Positions 1 through 38,360 of a stretch of 38,360 nt of DNA are shown one piece after another (positions within the stretch are counted from its first letter, which is position 1; every line of letters starts with the position of its first letter). The stretch is taken from positions 1 to 38,360 of the IMG/VR virus record IMGVR_UViG_3300025828_000058. One strand, 5' to 3'. A program made the translations under genes and the position numbers. The DNA is from a virus. Under the pieces are notes generated by a model that was not told where the DNA came from, did no database searches, and saw nothing but the letters and a program-made list of their open reading frames with translations.

Positions 1-639
1 ACCATCTGGTAATAATTTCTTATCTTGCTCTTTAAGTTGTGGAATTTTTATTTCATCAACACTATCTATCTTTCGAATGTCAGCTAGTTTAAGAAAATCT
101 TCAGGATTCGTTATATGTTCTCCATTATAGATTGCATATCGTGTCGTTCTATTTCCACCAAAGTAAGGCATATTAATCCAGTTTCCTACATCTCCTCGAT
201 CAGTAACTAATTTTATTTGTTTAGGAAATATTTCAGCACTAGGTTTTCCTAACGCTGATGTAATCTCTCTTAGTTTATTAACTACAAGTTTTGCTGATGT
301 AGCTTTCTTAAAGAAAACATAAAGGTGTATTCCACCTGATTTAGTTAAACAAGGTATAAAAGGGGATGTTCCTAGACTCTTTGATAACGTATCTACATCT
401 AAATCGTATTCATCAATATCAATCGCTCCCCATAAAACTTTTGCGTCATCACGAATAGGAACTACACCCAGGCCTTGCTTTCCTTCAAGATGTAGTTCCC
501 ATTGCTGTAACGTCAGCTTTTCAGCTATTGTTCTTGCTGTACCAGACCGCTTTACGCCAGACTGATCTGTATCTAAATCATATCTGCCGTAAGCACGGTC
601 TAAACCACTAAATAAATTATAAAAATTTTCTGCTAGCAT
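1..639 (-). CDS. Archaeo-eukaryotic-type primase-polymerase (partial, C-terminus beyond the left edge)
   Basis: An open frame of 213 codons runs from ATG at 639 off the left edge, so only the N-terminal part is present. Visible motifs are those of the AEP superfamily, closest in my recollection to the primase domain of TOTE conflict systems. There is a D-x-D metal site in WGAIDIDEYD (D74, D76), the S-G-G-x-H nucleotide-binding motif in TKSGGIHLYVFF (H105), and EIFPKQ followed by GNWINMPYF at about 136-160. The expected role is primer synthesis, or primase/polymerase activity, in phage DNA replication. Its ATG overlaps the stop of the SSB-like gene by one base (TAATG), which implies translational coupling in the same leftward early operon. 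The missing C-terminus may carry a helicase or a further domain. Confidence 0.85.
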   Translation of the reverse strand, partial: MLAENFYNLFSGLDRAYGRYDLDTDQSGVKRSGTARTIAEKLTLQQWELHLEGKQGLGVVPIRDDAKVLWGAIDIDEYDLDVDTLSKSLGTSPFIPCLTKSGGIHLYVFFKKATSAKLVVNKLREITSALGKPSAEIFPKQIKLVTDRGDVGNWINMPYFGGNRTTRYAIYNGEHITNPEDFLKLADIRKIDSVDEIKIPQLKEQDKKLLPDG

Positions 640-1400
640 TAGAATGGAATGTCATCGCCATCTTCTACTGCTGCAGCTTTTTTCTCACCTCTTTTAATAG
701 ATTCCGATAAAGCTTTCGCATCTTTATATAAATTTGCGTTAGTAATAGGCGCAGGTTCTCCTACGTTATAGACGAACCATGAACCTTTATCATTATCTTT
801 CTCTCTTGTAGAGATTTCCCATGAGTAATAAAAAGTAGGAGGTTCAATCATTTTACCATTTACTACTTCTTTTTGTAACTTCATTCTCGTTAACCAGTTT
901 CTAGAAACGGATAAAAGAGATCCAGTCATCGACATTACAGCAGGGTCGTAGCTACCATCTTCATTAATAACCATAACGTAATGGTCTGCGGTATCAGCAA
1001 TTTCATTTCCATTCGGAAGTACAAAGCGACCGTTCTCATTTTTCGTTAGATCGGAAGGTCTATCTTCGTGTGATTGAACTAATCCACCACCTTTTTCTCT
1101 TGGAACCCACTCTACGTAAGATTTCATAAATTCACAAGGAACAACTTTAATCGACCCTGTATATAGTTTTTTAGTAACTGTATTGAAGATATGACCTTCT
1201 TCAGCACCTTCTATATACTTATCGTCTTTCTTCTTCCTTTGAGGGCTTCCTGATTGAACAATCGCCAATCTTGGAATACTCATATCTTCAGTTTTTACGT
1301 TCTGAAGTCCTTTACCAGCATCAGCTATAATTTGATCTGCTAATTCAGCTAGTATTACATTTGTTGTTTCTTTTTTAACAACTTGCTTTTCTTCTGACAT
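639..1400 (-). CDS. Putative ssDNA-binding protein with SSB-type acidic C-terminal tip
   Basis: This is a 253-residue protein of a family common beside phage replication genes. I recall the IPRLAIVQSGSPQ / YIEGAEEGHIFNT / VEWVPREKGGG pattern but know no characterised member. The last residues, VEDGDDIPF, match the acidic tip of bacterial SSB (E. coli SSB ends DDDIPF). That tip docks SSB-interacting proteins such as helicases, exonucleases and primase. Together with its place directly upstream of the primase-polymerase (TAATG overlap), this supports ssDNA binding and recruitment during replication or recombination. An AAAGGAG lies about a dozen bases before the ATG, inside the end of the preceding gene, so spacing is long. 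The function is inferred; no OB-fold can be confirmed by eye. Confidence 0.7.
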   Translation of the reverse strand: MSEEKQVVKKETTNVILAELADQIIADAGKGLQNVKTEDMSIPRLAIVQSGSPQRKKKDDKYIEGAEEGHIFNTVTKKLYTGSIKVVPCEFMKSYVEWVPREKGGGLVQSHEDRPSDLTKNENGRFVLPNGNEIADTADHYVMVINEDGSYDPAVMSMTGSLLSVSRNWLTRMKLQKEVVNGKMIEPPTFYYSWEISTREKDNDKGSWFVYNVGEPAPITNANLYKDAKALSESIKRGEKKAAAVEDGDDIPF

Positions 1401-1404
1401 ATCG

Positions 1405-1986
1405 TTATTTTTCTCCTTTCGATAATTTTACTTTCGCTAAAGGTGTTTCATACCAATTAAATAATTCTTCTGGTATATCTTCTCCTTTATTTCGAAGGTC
1501 TTTAAAAGTAGCTTTTAAAGTTTGAGGATGTACTGAAGCTTTTTCGTCATAGTTATCTTGACCATTTTCTTTCAATATTCCTTTAATCCTTTCAGCTTCC
1601 TCGTGTTCACCACGAGCAAACGATAAAGTTATATCATGTTTAATAATATCTCCTAAACCGTTATCGTCAAGCCAGCCTAAAGCTTCTTTTTCTTTTTCCT
1701 TTTTAATACTAGCATATAGTTCATCTTTGATAGCAATTTCTGTGCCATCGTCCATAACGAACTTACTAATATTTAAAGACGCCATTACATCTGGTATTTC
1801 TTTTTCTTTAACATCTTTAATTTCTTCATATGTTTGACTAGCTAAAGTTTTATACTCAGCATACTGACGTTCCTTTTCTACGAGTTTACGACAAACTAAA
1901 TTTAGTTTTCCTAACTTTTCATCTGTCGGTATCTCACGTTGTTGTTTAGCATCTTCTTCAAGACTACTAAATATTTCAGTTGACAT
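1405..1986 (-). CDS. Conserved phage protein of unknown function, early region
   Basis: A 193-residue charged protein. I chose ATG at 1986 (MSTEIFSSLEED) over an in-frame ATG ten codons upstream at 2016, because AAAGGAG sits at ideal spacing in front of it. It then overlaps the end of the previous gene by 11 bp. The central part is a Lys/Glu-rich, probably helical coiled coil (about 45-85). The C-terminal half carries WLDDNGLGDIIKHDITLSF and SVHPQTLKATFKDL, motifs I recognise from hypothetical proteins next to phage ssDNA-binding or recombination genes. Its neighbours suggest a role in replication or recombination. No catalytic motif is visible. Confidence 0.75.
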   Translation of the reverse strand: MSTEIFSSLEEDAKQQREIPTDEKLGKLNLVCRKLVEKERQYAEYKTLASQTYEEIKDVKEKEIPDVMASLNISKFVMDDGTEIAIKDELYASIKKEKEKEALGWLDDNGLGDIIKHDITLSFARGEHEEAERIKGILKENGQDNYDEKASVHPQTLKATFKDLRNKGEDIPEELFNWYETPLAKVKLSKGEK

Positions 1987-2314
1987 TGTCTTTCTCCTTT
2001 CTTCCGAATAAGTCAATTGATACTGAATAATAAGCTTTCGTTTGCTTATCCCATTTCAGTAATTTCATATAGCCATTATTAATTTCACCGGCCACCATGG
2101 CCGTTATAGCGATTGCCGCCGGGTCTCCCATAGCTAATATATAATCTTCATCTGTAAAGTCTTTTAACTTTTTCCGTACAGCGTTCACTGCTAGATTAGA
2201 TGAAAATACAATTTGACTTCCGAAAGGAAAGATAACATCTAGTTCACCGAATCGTGCGGCAGGTAAAACGTTCACCGATGGATTCTCTTGTACTATAAAT
2301 ACTCTCGAACTCAT
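1976..2314 (-). CDS. Conserved small phage protein, first gene of the leftward early operon
   Basis: A 112-residue protein without a recognisable catalytic motif. The pattern of AARFGELDVIFPFGSQIVF, LKDFTDEDYILAMGDPAAI and KLLKWDKQTKAYYSVSIDL is one I recall from many phage and prophage hypothetical proteins located upstream of ssDNA-binding and primase genes. AAAGGAG precedes the ATG closely. It is the promoter-proximal gene of the minus-strand early operon, divergent from the helicase across a 70-bp AT-rich gap. Its stop lies within the start region of the next gene, so expression is probably coupled. Confidence 0.75.
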   Translation of the reverse strand: MSSRVFIVQENPSVNVLPAARFGELDVIFPFGSQIVFSSNLAVNAVRKKLKDFTDEDYILAMGDPAAIAITAMVAGEINNGYMKLLKWDKQTKAYYSVSIDLFGRKEKDNVN

Positions 2315-2384
2315 TTGTTTCTCCTTTCTTATTTTTCGATATAATATAAAATAATTTAATAAAGTATACAGAAAGAATTATAAA
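2315..2384. promoter_or_regulatory. Divergent early promoter region between helicase and early operon
   Basis: This 70-bp, very AT-rich gap is the only divergent gene junction in the window, so it must supply transcription starts in both directions. On the plus strand a perfect TATAAT lies at 2340-2345, about 40 bp before the helicase ATG. A weak TTGTTT at 2315-2320 has a long 19-bp spacer. On the minus strand there are TATATTATA-type -10 candidates in the same stretch. The minus-strand SD AAAGGAG is also here. The helicase has only a poor SD-like GAAAG. No operator-like inverted repeat is obvious. The promoter elements are by eye and unproven. Confidence 0.5.
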
Positions 2385-3860
2385 ATGACGCAAGTATCTT
2401 TTAGTGATAATGAATTTATAGATTATAAATATAAGACGAAACCATTTAAACATCAATGGGACGTCTTTAAAACTTCTCGTGATGAAGAATATTACGCTCT
2501 TTTTATGGAGCAAGGTACAGGTAAATCAAAAGTTATTGTAGACACGATAACTCATCTTGCAAGAAAAGGCAGTATTGATAGTGCAGTTATTGTAGCACCT
2601 AAAGGTGTTTATCGAAATTGGCTAAAGCAAGAAATACCTATTCATATGCCTGATGATGTCCTTGATTCTATCTACATGGAAATATGGAATCCTATTGAAA
2701 CGAAAAAGAATATAGAACGATTAACGGAGTTTATGAAATCTAATCATAACGGTCTTAAAGTCTTTATTATTAATATAGAAGCTTTTAGTACATTAAAAGG
2801 ACTTCACTATACACAACGATTTTTAAATGTTCATAAGTCTATGGTCGTGATTGATGAATCATCAACAATAAAGCATAAGACTGCTCGAAGAACAAAGAAC
2901 TTATTAAAGCTTGCGAATATGGCAAAGTATCGTAGAATATTAACAGGAACACCCGTAACTGCAGGTCCAATCGATATCTATACTCAGATGTCTTTTCTTT
3001 CCGATAATATTTTACAATCTTCTTTCTATGGCTTTCGTAATCGTTACTGTGTTCTAAGAAGGCGAACTATTAATATGAGAACGTTTGACGAAATCGTAGA
3101 TTATCAGAACTTAGATGAACTACAAGATATCTTAAAACCGTACTCCTATCGTGTAACGAAAGCTGAATGCTTAGATTTACCAGATAAAGTTTATACAAAA
3201 AGAGAAATTGAAATGACTCCGAAACAGAAAAAAATATATGACATCTTAAAGAAAAAAGCATATATTGAATTATCGGAAGAAAAGTCTGTAACAGCACCTC
3301 TTGTTATTACACGATTATTAAGACTGCAACAGATTATGTGTGGCTTCGTAAAGTATGATGACGGAAGAGAAGAAGAAATAGATAAAGTTAATCCTCGAAT
3401 AGAAGAATTACTTCAAGTATTAGAAGAAACAGAAGGTCAAGTTATTATCTGGTCTAACTATACTCGATCTATTCATGATATAGAAAATGCAATTAAAAAA
3501 CATATGAAAAATAAAACTTGCGCCACTTATTATGGAGATACTAAATCGGAAGATAGACAGGAAATAGTAACTCAATTCCAAGCTGGTGAAATAGATTACT
3601 TTATAGGACAACCTAGAACAGGTGGTTATGGATTAACTTTAACTAACGCCACTACTGTTATTTATTATGCGAATAGTTATGATTTAGAAGTACGATTACA
3701 GTCGGAAGATCGACCTCATAGAATTGGCCAAACGAATAAAGTTACTTATATTGACTTCGTAACTCCTAAGACTATTGATGAAAAAATATTTGAAGCGTTA
3801 AGAAATAAAAAATCTTTAGCAGATAGTATTACAGGGGATAATTGGAAAGAGTGGATTTAA
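2385..3860 (+). CDS. SNF2-like DEAD/DEAH superfamily 2 helicase/ATPase
   Basis: A 491-residue SF2 ATPase with the full motif set. The Q-like KPFKHQWDVF precedes motif I MEQGTGKSK (K47). Motif II is VVIDESS (157-160), motif III ILTGTPVT (186-192). The C-terminal RecA-like domain has QVIIWSNYTRSI and the SNF2-type motif VI RPHRIGQTNKV (443-449). Phages use such enzymes in DNA replication, recombination or genome remodelling. It lacks the large insertions of chromatin remodellers, as phage members do. It is the only plus-strand gene here: divergent from the early operon, and convergent with the last late gene, whose stop it overlaps by 4 bp. A weak SD (GAAAG) suggests modest translation. Confidence 0.93.
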   Translation: MTQVSFSDNEFIDYKYKTKPFKHQWDVFKTSRDEEYYALFMEQGTGKSKVIVDTITHLARKGSIDSAVIVAPKGVYRNWLKQEIPIHMPDDVLDSIYMEIWNPIETKKNIERLTEFMKSNHNGLKVFIINIEAFSTLKGLHYTQRFLNVHKSMVVIDESSTIKHKTARRTKNLLKLANMAKYRRILTGTPVTAGPIDIYTQMSFLSDNILQSSFYGFRNRYCVLRRRTINMRTFDEIVDYQNLDELQDILKPYSYRVTKAECLDLPDKVYTKREIEMTPKQKKIYDILKKKAYIELSEEKSVTAPLVITRLLRLQQIMCGFVKYDDGREEEIDKVNPRIEELLQVLEETEGQVIIWSNYTRSIHDIENAIKKHMKNKTCATYYGDTKSEDRQEIVTQFQAGEIDYFIGQPRTGGYGLTLTNATTVIYYANSYDLEVRLQSEDRPHRIGQTNKVTYIDFVTPKTIDEKIFEALRNKKSLADSITGDNWKEWI

Positions 3861-4660
3861 GTTGTGATATCAGGATTATTTATAATATATAAAATACTGA
3901 TAGACGCAGACACATTAAAACTTACAGAAGCCGAACTAGATACAGCTCTAAACTCTATATCTGTTTTCTCGGTTAATTTAATTGGAAAACTATACATCTG
4001 TAGATGATTCCCGTCTGTTAGTACAATTACTTCTTTTGTGTTAAATACTCCACCCTGTGGTCTTGCCACTAACAAAGTTTTTAAAACAGCAGGAGTATTT
4101 GAACTATTCCCTGTTGAGATATTTGTTTGATGAATATAAGCAGTGTAGTTAGCTGGTACAGTCCAAAAAGCTTGAAGTGTTTGATTAGTTCCGTCTCCAT
4201 TAATTGTAGTGTAAATATTTGCAGGTACACCTGTCGTCACTGTTCCTGTTCCTACATAAATAATTCCTGCGTTTGCCTCGCCACTTCCTGCGGTTAAAAC
4301 TATTGCTCTGTTTACTCGTAGAAATGAATTAGTAGTCGTAACAGCCGTTTGACCATTCATAGTTATTGTTTCAGAAATTTCATTATAATCTCCGTCTAAT
4401 CCAGAAATTAAAACTGTTCTTGCACCTGTTCCTGCTGACGTATCATTTACATCTGAACTTGATACTGTCATAGTAGTTGCACTTGGTGGGTAAGAATATA
4501 AACCTCCTTGTGCCCAAATAGTTTCTACACTATCTCCAACAACTGCATTTTGTCCAAACTTATAAACATGTTTATGATAAGCGATTTGATTTCTCGATAC
4601 TTGTAATTCAAACGGTTCAGTTCGACCTATTCTTGATATAGAAGATACAAGTTTAGTCAT
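3857..4660 (-). CDS. Putative virion structural protein, marine-phage family
   Basis: A 267-residue protein, predicted all-beta, rich in Thr, Ser, Val and Gly. Motifs such as ISRIGRTEPFELQVSR, WAQGGLYSYPPSA and GLDGDYNEISETITMNGQ are familiar to me from structural or hypothetical proteins of marine podo- and myophages. It is the last gene of the leftward late block, following the lysis genes by an 8-bp overlap with the 72-aa membrane protein. Its terminal codon overlaps the convergent helicase stop. A role as a head or tail surface/decoration protein is plausible. No fold can be assigned with certainty from sequence alone. Confidence 0.75.
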   Translation of the reverse strand: MTKLVSSISRIGRTEPFELQVSRNQIAYHKHVYKFGQNAVVGDSVETIWAQGGLYSYPPSATTMTVSSSDVNDTSAGTGARTVLISGLDGDYNEISETITMNGQTAVTTTNSFLRVNRAIVLTAGSGEANAGIIYVGTGTVTTGVPANIYTTINGDGTNQTLQAFWTVPANYTAYIHQTNISTGNSSNTPAVLKTLLVARPQGGVFNTKEVIVLTDGNHLQMYSFPIKLTEKTDIEFRAVSSSASVSFNVSASISILYIINNPDITT

Positions 4661-4871
4661 AAGTTTTAATTAAGAACTCTTCAATCCACATTACTCGATC
4701 TTCCATTTGAAGAATCTTTTCTTTTATAATCGCTATATCTTGTTGTATTTCTGCAACACGATCAGCTTTTCTTTCTACAGCATTTAATCTTTCTGACCAC
4801 ATTCCCCATGTCATTGCGAGTGTAGCTATAAGCACCACATAAGGTAATACAGTTTTGAGATCTAATTGCAT
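4653..4871 (-). CDS. Small membrane protein with coiled coil, lysis region
   Basis: A 72-residue protein with one N-terminal hydrophobic segment (about 8-24, LPYVVLIATLAMTWGMW). A predicted coiled coil follows with regular hydrophobic spacing (VERKADRVAEIQQDIAIIKEKI, positions about 32-60). The topology of a single N-terminal anchor plus a helical periplasmic stalk resembles inner-membrane spanins or holin accessory proteins, and it sits three genes after the 3TM holin. No outer-membrane lipoprotein partner is evident nearby, so spanin is only a possibility. It begins 14 bp after the preceding gene and has no good SD. Confidence 0.65.
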   Translation of the reverse strand: MQLDLKTVLPYVVLIATLAMTWGMWSERLNAVERKADRVAEIQQDIAIIKEKILQMEDRVMWIEEFLIKTYD

Positions 4872-4885
4872 AGTTTATTCTATCA

Positions 4886-5104
4886 TTAATGTTCCATTTT
4901 GCGAATACTTTTAATAAAAATTCTTCCTTGAATTTCTTCTAATTCTGCCTCTGCTTCACCACAAGTAATTAATACAGTAGGTCCCATATTACGTTTCATA
5001 ATACGTTTCTTCTCTAAACACTCACCAACACCTGTTGTGTAAACATGTTCTAGCAGTTCTCCATTACCACTAAATAAACAAAGAACCATCACTACTTTCC
5101 ACAT
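4886..5104 (-). CDS. Small unknown protein, possibly exported, lysis region
   Basis: A 72-residue protein not recognised. A short hydrophobic start (MWKVVMVLCLFSG) could be a weak signal or signal-anchor segment. Three cysteines (C9, C29, C48) could form a disulfide outside the cytoplasm. The lipobox rule is not satisfied, because a Leu precedes C9. The tail is basic (IKSIRKMEH). Its ATG overlaps the stop of the upstream gene by one base (TAATG), so it is probably coexpressed with the TM/coiled-coil protein. If the two work as a pair they would occupy the position of a spanin pair, but this is inference. Confidence 0.6.
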   Translation of the reverse strand: MWKVVMVLCLFSGNGELLEHVYTTGVGECLEKKRIMKRNMGPTVLITCGEAEAELEEIQGRIFIKSIRKMEH

Positions 5105-5484
5105 TAGTGACCGTTCCCATTCGCAAAAGCAATATCTCTTGTAGCGTCTTTTAGTTTTTCTACGTCTTTAGTTAGTTTATCCACTTGTTCTTCCAAATGC
5201 TCTAACATAACTTGAGTGTGTAAATTTTCTTCTAATTGTAAAGCGTGTTTTTCAATCATTTTCGCATTCATTTCAATTAGCATATATATCTCTAAATTTT
5301 TAGGAGTTTGTTCTGCCTTTTTTAAAAGATCAGCTTCCATTAATTGACGATTAGTTTCTAAGATATTTAATCGTTCAATAACACCAAAATAAGCCCAAGC
5401 ACCTACGACTACGGCAGTTACAATAGAAATTAAATTTCTAATCGGCATTCCAACTGTTGTTTTATCGCTTATTTCCATAACCAT
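5104..5484 (-). CDS. Membrane-anchored coiled-coil protein, i-spanin-like topology
   Basis: A 126-residue protein with an N-terminal transmembrane segment (about 16-34, NLISIVTAVVVGAWAYFGV). A long helical region with heptad-like spacing follows (about 36-116, including LHTQVMLEHLEEQVDKLTK). I recall similar proteins in marine phages as unannotated lysis neighbours. The topology fits an inner-membrane spanin or holin partner. The start may be ATG 5484 or ATG 5478. Neither has a clear SD, and both lie within the end of the 24-aa ORF at 5469-5543, which suggests translation by coupling to that ORF. Identity is uncertain. Confidence 0.65.
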   Translation of the reverse strand: MVMEISDKTTVGMPIRNLISIVTAVVVGAWAYFGVIERLNILETNRQLMEADLLKKAEQTPKNLEIYMLIEMNAKMIEKHALQLEENLHTQVMLEHLEEQVDKLTKDVEKLKDATRDIAFANGNGH

Positions 5485-5543
5485 AACATTATAATTAATA
5501 ATAGCATTACTGCTGCAGTTAAATAAATGAACCAGTCTTTCAT
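5469..5543 (-). CDS. 24-residue single-TM peptide in the lysis cassette
   Basis: A tiny ORF of 24 codons: MKDWFIYLTAA then a run of Val, Met, Leu and Ile, ending LWLWK. Residues 4-23 form one hydrophobic helix of membrane-spanning length flanked by Lys at both ends. Its ATG abuts the holin stop exactly (TAA then ATG). Its end overlaps the start of the 126-aa protein, which itself lacks an SD, so the ORF would provide the coupling. This fills the otherwise empty 59 bp between two lysis genes. The composition and place suggest a small membrane peptide such as an accessory holin, antiholin or leader. There is no family match; translation is unproven. Confidence 0.5.
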   Translation of the reverse strand: MKDWFIYLTAAVMLLLIIMLWLWK

Positions 5544-5930
5544 TTATTTCTTAAACTTTTTAATCGCTAAATCAGTTACTTTCAATCCAAAAGATGATGC
5601 GATAGCTGCCATTAAAGCCCATATATACCAATCAGGTAAACTATCTAATGTTTGAAATCCTTCTTTTAATTTATCAATCCATTCATACTTTCCAAAAAAA
5701 ATTGCACCAAAAACTATAAGGAGTGGAATTGAGAGAATGACCGTAAACCATTCATCTCTCCACGAGTTTTGCATGTTCTTTTGTGAGGCAATAGCGTATT
5801 CAATTTCACCTTCTGCCATTTTTCGAATATGGGTTTGCTCAGCTTCCGCCATAAGCTTTTTAGTTTCCGTTTTTGTTTTAATAACATCAACAGCCCCCTT
5901 TGCTACAGTTCCTAGTAATGACCAAATCAT
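5544..5930 (-). CDS. Holin, 3TM family (gene-transfer-agent holin type)
   Basis: A 128-residue protein with the signature of the 3TM holins described for gene-transfer-agent release. An N-terminal hydrophobic/amphipathic helix (1-17) comes first, then a charged helical stretch (18-56, KTETKKLMAEAEQ). The conserved WRDEWFTVILSIPLL enters the second membrane segment (61-79), and the third is WYIWALMAAIASSFG (101-115). The role is permeabilisation of the inner membrane so that the lysozyme can reach the cell wall. It follows the lysozyme gene with a one-base TAATG overlap, the expected lysis pairing, and is followed directly by the 24-aa peptide. Confidence 0.85.
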   Translation of the reverse strand: MIWSLLGTVAKGAVDVIKTKTETKKLMAEAEQTHIRKMAEGEIEYAIASQKNMQNSWRDEWFTVILSIPLLIVFGAIFFGKYEWIDKLKEGFQTLDSLPDWYIWALMAAIASSFGLKVTDLAIKKFKK

Positions 5931-6352
5931 TATGATTCCCTTACTATATCCGCTAAATCGTTTGCACGATTAGGTGTTTGTTTCGCCCACCGACTGTCTA
6001 ACATTTCATCAGCCGCAGTTACATAATCTTTTTCTTCTAGAGCGGCCTTAAACTTTTTAAAGCCACATAGGCGAGGATAGCCTAACTGAAAACACATTTC
6101 AATAATAACCCCATAAATTTCTTCTGGATGTTCATGTTTATCGATAAATTTGTCAGCATCCAATACTGCTGTTTCAAAGTCTTTTTCAAAATAACGCATT
6201 ACAACGTCATCTGAATATTCAACATCTTCTTCTAAATCGTCTGAATTTAATACTAAATGTCCTACACCAAAAGTTTTTAAGCCTAGAGAATCTTTATATA
6301 TTTTATTAATTTTGCCTTCGTGCTTAATAATACGTTCTTTAATCGCTTCCAA
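5930..6352 (-). CDS. Endolysin, T4-type lysozyme (GH24)
   Basis: A 140-residue muramidase that cleaves the MurNAc-GlcNAc bond of peptidoglycan. The N-terminus carries the GH24 catalytic triad at near-identical positions to T4 lysozyme: E12 (IIKHEG), D21 (YKDSLG) and T27 (KTFGVGH). The C-terminal lobe includes CFQLGYPRLCGFKKF and the usual DSRWAKQTPNRA arginine/threonine-proline motif. It is slightly shorter than T4 lysozyme (164 aa). No signal peptide or SAR anchor is visible, so release depends on the adjacent holin. The start overlaps the end of the nuclease gene by 14 bp and the stop overlaps the holin start. Confidence 0.95.
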   Translation of the reverse strand: MEAIKERIIKHEGKINKIYKDSLGLKTFGVGHLVLNSDDLEEDVEYSDDVVMRYFEKDFETAVLDADKFIDKHEHPEEIYGVIIEMCFQLGYPRLCGFKKFKAALEEKDYVTAADEMLDSRWAKQTPNRANDLADIVRES

Positions 6353-6635
6353 AATAACACTCTCCGTTGTCTTGTACGAAAAGTAATTTTACACTATATT
6401 GTTTTTGTTTGCTAGAAGGTTTTCTATATATTTTTTGTCCATTCTTCTTTCTAAATGTCTCACTTTTAATGTCTACTCCTATAAGTTTCTCGCCATCAAA
6501 TATAACAACGTCAATAAAACCAGTAACATGAACGTTTTTAAAAACATGATAACCTTGCTTCAATAACCATGAAATACCAGCGTATTCTGCTGATGTTCCT
6601 TTAACCGCTTTACTAAGGGTTAATATATTCTCCAC
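6339..6635 (-). CDS. PD-(D/E)XK-like nuclease, Holliday-resolvase-like
   Basis: A 98-residue protein starting with GTG at 6635; no ATG is available before the conserved region. Its layout is that of small PD-(D/E)XK nucleases. An N-terminal helix has an acidic residue (GTSAEYAGISWLLKQGY, E17). Next comes a beta-hairpin with GFIDVVIFDGEKL (D42). The strand LIGVDIKSE follows, supplying D54 and K56 of the D-x-K motif. Small resolvases of the Hjc type and phage debranching endonucleases share this core. A plausible job is resolving branched phage DNA before packaging. It overlaps the preceding large protein by 23 bp, an unusual amount here, and sits directly before the lysozyme. Confidence 0.7.
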   Translation of the reverse strand: MENILTLSKAVKGTSAEYAGISWLLKQGYHVFKNVHVTGFIDVVIFDGEKLIGVDIKSETFRKKNGQKIYRKPSSKQKQYSVKLLFVQDNGECYFGSD

Positions 6636-9564
6636 CTTTACTAATAATGCCTTCCGTAATTTTATCTATTATAGAATCTTCCGCAGGTTCTTCAGCCTCT
6701 ACATACTGTGCCGCTACAACTGTAGCTCTAGGATTTAAAAATTCTTGTTCTCCTAATAATTTAGCGTATTTTTCAAAATCTAAAACGTTATCAAGATACT
6801 CTTCAGCCCCTAATAATTTAGCTGATTGTTTTATACCACGAATAATTGTACGTTTTCTATCTAACTGACCAAGAAACAAGTTTTGAATACTTCTAGCGAT
6901 AACTGGTTCTTTTTCAGCATCAACTATTTTCTTTTGAAAAGTATTTAATAAATCAGCAATATCTGAAAACGTATTAATGAATTTATCTGCTTTTTGAGTT
7001 CCGAAAATATTTTTAAGCATTTCTTTATTATTATTTACATTTAAAAATTCTTTTAACTTTTCTCCGTTAAAAGCATACATACCTGCTCTTGAATCATAAG
7101 CAGAAGTTGATTCAAAGAATTGTTTTAAAAAGAATTCTTTAGTTTGTTTTTCTATATTTCTAGCTAATCCAGCATCAGCTGTTCTTATTAAATTAATTAC
7201 TCGATTAAAAGACGTAGGATTCTTTTGAAAGAAATCTAAATAATTAGCAGGATCTAATCCCATAATTCCTTCAAATTCTTTTTGAACTTTCTGTAAAGCA
7301 CGATCACTAGCTTTTTTATTAGCTTCTACTAACTGTTTAAATTTTAACGGACTTTTCATTTGCTTTAAAATATTTCTATTTTCACCAGTAAAAAAATTAT
7401 CAACATACTTATTATTTTTTAACCAAGCTTCTGCTTTTTTAGCTATTTCAGTAGGAGACAAGCTCATATCGTTTAAAACATTTTTATAATAATCATCAAT
7501 AATGGATTGTTCAAAAGCTGCCTTTTTCGCAAAGTTAGGAGTTTGATCTAAGATACTTGCCATTTCACCAGAAAAACGAGCATCACTTAATACATGATTA
7601 ATTATATTTCCGTCTGATAATTTAAGTTTACCAGAATTAGATTTTTGAAATAATTGATTCACTACGTTATTATCAAAATCTCTACGAATATTTTTCATAT
7701 TTTCATAAGCATCAAAGATAGCGTCAGCATCGCCTTTTAAATTCTTTTTTAAAGATCGTTTTAAGTCAGTTCTTAAAGCGAAAAGTAATTGTTTAAATTC
7801 TCCTTTTTTAGCATCAGGAACACCTTTTAATGCTGAAGAAAAAGCATCTCCAGATAAAGCATCTATGTATTGAATTAATTGTTGAGTTTCTTGAAGAGTT
7901 AAATTTTTTACTTTTCTTCCGTCTTTAGTAAACTCTAAAAAGTTTTTAAATAAAGTATGTTCATTCGTACCCGGCTCTAACTTATTTAAAAAAGATCTAT
8001 TAGAATCGATTTGTTTTAAAGTTTTTTGAAAAGTAGATAACTTAACTAAATTATCAGTTACTTCAGGTCCATATTTATTTAATATATTAGAAACGGAATC
8101 TTCTATTGTTTTTAACTCACCTTGAATTATTTTATTTTGATCTTGAAATACTTTTTGAACAAATCCGAAATCATCTAATAAATCGGATGCTTGACCCGTT
8201 GTCTTACTTACTAAGTCGTATATTTTAGTAACACTTGCAAAATCAGTAGTGTAAGAATCTAATATTCTTTGCACATCTTTTTCTACACCTTCAGTTAGTC
8301 CTGCTTGTATATCTTTTCCCATTTCACTAACTACCGCTGTACGAGGAGCAACGTCAGTGTCAAATAAAGTTTTTGAGTATGTTTCTAAAGCATCTTGAGA
8401 TTTATTTATTTTATTTTTATATGCTTGATTATACTTAGGTGCTAGTTCAGGTATCTTTGAAATAGTATTTTCTTTTATTATTTGTTCATATCCACCCGTA
8501 GCTTCTCCTAATGTAAGCTGTACTCCTTTACTAGAATCTTTTGTAGTTTCTTGTATTTCTTGATTAATTTTATTTAACTTATCTACGTTAGTTTGACCTG
8601 CAGCTATTGCTGCCGCTGAATCTTCTATTTCTCCTTCTGGTAAAGTTTTCTTTCCTGCTTTACTTAATACCCACCTAAATACTTTATCCCCTAGTTTTGT
8701 TAAAACAGCGGTAGATACACCCGTAATAGCGGCATCAGGAAGTGAATCAATAAATACTTGAACACCTTCTTCAGCAGTAGGTTCTTGACCTGATAATTTA
8801 GCGTTAGTGTACCAAGCTAATAATTGAGCAGATGATTCAACAACACCTGCAGCTATGCCAGCACCAACAGCACCTCCGCCAGCATATGCTGGTATCTCTA
8901 ATAAAATACTTGCAATATCTTTTCCAAAATATCCAATATCTCCTTTAGACATACCTGGCGCATTTACAACTGACCAGTTTCCACCATCAGTTCTATATAA
9001 TAAAAGATCGTCATTAACATTTAAGTTATAACCTAAGTCATCTAATTCTTGTATTCTGTTAATATCTTTAAGCGTTTCTGGTTGTAGTTCGTTAGCGTAT
9101 GCCATTTCAATAGATGAATCAGGATTAAAATATTGAATAACGTTTCCTACATACTCTTTAGTAGTATCTCTAGGCATTTGAGAAGAAGCACCGTACATTA
9201 GATTGTATGCGAAATTAGCTAAATCATCTGTTTCTTCAGCGTTTAAACCTAGTAATTGAAGCGATGTTGATTTAGATGGTTTAAAATCACTAATTGCTTC
9301 ATACTTCTTTTCTTCTGGAAATTCTATATTTGCAAATTCAGTAGAACCTGGTTCAAACGGAAACTTGTATTGTACTTCTTGATCAATTAAGTATCTTTCA
9401 AGTTCTTTATTATAGTTTTCTACTCCTGCTTTCATTTTATCTATATCATAGCCAAGAGTTTCTAATTCTTTAGATTCTTTTACATTTCCAGAAAGACTAT
9501 TAATAATCGTATCTAGTTCTTCATCACTCGAAGAATTAATTTTTTTTAAAATTTCTATTGACAT
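6613..9564 (-). CDS. Large internal virion / DNA-ejection protein candidate
   Basis: At 983 residues, this is the largest protein in the window. It is mostly charged and helical, with one long Gly/Ala-rich hydrophobic segment (about 218-250, including AYAGGGAVGAGIAAG) able to cross or insert into a membrane. The remainder is Lys/Asn/Leu-rich helix to the end. Large helical proteins with a glycine-rich hydrophobic patch, encoded after the tail genes and before lysis, are typical of podovirus ejection proteins that form a conduit through the envelope. No lytic transglycosylase motif is visible. It starts by a TAATG overlap with the 638-aa gene, likely its partner. The assignment rests on size, composition and position, not on a family match. 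Confidence 0.6.
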   Translation of the reverse strand: MSIEILKKINSSSDEELDTIINSLSGNVKESKELETLGYDIDKMKAGVENYNKELERYLIDQEVQYKFPFEPGSTEFANIEFPEEKKYEAISDFKPSKSTSLQLLGLNAEETDDLANFAYNLMYGASSQMPRDTTKEYVGNVIQYFNPDSSIEMAYANELQPETLKDINRIQELDDLGYNLNVNDDLLLYRTDGGNWSVVNAPGMSKGDIGYFGKDIASILLEIPAYAGGGAVGAGIAAGVVESSAQLLAWYTNAKLSGQEPTAEEGVQVFIDSLPDAAITGVSTAVLTKLGDKVFRWVLSKAGKKTLPEGEIEDSAAAIAAGQTNVDKLNKINQEIQETTKDSSKGVQLTLGEATGGYEQIIKENTISKIPELAPKYNQAYKNKINKSQDALETYSKTLFDTDVAPRTAVVSEMGKDIQAGLTEGVEKDVQRILDSYTTDFASVTKIYDLVSKTTGQASDLLDDFGFVQKVFQDQNKIIQGELKTIEDSVSNILNKYGPEVTDNLVKLSTFQKTLKQIDSNRSFLNKLEPGTNEHTLFKNFLEFTKDGRKVKNLTLQETQQLIQYIDALSGDAFSSALKGVPDAKKGEFKQLLFALRTDLKRSLKKNLKGDADAIFDAYENMKNIRRDFDNNVVNQLFQKSNSGKLKLSDGNIINHVLSDARFSGEMASILDQTPNFAKKAAFEQSIIDDYYKNVLNDMSLSPTEIAKKAEAWLKNNKYVDNFFTGENRNILKQMKSPLKFKQLVEANKKASDRALQKVQKEFEGIMGLDPANYLDFFQKNPTSFNRVINLIRTADAGLARNIEKQTKEFFLKQFFESTSAYDSRAGMYAFNGEKLKEFLNVNNNKEMLKNIFGTQKADKFINTFSDIADLLNTFQKKIVDAEKEPVIARSIQNLFLGQLDRKRTIIRGIKQSAKLLGAEEYLDNVLDFEKYAKLLGEQEFLNPRATVVAAQYVEAEEPAEDSIIDKITEGIISKGGEYINP

Positions 9565-11480
9565 TAAAAGTTATAATTGGGGTAAAGTTGCGATAAGATT
9601 GATTCGTTAATATCTAATCCAGGATATTTTTCTGTCCATTTTCTATATTCAGCACTATTCTCATCTAAATTTTGAGTAATAATAGTTCTACGTTTTTTCT
9701 CATCATTTGCGATTGCCAATGCTTGAGCGTCTGTTAAATCTTCCGGATCTTGTGTTAAATTTAAACTTTCTAATAGATTAGTTGCTGCATCAGATTTAGA
9801 TAAGAATATTTTAGCCGGATCTTGATTAAATTGTTTAGCTACATCCATTCCGTTCATTACCATTAATTTAGTAAAGACATTATAATCTCCTTTTTCTTTT
9901 TGGAATCCCCATGTTTTCATTTGATCTTCTGTTACACCGGATTCTTTAAATGCTTGGTTAACTTGACTTTCTACGACAGCTTTTGCATAATTTGCAGCTG
10001 AGTAATACGTTTTACCATTAAATTCAATTCCTTTTGGACTTGCTGAAGTCGGCATTTGATTTAGTTGGAAATTTTTATTAATAAAATCTCTTTCAGCTTG
10101 ATTTTGTAAAATATCGTATTCTTTAAAAGAAAGTAATTGAGATGAACGTAAACCAAATCCAAATGCACCAAGAGGTTTAGAAGCTTTAATAACATTCATA
10201 TCGTTATCAGAAACAGGGTATAGGTTTTTAAGATCATTTAATAATAAATCAAAAACGTTTGCTTCCATATCTTTAAATATAGAATAATCTTTTATATCTC
10301 TTCCGGCTATGTCAGCCATCGCTTCAGCAAGTCGAGGAGATTTAGTACTAACAAATTCAACAACAGGCGAAAGCAATCTATCAGCATTAGTAATACCTTC
10401 AGGACCTCGTTCAATCGAAGAAGCTAATCTTACGTTTTCAGATAACAAATCTTTTTGCTTAGTTAATTCATTTAAATCAATTCCAACAATTCTTTTATCT
10501 TCTTCTTCTATATAAGGATATTTACTTGGGTCAAATGAATCCGCAGGAACCTTTTGAGTAGATAAAGCGAAATCTAAATACTCATCAATCTTTCCGTCTT
10601 TTAATTGAACAGTAGCGTATCCCGGTGTTCCTGCAGAAAAACCTAGTTCAGAAAAATATGGATCATTTTCTTCAATCGTGTATCTTATCTGCTTTGTTTC
10701 ATATTTAGGACCAGTTGTTTTATTTTTTTGTCCATATCGTAATAAGTTTAATAATTTTTGTTGTTCAGCTTCACCTGTTTGAAGTGCAGCATTAGCGACA
10801 CGTGCAAATGGAGAATCAAAAGAAGGTGTTCCTGATTCTTTCGCTAATCTTAAAAAGAATTGAGTTCTAGGATCAGTTAATCTTTCTGTAAAAACATCTC
10901 GTCCCGTATCTTCAGAAAATGCTGTTTGATATAAAGTACCAGCTTGATTACCAGTCATAGGAAGAGCACCTGCAACTTTGCCGGCAGCTTGAAGATTTTC
11001 TAAATCTACGTTAGTTCTCCCTGTAAATAATTCACCAAATCCAGAAGCCACTTCTTTTAAAGTTCCCATAATACCTTTAGTATTAAGACCTAAACTTTTC
11101 TTTAAAGCATCTCCTTGATCTTCAGTTAATCCAGCAATGTTAATAATATTATCAGCAACTGCTAGTTTTTCTTCATAGTCTTGAAATTGTTTTTCAGCGT
11201 CTTTAAATCTTTCTAAATCTTGAAATATAGTTTGACCGCCTGCTTGGCTAGTTGATATATCTTCTTGCTTATCCATTTGAGCAAGAACTTCTTCTGTAGA
11301 TACTCTTTCTTCTGTTCCTGGCGGTGCTTCGTTAGCAGTGTCGTAATTTATAATCGCTTGTTCAAATTTTTCTTGTCCACCGTATTTATCGTAAATACTG
11401 TTTATACCTTCTTGATTATTATCTTTAAAGAAACCTTGAAGAATATTAAAATCTTCTTTTATATCTAAAGCTGCTGCCAT
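9564..11480 (-). CDS. Large virion-associated protein, putative second internal/ejection protein
   Basis: A 638-residue protein, acidic and helix-rich, with no transmembrane segment that I can see. It is unrecognised. The N-terminus (MAAALDIKEDFNILQGFF) is followed by Gln/Glu-rich stretches. The middle has DPRTQFFLRLAKESGTPSF and later NVFDLLLNDLKNLYPVSDN; the end is Asp/Asn-rich. It lies between the S74-tailed 370-aa protein (2 bp away) and the 983-aa candidate ejection protein (1-bp overlap). The three are therefore cotranscribed and probably assemble together in the capsid or tail. The function is inferred from context only. Confidence 0.55.
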   Translation of the reverse strand: MAAALDIKEDFNILQGFFKDNNQEGINSIYDKYGGQEKFEQAIINYDTANEAPPGTEERVSTEEVLAQMDKQEDISTSQAGGQTIFQDLERFKDAEKQFQDYEEKLAVADNIINIAGLTEDQGDALKKSLGLNTKGIMGTLKEVASGFGELFTGRTNVDLENLQAAGKVAGALPMTGNQAGTLYQTAFSEDTGRDVFTERLTDPRTQFFLRLAKESGTPSFDSPFARVANAALQTGEAEQQKLLNLLRYGQKNKTTGPKYETKQIRYTIEENDPYFSELGFSAGTPGYATVQLKDGKIDEYLDFALSTQKVPADSFDPSKYPYIEEEDKRIVGIDLNELTKQKDLLSENVRLASSIERGPEGITNADRLLSPVVEFVSTKSPRLAEAMADIAGRDIKDYSIFKDMEANVFDLLLNDLKNLYPVSDNDMNVIKASKPLGAFGFGLRSSQLLSFKEYDILQNQAERDFINKNFQLNQMPTSASPKGIEFNGKTYYSAANYAKAVVESQVNQAFKESGVTEDQMKTWGFQKEKGDYNVFTKLMVMNGMDVAKQFNQDPAKIFLSKSDAATNLLESLNLTQDPEDLTDAQALAIANDEKKRRTIITQNLDENSAEYRKWTEKYPGLDINESILSQLYPNYNF

Positions 11481-11481
11481 A

Positions 11482-12594
11482 TTAACTCAGCTTTTTAAAG
11501 TCTACATCCACTTTACTGTAATCTACAGCTAAATATCCTTTAACTTCAAACGAAGCTTCTGGTACTTCTTGAGCCATTACTCCTTGATATCTATGAGGAC
11601 TATCTATATAATTAAATTCATAGATATTTATTCCTGACGGAGATTGTCCTACTAGTTCAATATTTTCTTTTAATCTTATATCACTAGGCATACCACCCAT
11701 ACCATAGAACGCTCCAGCGGCGCCTGCAATTTGACCAAATGGTGAAGTTCCACCTATTACCTGACCTACTGTACCAGAACGCTCTTCACCGTAAGAACGA
11801 ATCGGAGCACCTGTAAGAATACTCGATAAAAATCCAAGTTGCCCTCTTTCAAAACCTTGCTGTTCGACAAAGTCACGATAATTTTCTAATAATTTTTGTT
11901 GTTCTACTGCCTGCTGTAATCCACCGAACTGAGTTGCAGCGGCAGCTTCTTGAAGTCCTACTTGACCTAACTGCGCTTGTAACGCAGGAATTGCTTGCGC
12001 AGCTTGCATCTGACCAGTTGCAGCGGCAGCACGATCTTGAGCAAATCTTCCTGCAGCTTCAGAAAACGCTTGAGATTGTAATTGAGCTGTAATATCACCA
12101 GCTTTCTTTGCTGTTTCAGCTTGAAGGACAGCTTCTTGTATTCCCTGTCTTGTTCCACCAAAAGCACCTGATTGAACTGCTTGTGCTCGTTGTCCTTGTG
12201 AAGCTAAAGCTGATTGTTCTTGTAAATTTCTGATAGCAGCATTTGTAACTTGTTGAGTATAAGGATTCATATATTGCTGAGCCATTTGAGGAGTAAACTG
12301 CATTCCTGCAATATCAGCCGCGGCTGATACTCTTTGCTGTGCTTCAGGTATAACTCCTGATGCTCCGAACTGACCTAAATTTGTTTGTGCTTGAGTTATT
12401 GCAGCGTTTTGCAACTGAGTTAAATCTGCAATACGATCTCCTGTGTATGCTTGAAATGGTTGTTGACTTGCAGCATTCGCTCTTGAAAATACAGATTCCT
12501 GTAAATCTTTAAAGTACTGTGGAATTTCATACTGTACTTGACCTTGACTTGGTGCTTGTACTACAGTTGAAGTTGGTTTAAATAAACTTCCCAT
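11482..12594 (-). CDS. Ala/Gln-rich virion protein with C-terminal S74-like chaperone domain
   Basis: A 370-residue protein. Residues about 30-250 are very rich in Ala and Gln and predicted helical (VSAAADIAGMQF, QALQAQLGQVGLQEAAAA-like stretches). The last 68 residues resemble a compact intramolecular chaperone of the peptidase S74 type: SDIRLKENIELVG (S304, K309 as the Ser/Lys dyad), then NIYEFNYID and YQGVMAQEVPE. In tail spikes this domain trimerises the protein and then cleaves itself off. Here it follows a helical body, not a beta-helix fibre. Similar marine phage proteins are placed among tail or internal virion proteins. The neighbours are GNAT and ejection-protein candidates. Whether the short domain still cleaves is unknown. 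Confidence 0.7.
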   Translation of the reverse strand: MGSLFKPTSTVVQAPSQGQVQYEIPQYFKDLQESVFSRANAASQQPFQAYTGDRIADLTQLQNAAITQAQTNLGQFGASGVIPEAQQRVSAAADIAGMQFTPQMAQQYMNPYTQQVTNAAIRNLQEQSALASQGQRAQAVQSGAFGGTRQGIQEAVLQAETAKKAGDITAQLQSQAFSEAAGRFAQDRAAAATGQMQAAQAIPALQAQLGQVGLQEAAAATQFGGLQQAVEQQKLLENYRDFVEQQGFERGQLGFLSSILTGAPIRSYGEERSGTVGQVIGGTSPFGQIAGAAGAFYGMGGMPSDIRLKENIELVGQSPSGINIYEFNYIDSPHRYQGVMAQEVPEASFEVKGYLAVDYSKVDVDFKKLS

Positions 12595-13037
12595 TATAAA
12601 TTATCTCCGTATGTGCCGCCTAGATATTCGAAGTTTTGTCTCATTAACCATTGATGTTTTCTATCGATATCGTGTCCTTGTGTCATTTCAAGTATTAAAG
12701 GCATTTTCGTTAGTTTAACGTATTCTTTAACATATTCTAGCAATTTTTTTGCTATTCTACTATTCCTTTTTTTATTATCTACGTAGAGCCAATTCACTCG
12801 ATAAAACTTCTTATCTGTGTACCACATATCCCCTAATACTAAAGATATCGTTCCTATAATTTTACCTTCTTTTTCAGCCACGATAACGAAATGATTATAA
12901 ATAATATCATGTATATAAGCATCTCCCTTTCCTGTATTAGGTTTTCCTAAGTTTAAAGGCGATTCTTTTAGCCAATTAAGAAGTAAGTTTCTAATTGGTC
13001 GTACATCGTCTAAAGTCGCTTTGCGATAGTTAATCAA
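12594..13037 (-). CDS. GNAT-family N-acetyltransferase
   Basis: A 147-residue protein with the GNAT fold. The N-terminus is YRKATLDDVRPIRNLLLNWL. Strands beta2-beta4 include FVIVAEKEGKIIGTISLVLG. Motif A, the acetyl-CoA pyrophosphate site, is at VNWLYVDNKKRNSRIAKKLL, and the C-terminal part has HQWLMRQNFEYLGG. The usual R/Q-x-x-G-x-G/A loop appears as RNSRIA, so the central glycine is replaced by Arg. Activity could still be retained, since many family members tolerate changes there. Phages carry GNATs among structural genes, where they could modify virion or host proteins. The substrate is unknown. It starts 8 bp inside the end of the preceding gene and its stop abuts the next start. Confidence 0.85.
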   Translation of the reverse strand: MINYRKATLDDVRPIRNLLLNWLKESPLNLGKPNTGKGDAYIHDIIYNHFVIVAEKEGKIIGTISLVLGDMWYTDKKFYRVNWLYVDNKKRNSRIAKKLLEYVKEYVKLTKMPLILEMTQGHDIDRKHQWLMRQNFEYLGGTYGDNL

Positions 13038-13281
13038 GTAATCCTTTCGATTTTAAAGCGTCTATTAGTGTTCCTAAAATATTAGCTACATCTGATAATG
13101 TAGCAGTGGATGCATCTAGATTCTTGGTTGTCGTAACATTACTCGTAGTAAAACCCGTACCAGCGGGCTGAGTTATTTCTAATAAATACTGTTCTAAGTC
13201 AGTAACCGCTCGATTATATATCTCGTTTATATCGTCTTTATTTCGACTTAAAGGAATCGTAGGAGGTCTTTTAAATGTCAT
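13030..13281 (-). CDS. Small conserved tail-region protein
   Basis: An 83-residue protein, MTFKRPPTIPLSRNKDDINE at the start. It is predicted helical at both ends around a Thr/Ser-rich middle (FTTSNVTTTKNLDASTAT). I recall similar short proteins next to the tail hub gene in marine phages, without a known role. It overlaps the hub stop by one base and the GNAT start by 8 bp, so translation is coupled. The size and place would fit a tail assembly or completion factor, which is inference. Confidence 0.6.
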   Translation of the reverse strand: MTFKRPPTIPLSRNKDDINEIYNRAVTDLEQYLLEITQPAGTGFTTSNVTTTKNLDASTATLSDVANILGTLIDALKSKGLLD

Positions 13282-15140
13282 TATCGTTTACCATCGGGTC
13301 GAGCATCAACACGTAAAGTTCCAAATCTCCAATTATCATCTACACTAGAATCACTTAATATTTTTACTGCGATTTGCCTTCCTCTCGCTCTCGTATTTAC
13401 ATCTCTCGTACTAGAAGTAATATCAATTACTCCTGATTCCGTTTGAGTATCAGCAGGAAATTCTCTTGATAATAAATTCATTTTAACTGTTCCTTGTAAG
13501 TTTTTAAAATCAGGAATATATCCTCGAATAAACATGAATTGATCTCCGTCTGCAATATCTACATCTCCACTAGTAAGATATGATTCCATAATCGCACCAT
13601 TTTTAGTTGTCCCTGTTTCGTGTTCATAAATAAAACTACGACCAGGGGATACTCCGTTTAATGTTTGAGTAGTCGCTTCTGTAGAATTATTGTAATACTC
13701 CGTAGCTTGTGGAACGCTAAATACTCCCTGATCTATCCAAGTACTACGATTCATAGTTCCGATATACCATACATTTTCTTGATAATTATAAATAACATAT
13801 CGATCTATTTGACTTGAATTCGCTGAACAATAAAACCAGATAACTTCATTAAATTCATTATTCTCACCCGCATAAATTTGAGGATTTTGAGATGTATTAA
13901 TATTATTAAATACATAAGATTTAACACTACAAGGAAGTTCTTGAATTGAACCTCGATAGACCATAAATCGACCTTCCGACATCCAATAGGCTGTATCATT
14001 AACAACTACTGTAGAATTCATACCCACAGCTCCACAATCTGTTCCTAATAATCGAAAGCCAAAAGTAAAGGGAGGACCGATAAACTGCATACTATGAAGT
14101 CCTAAGTCAGTCCATACTAAGATTTCGTTTCTTGTTTTCTTTGCAGATACAATTTTACTACCTTCACCTAATCTTTGAGAGCCCGCTGTATTTGTTGTTG
14201 TAGGAGTCCATTGTGTAAAATTTTCTTGATCTGACCAGCGAATAAACATCGTGTCTTGAGTACTCGGAGTTCCTATCGTTAATTCCGTTCCAAAACAAAT
14301 TAAATGACGATCAGGAGTAGAAACTAACCCTGTAATAGAAGCGGTAGGAGCATTACTAACTTGAGTCATTCGATTATTGTCTAATCCTGCGGAAGTATCC
14401 CAAACGTAAGTTCCACCGTTCTTTTTCCAACCGTATAAATCTTCACCCGCATTATCGAAACTCCACATTCCCATATCGAGAGTAACGTTAGAAACGGAAC
14501 GAGCAGTTCCCCAACCTTCCGATCCGTAAGTATAAGTTCCCCAACCGTATCCTACTGTTTGAACGTCAGGTTCTACTGTTTCTTCAAATTCCGCATCTCC
14601 ACTTCCTGTCGTTGTAATACCCGCACCTGATTCCGCAGACGGCATTTCAATATAAAAAGCATCTCCGTTAGCAACACCTTGAACTTCAAATTCACCCGTT
14701 TCAAAATCAGAAACAGTATAGGAAGTACTTGCTGTTAGTCCTGATATATTATCAAAGATAACAAAATCACCAGCGCCAGCACCGTGACTATTAATATTAA
14801 CTGTAACATTTGAACTACCATTCGTAGATGTAAATAAACTTGTTAAAGACGTATTAGATTGACGTATCGGGGTAATATCGTAAAGATTTCCACCGTTAAA
14901 TATGTAAACTTTTTTATTTGTGCCAAGTCCGATATATCGACTTCCGTCTAAATCGAACCATGCTTTAATTCCTCGAACAGCTCCGACCATCGCTGAACTT
15001 GCGATACGAAGCCAACCTCCTATCTTTTGAGGAAGTCCGAATCGAAAACGAACTTTATCACAATCTACCCAAGTTCCTTCCGCACCATATTCCGTGTTTT
15101 CTTTATCGATTCCAGGTCTAAATTGAACTTTATTCAGCAT
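13281..15140 (-). CDS. Putative tail hub/nozzle protein (P22 gp10-like beta-propeller candidate)
   Basis: A 619-residue beta-rich protein. The N-terminus FRPGIDKENTEYGAEGTW and DKVRFRFGLPQKIGGW belongs to a family widespread in marine and podovirus-like phages. Repeated strand motifs with Trp, Gly and Tyr follow, such as IKAWFDLDGSRYIGLGTN, DRHLICFGTELTIG, EILVWTDLGLHSMQFIG and VWYIGTMNRSTWIDQG. This pattern is compatible with a beta-propeller like P22 gp10, which lies at the tail hub and seals the packaged DNA. The P22 protein is shorter (about 470 aa). The position between connector/fibre genes and the ejection-protein genes fits. The exact homology needs a profile search. Confidence 0.65.
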   Translation of the reverse strand: MLNKVQFRPGIDKENTEYGAEGTWVDCDKVRFRFGLPQKIGGWLRIASSAMVGAVRGIKAWFDLDGSRYIGLGTNKKVYIFNGGNLYDITPIRQSNTSLTSLFTSTNGSSNVTVNINSHGAGAGDFVIFDNISGLTASTSYTVSDFETGEFEVQGVANGDAFYIEMPSAESGAGITTTGSGDAEFEETVEPDVQTVGYGWGTYTYGSEGWGTARSVSNVTLDMGMWSFDNAGEDLYGWKKNGGTYVWDTSAGLDNNRMTQVSNAPTASITGLVSTPDRHLICFGTELTIGTPSTQDTMFIRWSDQENFTQWTPTTTNTAGSQRLGEGSKIVSAKKTRNEILVWTDLGLHSMQFIGPPFTFGFRLLGTDCGAVGMNSTVVVNDTAYWMSEGRFMVYRGSIQELPCSVKSYVFNNINTSQNPQIYAGENNEFNEVIWFYCSANSSQIDRYVIYNYQENVWYIGTMNRSTWIDQGVFSVPQATEYYNNSTEATTQTLNGVSPGRSFIYEHETGTTKNGAIMESYLTSGDVDIADGDQFMFIRGYIPDFKNLQGTVKMNLLSREFPADTQTESGVIDITSSTRDVNTRARGRQIAVKILSDSSVDDNWRFGTLRVDARPDGKR

Positions 15141-15408
15141 CTTTCTTATTTAATAATTTAGCGGTTGTTACTAAATTAGCTTTCACCATTTCATTTCGAA
15201 AGCTTTCAATAGCGGCCCCTGCTTGATTTGTTTGTCGAGAATTTTCAATCATAAGTAAAGGCATCATCGCCATCGCACAACCGTATTCATCTAATTCTTC
15301 ACCCGTTTGAGGATGCGTTCCTCTTATTTGAATAAACCAAGCACAGTCAAACTTTTTACAAGGTTTAAAGTTATTAAGAGGACAGTTATCTTTAACTTCA
15401 ATTTTCAA
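15130..15408 (-). CDS. Small four-cysteine conserved phage protein
   Basis: A 92-residue protein with a conserved N-terminal cysteine cluster: C9, C17, C22 (CPLNNFKPCKKFDCAWF) and C44 (EYGCAMAMMPLL). The spacing could bind a metal ion or form an Fe-S site. A helical C-terminal half follows (GAAIESFRNEMVKANLVTTA). I recall close relatives as hypothetical proteins in marine podo- and myophages near tail genes. It overlaps the hub gene by 11 bp and follows the collar fibre by 2 bp. The function is unknown. Confidence 0.7.
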   Translation of the reverse strand: MKIEVKDNCPLNNFKPCKKFDCAWFIQIRGTHPQTGEELDEYGCAMAMMPLLMIENSRQTNQAGAAIESFRNEMVKANLVTTAKLLNKKDAE

Positions 15409-15410
15409 TG

Positions 15411-16400
15411 TTAATCTTTCGAAGCGATAATTAAATCGACATATTGAACGTCTAAATTAAAATCATCACTGAATGAGTGAGTGTGAGAACTACCAGCTAA
15501 AGTACCAACGCCGTGACTGTGCGCTTGATCAGAACCACCAGAAGGAATATCTAAATATTCATAACTCGCACCACCACCTGAGGAAGATCCTCTATTTAGT
15601 GTTCCTTTATCTTCCGTTTTCGCTCTTTGAGAAGGTGTTAAAGTATAGCTAGGAAGTTGAGCTTGCGTTAGAACGTGACCTGCAGTGCTTCCTGTAATAG
15701 TTACGGAAGTACCTCCTGATGTACCACTGACAGTTTGAGCTGTATTAAACGCTCCTGAAAAAGTATTACTACCACCCGAACTTGCTGTTCCTGTCACGAC
15801 ACGTAACGCTTTATTATTATGTGTCGTATCTTTCGTCCAACCAGTTGGTGCCGCTGTTTGTTGAAATAACATTTTCGTTCCAGAAGGAAACGGTTGAATC
15901 CCCGTTAAAGATGATCCATCACCTGTATAAGTAGTCGCATTAATCGTATCAGCACTTAACGTTCCTAACGAATTAGCGAAAAGATCGACCATTTCGTTTC
16001 CGTTTTTATTATACATAATCGTATGCGCACCTTGACTTACTGCAACTCCATTTGCTGTATGACCTGTAGGGGCGACAGTTAAAGTATAACTACCGGAAGT
16101 ATTATTATGAAAGATGTATTCTTTTTCTACAGCAGGAACGTAGACATAAATATTCCCTGTTAGTGTTCCTGTAAATTCAATAACTTTATTGGCAGCTTCA
16201 TTAGTCGTTTCAACATCAGGGTCTCGATTCGCTTGACTTAAAGTAACGTTCGTGCTACCAGAAACATTTTTAGTAAGATAGCCTCCTACAGCGGCGTCAA
16301 TAACTTGAAGATTATCATTTGTATTATTTCCCCAAATACCAGCGTTTGCGCCAGCTTCCATAAGTTCTAATTTTAATCGATCTGAATATGTTGATGCCAT
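15411..16400 (-). CDS. Tail fibre/collar-like protein with HxH motifs
   Basis: A 329-residue protein. The N-terminal domain (1-about 150, SDRLKLELMEAGANAGIWGN) is a common phage fibre docking module. A short DTINATTYTGDGSSLTGI linker follows. From residue 171 comes a phage-tail-collar-like domain (FPSGTKMLFQQTAAPTGWTK). Ser/Gly/Thr-rich strands and two HxH motifs, HSH (294-296) and HTH (306-308), lie near the end. HxH pairs bind metal in the receptor-binding tips of T4 gp12 and gp37, so this protein is a strong receptor-binding candidate. It is the last gene of the adhesin island in transcription order. Confidence 0.85.
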   Translation of the reverse strand: MASTYSDRLKLELMEAGANAGIWGNNTNDNLQVIDAAVGGYLTKNVSGSTNVTLSQANRDPDVETTNEAANKVIEFTGTLTGNIYVYVPAVEKEYIFHNNTSGSYTLTVAPTGHTANGVAVSQGAHTIMYNKNGNEMVDLFANSLGTLSADTINATTYTGDGSSLTGIQPFPSGTKMLFQQTAAPTGWTKDTTHNNKALRVVTGTASSGGSNTFSGAFNTAQTVSGTSGGTSVTITGSTAGHVLTQAQLPSYTLTPSQRAKTEDKGTLNRGSSSGGGASYEYLDIPSGGSDQAHSHGVGTLAGSSHTHSFSDDFNLDVQYVDLIIASKD

Positions 16401-16401
16401 T

Positions 16402-17493
16402 TTATGCCGCTATCTCCGTCCATGTGTTTGTACTTGAAGTATCTACATTAGACCAACTACTGGTAACTGATGTATCTACATCAGTCCACACATTATTAGC
16501 ACCTGGTATTTCCTGCCAAATAATAGGTGAACCTAAACTTATATTAGCAGAAAATCCAGAAATTGGAAGAATTTGTTCTGTTGATACTGTAACGTTTCCT
16601 TGAATTAATTGTAGTTCTTGACCTGTCACTGTAGCAAAAGTATTAATTACTACAGAAACACTATTTAACGCACTAGTTGCTTCTTCTCCTGTAACAGGAA
16701 TAACAGCGTTTCCTACTACTGCTTCCTCTCCTAAACTAGTAGTTAATTCTTCACCCGTAATAGAAACTATCGCACTTCCTACTACTGTTACATTTGAAAG
16801 AGTTGAAGTTGCTTCTTCTCCTGTTTCAATAATAACAGCATCTCCGATTACTATTTCATCAGAAAGAGCGGTTGTGGCTTCAACACCTGTAACACTAAAT
16901 ACTTGATTTATCGCAACTGTAACACTAGAAACATTTCCTGTCGCTTCAACCCCTTCTTCAATAACGACAGCATCTCCTACGACAACTTCATCTGATAATG
17001 TAGTTGTCGCTTCTACCCCTGTAACAGAGAATACTATTCCTGTAAATACAGTAACGTTGGATAAAGAAATAGTTGCTTCTTCACCCGTTTCAATAATAAT
17101 CGCATCTCCGACTACAACTTCGTCTGATAATGCTGTTGTAGCTTCCTCTCCTGTTACAGAAACATTCGCATTAGTAATAACTGTTTCATTTCCTAAAGAA
17201 GAAGTTAGTTCTTCTCCTGTTATTATAGCTATTGCTCCTGCTGTAACAACTACGCTATTTAAAGAGGAAGTTAATTCTTGACCAGTAATTACTATAGTAG
17301 CGTTTCCTACTACTATTTCATTTCCTAAAGAAGAAGTTAATTCTTGACCGTTTTGATTAATTACTGTAGATGCAGCTACAGTAACGCTGTTTAATGAAAG
17401 AGTAAGTTCTTGCCCTGTAACGAGAACTGCAACGCTAGTACCTCCTTCTGCTGAAAAAGGTGCTTCAGCGAATGATAACCTAGCTAAATACAT
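16402..17493 (-). CDS. Repeat-built fibre protein, 13 x 22-residue beta repeats
   Basis: A 363-residue protein. After a 25-residue leader, residues 26-311 are exactly 13 tandem units of 22 residues (TGEEATTALSDEVVVGDAII-type consensus, 66 bp each), with no indel between units. Units tend to alternate between an N-S-V/S-N-V form and an S-D-E/G-N-E form, giving a 44-residue super-period. The composition (Val, Ile, Thr, Gly, no Cys) predicts a regular beta structure. The last 40 residues carry four Trp at 10-11 residue spacing (W326, W336, W347, W358) in W-x-x-V/I-D-T-type units. I recall similar repeat proteins in marine phages as structural. It probably forms part of a fibre shaft or a decoration. 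Confidence 0.8.
   Translation of the reverse strand: MYLARLSFAEAPFSAEGGTSVAVLVTGQELTLSLNSVTVAASTVINQNGQELTSSLGNEIVVGNATIVITGQELTSSLNSVVVTAGAIAIITGEELTSSLGNETVITNANVSVTGEEATTALSDEVVVGDAIIIETGEEATISLSNVTVFTGIVFSVTGVEATTTLSDEVVVGDAVVIEEGVEATGNVSSVTVAINQVFSVTGVEATTALSDEIVIGDAVIIETGEEATSTLSNVTVVGSAIVSITGEELTTSLGEEAVVGNAVIPVTGEEATSALNSVSVVINTFATVTGQELQLIQGNVTVSTEQILPISGFSANISLGSPIIWQEIPGANNVWTDVDTSVTSSWSNVDTSSTNTWTEIAA
16561..17418 (-). repeat. 13 tandem 66-bp coding repeats
   Basis: This 858-bp block codes for the 13 x 22-residue repeats of the repeat-built fibre protein. On the plus strand each unit shows a variant of the phrase ending in cttctcctgt or cttgacctgt. Units differ by many synonymous and some nonsynonymous changes, so the array is old or diversifying and not a recent slippage product. 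No unique spacers separate the units, so this is not a CRISPR array. Confidence 0.85.
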
Positions 17494-17511
17494 AATTAGA
17501 TATTAAATGGA

Positions 17512-17682
17512 TTACGCTCCATTATCTACTATAACGCCACCGTTTTCAACCCATTCTAGTATCTCTTGATAGTGTCGGTTTGCTTCATTGTGAGGAACTA
17601 AAAGTATTTTTCCATCATCTAGCACTACTTTATATGAAGTATGCTCTCCTTCTAAATATTGTTTTTCTACACTGTTAATCAT
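17512..17682 (-). CDS. Small fibre-associated protein, paralogue of the 66-aa protein at 23863-24063
   Basis: A 56-codon ORF that fills most of an otherwise empty 185-bp gap. It reads MINSVEKQYLEGEHTSYKVV and ends with NRHYQEILEWVENGG, IVDNGA. The same NRHYQEIL-W-V-G-DNG block occurs in the 66-aa protein encoded right after the other paralogous fibre, so the two are duplicates. Its ATG overlaps the stop of the 366-aa fibre (ATGA). Short acidic proteins of this type following fibre genes resemble tail-fibre assembly chaperones. The exact family is uncertain. Confidence 0.75.
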   Translation of the reverse strand: MINSVEKQYLEGEHTSYKVVLDDGKILLVPHNEANRHYQEILEWVENGGVIVDNGA

Positions 17683-18779
17683 AATTCTGCATCTACCTCT
17701 AAATAATTACTTGATGAACCATCTGGGTTTCTTATATAACCCGGCTCGCCACTTGTAAAACTTCCAGAAAAATTCATAAAGACTTCTTTTTCTGAAACCG
17801 CTGTTGAATTTAATGTTACATTTGTTGTGCCGCTTGGTGTTCTATAGGCTATTGTTCCATTTTGAGTAACGCTAGGACCTGTTCTCATTACAACTGGTAA
17901 AATAGTTGGACAAAATACTTCACTTGAATTTGCAGAGTAAGCCATTCCGTTTGTCATATTACACGAAGTAGGTGCAGTAGAACCAAATATTTGATAATAC
18001 CTCTGACACCTCTGTAAATTCACATCATAAGGTATAAATTCGAAATCCGAGGCGGATGTATCTGCTTCGAGTTGAACGCCTGTAACATTCCAATAACCAC
18101 TTGTTGTTCCAAAGACAGAAGCAGTTTGTCCATATCCTAACTTTGCATTTGAGTAAGAACCCCAAGAAGTATTATCGCTTGATGTAAAATCACTTCCCGC
18201 ATCTGTAATAAACATCACTCTCATACCAGAGCCATTGTCGTTATCAATAACTCCTGTTGTATCTCCCGCAAATGTAATAGTGATTTTTTCCCAAACGCCA
18301 GATGAAGTAGCTGAGTAAGTATTTCCTATAATTCTAGAGTCATCATCTAATAATAAAGATACTGCAAAATTCCCAGTAACATTTGTTTTTAACCAAAAAG
18401 ATAGAGTAACGCTTTCTGCACTAGATGTTCCAAATTTTAATTGCTGTAAATTTTGACCTTCTAGTCTAGTAAAAACCCTAGCATATTCATCTGATGCTAT
18501 TGTTGTTTCTGGCGTTGTTACATTTATTTTCATTGATTTTCCAAAACCTTGACCAGTAGGTACATCTGTGTCTTGATTAAATGTAAATACTCTTTGATCA
18601 TAATTATTTGAATCGTTGTATTGAAATCTATCTACTCCAAAACCATTCGTAGAGGTAACAGCACTACCTCTTTGATGTATGGACATATCCCCGTTGATAA
18701 TCAAATTCTTAAAATTGATCTGTCCCGCAATCTTCGCAGCGGTGATATCTTGGTTCGGTCCTAAGCGGGTGATGGCCAT
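17679..18779 (-). CDS. Tail fibre / receptor-binding protein, paralogue A
   Basis: A 366-residue protein. The N-terminus MAITRLGPNQDITAAKIAG leads into FKNLIINGDMSIHQRG, the start of a carbohydrate-binding-module-like jelly roll common in marine phage fibres. That domain runs to about 240 (SVTLSFWLKTNVTG, WEKITITFAGDTTGV, WNVTGVQLEADTSASDFEF), followed by PYDVNLQRCQRYY and a variable beta-rich C-terminus. The 364-aa protein at 24067-25161 has the same plan (NLIINGDMSI, LTLSFWVRS, TFAGDTSGALDNDNG, PYDVNLQRCQRYF) but a different C-terminus. The first 60 bases are about 55% GC and the body about 33%. It is followed by its small partner ORF with an ATGA overlap. Confidence 0.85.
   Translation of the reverse strand: MAITRLGPNQDITAAKIAGQINFKNLIINGDMSIHQRGSAVTSTNGFGVDRFQYNDSNNYDQRVFTFNQDTDVPTGQGFGKSMKINVTTPETTIASDEYARVFTRLEGQNLQQLKFGTSSAESVTLSFWLKTNVTGNFAVSLLLDDDSRIIGNTYSATSSGVWEKITITFAGDTTGVIDNDNGSGMRVMFITDAGSDFTSSDNTSWGSYSNAKLGYGQTASVFGTTSGYWNVTGVQLEADTSASDFEFIPYDVNLQRCQRYYQIFGSTAPTSCNMTNGMAYSANSSEVFCPTILPVVMRTGPSVTQNGTIAYRTPSGTTNVTLNSTAVSEKEVFMNFSGSFTSGEPGYIRNPDGSSSNYLEVDAEL
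18004..18034. repeat. 31-bp direct repeat, copy 1 (in fibre paralogue A)
   Basis: The stretch beginning tgacacctctgtaaattc and ending cataaggta is identical at 24338-24368 in fibre paralogue B. It codes for the core of the PYDVNLQRCQRY motif. Flanking sequence diverges at once, so exact identity over 31 bp, including synonymous positions, stands out. Confidence 0.9.
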
Positions 18780-19057
18780 TAGATTCCAAACGCCTCTTTA
18801 ATCTCTTCGGTGGTTAAACCGAGTGCTTCTAGCTTTGATTTGGCTGATGCTTTTCTTGCTTCTTTATCAGTAATAGCTTGGTCATAGTCAGCTTGTAACT
18901 GAGCCAATCCGTCAATACATTCTTGTTCTGTTGGTTTTGTTTTTGAACTATCGTGAATAATGAGGTTTGCATAAACTTTGTTTTTTGCATCACTCCACCC
19001 AAACCATTGTCCTGTGTGTAAAGATACTAAATAATCTTCAATGTGTGTTGGTCGCAT
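18779..19057 (-). CDS. Small fibre-assembly-type protein
   Basis: A 92-residue protein. The N-terminal part (YLVSLHTGQWFGWSDAKNKVY) is a small mixed domain. The C-terminal part is a charged helix ending KSKLEALGLTTEEIKEAFGI, a tail shared by many small proteins adjacent to phage fibre genes. It overlaps the stop of the 198-aa C1q-like protein and the start of fibre paralogue A by one base each, which suggests stoichiometric coexpression. The likely role is a fibre assembly chaperone. This is inferred from context and the C-terminal motif. Confidence 0.65.
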   Translation of the reverse strand: MRPTHIEDYLVSLHTGQWFGWSDAKNKVYANLIIHDSSKTKPTEQECIDGLAQLQADYDQAITDKEARKASAKSKLEALGLTTEEIKEAFGI

Positions 19058-19653
19058 TATGTATCTCCTAATCTAATAAAATTCATATGTGTAAATGTTT
19101 GAGAGCTATTTCCCCCCACTTCACCAGCATTACCAGCAATAGCAAATCTTACTTTTACATTACTATCAGTAACATCTAACATTATGGAGATATAACCAGT
19201 TGTCCAAGAATTATTAACTAAATTAATTAAACCATTAGCGTATTCAGTAAAAGTTCCACTATTTGTTTCATCAACCTTTATTTGACAATTTACTTGAGCA
19301 TCTGTGCCCCCACTTCCATAAATTTGAGAAATAAGTTCTATCTTCCAAATTCCTGTTGGTAATGTGAAAACACCAGAACTTTCTGTAATACTTGTACCAA
19401 CACTACCTGATTTTGTATTATCTGCTCTTTCTAAATTTGTAATTGGATCGGCATTACCAGTGAAACTTGTCGACAACCTCCATTGCTCCGCTGAAGTAAT
19501 ACCATTAGTAGTCGCAACACCTGTAAGGGTTGGACTATTTGTGGAAAAATCAACAGTGGTTCCAGCGGCAAAATCAACAGTGGTTCCTGTTTTACCAATA
19601 GTAATGCTTGAACCGTTTCTGTTCTCAATAGAATTTACCTTGATCGTGGACAA
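19057..19653 (-). CDS. Small fibre protein with C1q/TNF-like jelly-roll head
   Basis: A 198-residue protein. The N-terminus MSTIKVNSIENRNGSSITIG, followed by TVDFAAGTTVDFS, is a docking/stalk motif seen on other proteins of this island. The C-terminal about 120 residues show the strand pattern of a C1q-like head: GVFTLPTGIWKIELISQIYG, VNCQIKVDETNSGTF, GYISIMLDVTDSNVKVRFAI, ending FTHMNFIRLGDT. C1q-like heads are trimeric and bind surface ligands. It is a divergent relative of the three tandem C1q-like proteins at 25165-26822. Confidence 0.7.
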   Translation of the reverse strand: MSTIKVNSIENRNGSSITIGKTGTTVDFAAGTTVDFSTNSPTLTGVATTNGITSAEQWRLSTSFTGNADPITNLERADNTKSGSVGTSITESSGVFTLPTGIWKIELISQIYGSGGTDAQVNCQIKVDETNSGTFTEYANGLINLVNNSWTTGYISIMLDVTDSNVKVRFAIAGNAGEVGGNSSQTFTHMNFIRLGDT

Positions 19654-19663
19654 TGATTACTCC

Positions 19664-19999
19664 TTAACTCTTGGGGTTGTCAGCCTTGATCTGATTCACT
19701 CTAGTGATTTCCGCATCTAATCCGTTCTCGATAATATTTTCGATTTGGGATTCGATAGAACCATATAATGCTTTACGAGTGGCAACGACTTGAGCGTTAG
19801 ACTCTTCAGTCGTGGCTGCCGCTTCGAAAGCATTGAGTTGATCAGCAGTAGGCTCGGCAACACTGTCAACGTTCCACTGTGCGATGTAGGGACCTTGACC
19901 ATTAGAATCATCTTGTAATAAAACGTCAGTGGTGAAATCAACCGAACTCACGCCATTATCAGCTAGATACTTCTTAATTTTTGTACTTAGTTGTGCCAT
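19664..19999 (-). CDS. Small fibre-assembly-type protein (XkdW-like pattern)
   Basis: A 111-residue protein. The start MAQLSTKIKKYLADNGVSSV is preceded by AAGGAG. The middle GPYIAQWNVDSVAEPTADQL matches a pattern typical of small phage tail assembly proteins, in which a strand ending in W is followed by a P-T-x-x-x-L helix. The C-terminal half is helical (IESQIENIIENGLDAEITRV). A sampled 60-base stretch is 53% GC, far above the surrounding AT-rich DNA, hinting at a different recent origin. It is located between the LamG-like protein and the C1q-like 198-aa protein and probably assists one of them. Confidence 0.65.
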   Translation of the reverse strand: MAQLSTKIKKYLADNGVSSVDFTTDVLLQDDSNGQGPYIAQWNVDSVAEPTADQLNAFEAAATTEESNAQVVATRKALYGSIESQIENIIENGLDAEITRVNQIKADNPKS

Positions 20000-20034
20000 G
20001 TTTTACTCCTTTATATTTTTTACACTATTTTTCA

Positions 20035-22404
20035 TTATCTTGCTACCACTGGTATTCCTGTTGATGAAACAAAGGGATTTTCGGCAAATGCCATGTAGAT
20101 GTAAGTGCCACCCGATGCGTTAGTATCATTAAAAGTTGATCTTATTTTAAATCCATTTGATAAGTAATCGAGGTCTATATCTTCTGCTTCTACATTTGTT
20201 GCATTTGCATAAACATAATTATCAGTTGGATTTATATATCCTGCTCTAGCTGAATCATGTAATACCCATGCTTGAACAGCATCTGTTCTTTTAATTAAAG
20301 TAAAAGCAGGTTTAAACCCTGTATAGACGAATGTTCCGTCACTGCTTCCATTCCCAGTATACTTACCGAACTTGCTATATCCTTCTATTTCTGCGAAACA
20401 GTAGGCGACTACTGATTTATTATCATAAGCATCACCATAACTTACATGGAATACACTACTATCTAATGTTCCGTTGAAAAAACCAGAAGTCACATCACCA
20501 GATGTTGAATCTAACATAACTCTCTCGCCCTTACCTATACTTTGATGAAAAGTGTACCAAGCAGGGTTTAATACATTATCATCTCTTAACTTAGTAATAA
20601 TCATAGCAGGTGTTTTTCCTAATCCATGACCTATTGTTTGAGAATTTGCAGTCGTTTCTGTCCAAGTCACAATACTAAATCCTGCAGTAGTATTCGCTTG
20701 AACTGTTGAGGTGATACTTCCGTCTGTGTTAGATGATGTACTCCCTGCGTTTGCTTTCCAGTTCCATGATACGTAAGTTGCTCCATTAACATTGATATCG
20801 CCAATAGAACTTGTACCTGTACTAAATCCGTCACTATCTAAAGTAAATCCACTTACTGTATCTTCGGCATCAGTTAAATTTGGATATAATCTTTTTGTTT
20901 GTCCTCTTGAACTATCAAATACATTATGATTGTTTGCATTACTTCTTGATTTAATCCAAGTCCAATCGGGTTGAAATCCAACACCTGTTATAGATAAATC
21001 ACTTCCTGTACCTGTATATAAAACAGTATTAAAATACTGACTTCCGTCATCAATCGTAGGGGATGCTTGTGTACTTAAATTTGAACTATTTAAACTTAAA
21101 AACCCTGTTGGTGGAGCATAATAAAAGTCACCCTCACCATTAGAATCGGTATTATTTTGTCTAGTTGTATTACCTGCAAAAGTGCTATCTTGCCCAAAAT
21201 TAACTACTTGTGACCTACTTGAATCATAACATCTATGACCAAATTGGACTTCTGAATTTGCAGTAAAAGTTCCTGTTGGATTTGTTCCATTAGCAGGGTC
21301 ACCACTAGCATCCCAAGTTCCGTTATTACCAAACCAATATTTACCTGCAACACAATCCACTGCCATCATTACGATATTTCCTGCAGTAGCATCATCATTA
21401 GCTATATATCCATTAATATTATTAGAATAAAATAAATCTTTAGATGTACTGCCTGAAACTGAATACCATTCGGCATACGCTTTAGAAATACCATTAGGAG
21501 TAATCGCAAAGGTACTACCAATAGAACGACCTTCACTACCTGTTCCTGTGCTTTTTAAATTTCCTTCAGATGTGACTTGTTCTGAATTTGCACCACCAAT
21601 ATTTAATCTGTCTAAAGGATTCATAGTACAGAAATTTCTTGTAGGTGTGTCTATCATTTGGTCAGTAGATACTATATTCGTAGGAGTAAAGTTATTACCA
21701 TTACCCGATTGGTCAGCACCTAAACTACCACTATTTTCAAAATCTAAATAAAAACCATTCGTGCCATAAGTTCCTGTGTATTCAATCGGCTTCCATATAC
21801 CACTATCTTCATCAAATTCACCGAAGTCAGTAGGGGATAATGCTTGTCCGTCTATGAAATTGACTTCTGCTAGATAGCCGTCTAAATAATTACCACCACT
21901 AGCTCTTCCTAAATAATTAGAATAACTGCCTTCATTTAAAGGTGATGTATAATTACTATCTACAGTATTTGAAATTGTTAAATCTACTTGAACACCATTA
22001 ACATAAATTATTGCTCTGTCATTAGCAGTTCCATTAGTAGAATCATATTTTAATACAACATGATACCAAGCACCGATATCACGAAAAAGCATCTGCGTAT
22101 CAATTAAAGTATCATAAGAAACAAAATTATCAGATGTTTCTACAAGTCTAATGTAATTTTGTGAACCACTTCCTCTAAAATAAAAACTACTTACATTATT
22201 TCCACTAGCTCCATTAAAAAGTGCTGATGATGTATCTATATTTCCTCTTTTAACCCAACCTGACCAAGTAAATATTTTTGCATCAGTTGGTGAAGATTGA
22301 TTTGTTCGTGAAAAACCTGCTGAATCGTTATCGTTTAATCTGACGGAATTATCTATTGCATATCCCCCTCGAATCGATGTTCCGCCTACTCCTGCGAAAG
22401 GCAT
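20035..22404 (-). CDS. Large lectin-like tail fibre (LamG/concanavalin-type plus further beta domains)
   Basis: At 789 residues this is the largest adhesin in the window. Residues about 1-230 form a LamG/concanavalin-like jelly roll (YAIDNSVRLNDNDSAGFSR, FTWSGWVKRGNID, AWYHVVLKYDSTNGT, GYLAEVNFIDGQAL). Residues about 250-420 include DTPTRNFCTMNPLD and a SPRY-like segment (VDCVAGKYWFGNNGTW). Two repeats of a further beta domain follow, with FNTVLYTGTGSDLSITGVGF at one and FGKYTGNGSSDGTFVYTGF at the other. I recall this architecture in marine phage fibres. It probably binds surface glycans. It precedes the 111-aa assembly-type protein. Confidence 0.8.
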   Translation of the reverse strand: MPFAGVGGTSIRGGYAIDNSVRLNDNDSAGFSRTNQSSPTDAKIFTWSGWVKRGNIDTSSALFNGASGNNVSSFYFRGSGSQNYIRLVETSDNFVSYDTLIDTQMLFRDIGAWYHVVLKYDSTNGTANDRAIIYVNGVQVDLTISNTVDSNYTSPLNEGSYSNYLGRASGGNYLDGYLAEVNFIDGQALSPTDFGEFDEDSGIWKPIEYTGTYGTNGFYLDFENSGSLGADQSGNGNNFTPTNIVSTDQMIDTPTRNFCTMNPLDRLNIGGANSEQVTSEGNLKSTGTGSEGRSIGSTFAITPNGISKAYAEWYSVSGSTSKDLFYSNNINGYIANDDATAGNIVMMAVDCVAGKYWFGNNGTWDASGDPANGTNPTGTFTANSEVQFGHRCYDSSRSQVVNFGQDSTFAGNTTRQNNTDSNGEGDFYYAPPTGFLSLNSSNLSTQASPTIDDGSQYFNTVLYTGTGSDLSITGVGFQPDWTWIKSRSNANNHNVFDSSRGQTKRLYPNLTDAEDTVSGFTLDSDGFSTGTSSIGDINVNGATYVSWNWKANAGSTSSNTDGSITSTVQANTTAGFSIVTWTETTANSQTIGHGLGKTPAMIITKLRDDNVLNPAWYTFHQSIGKGERVMLDSTSGDVTSGFFNGTLDSSVFHVSYGDAYDNKSVVAYCFAEIEGYSKFGKYTGNGSSDGTFVYTGFKPAFTLIKRTDAVQAWVLHDSARAGYINPTDNYVYANATNVEAEDIDLDYLSNGFKIRSTFNDTNASGGTYIYMAFAENPFVSSTGIPVVAR

Positions 22405-22405
22405 C

Positions 22406-23014
22406 TTATAACTCCTCGGGGAAACTTACTAGAGGTCGAGAGACCACTCCGTTTTCATCTTCAGTCCAAGTAAATAAAGTTTTTAAATCTTCGACTGTAC
22501 CACAAGCATTAATCATACTTTCCATTTCATCTGACTTTGCTCTCACTTCACTTCGGTAAGTAGCAACATCTGTTGGAATTGTTTTGGTGTTATCTTCTTG
22601 GTAGCGAATAACATACCAATCGGTCGGTGCAAGTAGTCCACCTGCTTGTGCTTTAATCTTGGCAATCTCTAATTCTTTTAATCCGTATTGTTTAATATCT
22701 CCTACTGCTTTGTCATCTGGTATTTCATCACCTTCAACAAAGAGAACATCATCTAAAGGTTTAGGAGTAGCTGTTCCATACACTCCCACAACAGCACCGT
22801 TGCTAAAGCTATAAGAAACATCTGTATTAATGTAATAGGCTTCGTCTTTTTTATTGGTGTTATCCACCTGTACCTCGTAGATACCGATTGCTTCTCTTTC
22901 ATTGTTACTCCATAAAGTAAAAATAGATTTGGGATATTGATTCTCACCAATCGTAATTCCTTTATTGGAATTAACGATTTTAATAAACTGATTATTTTCT
23001 ACTAAAGCAAACAT
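22406..23014 (-). CDS. Tail fibre assembly-type protein
   Basis: A 202-residue protein. The N-terminal part MFALVENNQFIKIVNSNKGI is a beta domain. The C-terminal region GGLLAPTDWYVIRYQEDNTK, then IPTDVATYRSEVRAKSDEME, is the signature segment of phage tail fibre assembly proteins (the W-Y-V-x-R then I-P-x-x-V-x-x-Y-R pattern). Such proteins fold or attach fibres and are usually absent from the mature virion. It is encoded directly before the 789-aa lectin-like fibre (1-bp gap), its probable client, and overlaps the 128-aa protein by one base. Confidence 0.75.
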   Translation of the reverse strand: MFALVENNQFIKIVNSNKGITIGENQYPKSIFTLWSNNEREAIGIYEVQVDNTNKKDEAYYINTDVSYSFSNGAVVGVYGTATPKPLDDVLFVEGDEIPDDKAVGDIKQYGLKELEIAKIKAQAGGLLAPTDWYVIRYQEDNTKTIPTDVATYRSEVRAKSDEMESMINACGTVEDLKTLFTWTEDENGVVSRPLVSFPEEL

Positions 23015-23400
23015 TAGGCGATTCCTATACTTCTTCCTGCTTCGAGCATATTCGTACCATCACTTCTAAAAATTAATAAATCTTTTCCCCCTGCTGTAGT
23101 TGTCAACGTAGGAGCTGTTGCTCCGTTGAACTTGTAGACAGAATTGAACGTCAGGGTTCGTGAACCGGTGCCATCTTGAATGATGAGAATAGAATAAAAA
23201 CCACCGTCCACCATATTAGTCGGTGCTGCTAAAGTACGATTCCCTCCCAAAGTTACTTGACAAGTTGGATTATCAAAGACATTCCAATTAATCGTAGCAC
23301 CATCAGTTAAGGTGCCTGTGGGAAAATAGACAGCATTATTCATACTAATCGACGTGTCGGTCGAAACACACTGCATTGAATCAACTTTAAGGATACTCAT
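23014..23400 (-). CDS. Small fibre protein with island-type N-terminal signature
   Basis: A 128-residue protein. The N-terminus MSILKVDSMQCVSTDTSISM matches the M-S-x-I-x-V-x-S motif of several proteins of this island. The remaining residues (INWNVFDNPTCQVTLGGNRT, MVDGGFYSILIIQDGTGSRT, FNSVYKFNGATAPTL) form a short beta domain often found at fibre C-termini in marine phages (head or collar pieces). Base composition is GC-rich relative to the window. It is followed by the assembly-type protein. No enzyme motif is present. Confidence 0.7.
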   Translation of the reverse strand: MSILKVDSMQCVSTDTSISMNNAVYFPTGTLTDGATINWNVFDNPTCQVTLGGNRTLAAPTNMVDGGFYSILIIQDGTGSRTLTFNSVYKFNGATAPTLTTTAGGKDLLIFRSDGTNMLEAGRSIGIA

Positions 23401-23406
23401 GGTTGC

Positions 23407-23862
23407 TTATAATATAACGAAAGTGGCACCACTTTCAATTGTAATTGTTCCTGTTACTGAAAAAGGTCCTGCGACCATACCATTCTCATCAGCCTCCACG
23501 GTCACGTTGACGACCGATTGTCGGTTAATGGTATAAAACTGTGATCCTAGAGATTCGGAAGTGACACTATTATTGGTAGGACTACCGATTGATAAGACAT
23601 CTCCGAGCACGACTCCTGAAAAAGTGTCCGTGGCTAGCGGTGCGGACGTAAAGGTAATTTGATTAGAAGAGATCATATAAGCATCTCGAGGGTATTGATA
23701 AATACCTGAAATACTCACAATTAGATTTTGTTCTGTTTGAGGGTACACAGGCTCCGTGCCATTCGTTAAATTAAAAGTAACGGTGCTTCCGTCAAAACTT
23801 GAAGATATATCATCTAAGATAATATATTGTCCTGTTAAGGGTTCTTGTCCGATGTAGGGCAT
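23407..23862 (-). CDS. Fibre adaptor-like protein (YIG family), copy 1
   Basis: A 151-residue protein beginning MPYIGQEPLTGQYIILDDIS then SFDGSTVTFNLTNG. This is the widely shared N-terminal module of marine phage fibre/adaptor proteins, in which short strands are followed by a sheet (NLIVSISGIYQYPRDAYMIS). The C-terminal 40 residues (VNVTVEADENGMVAGPFSVT) form a stalk-like beta stretch ending SGATFVIL. The 147-aa protein at 26819-27262 has the same design and ending (TSTLVII). A sampled 60-base stretch is 52% GC. It probably docks other small fibre proteins to the tail. Confidence 0.7.
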   Translation of the reverse strand: MPYIGQEPLTGQYIILDDISSSFDGSTVTFNLTNGTEPVYPQTEQNLIVSISGIYQYPRDAYMISSNQITFTSAPLATDTFSGVVLGDVLSIGSPTNNSVTSESLGSQFYTINRQSVVNVTVEADENGMVAGPFSVTGTITIESGATFVIL

Positions 23863-24063
23863 TTATTCACCGCCTCCATTATCTGTAATTGTGTTTCCTT
23901 CAGCTACCCATTTGAGTATTTCTTGATAGTGTCTGTTATCATTAGAAATTGGAACTATCATTTCTACTTCGTCTATAATAGCTCTAATTCCTAAAGTGAT
24001 TACTTCTTCTGTTCCGTCTTTATGTGTAATTATTTCTTTTTCATATATTGCTTGTGTAATCAT
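23863..24063 (-). CDS. Small fibre-associated protein, paralogue of the 56-aa protein at 17512-17682
   Basis: A 66-residue protein, MITQAIYEKEIITHKDGTEE at the start and NRHYQEILKWVAEGN, ITDNGGGE at the end. The NRHYQEIL-W-V block is shared with the 56-aa ORF that follows fibre paralogue A, and this gene follows fibre paralogue B by 3 bp. The gene pair order is thus preserved in both cassettes. The likely role is that of a small assembly chaperone for the fibre. That is inference. Confidence 0.75.
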   Translation of the reverse strand: MITQAIYEKEIITHKDGTEEVITLGIRAIIDEVEMIVPISNDNRHYQEILKWVAEGNTITDNGGGE

Positions 24064-24066
24064 TTT

Positions 24067-25161
24067 TTATAACTCCGAGTCTGCACTAAATTTGACATTC
24101 CAATATTTACCTGCACCTGCTGAAAAAACATTTGTACCTTGAACTCTAGCACCTAGTGTTTCGTCTATAGAAGCTACTACTACTGTAACTGAACTACAAC
24201 AATTTTCATTACCACTAATTTTAGTAAGAGTTGGATTGGCTCTTTTTGTAACTTTGAAAGGAACACTTACTCTCATGTCAGTTGCAGTTCCATAAACAGG
24301 ACCTTGATATCCACCTTCAGCAAATTCAAAATATCTTTGACACCTCTGTAAATTCACATCATAAGGTAAGAACTCAAAGTTACTAGCAGATGTACCGACT
24401 TCGAGTTGGACTCCTGTGATCCACCAATCGTCTGTACCACCTGCCAAATCAAAGTTTGTTACATTTCTATCAGTATTATTTCTAGCTTGCCATGAGGTAG
24501 GCACTGATCCTCCAGAATAATTTGAACCACCATCTAACCACCATTCTAATATAAGAGATTGACCATTATCGTTGTCTAACGCTCCCGAAGTGTCTCCAGC
24601 GAATGTAAAAGTTTTCTTTTCCCATGTGTTTGCTGTGTTAATATCATATGTGGCACCAATGATTCTATCATTATCATTATCTCTTAAATTTACTTGTAGA
24701 TTAGTGCCAGTTTTAGATGACCTTACCCAAAATGATAAAGTTAAACTTTCAGCATTTGATGTGCCTTTTTTAAGTGCTTGGCACATTAGTCCTTCTATTC
24801 TTTGCTCAAATGTTACTTGTTCTCCTGCTGCTCCTGGAGATGCTGTTGAAGTGACTAAAGCCTTGAATGCTGTTCTAAATCCTGCGTTGTAGGCGGCACC
24901 ACTAGACAAAGATTCTTGGCTAACTGTGTAGGTGCCATATTCAAAAACTGTTTTGAATCTATCTACCGTGCTGTATGATATTCCACTGTAACTTGATGTG
25001 CTGGTTGACCTCTGTGCAATAGACATATCACCATTGATGATGAGGTTACGGAAGTTGACATCCGCTACTAACTTCTCGGTGGTCACTGCACCATCCGCTA
25101 ATTGTGAAGTGCCCACGGATCCTGTGGCGAATGCTGCGGTGGGTAATGTTGTGAGTGCCAT
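24067..25161 (-). CDS. Tail fibre / receptor-binding protein, paralogue B
   Basis: A 364-residue protein with the same domain plan as the 366-aa protein at 17679-18779. After MALTTLPTAAFATGSVGTSQ and FRNLIINGDMSIAQRS there is a carbohydrate-binding-like jelly roll (SLTLSFWVRSSKTG, TWEKKTFTFAGDTSGALDND, WWITGVQLEVGTSASNFEF), then PYDVNLQRCQRYF and a different C-terminal tip (ending KYWNVKFSADSEL). The N-terminal about 30 residues and the C-terminus differ from paralogue A, while the middle is conserved. The 5' end has a 60-base stretch with 58% GC against about 35% downstream. Confidence 0.85.
   Translation of the reverse strand: MALTTLPTAAFATGSVGTSQLADGAVTTEKLVADVNFRNLIINGDMSIAQRSTSTSSYSGISYSTVDRFKTVFEYGTYTVSQESLSSGAAYNAGFRTAFKALVTSTASPGAAGEQVTFEQRIEGLMCQALKKGTSNAESLTLSFWVRSSKTGTNLQVNLRDNDNDRIIGATYDINTANTWEKKTFTFAGDTSGALDNDNGQSLILEWWLDGGSNYSGGSVPTSWQARNNTDRNVTNFDLAGGTDDWWITGVQLEVGTSASNFEFLPYDVNLQRCQRYFEFAEGGYQGPVYGTATDMRVSVPFKVTKRANPTLTKISGNENCCSSVTVVVASIDETLGARVQGTNVFSAGAGKYWNVKFSADSEL
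24338..24368. repeat. 31-bp direct repeat, copy 2 (in fibre paralogue B)
   Basis: Identical to 18004-18034 in fibre paralogue A and in the same orientation, 6.3 kb apart. Recombination between the copies would delete the interval and fuse the N-terminal part of paralogue B to the C-terminal tip of paralogue A in frame, because both copies code for the same motif in the same reading frame. Confidence 0.9.
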
Positions 25162-25164
25162 GGT

Positions 25165-25731
25165 CTATGCTCCTATAATCCTGTATGCTCCAAAAGCGGT
25201 TCTACTATGTGTTGCATTACCACCAATTCCAGTCGTTCCTGAAGAAATTTTTATAGTAGCATACAACTCTACATAATCGGTAGTTCCATTAAAATCTACA
25301 ACGCCAGATACAGCAAAGGTGTTACTATATCCAGCATAATTATTTCTAAAATCTAAAACTTGAAAAAGTATATCAGAGCCGTTCTTTCGTATTCTTGCAT
25401 TACCATATTGAAGAGTAGAGGCGGTACTATTATCACTCATCCAACTTCCGTAAACAAAATATTTTCCTGCTACTGTTGGTGTAAAACGATAGTTAGTAGA
25501 ATTGTCATAACAATTATCGGTATCATATAATTCACTATTACATTGAACTTTTGTTGTAGTATCATCTGATAAACTTTGAGTAGAACTTAAAAAAGCATGA
25601 AAAGCAGGAGTCATCGCAAGAACACCTGTCGCTAATCCTGAAGCAGGAGTAAAGCTTCCCGCACCATCGGAGGTGATGATTGAGTTATCTCCACCGTCAG
25701 CGAGTATGTTTACTTTGATCTTGCTTGTCAT
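25165..25731 (-). CDS. C1q-like fibre protein 3 of a tandem triplet
   Basis: A 188-residue protein. The docking-like N-terminus MTSKIKVNILADGGDNSIIT and SDGAGSFTPASG is followed by a C1q-like jelly roll: FHAFLSSTQSLSDDTTTKVQ, YRFTPTVAGKYFVYGSW (the P-x-x-A-G-x-Y hallmark), NARIRKNGSDILFQ, TDYVELYATIKISSG, ending AFGAYRIIGA. The two genes just upstream code for proteins of the same plan and length, so this is a tandem family. C1q heads are usually trimeric ligand-binding modules, so receptor binding is likely. Confidence 0.8.
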   Translation of the reverse strand: MTSKIKVNILADGGDNSIITSDGAGSFTPASGLATGVLAMTPAFHAFLSSTQSLSDDTTTKVQCNSELYDTDNCYDNSTNYRFTPTVAGKYFVYGSWMSDNSTASTLQYGNARIRKNGSDILFQVLDFRNNYAGYSNTFAVSGVVDFNGTTDYVELYATIKISSGTTGIGGNATHSRTAFGAYRIIGA

Positions 25732-26250
25732 TTATGCTCCTATTAATCTAAACCCTTGAAAATAAACTTTTTTATCTAATCCGTTATATTCTAAATTACC
25801 ACCACTATCTTGTCTGACATATACATCTACAAAATCATCAACACCATCTAAATGTGTGATAATAGAACCATTGACAGAATTATAATATAATTGAGGACTT
25901 GTGACTTCCATAATTTCTGTTTCATTTTTTCTAATATAGATAACGAAATTTTCTGCATCTGTAGCAGAATTAGCTTTAACTGTAGCAAAAAAATTATAAT
26001 AACCAGCAACTAATGGTGTGTACCGATAAGTCGATGTGTTAAAATAATTTCCTGTATCAAATGTTACACTGTCAAAAGGAACAATAGTTCTTGTACCATT
26101 TGCAGTAGTAAAGTTCGAACTAGCGTAAGCTCTAAAACTAGGAGTATTCTGAGGGAACCCTGAACCAAGAGTCACGGACCCTGAACCGTCACTACTGAGC
26201 AACGTATTATTGCCTGTGTCTTTAATGGTGTTGACTAAGATGTTGCTCAT
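25732..26250 (-). CDS. C1q-like fibre protein 2 of a tandem triplet
   Basis: A 172-residue protein. MSNILVNTIKDTGNNTLLSS with SDGSGSVTLGSG at the N-terminus is followed by a C1q-like head: PSFRAYASSNFTTANGTRTI, YRYTPLVAGYYNFFATV, FVIYIRKNETEIMEV, VDDFVDVYVRQDSGG, ending YFQGFRLIGA. The SSDGSGS segment is shared with the neighbour at 25165-25731 (TSDGAGS). Sequence identity between the copies is low outside the hallmark positions, so the duplication is old or the heads were imported separately. A sampled 60-base stretch is 50% GC at the 5' end and one in the body 27%. Confidence 0.8.
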   Translation of the reverse strand: MSNILVNTIKDTGNNTLLSSDGSGSVTLGSGFPQNTPSFRAYASSNFTTANGTRTIVPFDSVTFDTGNYFNTSTYRYTPLVAGYYNFFATVKANSATDAENFVIYIRKNETEIMEVTSPQLYYNSVNGSIITHLDGVDDFVDVYVRQDSGGNLEYNGLDKKVYFQGFRLIGA

Positions 26251-26822
26251 TATACTCCTATTAATTTAAATCCTGTAAAAAAAGAAGCAATATCTTGAGA
26301 CGCACTACCTCCAACAACGGGATTGTTTGCTCCAAAATTTGCATAAACCTCTATGTATTGTCCTACTGATAAATTAAAAGTTGCAGAAGCAAATATATGT
26401 GAATTTCTTAATTGATTGTCCGCTGTTTGTAATTGATTGGTAATTGATTCTCTATTGCCATTTTTATAAAAAGCTAAACTGTAATATTCTGCTGTTCCAT
26501 TATCAGCCGTACATCTTAACATAGCAGAAAAAAAATATTTACCTGCTTTAGCAGAAGGAACTGTAAATTTTGAATCAGCAAATGCATTATCTGTATCATA
26601 ATACTCATTAGTAAAAGTTACTTTTGTCCAAACACCATCACTTATAGATTGAGTGCTTGTTTTATCTACTTTGAAAGCCGGAGTATTCGCAAGACTACTC
26701 GGTGTCGTAGTTACATTCGGACCAAAAGCAATCGTGGTAGTATTATCTCCACCAATCGTCAACGTACTCGAAGCATTACTGCTTAACGTATCGAGTTGTT
26801 CTACTTCTAAAATACTGGTCAT
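26250..26822 (-). CDS. C1q-like fibre protein 1 of a tandem triplet
   Basis: A 190-residue protein. The N-terminus is MTSILEVEQLDTLSSNASST, LTIGGDNTTTIAFG. The C1q-like head carries PAFKVDKTSTQSISDGVWTK, FTVPSAKAGKYFFSAML (A-G-x-Y hallmark), YSLAFYKNGNRESI, VGQYIEVYANFGANN and ends SFFTGFKLIGV. The termini LIGV, LIGA and IIGA of the three proteins correspond. It overlaps the adaptor-like 147-aa gene by 4 bp and the next C1q gene by one base, so the three heads are made from one message with the adaptor. Confidence 0.8.
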   Translation of the reverse strand: MTSILEVEQLDTLSSNASSTLTIGGDNTTTIAFGPNVTTTPSSLANTPAFKVDKTSTQSISDGVWTKVTFTNEYYDTDNAFADSKFTVPSAKAGKYFFSAMLRCTADNGTAEYYSLAFYKNGNRESITNQLQTADNQLRNSHIFASATFNLSVGQYIEVYANFGANNPVVGGSASQDIASFFTGFKLIGV

Positions 26823-27262
26823 ATGATCACCAAAGTTGAGGTAGCGGGAACTGTAATCGTGTTACCCGGTGCTACGGTTATTGTTCCTACCAATGAGCAA
26901 TTTCTATTGGCAGGTAAAGTTAAATCATTAAAGGTTTGTTGATTGTTTTGAAAAAACTGAGGAGCACACGCTGTGCCTTGCACGGTGCTTGGTGTCGGGC
27001 CAACTGATTCTAAAGTTTGTTGTAAGTAGACCACATAACAAGTATCACTCGCAGAGATATTTCCCCCTAAGTTTAATTGAAGTCCACTATTGGAAATTGT
27101 ATAAGTGTTCGGATTCTGCCTCACCTCATTGACGAACAAAGCCAAATCTTCGGGTACAGTGACTTGACGATCTAAAGTATAAACAGAACCACCATCACCA
27201 GTAATCTGTTGACTGGTTAAACTTGCAAAATTATTACGAGGAGCTGCACCGATATAAGCCAT
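26819..27262 (-). CDS. Fibre adaptor-like protein (YIG family), copy 2
   Basis: A 147-residue protein beginning MAYIGAAPRNNFASLTSQQI, GDGGSVYTLDRQVTVPEDL, LFVNEVRQNPNTYTISNSG. This is the classic N-terminal module of marine phage fibres that docks to the tail (G-G-x-x-Y-x-L, F-V-N-x-V-R-Q). The C-terminal third ends in a beta stretch (CSLVGTITVAPGNTITVPAT) like copy 1 at 23407-23862. It precedes the three C1q-like genes and could act as their common adaptor. Confidence 0.7.
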   Translation of the reverse strand: MAYIGAAPRNNFASLTSQQITGDGGSVYTLDRQVTVPEDLALFVNEVRQNPNTYTISNSGLQLNLGGNISASDTCYVVYLQQTLESVGPTPSTVQGTACAPQFFQNNQQTFNDLTLPANRNCSLVGTITVAPGNTITVPATSTLVII

Positions 27263-27591
27263 TAGCTAACACCATCTATTGAAGAAACATTAATATCGCA
27301 ATCTCCTCCAGATGCTGAACTTTGTGCTTTTATTTTACCAGAAGCTGGTAAAACAACTTTTCCTGATATTATCTCTAAAGAAGAATTTTGCGGTACAGCT
27401 GCATTTTTAACTAAGAATCGTTCACTAGCACCTGTTCCGTCAGGGTCAATTTTAACGGAAACGTTAATTGCAGCACTACCTGTATTAGAACATAATAATC
27501 CTACAATTACTTTTTTATTAGTTGTAGTAAAAATAGTTGTAAGGGTAGCATCTGTTAAGCTTGCCCCATTAAATGTAAAATTATTAGCCAT
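27262..27591 (-). CDS. Small beta-rich virion protein
   Basis: A 109-residue all-beta protein (MANNFTFNGASLTDATLTTI, VIVGLLCSNTGSAAINVSVK, SSLEIISGKVVLPASGKIKA). Similar short proteins occur in marine phage structural modules. The Val/Ser-rich immunoglobulin-like alternation with VKIDPDGTGASERFLVKNA suggests a decoration or fibre-accessory role. Its stop overlaps the start of the adaptor-like gene by one base, and its start overlaps the stop of the 126-aa protein. Confidence 0.6.
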   Translation of the reverse strand: MANNFTFNGASLTDATLTTIFTTTNKKVIVGLLCSNTGSAAINVSVKIDPDGTGASERFLVKNAAVPQNSSLEIISGKVVLPASGKIKAQSSASGGDCDINVSSIDGVS

Positions 27592-27971
27592 TATAAACTT
27601 GCCGCCATTGTAATAGCAAATGCTTCGGAGGCCGCTCCTACAGTGTTGCCATCACTATCAATGTATACTGTTTTTGAAGCAGGTAAAGTACAAAATACAG
27701 ATTTCGTACCAGCACTAAAATTAACAGCATTATCTGAATTAGAACTAGTTAATATTGTATCTCTCGATAAAGTATCAGGAGTAGCATCAGTAACTGTTCC
27801 GATTCCTACTTCCCATTCAGAACCTCCTACTATTGCATAGTAAGTATTATTACTGTTGCCTATTCCTGATACAAAAGATTCGAAACCATCAACTGCGCCA
27901 TCTAAAGAAATGGTACCTGTACCAGTTGTAGTTGTTTCTTCCTTTACTCTATCGTTTAATACAAACGCCAT
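27591..27971 (-). CDS. Conserved virion structural protein
   Basis: A 126-residue protein from a family common in phage structural modules. The diagnostic pattern is MAFVLNDRVKEETTTTGTGT, then NNTYYAIVGGSEWEVGIGTV, TPDTLSRDTILTSSN and FSAGTKSVFCTLPASKTVYI. It is all-beta, with no membrane segment and no enzymatic motif. Usually found near tail fibre or connector genes, it is thought to be a minor tail or head-tail component. It is linked to its neighbours on both sides by one-base overlaps. Confidence 0.7.
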   Translation of the reverse strand: MAFVLNDRVKEETTTTGTGTISLDGAVDGFESFVSGIGNSNNTYYAIVGGSEWEVGIGTVTDATPDTLSRDTILTSSNSDNAVNFSAGTKSVFCTLPASKTVYIDSDGNTVGAASEAFAITMAASL

Positions 27972-28390
27972 TAAGCAATTCTAATTAACGCAGTACTAGC
28001 ACCAGGTGCTGGAAACTGTATCTCAAATGTTCCATTTGAAGATGACTTATCAGTTGTAAAATCGAGTACACAAATAGCTGAATTAGAGTTAGAGTTATTA
28101 TAAATTAACGCTCCTCTTGCTGTAATTGTAGCACTTGACCATGATACGTTATCACAATCGAGATAAGCTGTCGTTCCGTCTGTTGCAACGACTACGTTTG
28201 TTAATGTTTCTCCACCCGCAGTGTAACCTGTTCCGGTTACTTCATTAGATGTAGAATAGGCGGTTGTTGTTCCGTCTAAAGTTGCTGAACTAGTATATAA
28301 AGCTATCTTTAATGTTGCTGAAGTCAGATCTTGTCCTGCGTCCATTAAATCCTGCTTAAATACAGTACAGAGTGCTTGCGATATTGCCAT
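27971..28390 (-). CDS. Conserved virion structural protein
   Basis: A 139-residue protein, MAISQALCTVFKQDLMDAGQ at the start, with LKIALYTSSATLDGTTTAYS, EVTGTGYTAGGETLTNVVVA, WSSATITARGALIYNNSNSN and the end IQFPAPGASTALIRIA. I recall this family in many tailed phages near connector or tail genes, with no exact role known. It is preceded by an excellent SD (AAGGAGG), which suggests high expression. A structural (minor head or tail) role is the best guess. Confidence 0.7.
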   Translation of the reverse strand: MAISQALCTVFKQDLMDAGQDLTSATLKIALYTSSATLDGTTTAYSTSNEVTGTGYTAGGETLTNVVVATDGTTAYLDCDNVSWSSATITARGALIYNNSNSNSAICVLDFTTDKSSSNGTFEIQFPAPGASTALIRIA

Positions 28391-28402
28391 AGTATTACCT
28401 CC

Positions 28403-29056
28403 TTATTGGCTTCCTGTCAAGGTATCCGTGCCAGCAGGGCTAGCAGGGAATTTGTAGTCAGTTCGTCTGCGCCTTCTTGATTGATTATTCAATCCAGCTA
28501 CGATTTCCTGATATCTTTTATCATATAACGCATAATCTTCCATATTCTTTGTAAAAATAGAAGCTTCCGATAAACAACCGTAAAGTAGTGCGTCATCAGC
28601 GTTTTCTGTTAACCAGTTAGTTGTATTGGTTGTAGAAAGAGTTTCAATTCTTCCAACATACTGCATTTCTACTCGATAATTTGAATCTGGAGTAGGCGCA
28701 AGTAAAGTTGAATCATCATCATAATTAGCGAAATATTTAGGAACTCCTGTTTGACTATCGTCCGGCCAATACTCATAAATAAATTCATCTGTTTTCATTT
28801 CAAGAAAAATTCTATCACTACCGTTTTCTATTAAAAGATTTTTTATAATTAAAAGATCGCTAGGATTAGCTAAAAAACGATTACCGCTTGTTAAATTAGT
28901 AAATTTATTAAAGACAAATGCTTCAGGATCAATTTCTCTTAATAATCGCTGTTCCGTATTATTAATAAACGTATCTAATTGATTAGTAAAATCCGTTCCT
29001 GTATTTTGCATCCAAGTCTGGATATCTGTCTTTAAATCTGCGTAAGTTGTTGCCAT
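28403..29056 (-). CDS. Head-tail adaptor protein
   Basis: A 217-residue protein of the phage adaptor family. The N-terminus YADLKTDIQTWMQNTGTDFT, FINNTEQRLLREID is characteristic, and a beta part follows (FEMKTDEFIYEYWPDDS-like) with LYGCLSEASIFTKNMEDYAL near the C-terminus. Such proteins bind below the portal and join the tail to the head. The tail RRRRTDYK is strongly basic, possibly binding nucleic acid. It is the first of two adaptor-like genes flanking a glycosyltransferase (the other is at 30183-30866). TAATG-type overlap joins it to that gene. Confidence 0.75.
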   Translation of the reverse strand: MATTYADLKTDIQTWMQNTGTDFTNQLDTFINNTEQRLLREIDPEAFVFNKFTNLTSGNRFLANPSDLLIIKNLLIENGSDRIFLEMKTDEFIYEYWPDDSQTGVPKYFANYDDDSTLLAPTPDSNYRVEMQYVGRIETLSTTNTTNWLTENADDALLYGCLSEASIFTKNMEDYALYDKRYQEIVAGLNNQSRRRRRTDYKFPASPAGTDTLTGSQ

Positions 29057-29841
29057 TATGCGTCTATACTATCTTTTTTTGCAAATTTATGCGATACATT
29101 TCCTCTAAAACCGTAAGTTCCGTAATGAGTTAATGGATATGTTATTTCAGCGTATATTTTTCCACCTATTTGCTGCCATCTACGACAGAATGTATAATCT
29201 TCACTTAAATATCGATTACTTTTAGGATCAATCATACAATCGAAAAAAGCATAGCACCAATCACTAGAATATTTATTATTATTAATAATCTGATCGGAAG
29301 TATATTTTAATTCAGGATACGCTTCTCTCATTTTTACAAATACGTCTTTTTTAATAAGCATAAATCCTGTAGCGGCATCTAATACTTCTACAAATCCGTC
29401 TTGTACGTCTATATTTAAGGGATCAGGAAAGTTTAAGTTATATCCTAATAACTTTTGCTCCATAGTTTTTAGATCTCCTTTTTTAACGTAGTATTCTAAA
29501 TTTTTCCATTCAATAGTCTTTCGAGGATAAATCGCTGTTACAACATCTTTATCGTATTCTAATAATTTAGTAACTAATTCAGGATAGAAAGCGATATCGG
29601 AATCTACAAATAATAAATGAGTACAATGTTCATTATCCATAAATTGAGATACCATCGTGTTTCTTCCTCTTGTAATTAAACTTTCGTTTCCCATAGTGTT
29701 TAAATGAATTTTAAATTCTTTATCTCTTGCTTCTTGAAATAATTTTACGACACTGTGAAAATAAGCTTCATGCATCATACCACCATAACATGGTGTACAA
29801 AGCATTATATATGCATCTTTAGCTGATGACGACTGAGACAT
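29056..29841 (-). CDS. Glycosyltransferase (GT-A fold, GT2-like)
   Basis: A 261-residue enzyme. The N-terminus AYIMLCTPCYGGMMHEAYFH, then NESLITRGRNTMVSQFM, THLLFVDSDIAFYPELV shows a GT-A nucleotide-sugar site with the D-x-D metal motif at D80-D82. Late motifs DAATGFMLIKKDVF and EDYTFCRRWQQIGGKIYAEI resemble the ED-x-x-x-x-R-W base region of GT2-like enzymes. It lies between two connector/structural genes. It could glycosylate virion proteins or host surface structures. The sugar and acceptor are unknown. It starts 23 bp inside the previous gene with GGAG upstream. Confidence 0.85.
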   Translation of the reverse strand: MSQSSSAKDAYIMLCTPCYGGMMHEAYFHSVVKLFQEARDKEFKIHLNTMGNESLITRGRNTMVSQFMDNEHCTHLLFVDSDIAFYPELVTKLLEYDKDVVTAIYPRKTIEWKNLEYYVKKGDLKTMEQKLLGYNLNFPDPLNIDVQDGFVEVLDAATGFMLIKKDVFVKMREAYPELKYTSDQIINNNKYSSDWCYAFFDCMIDPKSNRYLSEDYTFCRRWQQIGGKIYAEITYPLTHYGTYGFRGNVSHKFAKKDSIDA

Positions 29842-30193
29842 TTCCTAACTCCAATCCAATTTGGTTTCCGGTAGCTACTCCTACTTCCTGTCCTGTGTCT
29901 CCGAAAGTGCCCGGATAGATTACTGATAATTGATTAGGTACGCCTCCTGTAGCTGAAAGAGGAGCCTGAGGTCTGGCATTCTTTAGTGCTTCTGGATCAC
30001 TAAAAACTATTGGATCGAGTTGTGGTTGTTTAGATTCATATTCGCTAGTATGAACTAAAAGTCCGTTCCATTCACGAACCATTTCTAAATAAGGATATTC
30101 TAATCCTGAACGATCTGAAATTGCTCGAGCATATTTTCCTTTAGCAAAAGGAAAAGAAGGTGCTTTTCTAGGTCCACGTTTGTTAAAAGCCAC
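29819..30193 (-). CDS. Conserved small protein in the connector region
   Basis: A 124-residue protein with a basic N-terminus (MAFNKRGPRKAPSFPFAKGK) followed by YARAISDRSGLEYPYLEMVR, EWNGLLVHTSEYE. Relatives are familiar to me from marine T4-like and podovirus-like phages as hypothetical proteins next to head completion genes. The second half is Gly/Pro-rich (LSATGGVPNQLSVIYPGTFG) and probably extended. It may be a head completion or stopper component. Overlaps of 11 bp upstream and 23 bp downstream make it part of a tightly coupled chain. Confidence 0.6.
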   Translation of the reverse strand: MAFNKRGPRKAPSFPFAKGKYARAISDRSGLEYPYLEMVREWNGLLVHTSEYESKQPQLDPIVFSDPEALKNARPQAPLSATGGVPNQLSVIYPGTFGDTGQEVGVATGNQIGLELGNVSVVIS

Positions 30194-30866
30194 TTCGGTA
30201 ACCTGGAACTATTCTAAATGTTTCATTTAAATCTGCATCTTTCGCTCTCGTAAATGCAGTTTCATATTCAGCTTTTAAATATGATAGTTTATTTAAATCT
30301 ACACCTGCTCTTTTCATTCCCATATAATAAGCTAAACCTGCAACCATACATTCGTAAAATCGAAAAGGAATATCAATATCTTGTTCATTTCCACTTGAAC
30401 TTAAAGCTGTAATATCTTCTATTTTTCTTATTCTCCAATAAGAAATAACATCAGTAGAATTATCGGGTGCTGGATAAATATATAATTCAGGTGTTCTATC
30501 TTTTTGTAAATAAAATTGAGTTGCTCTTCCTACCGTTGCTTTATTAGGGTAAGCGTTATAATCAGTTAAACTAATTCTTTCTACGCTATAATCAGTACTA
30601 TCTCTCGTTACATACATATCTACGATATCGACAGTGTCTGTATCTAAAGTGTAAGTAACTGTGCCAGAAGTTAAACTTAAAGTTTTCTTTTCAAGTGTCC
30701 ACTGATTAACACCACGATTTGCCCAATCAGCAAACATAACATTAAGACTACGTTTCGCTGAACGTATATCATAACCTAAAACGGGTTCTCCTCCAATACG
30801 ATCCATTGCTTCTTGAATCGCATCATTAACCGTTAAGTTAAAAGTTGCTGTACCTGATGTAGCCAT
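30183..30866 (-). CDS. P22 gp4-like head-tail connector / tail accessory protein
   Basis: A 227-residue protein. It has a helical N-terminus with VNDAIQEAMDRIGGEPVLGY and AKRSLNVMFADWANRGVNQW, then LEKKTLSLTSGTVTYTLDTD, LYIYPAPDNSTDVISYWRIR and FYECMVAGLAYYMGMKRAGV. This matches the P22 gp4-like accessory factor / adaptor families that attach below the portal and stabilise packaged DNA. The P22 protein is 166 aa, so this is somewhat longer. The position downstream of capsid genes fits. Confidence 0.75.
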   Translation of the reverse strand: MATSGTATFNLTVNDAIQEAMDRIGGEPVLGYDIRSAKRSLNVMFADWANRGVNQWTLEKKTLSLTSGTVTYTLDTDTVDIVDMYVTRDSTDYSVERISLTDYNAYPNKATVGRATQFYLQKDRTPELYIYPAPDNSTDVISYWRIRKIEDITALSSSGNEQDIDIPFRFYECMVAGLAYYMGMKRAGVDLNKLSYLKAEYETAFTRAKDADLNETFRIVPGYRSGF

Positions 30867-31159
30867 TACGCCATAAATACTGTTATCGCTGATACACCTG
30901 CAGTTAAATTTACAGTAGCATTAGTTGAACATTTAATACCTTCAGATGGTAATGAAATCTGAACTGGACCAGATGCTGCTGATGCTGCCGTGCTTAATGC
31001 GAATAGTGTAGTACTACCATCTTTAAAAGTAACAGTACCTGCTGTGCCTGTAGGAGTTACAATAAATCCTTTTATTCTTATTGGGCCAGCAAATAAAGTA
31101 ACATCACTTCCTGTTGTCGTAGTGCTTTTAGCGAAAATATCTGAACTAGACATTGACAC
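30866..31159 (-). CDS. Small beta-rich virion protein
   Basis: A 97-residue protein, Thr/Ser/Ala-rich, all-beta (SDVTLFAGPIRIKGFIVTPT, GTVTFKDGSTTLFALS, GPVQISLPSEGIKCS). It resembles small decoration or adaptor proteins of marine phages, without a firm family. A strong SD (GGAGG) lies just before the ATG. The stop overlaps the gp4-like start by one base. It overlaps the 155-aa gene by 14 bp. Confidence 0.6.
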   Translation of the reverse strand: MSMSSSDIFAKSTTTTGSDVTLFAGPIRIKGFIVTPTGTAGTVTFKDGSTTLFALSTAASAASGPVQISLPSEGIKCSTNATVNLTAGVSAITVFMA

Positions 31160-31613
31160 CTCCTTGTAAAATTTTTCTTAATGTTGCTATTTTAGAATCA
31201 AGTTCTTTCATTTTGGCAGTTGATAATACTCCTTGACTTGCAAAATAAGGACTAGTAGATTGTTGTACTGCACTCATTGGTCCAAATGCTCCCATTGAAC
31301 TAGGTGTTCCCATTAAATTTTGACCTGTAATTGGTTTTTGAGCAGATGAAGAAGAAGCTATTTTTTTGTAAGCATCTGCATATTTTGATAATTGAGATAC
31401 TGCTTCATCAGTTTTTTTCTCAGCTTTTTCTAATGCTTCATCAACTTTTTTATCATCACTTTTAGTTTCTTCATTTTCTAAATCTACATCTAGTACTTCT
31501 TCTTCTTTAGTTGAATAAGCTTTATTGCTTTTCATTTCTGCTTGAACTTCTTCAAATGTTCTTTGAGTATCTCTATTTGGATCGTAAATAAATTGATCTA
31601 TATAACTTGACAT
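31146..31613 (-). CDS. Unknown acidic coiled-coil virion-region protein
   Basis: A 155-residue protein, unrecognised. MSSYIDQFIYDPNRDTQRTF is followed by a highly charged Glu/Lys region with heptad character (about 25-90, EEEVLDVDLENEETKSDDKK), then a Gly/Ser/Met-rich flexible stretch and a C-terminal helix ATLRKILQGGVN. Its bipolar layout is like a tether or small assembly factor. It lies right after the hairpin that ends the 75-aa gene, and its own stop overlaps the 97-aa gene. Confidence 0.55.
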   Translation of the reverse strand: MSSYIDQFIYDPNRDTQRTFEEVQAEMKSNKAYSTKEEEVLDVDLENEETKSDDKKVDEALEKAEKKTDEAVSQLSKYADAYKKIASSSSAQKPITGQNLMGTPSSMGAFGPMSAVQQSTSPYFASQGVLSTAKMKELDSKIATLRKILQGGVNV

Positions 31614-31636
31614 GATATCGCAACTATATACAATAA

Positions 31637-31659
31637 ATAGGGCCTTTAACAGGCCCTAT
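31637..31659 (-). terminator. Hairpin between the 75-aa and 155-aa genes, possible terminator
   Basis: A perfect 9-bp stem (atagggcct / aggccctat) with a 5-nt loop sits in a 51-bp gap directly after the stop of the 75-aa gene. In the transcribed direction the following bases are TTATTG, only a poor U-tract, so it could be a weak terminator, an attenuator or an RNase-resistant 3' end. Confidence 0.55.
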
Positions 31660-31664
31660 ATTAA

Positions 31665-31892
31665 TTAGTCACCAGCAGTAGCGCCAGTATCTACTCTAAT
31701 CCAGTTCGAACCGTCAGAGAAAACTAAGTTCCCTGTACCGTTACCTGTAGTTTCAGAAGCTTTTAATGCATCTGATACAAATAGGATACGACCTGTATTT
31801 TCTGAAGCTGTTGGCAAATCTGCAAAAAGAATTGCGGTAGCTGTAAAACCGTTATTTGAAATAACTGGTCCTGAAAAAGTAGTGTTAGCCAT
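31665..31892 (-). CDS. Small virion protein, isolated between hairpins
   Basis: A 75-residue protein: MANTTFSGPVISNNGFTATA, then LPTASENTGRILFVSDALKA, LVFSDGSNWIRVDTGATAGD. The motif (R-I-L-F-V-S-D, L-V-F-S-D-G-S-x-W-I-R-V-D-T-G) is a short beta unit seen in marine phage surface proteins and fibre tips. It has a consensus SD (AAGGAGGT) and stands alone between hairpins 31978-32001 and 31637-31659, just after the capsid gene. That layout implies high, separately tuned expression, as for a decoration protein. The function is inferred. Confidence 0.65.
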   Translation of the reverse strand: MANTTFSGPVISNNGFTATAILFADLPTASENTGRILFVSDALKASETTGNGTGNLVFSDGSNWIRVDTGATAGD

Positions 31893-32015
31893 ATTAACCT
31901 CCTTGGTGTATAGACCGAGTTACATAATCTCTATACCGTCTGCTCAACTCAGTTTATGTAACTTGTTATGTTGAGAAAGAGAGGGCGATAACACCCTCTC
32001 TCAGTTTTTTAATTA
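31893..32015 (-). promoter_or_regulatory. Structured intergenic leader upstream of the 75-aa gene, possible pseudoknot
   Basis: This 123-bp gap after the capsid gene holds, in the transcribed direction, a terminator-like hairpin (31978-32001) and then two interlocked inverted repeats. Stem 1 pairs 31930-31936 with 31908-31914 (GTATAGA/TCTATAC, 7 bp). Stem 2 pairs 31954-31962 with 31919-31927 (GTTACATAA/TTATGTAAC, 9 bp), and its partner lies in the stem-1 loop, as in an H-type pseudoknot. The SD follows a few bases later. A TTGAGC box (31942-31947) could be a -35, but no good -10 follows. Confidence 0.5.
31978..32001 (-). terminator. Hairpin after the capsid gene, terminator-like
   Basis: An 8-bp perfect GC-containing stem (agagaggg / ccctctct) with an 8-nt loop begins 14 bp after the capsid stop. 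On the transcribed strand it is followed by TTTCTC, a modest U-tract. In the other direction it is followed by cagTTTTTT, so it may act in both directions. It would set the 3' end of the capsid message. Confidence 0.7.
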
Positions 32016-32924
32016 TTAGGCTGCGCCTGGAGTACCGAAGATACCTCTCCAATCGGTGAAACCGAATGAATATCTTTCTGATACTTTGTAGCGTAAGTTT
32101 CCTGTCTCAAAATCACCTTCAACAGCTTTTTTAAGTGAACGTCTTACGAAATGCTTCATGCCATCTGGCACGTCAGTCATTAAGAAGAACGCATCAGGGT
32201 CAGTTAGACGCTGATTAACTGCTACGCCACCAGGGATCATTCCCATTGATTTCATAGCGTTAATATCATTGTCAGCTGTACCTGGTCTTAAGTTACTGTT
32301 AATGATTCTTTCAGCAATAAACATTAACTCAGGTGGAACGATTAGCTTCTGACCTGTAGCTGCAACAGGAATACCTCTATCGTCTGTCATTTCAGAAATC
32401 TGAATTAACATTGTCTCTAGAGATGTTTCTGATAAGTCAGCTGCAGTTGCGAGAATGTTTGAAGCTGTTCCGCCACCGCCAAGTGGGTGAGATGCATTAA
32501 GCATGCTTACTCCGTCACCACCGACTACTGTGTTAAAGCCGTTGTTTAAGATGTTAGCACCTTTGATTTCTTTTGTGTGCTGCATTGATCTTGCTAAAGC
32601 TCTAGCGTACTTTGCACCAAGTGAACCGTAAAGACCATCTTCTTCAGCTTCCTCAGTAATTGAAAATGCTAATGCGATTGTCTCGTGGGTATATCTTGCT
32701 ACAATACCTTCTCTTCCTGATTCGTAAGAGATAGCTGCGCCTTCTGCTTTAGTAGGAGCTGCACCGAAACCAATCATCTGTACATCTTCTTCAAAAGCCT
32801 TTTGTGATTGCTCAACAGAGAATATTTCTCTCCACTGTTCTGGGTAACGGTCATATTCCATACCAAAAATAGTGTTGAGGCCTAAGTTAAGCTGTTTTGT
32901 AAATAAAGATCTATTTAATGCCAT
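32016..32924 (-). CDS. Major capsid protein (HK97-fold, Mu gpT-like)
   Basis: A 302-residue capsid subunit. Typical regions are ALNRSLFTKQLNLGLNTIFG, QMIGFGAAPTKAEGAAISYE, GIVARYTHETIALAFSITEE, ILNNGFNTVVGGDGVSMLNA, QKLIVPPELMFIAERIINSN and the C-terminal YKVSERYSFGFTDWRGIFGT. The family resembles Mu gpT-type major head subunits (about 305 aa). Several hundred copies form the head. It follows the decoration protein by 6 bp (SD AGGAG, long spacing). Its base composition is richer in GC than the flanking AT-rich genes, as usual for a highly expressed capsid gene. Confidence 0.93.
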   Translation of the reverse strand: MALNRSLFTKQLNLGLNTIFGMEYDRYPEQWREIFSVEQSQKAFEEDVQMIGFGAAPTKAEGAAISYESGREGIVARYTHETIALAFSITEEAEEDGLYGSLGAKYARALARSMQHTKEIKGANILNNGFNTVVGGDGVSMLNASHPLGGGGTASNILATAADLSETSLETMLIQISEMTDDRGIPVAATGQKLIVPPELMFIAERIINSNLRPGTADNDINAMKSMGMIPGGVAVNQRLTDPDAFFLMTDVPDGMKHFVRRSLKKAVEGDFETGNLRYKVSERYSFGFTDWRGIFGTPGAA

Positions 32925-32930
32925 AACTTA

Positions 32931-33500
32931 TTATACTCCTGCGCCTTGAGTCGATAATCTGTGCTGGTTGATAACTACTTCAACTTTAGCATTCTCACCG
33001 AAATCATTATTAGGCTCATCTACTTTTCTTAGAACTCTAAGAACAAGTGAAGTTGTTGCTAGAGTATCGTTATCCAACTCGTGTTGTGAATAACCGTAAG
33101 TAGAATTACCTGCTGTTAATAGAACGTTTGCTGTCTCACCAATGTTAGCTTGAGCAATAGAACCGTTACCGGCCTGTACTGTGTAAGTAATCATTGGGTC
33201 GTCATAAACATAAGCTTTCACTGTTGTGTTAGCTTTTACTGTGGTACCGGAAGTCCATTTTTTTACAAACTTCACGTCACCTGTACTTTCATCGACATAT
33301 TCAGCGCCGTAAAATACTCCAATTGCTTTTTCAGTATTAGCGAAAGTGTCTAAATATCCATCTGATCCGAGATCTACGATATCGCCAGAAAAGAAATTTG
33401 CAGCTTTGCCATTTGCAATTAGGTATTCATTGGCTCTGATTACGCCACCGGTTAAGTGTCTTTTAGGTACAAAACCGTTTGGTGTGTCTGCGTTAGCCAT
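32931..33500 (-). CDS. Head decoration / capsid-associated protein
   Basis: A 189-residue protein directly upstream of the major capsid gene. MANADTPNGFVPKRHLTGGV, IRANEYLIANGKAANFFSGD and AIGVFYGAEYVDESTGDVKF are the signature of a phage capsid-associated family, with a beta-rich body and a strong, near-consensus SD (AAGGAGGT). The expected role is stabilising the expanded capsid. The homology is from recollection of the family pattern, not from a search. Confidence 0.75.
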   Translation of the reverse strand: MANADTPNGFVPKRHLTGGVIRANEYLIANGKAANFFSGDIVDLGSDGYLDTFANTEKAIGVFYGAEYVDESTGDVKFVKKWTSGTTVKANTTVKAYVYDDPMITYTVQAGNGSIAQANIGETANVLLTAGNSTYGYSQHELDNDTLATTSLVLRVLRKVDEPNNDFGENAKVEVVINQHRLSTQGAGV

Positions 33501-33532
33501 TTTATATTTACCTCCTTAAAATTGCCATTGCC

Positions 33533-33964
33533 TTACTCACCACCTACTGTCGTTTTAGATCGATGTTCTCGTTGGATAGGATTACCTGGTTGTTCTGATC
33601 TATGTAAGTCATGCTCGACTGCAAGTTCTTGATTTCGTGTTTTATTTGCATAATATTCATTACGCTGCGAAATCAATTCCTCTGGCATTTCACAGAGAAC
33701 CATTCCTTCAACGCCAATGTAACCGGCGAACTTTCCATGTTCAATGGTAGCCACTGCGAAATCCTTAGACACTGTCTTTGGATCTCTTGGTTGCCAACCT
33801 TCTCTCATTCGTTTCGCCCAATTAGTTGGGTTATCTTGACCTAAAATGCTAGTCGCTACCCAACGTTGCTTATATCCTGGCCTCGCTGGTGGCGCCTCTA
33901 ACAATGATGGCGGTCTCCAAGCTTTTTTACGAGAAAGCTCATCTCGTGTTTCTTTAGTTGTCAT
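33533..33964 (-). CDS. Conserved small protein in head module
   Basis: A 143-residue, Arg/Glu-rich protein, unrecognised by function. Motifs are RKKAWRPPSLLEAPPARPGY, KQRWVATSILGQDNPTNWAK, RMREGWQPRDPKTV. The family recurs between scaffold and capsid-associated genes in marine podovirus-like phages. It is probably an assembly factor or minor head component. Its start follows the scaffold-like gene by 15 bp. Confidence 0.65.
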   Translation of the reverse strand: MTTKETRDELSRKKAWRPPSLLEAPPARPGYKQRWVATSILGQDNPTNWAKRMREGWQPRDPKTVSKDFAVATIEHGKFAGYIGVEGMVLCEMPEELISQRNEYYANKTRNQELAVEHDLHRSEQPGNPIQREHRSKTTVGGE

Positions 33965-33979
33965 TATCAGGCTCCTTTT

Positions 33980-34933
33980 CTATTTGTCCTGTATTGAAAG
34001 ACTAGCAAGTTCCCTTGCGTATCTTTTCAGTGCCGCTGGATCGCTAATATCTATTCCAAATTTTCTAGCATTTGCTAGATCATCAGCAGATAGCTTAACG
34101 CTCTTAGCAGAACCCGATGTAGATCGAGAAACACCTGCAACTGGCGATTGCACTCTCTTCTGTTCTGAAGATACAACCTTTTTATCATCTTGTGAAGTGT
34201 TTTTATCTGCTGTTTGTTGCGGATTTATTAAGTCAGGAAAATACTTTGACATTCTTTTATCGAGTTCTTGATAATATTCCGGATCATTTACGTCATATCC
34301 TTCTTCTACTAATTGATTATCAATACCAAAAGATAAAGTTGTAGCATCTCTATGCTCTGGTTTATTCCACCAGCCAGAGTTTCTAGCAATCCAATCTTTT
34401 GCTAATTCTGGAAGAGAATTAATTCTATCTTCAACATTATTAGTATTTTCAACTGGTTTCTCAGGTTGAACGTTAGATTTTCTTTGTCTTAAATCTGACA
34501 TTGCTTCCATTAATTCTACCTGTTTATCAGTTTCACCTGATTCAATAGCTTCTCGTAATTGTTGTGCTACCGTTTTATATTGAACTTCTTTTTCTTCTTT
34601 TTCTTTTTCTGCCATAGAAGCTTCAATACGAGCTAAACGATCTTCAAGCATTTTTGCTTTTTCAGCTGCCGCTCTAGTCTTAGCAACTTCTTTTGCGATA
34701 CGTTTTTTTACTCTTTCCGAGTAAGGCTCTTTTTTAATTTCTTCTAATTCAGATCTAAGATTAGAAAGTTCAACTTCTAATTCAGGCTTTTCTGATTCTG
34801 CATTCTTAGAAGAATCTCCTTCATTATCCAACTGTTGCGCATTGATTGCTTCTTCAATTGGATTTTGATTTGTTTGTTCTTCTTTTTCCTCGTCAAGAGT
34901 TACCTCGACTTCCTTTAGTTCTTCGTCTATCAT
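33980..34933 (-). CDS. Scaffolding-like protein
   Basis: A 317-residue, highly charged protein (Glu/Lys-rich) with long predicted helices. After an acidic N-terminus, a coiled coil spans about 50-140 (ELSNLRSELEEIKKEPYSER, AKMLEDRLARIEASMAEKEK). A conserved WIARNSGWWNKPEHRD segment follows at about 182-197, then a Ser/Gln-rich linker and a C-terminal helix-turn (SVKLSADDLANARKFGIDIS). Charge, helicity and the place between portal and capsid genes fit a scaffold that leaves the procapsid. GGGAGG precedes the ATG. The role is inferred. Confidence 0.75.
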   Translation of the reverse strand: MIDEELKEVEVTLDEEKEEQTNQNPIEEAINAQQLDNEGDSSKNAESEKPELEVELSNLRSELEEIKKEPYSERVKKRIAKEVAKTRAAAEKAKMLEDRLARIEASMAEKEKEEKEVQYKTVAQQLREAIESGETDKQVELMEAMSDLRQRKSNVQPEKPVENTNNVEDRINSLPELAKDWIARNSGWWNKPEHRDATTLSFGIDNQLVEEGYDVNDPEYYQELDKRMSKYFPDLINPQQTADKNTSQDDKKVVSSEQKRVQSPVAGVSRSTSGSAKSVKLSADDLANARKFGIDISDPAALKRYARELASLSIQDK

Positions 34934-34974
34934 GGTTTAACCTCCCATGTATTGCGTGGTTGTGCGCCACGTGT

Positions 34975-35352
34975 TTATACTTTAGTTGTTAAGATATCAG
35001 GGTTTGGTAAAACTGCTAATATCTCATCATCATTTAACAAGAGCATCTTAACGCCACCTACGTCAATCTTACTTCCTGCATATCTACCATATACAACATA
35101 GTCGCCAATTGTACACCACGGTTTTTGGCTTTTATCGTAACATTCATCTCCCATAGCAAGAACTCTTCCTTTGCTATTAAGATAAGCTTGATCTTCTACA
35201 GCTTTATCAGTTAAGATAATTCCACCTTTCGTTTTTTTAATCGGTGCGATTGGTCGAATGAGTATTCGAAATCCACACGGGATTGGTAGTTCTTTTGGAT
35301 CAGCGACATCACTATCGGTGTGCCAATCATTATTCATGATAATATTACTCAT
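34975..35352 (-). CDS. GroES-like co-chaperonin
   Basis: A 125-residue protein with the Cpn10 fold. The core is GFRILIRPIAPIKKTKGGII, the mobile-loop-like GGIILTDKAVEDQ, then GRVLAMGDECYDKS and IGDYVVYGRYAGSKIDVGGV, ending in MLLLNDDEILAVLP (the D-x-x-x-L/I-A/V-x-L end typical of GroES). Phages use such proteins (T4 gp31, for example) with host GroEL to fold the capsid protein. It has an N-terminal extension of about 25 residues before the first core strand. It lies between scaffold and portal-side genes, so it probably acts on capsid assembly. Confidence 0.93.
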   Translation of the reverse strand: MSNIIMNNDWHTDSDVADPKELPIPCGFRILIRPIAPIKKTKGGIILTDKAVEDQAYLNSKGRVLAMGDECYDKSQKPWCTIGDYVVYGRYAGSKIDVGGVKMLLLNDDEILAVLPNPDILTTKV

Positions 35353-35548
35353 CTTCGAGTATATCTCCTTTCATGTATCGTTCAGAAATATCTTTAATAA
35401 TATCTCTGGCTCTATCTAAACCATGAACTATTCCAATAGTTTTGATATATTGTTCGTGAGTATCAAATCCTGGATTAACAGTTCGTTCAGATAAATCTCT
35501 TCTAAGTTTTTTTATTTCCTCTAGAATTGCTTCCGTTAGTTTTAGCAT
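35345..35548 (-). CDS. Small helical protein upstream of GroES
   Basis: A 67-residue, charged helical protein (MLKLTEAILEEIKKLRRDLS, GFDTHEQYIKTIGIVHGLDR, ARDIIKDISERYM). SD GAGGT lies six bases before the ATG, within the preceding gene, which it overlaps by 47 bp. Its end overlaps GroES by 8 bp. Short proteins of this kind are found near portal genes of many phages. The function is unknown. Confidence 0.6.
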   Translation of the reverse strand: MLKLTEAILEEIKKLRRDLSERTVNPGFDTHEQYIKTIGIVHGLDRARDIIKDISERYMKGDILEDE

Positions 35549-35723
35549 TTAGTACCTCTAAAATAGATTGTAGTGTTTGATCATAATTTTTATTTACTTC
35601 TTTTGAAGCCATCGCAAATAAGTTAGGTTTTATTACTTGAGTTTTTATTTTTTTATTTTGAAGAAATTTTTTAGCTTGTCTTATTTCTTCTCCGGTTGGC
35701 CTAAGACTCTTTTTTTGCAGCAT
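35502..35723 (-). CDS. Small basic unknown protein after portal
   Basis: A 73-residue, Lys/Asn-rich protein (MLQKKSLRPTGEEIRQAKKF, VIKPNLFAMASKEVNKNYD). AAAGGA lies at good spacing before the ATG. It overlaps the portal stop by 23 bp and the next gene by 47 bp. The long overlaps leave some doubt about which frame matters between 35502 and 35548, but both have start signals. The function is unknown. Confidence 0.5.
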   Translation of the reverse strand: MLQKKSLRPTGEEIRQAKKFLQNKKIKTQVIKPNLFAMASKEVNKNYDQTLQSILEVLNAKTNGSNSRGNKKT

Positions 35724-38031
35724 CTTTCCTTTCCGCCATTTTCATAGCTGTATCTAGTGCTTTTAATTTTGATTCTCTTTCAAGTCTATCTTGAACTTTT
35801 TCATCTTTCTTTACGCCTTCTACAAACCTAGCTTCTCTTATCTGCATTTCTTTCGCTTTAAGCTGAAGTTCAGCTTGATCTTTAGCGTTCTGTTGTTGCT
35901 GTTTAACTTGTTCTTCACTCGGAGGTTGACTTTGAGCTAGAAGTTGAGCTGTTTGTGCTTCAAACTGCGCTAAAGCGTTTTCTGCTTCTGGAGATAGTTC
36001 TTCCTGTTCACTATCTCTGTCTTTAAAGTCTATATTAGGAATTTGTATCGGCATTCCTGCTTGTTGTCCTAAACTTTGCATAGTCATTTTATATTGATAC
36101 GCTAAGTGTTCCGCCATGTGTGCTAACATAGGACCTAAGATAGCTTGTTGTGCTTGAGTATTTCCACCAAATCGTGGATCAGCTAAAAATTGTTGATGAA
36201 CTGCTAAGTGAGCAGTGTGATTTTGATCCATAAACGCTTTTATCGGAGTTTGATTCAATACCGCCATATTTTCAGAGACAGGATCCATTCTTTTTGGCTC
36301 CATTTCTTCAAGTAATAGTTCTTCAGGCTCTGGTATATTCAAAGCACGCACTAATCGTTCATAGGCTTTACGCACATCGATAATTTGAGGAGCAGATTGA
36401 GCTAGTTGAAGTTCGGTTTGCGCCATAGCGATTCTTTGTGCCGCTGAAAAAATATTTGGATCAGATACAGGGATAATATCGACACGTCCATCGAAATCTT
36501 TTCGTCTAACCATCTTCTCATCGCCGATAATTTCGTAAGGATATTCGTTATCTAGGAATTCTCCGTTTAATTCACCGATTAATTTAAGTTCTTTTCCCTG
36601 CGCCATGTGTAATCTTTTATGAATCGCACTAAATACTTTTGATCCTTGCTCAATTTGTGCTACAATACTTCCGACAGGAGCAGATGAAGCTGCATCTCCG
36701 ACCATAGCATCAGCAATTGAAGTAAATCTACGTCCAGATTCAGTTAAAATTCCTAATAATTGCATTAAAGTAGGTGATGGCTCTTTAAATGGAAGTGGAA
36801 TAAACGATTTTCTTAAGTCATCGCCATAAGCTTCGACTTCAACCCACTCACCAGGTGATACTGTAATGTCTCCACCTTCAATTCGAGCACCTTTCGCTTT
36901 AAATCCACCATTTAAATTTGCAAATGCAGCACTATCAAGTAACGCTCTGAGTGCACCCGTGCTTGCATGCTGTAATCCACCGATCATGTGTATTAAACCG
37001 AAGCCGTAAAAGCCTAAACCTGGTAAATATTTATAGTGAATAAAGTAAACTCGCTTGTTTTGTAGCTTATCATCTTCTTTCCAATTGCGTCTAATCGCTA
37101 AAATTTGCTGTGAAGAGCGATCTACTGTAATAATGTAAGGTAACTCTAAGTCATCTTCATCATTTCCTAAGTTATAGTTAACATGAAACTCTAAAACTTG
37201 TCTAGTTTGATCACTATTACCAGGGTTAATTCCGTCTAATTCATCTAAAGTCTGTTGAACTTGACTTTCTTCATCATCATTTGAAGCTGAAGTTAATTTA
37301 ATGTCACGATAAAAACCCGTTTTCATGTATTTTTTAACATCATTAGTCGTTAATTTCATAATTTGAGTATATCGAGGAGAAGTATCTAATTCAGTTGTAC
37401 TGTAGGAAACGACTAAATCTTCCGCAGGAATGAATTTAGCACTTACTTGATCTGAAGCAGTGTCATAATAAACTTTTTTAAACGCTGATCCTGCTAGAGA
37501 TAAGTTAAATAACATCTGATCTAGTTCGCTAAAGTAATCGGGCATTAACTGAGTGATTTGATAGTTCATAAATTCTTGAACTCTTTGAGCCTGCATCTCT
37601 CTTTCTTCTGTAACTTTTCCAATAATTTGTGTTTTTACAGGGCCGCCGGGTGGAAACATTTCAGAAATTGCTCTCGCTTGGAATTGAGTTGCAGCTTCCG
37701 CCATTAAAGGATTATGAACTCCAGAAGCACCAGGGAATGGATCATCTCTTTCTTCTGAAATAACACCTAACATTTTTAGTCCTTTTGAATATTGATCTTC
37801 CCAATCTTTTCGAGAGGACTTATCGTTTTCAAATTTATTTAAAAGGTCAGATGAAATTTCAGCTAGTTTATCTTTATCTAGATCTTCAGCTAAGTTTGCA
37901 TAGTGATCTGTTTCATAAGGATTAACAAACTCTTCTTCCTCTTCTTCATCACCTTCAGAAATGTCTACGTTAATAGAACCGTCTGATTCTATTTCTAGTA
38001 CATCTTCTAATTTGTTATCTTCATTCGCCAC
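35701..38031 (-). CDS. Portal protein (P22 gp1-like)
   Basis: A 776-residue portal subunit. I prefer GTG at 38031 (translated MANEDNKLEDVLEIESDGSI) because AGGAG precedes it by about ten bases. A GTG at 38064 would extend it by 11 residues with a weaker signal. Motifs: GASGVHNPLMAEAATQFQAR, then EREMQAQRVQEFMNYQITQL, LPGLGFYGFGLIHMIGGLQH, ALRALLDSAAFANLNGGFKA, FKEPSPTLMQLLGILTESGR and the helical Gln-rich C-terminus (PPSEEQVKQQQQNAKDQAEL) that forms the barrel/crown. Twelve copies form the packaging channel. P22 portal is 725 aa, so the length fits. It overlaps the upstream gene by 11 bp. Confidence 0.93.
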   Translation of the reverse strand: MANEDNKLEDVLEIESDGSINVDISEGDEEEEEEFVNPYETDHYANLAEDLDKDKLAEISSDLLNKFENDKSSRKDWEDQYSKGLKMLGVISEERDDPFPGASGVHNPLMAEAATQFQARAISEMFPPGGPVKTQIIGKVTEEREMQAQRVQEFMNYQITQLMPDYFSELDQMLFNLSLAGSAFKKVYYDTASDQVSAKFIPAEDLVVSYSTTELDTSPRYTQIMKLTTNDVKKYMKTGFYRDIKLTSASNDDEESQVQQTLDELDGINPGNSDQTRQVLEFHVNYNLGNDEDDLELPYIITVDRSSQQILAIRRNWKEDDKLQNKRVYFIHYKYLPGLGFYGFGLIHMIGGLQHASTGALRALLDSAAFANLNGGFKAKGARIEGGDITVSPGEWVEVEAYGDDLRKSFIPLPFKEPSPTLMQLLGILTESGRRFTSIADAMVGDAASSAPVGSIVAQIEQGSKVFSAIHKRLHMAQGKELKLIGELNGEFLDNEYPYEIIGDEKMVRRKDFDGRVDIIPVSDPNIFSAAQRIAMAQTELQLAQSAPQIIDVRKAYERLVRALNIPEPEELLLEEMEPKRMDPVSENMAVLNQTPIKAFMDQNHTAHLAVHQQFLADPRFGGNTQAQQAILGPMLAHMAEHLAYQYKMTMQSLGQQAGMPIQIPNIDFKDRDSEQEELSPEAENALAQFEAQTAQLLAQSQPPSEEQVKQQQQNAKDQAELQLKAKEMQIREARFVEGVKKDEKVQDRLERESKLKALDTAMKMAERKDAAKKES

Positions 38032-38275
38032 CTTGCATTTTCTCCTGTAGCTTAACTTTTTCACCTATTGGTAAATTAATAAAGTTAGTTCGTAATTCAA
38101 AAAATTTATCTGCCCAATTGGATAGACGATCAGTTAAAAATGTTATATGTAAATCTTTTTCTTTTAACGATTGGTCTTTCTGTGAAACTTTCGATTGAAG
38201 CTTAGTAACTTCCCTATCTAATCTTTTATTTTCTTTTCTTAATTTTTCTAATTCGTTTTCTAATTTAGTAGCCAT
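38021..38275 (-). CDS. Small coiled-coil protein upstream of portal
   Basis: An 84-residue protein with a strong coiled coil over its first 50 residues (MATKLENELEKLRKENKRLD, LQSKVSQKDQSLKEKD), then LSNWADKFFELRTNFINLPI. It was probably formed for homo-oligomerisation. Its ATG overlaps the stop of the right-edge gene by one base (TAATG), and its end overlaps the portal start by 11 bp. It lies where a small terminase or portal-associated factor might be, but no DNA-binding motif is visible. Confidence 0.6.
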   Translation of the reverse strand: MATKLENELEKLRKENKRLDREVTKLQSKVSQKDQSLKEKDLHITFLTDRLSNWADKFFELRTNFINLPIGEKVKLQEKMQGGE

Positions 38276-38360
38276 TACTTTTTCTTGCCTTTCGTTTTCT
38301 TTTTTGTTTTTCTCTTTTTACAATTTTTCATTTGTTTTGGAAAAGAAGATCTATTTAACA
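38275..38360 (-). CDS. C-terminus of a gene cut by the right edge, Lys-rich tail
   Basis: An open frame enters from the right edge and ends at 38275. The visible 27 or so residues are LNRSSFPKQMKNCKK then a run of Lys, Arg and Thr, KKTKGKKK. An internal ATG (MKNCKK) also exists in frame, so a very short peptide is possible. The basic tail could bind DNA or RNA. In this gene order a terminase or a small basic accessory protein is expected here, but too little is present to say. Confidence 0.45.
   Translation of the reverse strand, partial: LNRSSFPKQMKNCKKRKTKKKTKGKKK

Follow-up and report, generated by a model that had tools for sequence, protein, structure and literature searches.

A probable array of interchangeable tail-fibre cassettes with class-specific partners in an HTVC023P-like podovirus

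Fibre-gene islands in described phages

The host range of a phage depends on its tail fibres, and in abundant ocean phages most genes associated with fibres are unnamed. In the T-even gp37/gp38 and the Tfa systems, a small gene lies directly after the fibre gene and is linked to the C-terminal tip of its product, and Tetart reportedly described in 1998 that T-even fibres are swapped by recombination at conserved motifs. The window examined here (the whole stretch of 38,360 nucleotides of IMG/VR record IMGVR_UViG_3300025828_000058) likewise has small, tip-linked genes next to fibre genes and swapping by recombination, but its partners of 49-66 aa lack a Pfam match and several unrelated partner classes occur in one genome.

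Closer counterparts are found among marine phages. The HTVC023P/HTVC027P pelagiphages and the CRP-901/902 roseophages have homologous portal, hub and connector genes and carry variable genes in the same interval, although HTVC023P has fewer and larger fibre genes as well as 2OG-Fe(II) oxygenases. The gp28-gp41 stretch of Puniceispirillum phage HMO-2011 also resembles the window, with small "putative tail fiber" genes, a C1q protein and a CBM fibre with a 58-aa gene, but it belongs to another phage lineage with another gene set, and the partner is annotated as hypothetical. The metaviromic islands of marine phages carry C1q, fibre, XkdW and fibre-assembly genes (Mizuno et al. 2014, PMC3909814) and, like the window, hold host-recognition genes, including carbohydrate-binding ones, that vary between near relatives. 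Where that paper deals with these islands it gives regions and gene names; class-specific pairing and the tip-plus-partner unit come from the analysis of the window and are absent from that account. What looks new is the strict head-helper pairing and exchange as a unit, the islands themselves being known. The first-pass annotation had placed the array far from a typical podovirus, a view that found no support in that form, since cultured HMO-2011 and HTVC115P have comparable rows and metaviromic islands are already published (PMC3909814).

Gene order and head folds

The window is a podovirus fragment whose portal, hub and connector genes are homologous to those of HTVC023P-type phages; it lacks most of the HTVC023P-type replication module, and some of its ORFs were scanned. 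Between the connector genes and a P22-type hub lies an island of 19 leftward ORFs (Table 1), all intact and closely packed in a single chain, with connectors, major capsid protein and portal on the right and the phrog_3287 hub on the left. Its products are two adaptors of the YIG type, four heads resembling C1q, a pair of paralogous CBM-type fibres, one DUF7483 fibre of 789 aa, a shaft of 22-residue repeats, a fibre with an HxH collar, and small proteins. Every ORF named at first reading was found in its place in this tight leftward chain; the "about ten fibre-type proteins" counted then stand as many separate heads, and a strict fibre-like count comes to about nine; w27262 and the XkdW-like protein are given no role. 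A promoter scan gave as many matches as shuffled sequences.

Table 1. Features of the island and its borders; in the text, ORFs are named by w and their first coordinate
Feature	Coordinates	Strand	Basis
Cys-rich conserved protein between island and hub, 92 aa	15130..15408	-	51-99% identity in relatives
Fibre with conserved N-domain and HxH collar head, 329 aa	15411..16400	-	PHROG profile match
22-residue-repeat shaft, 363 aa, fixed left part	16402..17493	-	repeat analysis
Class-specific partner of fibre 2, 56 aa	17512..17682	-	adjacency to fibre, partner rule
CBM-type fibre 2, 366 aa; tip about 17679-17993	17679..18779	-	PHROG 4492; AF2 model
Class-specific partner of w19057, 92 aa	18779..19057	-	follows RLGDT head
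C1q-like head, RLGDT subtype, 198 aa, tagged	19057..19653	-	hhalign 99.5% to C1q set
XkdW-like protein, 111 aa	19664..19999	-	Pfam XkdW 1.7e-12
DUF7483 fibre, 789 aa	20035..22404	-	Pfam E 1e-112; PHROG virion structural protein / tail fibre
Tfa-like fibre assembly protein, 202 aa, partner of w23014	22406..23014	-	PHROG 4912 tail fibre assembly
Tagged short head, 128 aa, ending GTNMLEAGRSIGIA	23014..23400	-	tag E 1e-10; weak PHROG tail-fibre matches
YIG adaptor 2, 151 aa	23407..23862	-	PHROG 18673 tail fibre
Class-specific partner of fibre 1, 66 aa	23863..24063	-	partner rule; co-exchange with tip; PHROG 20370
CBM-type fibre 1, 364 aa; tip about 24067-24400	24067..25161	-	PHROG 4492
C1q-like head, 188 aa, without partner gene	25165..25731	-	AF2 model pLDDT 86; N-terminal tag
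C1q-like head, 172 aa, without partner gene	25732..26250	-	Pfam C1q above cut-off; N-terminal tag
C1q-like head, 190 aa, without partner gene	26250..26822	-	34% to w25165
YIG adaptor 1, 147 aa	26819..27262	-	PHROG 18673 tail fibre
Small beta protein, 109 aa, directly after anchor	27262..27591	-	PHROG 1276 unknown
N-terminal anchor domain, 126 aa, fixed right end	27591..27971	-	tail fibre N-terminus in isolates

At the right end, the first ~100-120 aa of the anchor are 60-80% conserved in relatives and the remainder changes, giving versions of 126, 149, 152, 264 and 504 aa; the w27262 slot also holds proteins of 108-118 aa in L132, G005, L249 and L251. Both adaptors first read as YIG-type indeed fall in a tail-fibre PHROG, and w23407 can be aligned to one domain in the solved tail fibre gp28 of cyanophage P-SCSP1u (PDB 8i4m; E 5e-6), where the YIG-type domain lies within one 1079-aa fibre, whereas in the window it is a separate protein. 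At the left end, the repeat noticed earlier in the shaft has a period of 22/44 with 13 clear units, and shaft homologues of 298-527 aa differ in length among relatives. The collar/HxH fibre was confirmed by its profile match; its N-domain (residues 1-150/167) is kept with other heads, and its head (168-329) occurs on other phages. Of the 18 islands compared, 8 have a member of the w15130 family. These fixed ends (the anchor with the YIG-type adaptors, and the shaft, HxH fibre and w15130 beside the hub) probably attach to the tail.

Searching tail-fibre and C1q profiles, as had been proposed, returned PHROG tail-fibre labels and a Pfam C1q match to w25732, which alone passed the curated C1q sequence cut-off; w25165, w26250 and w19057 were assigned by profile or fold only. 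Since PDB sequence searches with the fibre profile and with w25165 yielded nothing useful, fold comparison was needed for both. The AF2 model of w25165 has the jelly-roll C1q fold and matches C1q domains (C1QL1-3; TM 0.84 on target) as well as the portal-tail complex of cyanophage A4 (first) and the short tail fibre of A-1(L). With w25165 and w26250 being paralogues of w25732, and w19057 matched by hhalign, the four C1q-like proteins originally listed were upheld; a search for relatives with w19057 returned the same strain only. The two CBM-type fibres (w17679 and w24067), taken from the outset as paralogues, share 43% identity over 255 aa, and the modelled body (AF2, pLDDT 77) is a CBM4/11/22-like beta-sandwich (E about 1e-5, TM 0.5-0.6 on target). 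Direct repeats in the island are mainly shaft repeats and a CQRYY region shared by these two fibres. For the 789-aa protein, once called a LamG-like fibre, the fibre families agree, and the LamG-like N-terminus comes from relatives' annotation only.

Many heads have in common an N-terminal unit of ~38 residues, the tag, which is conserved while the heads diverge. Its role is probably to dock the head or to start trimer formation; since it occurs in tandem within some proteins, it may instead be a shaft repeat.

Class-specific partners and the unit of exchange

A partner of 49-66 aa lies directly after the CBM fibre in 56 of 62 non-redundant copies, compared with 0 of 441 for other genes; of the 93 ORFs in the partner family, 92 are preceded by a CBM fibre. 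The N-terminal half of this partner is variable and its C-terminal motif constant, kept over great divergence. The family of the 56- and 66-aa partners gave no Pfam or NCBIfam match and falls in a PHROG of unknown function, so that the term "chaperone" rests on position and analogy. The head-class versus partner-class matrix has 141 of 150 on its diagonal but is partly circular, because the C-terminal patterns that define its head classes had first been noticed in about 20 islands; an independent check came from the 92-aa partner, as 71 of 80 independent homologues of w18779 come after an RLGDT-subtype C1q head. These CBM and RLGDT counts largely uphold the earlier matching of small proteins to heads as pairs, and head-partner pairs are also found in cultured phages. 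The C-terminal type of w23014 precedes Tfa-like genes elsewhere, as do many of 84 homologues of the 789-aa fibre; the XkdW-like protein was rejected as that fibre's partner, XkdW coming after 0 of the 84.

In relatives, the ends of the island (the 126-aa anchor; the shaft, HxH fibre and 92-aa w15130) are fixed and the middle of ~10 kb is replaced. Island spans vary from 4.2 to 12.8 kb, the array of the window being the longest among the contigs compared, and large arrays recur across separate lineages and isolates; the islands of L124 and L125 have six genes each. The closest full relative, L130, has a hub 95% identical to that of the window and 4 of 12 genes in common, boundary genes only; across 18 islands, 61 of 97 families were found in one island only. 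Conserved flanks, replaced content and recognition-type genes in the variable part, which are among the marks of host-recognition islands, are present. Such strongly differing gene sets agree with the receptor-binding island of many separate heads proposed in the first-pass annotation, which had named the same set without variation as an outcome that would speak against it.

The exchanged piece can be delimited in three recombinants with both borders (window/L137, L194/L160 and L194/L210), and only in these three, where it consists of the fibre C-terminal tip and the partner gene. Between the window and L137, the w24067 tip is 90-98% identical at the nucleotide level and the body ~60%, the partner having been co-exchanged with the tip. 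L003 is 97-100% identical from the w17679 tip through the hub, the fibre body differs, and another head and small gene occupy the w19057/w18779 slot. A Mantel-style correlation of tip, partner and body identities over 55 pairs gave no global signal, because most pairs are too distant; co-inheritance is visible in close pairs only. As no inverted repeats of at least 26 nt were found within the island, on-board switching within one genome was rejected; the "stock of exchangeable heads" suggested earlier survives as exchange between phages.

Readings of the array

From the gene order, the two head-type folds, the variation, the pairing and the tip-plus-partner exchange, we consider it likely that the host-recognition module of this HTVC023P-like podovirus is an array of interchangeable tail-fibre cassettes with fixed ends and class-specific partners. 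The trimer-type heads (four C1q-like, two CBM-type, one DUF7483 and one short) would sit on the virion, bind receptors and be gained, lost and replaced as units via recombination with other phages. The small downstream partner that several head classes have most likely acts on the C-terminal tip, either by assisting its folding and trimerisation in the manner of gp38/Tfa or as a cap. The partner evidence agrees with a structural tip subunit as well as with a chaperone; that the small proteins are adhesins or caps making the contact themselves, as gp38 in T2-like phages, is a less likely possibility. The movement of the partner with the tip domain only, its variable N-terminal half beside the constant motif and the one-to-one pairing are consistent with it, but a protein of just 49-66 aa without a known adhesin motif is not, and the 202-aa type, which is larger, falls in a fibre-assembly PHROG and has a homologue in phage Melnitz annotated as tail assembly chaperone.

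The role of the heads may be questioned in other ways. The array could be a graveyard or transit zone of mostly recent cassettes, few of them used and the others quickly lost, as the single-island families and the six-gene islands of L124 and L125 might indicate; the intact, tightly packed ORFs, the pairing and motifs persisting over great divergence and the recurrence of large arrays make this unlikely. Still less likely, some small heads (C1q and short tagged) would be capsid or head-tail decorations instead of tail receptor-binding proteins: the genes adjoin the connectors, and the labels of some PHROG matches read virion structural, head and packaging, but there are fold matches to the A4 portal-tail complex and to the short tail fibre of A-1(L), the YIG domain lies within a solved tail fibre, and most PHROG labels are tail fibre. 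Three C1q-like genes without partners lie side by side and are similar in length, which recalls the C1q A/B/C chains; yet 27-34% identity among the three heads and the different sets carried by relatives render mixed trimers, three genes making one fibre, very improbable.

Within the cassette array, a more far-reaching and rather doubtful version would have the tag dock unrelated heads on the same tail sites, the virion mix eight or more ligands displayed at once, and several head classes each be matured by a dedicated partner specific to that tip alone; particles made from a single genome would then vary in the ligands they carry. The pairing rule and the bordered exchange unit lead to predictions of a small gene per fibre, of pieces that move together and of proteins to test together. 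The array points to competition by many small ligands, and not by one or two long fibres, among marine podoviruses of this group.

Gene content of the island

The 38,360-base virus fragment carries its structural genes leftward and, judged by portal and hub, is related to the pelagiphages HTVC023P and HTVC027P and the roseophages CRP-901 and CRP-902, at about 36-48% identity. Its ORFs are designated here by w and their lower coordinate. The proteins that the first-pass annotation listed for the island between hub and connectors were borne out by profile and fold evidence. The adaptors and fibres were identified by PHROG profile matches, and the C1q-like proteins by Pfam (w25732), a structural model (w25165) and profile comparison (w19057); profile matches also assigned the 789-aa protein to DUF7483 and the 111-aa protein to XkdW, and the 22-residue repeats are present in w16402. 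Both paralogous fibres, w24067 and w17679, have a CBM4/11/22-like body by fold match and a separate C-terminal tip located after a conserved LQRCQRYY motif. They also share a stretch at this CQRYY junction, where tips might be exchanged inside a single genome.

Cyanophage P-SCSP1u also has a YIG domain, inside its structurally solved tail fibre gp28 (PMC10575957), and the first fold match of the w25165 C1q model was the portal-tail complex of cyanophage A4. The two findings favour a tail location.

Coordinates of the island and of other features discussed
Feature	Sequence	Position	Remarks
Island	window	15411-27591	leftward; 19 packed ORFs
CQRYY-junction stretch of w17679	window	17991-18094	104 nt; 76% identical to that of w24067
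CQRYY-junction stretch of w24067	window	24325-24428	104 nt
Conserved 92-aa protein between island and hub	window	15130-15408	spaced cysteines (CPLNNFKPCKKFDC...GCA)
Glycosyltransferase-like gene	window	29056-29841	within connector region
Split glycosyltransferase-like ORF	L125	1972-2760 (reverse complement)	
Split glycosyltransferase-like ORF	L104	5299-6081	
370-aa protein	window	11482-12594	C-terminal Peptidase_S74 chaperone domain; adjoins GNAT acetyltransferase gene
TOTE-type archaeo-eukaryotic primase domain	window	1-639	Pfam PF22548; cut by window end; adjoins Pam3 gp34-like protein
Region with shaft and HxH genes directly after connectors	L128	6172-12113 (reverse complement)	
Region with shaft and HxH genes directly after connectors	L131	4629-11310 (reverse complement)	
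Run of ~200-aa genes without head tag	L133 (HTVC023P-like relative)	8566-12997 (reverse complement)	in the corresponding interval

Heads, partners and the unit of exchange

In 78 loci collected with the fibre w24067 as query, the CBM-type fibre is followed, mostly at a distance of 3 nt or less, by an ORF of 49-66 aa with an NxxYQExLxW motif. This partner stands after 56 of 62 non-redundant fibre copies and after none of the 441 other ORFs of the same loci, and 92 of 93 ORFs of the partner family come after a CBM-type fibre. The family corresponds to the function-unassigned PHROG 20370, with no entry in Pfam or NCBIfam, and the pair occurs in cultured HMO-2011, HTVC115P, HTVC100P and, twice, Venkman. 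When seven head classes were set against nine partner classes, 141 of 150 partnered heads had a partner of their own class. Because these classes were drawn from part of the same data, a separate test used 80 loci retrieved by searching with the 92-aa protein w18779 alone, and an RLGDT-type C1q head lay upstream of its homologue in 71/80 non-redundant cases. w23014, a head of 128 aa, and w22406, a Tfa-like protein of 202 aa, fit a recurring pair as well. XkdW was ruled out as partner of the 789-aa family (0/84), and no partner gene accompanies the three C1q heads at w25165-26822. Of the five small proteins listed in the first-pass annotation, those of 202, 92, 66 and 56 aa thus each have a class-matched head, and the one of 111 aa has none.

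The moving unit was read from close pairs with unlike bodies. The window and contig L137 have differing neighbouring genes, and their high nucleotide identity is confined to the fibre tip and the whole 66-aa gene after it: 90-98% over this stretch, dropping to 80-87% close to its end, against about 60% on either side. These borders recur in L194/L160 and L194/L210. No unlike partner was seen in pairs with tips at least 60% identical. Co-transfer of neighbours is expected from linkage alone, and the telling point is the position of the downstream border, which in all three pairs is no more than about one 60-nt block away from the partner stop.

Variable middle and shared N-terminal unit

Related contigs were gathered by hub and connector-gene searches, and the interval between was compared. 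The hub and connectors recur, as do the repeat shaft, the HxH fibre, the 92-aa protein beside the hub and the first ~100 aa of the 126-aa protein; the part between them is not kept. Contigs with both connector and hub have 4.2-12.8 kb between the two, and the distance is longest in the window. L130 has a hub 95% identical, yet only 4 of its 12 island genes in common with the window and three large fibres (572, 739 and 613 aa) in place of the small heads. Eighteen islands hold 197 ORFs in 97 families, 61 of them confined to a single island. Even L003, the same strain as the window judged by its hub (100%), differs in the body of fibre w17679 and has another head and small gene in the w19057/w18779 slot. 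An invariant set, which would have spoken against the first-pass reading, is therefore excluded. Modularity extends to the HxH fibre: its N-domain is found with other heads, and other phages carry its head. In L128 and L131 the gap before the hub is filled by other genes of about 170-380 aa, an order that places the variable part on the opposite side of the fixed fibre genes. In HTVC023P itself, 2OG-Fe(II) oxygenase genes occupy the place that the run of about 200-aa genes has in its relative L133.

An N-terminal unit of ~38 residues, roughly MSKLKVNxIxxxSGTxLTLGxSGDTxxxxSG, starts four window heads and a total of 48 island proteins; a small family of 75 aa counted with them is probably a false member. 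The proteins range from 128 to 739 aa, and 33 pairs have units with 60% identity or more and heads that fall below 25%, as would be expected of a common dock. Alternatively, the unit may be a trimer-forming shaft repeat, a reading that gains from its tandem copies inside some L251 and L239 proteins. Most likely, we infer, the heads would assemble as trimers, each helped or capped at its tip by its own partner, would dock near the tail by means of either the N-terminal unit or adaptor proteins, and would attach to surface sugars or proteins. Whole cassettes or tips would pass between phages when these recombine at conserved sites (anchor, tag, CQRYY motif, gene junctions).

Variable islands that serve host recognition and contain genes of these types were reported from marine phages in 2014 (PMC3909814) and also from cryoconite phages (PMC7468147). 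HMO-2011 has a comparable row of genes, and the gp37/gp38 and Tfa systems offer the functional analogy. Class-specific pairing of this strictness, and the exchange of tip and partner as one unit, are new as far as the literature searched shows.

Other genes of the window

The cysteine-containing 92-aa protein beside the hub, without a PHROG match, is possibly metal-binding. The glycosyltransferase-like ORF is split in two contigs, through either decay or sequencing error, and intact elsewhere. Peptidase_S74, an intramolecular chaperone usual in tail fibres, ends a 370-aa protein, and a primase domain lies at the window's edge.
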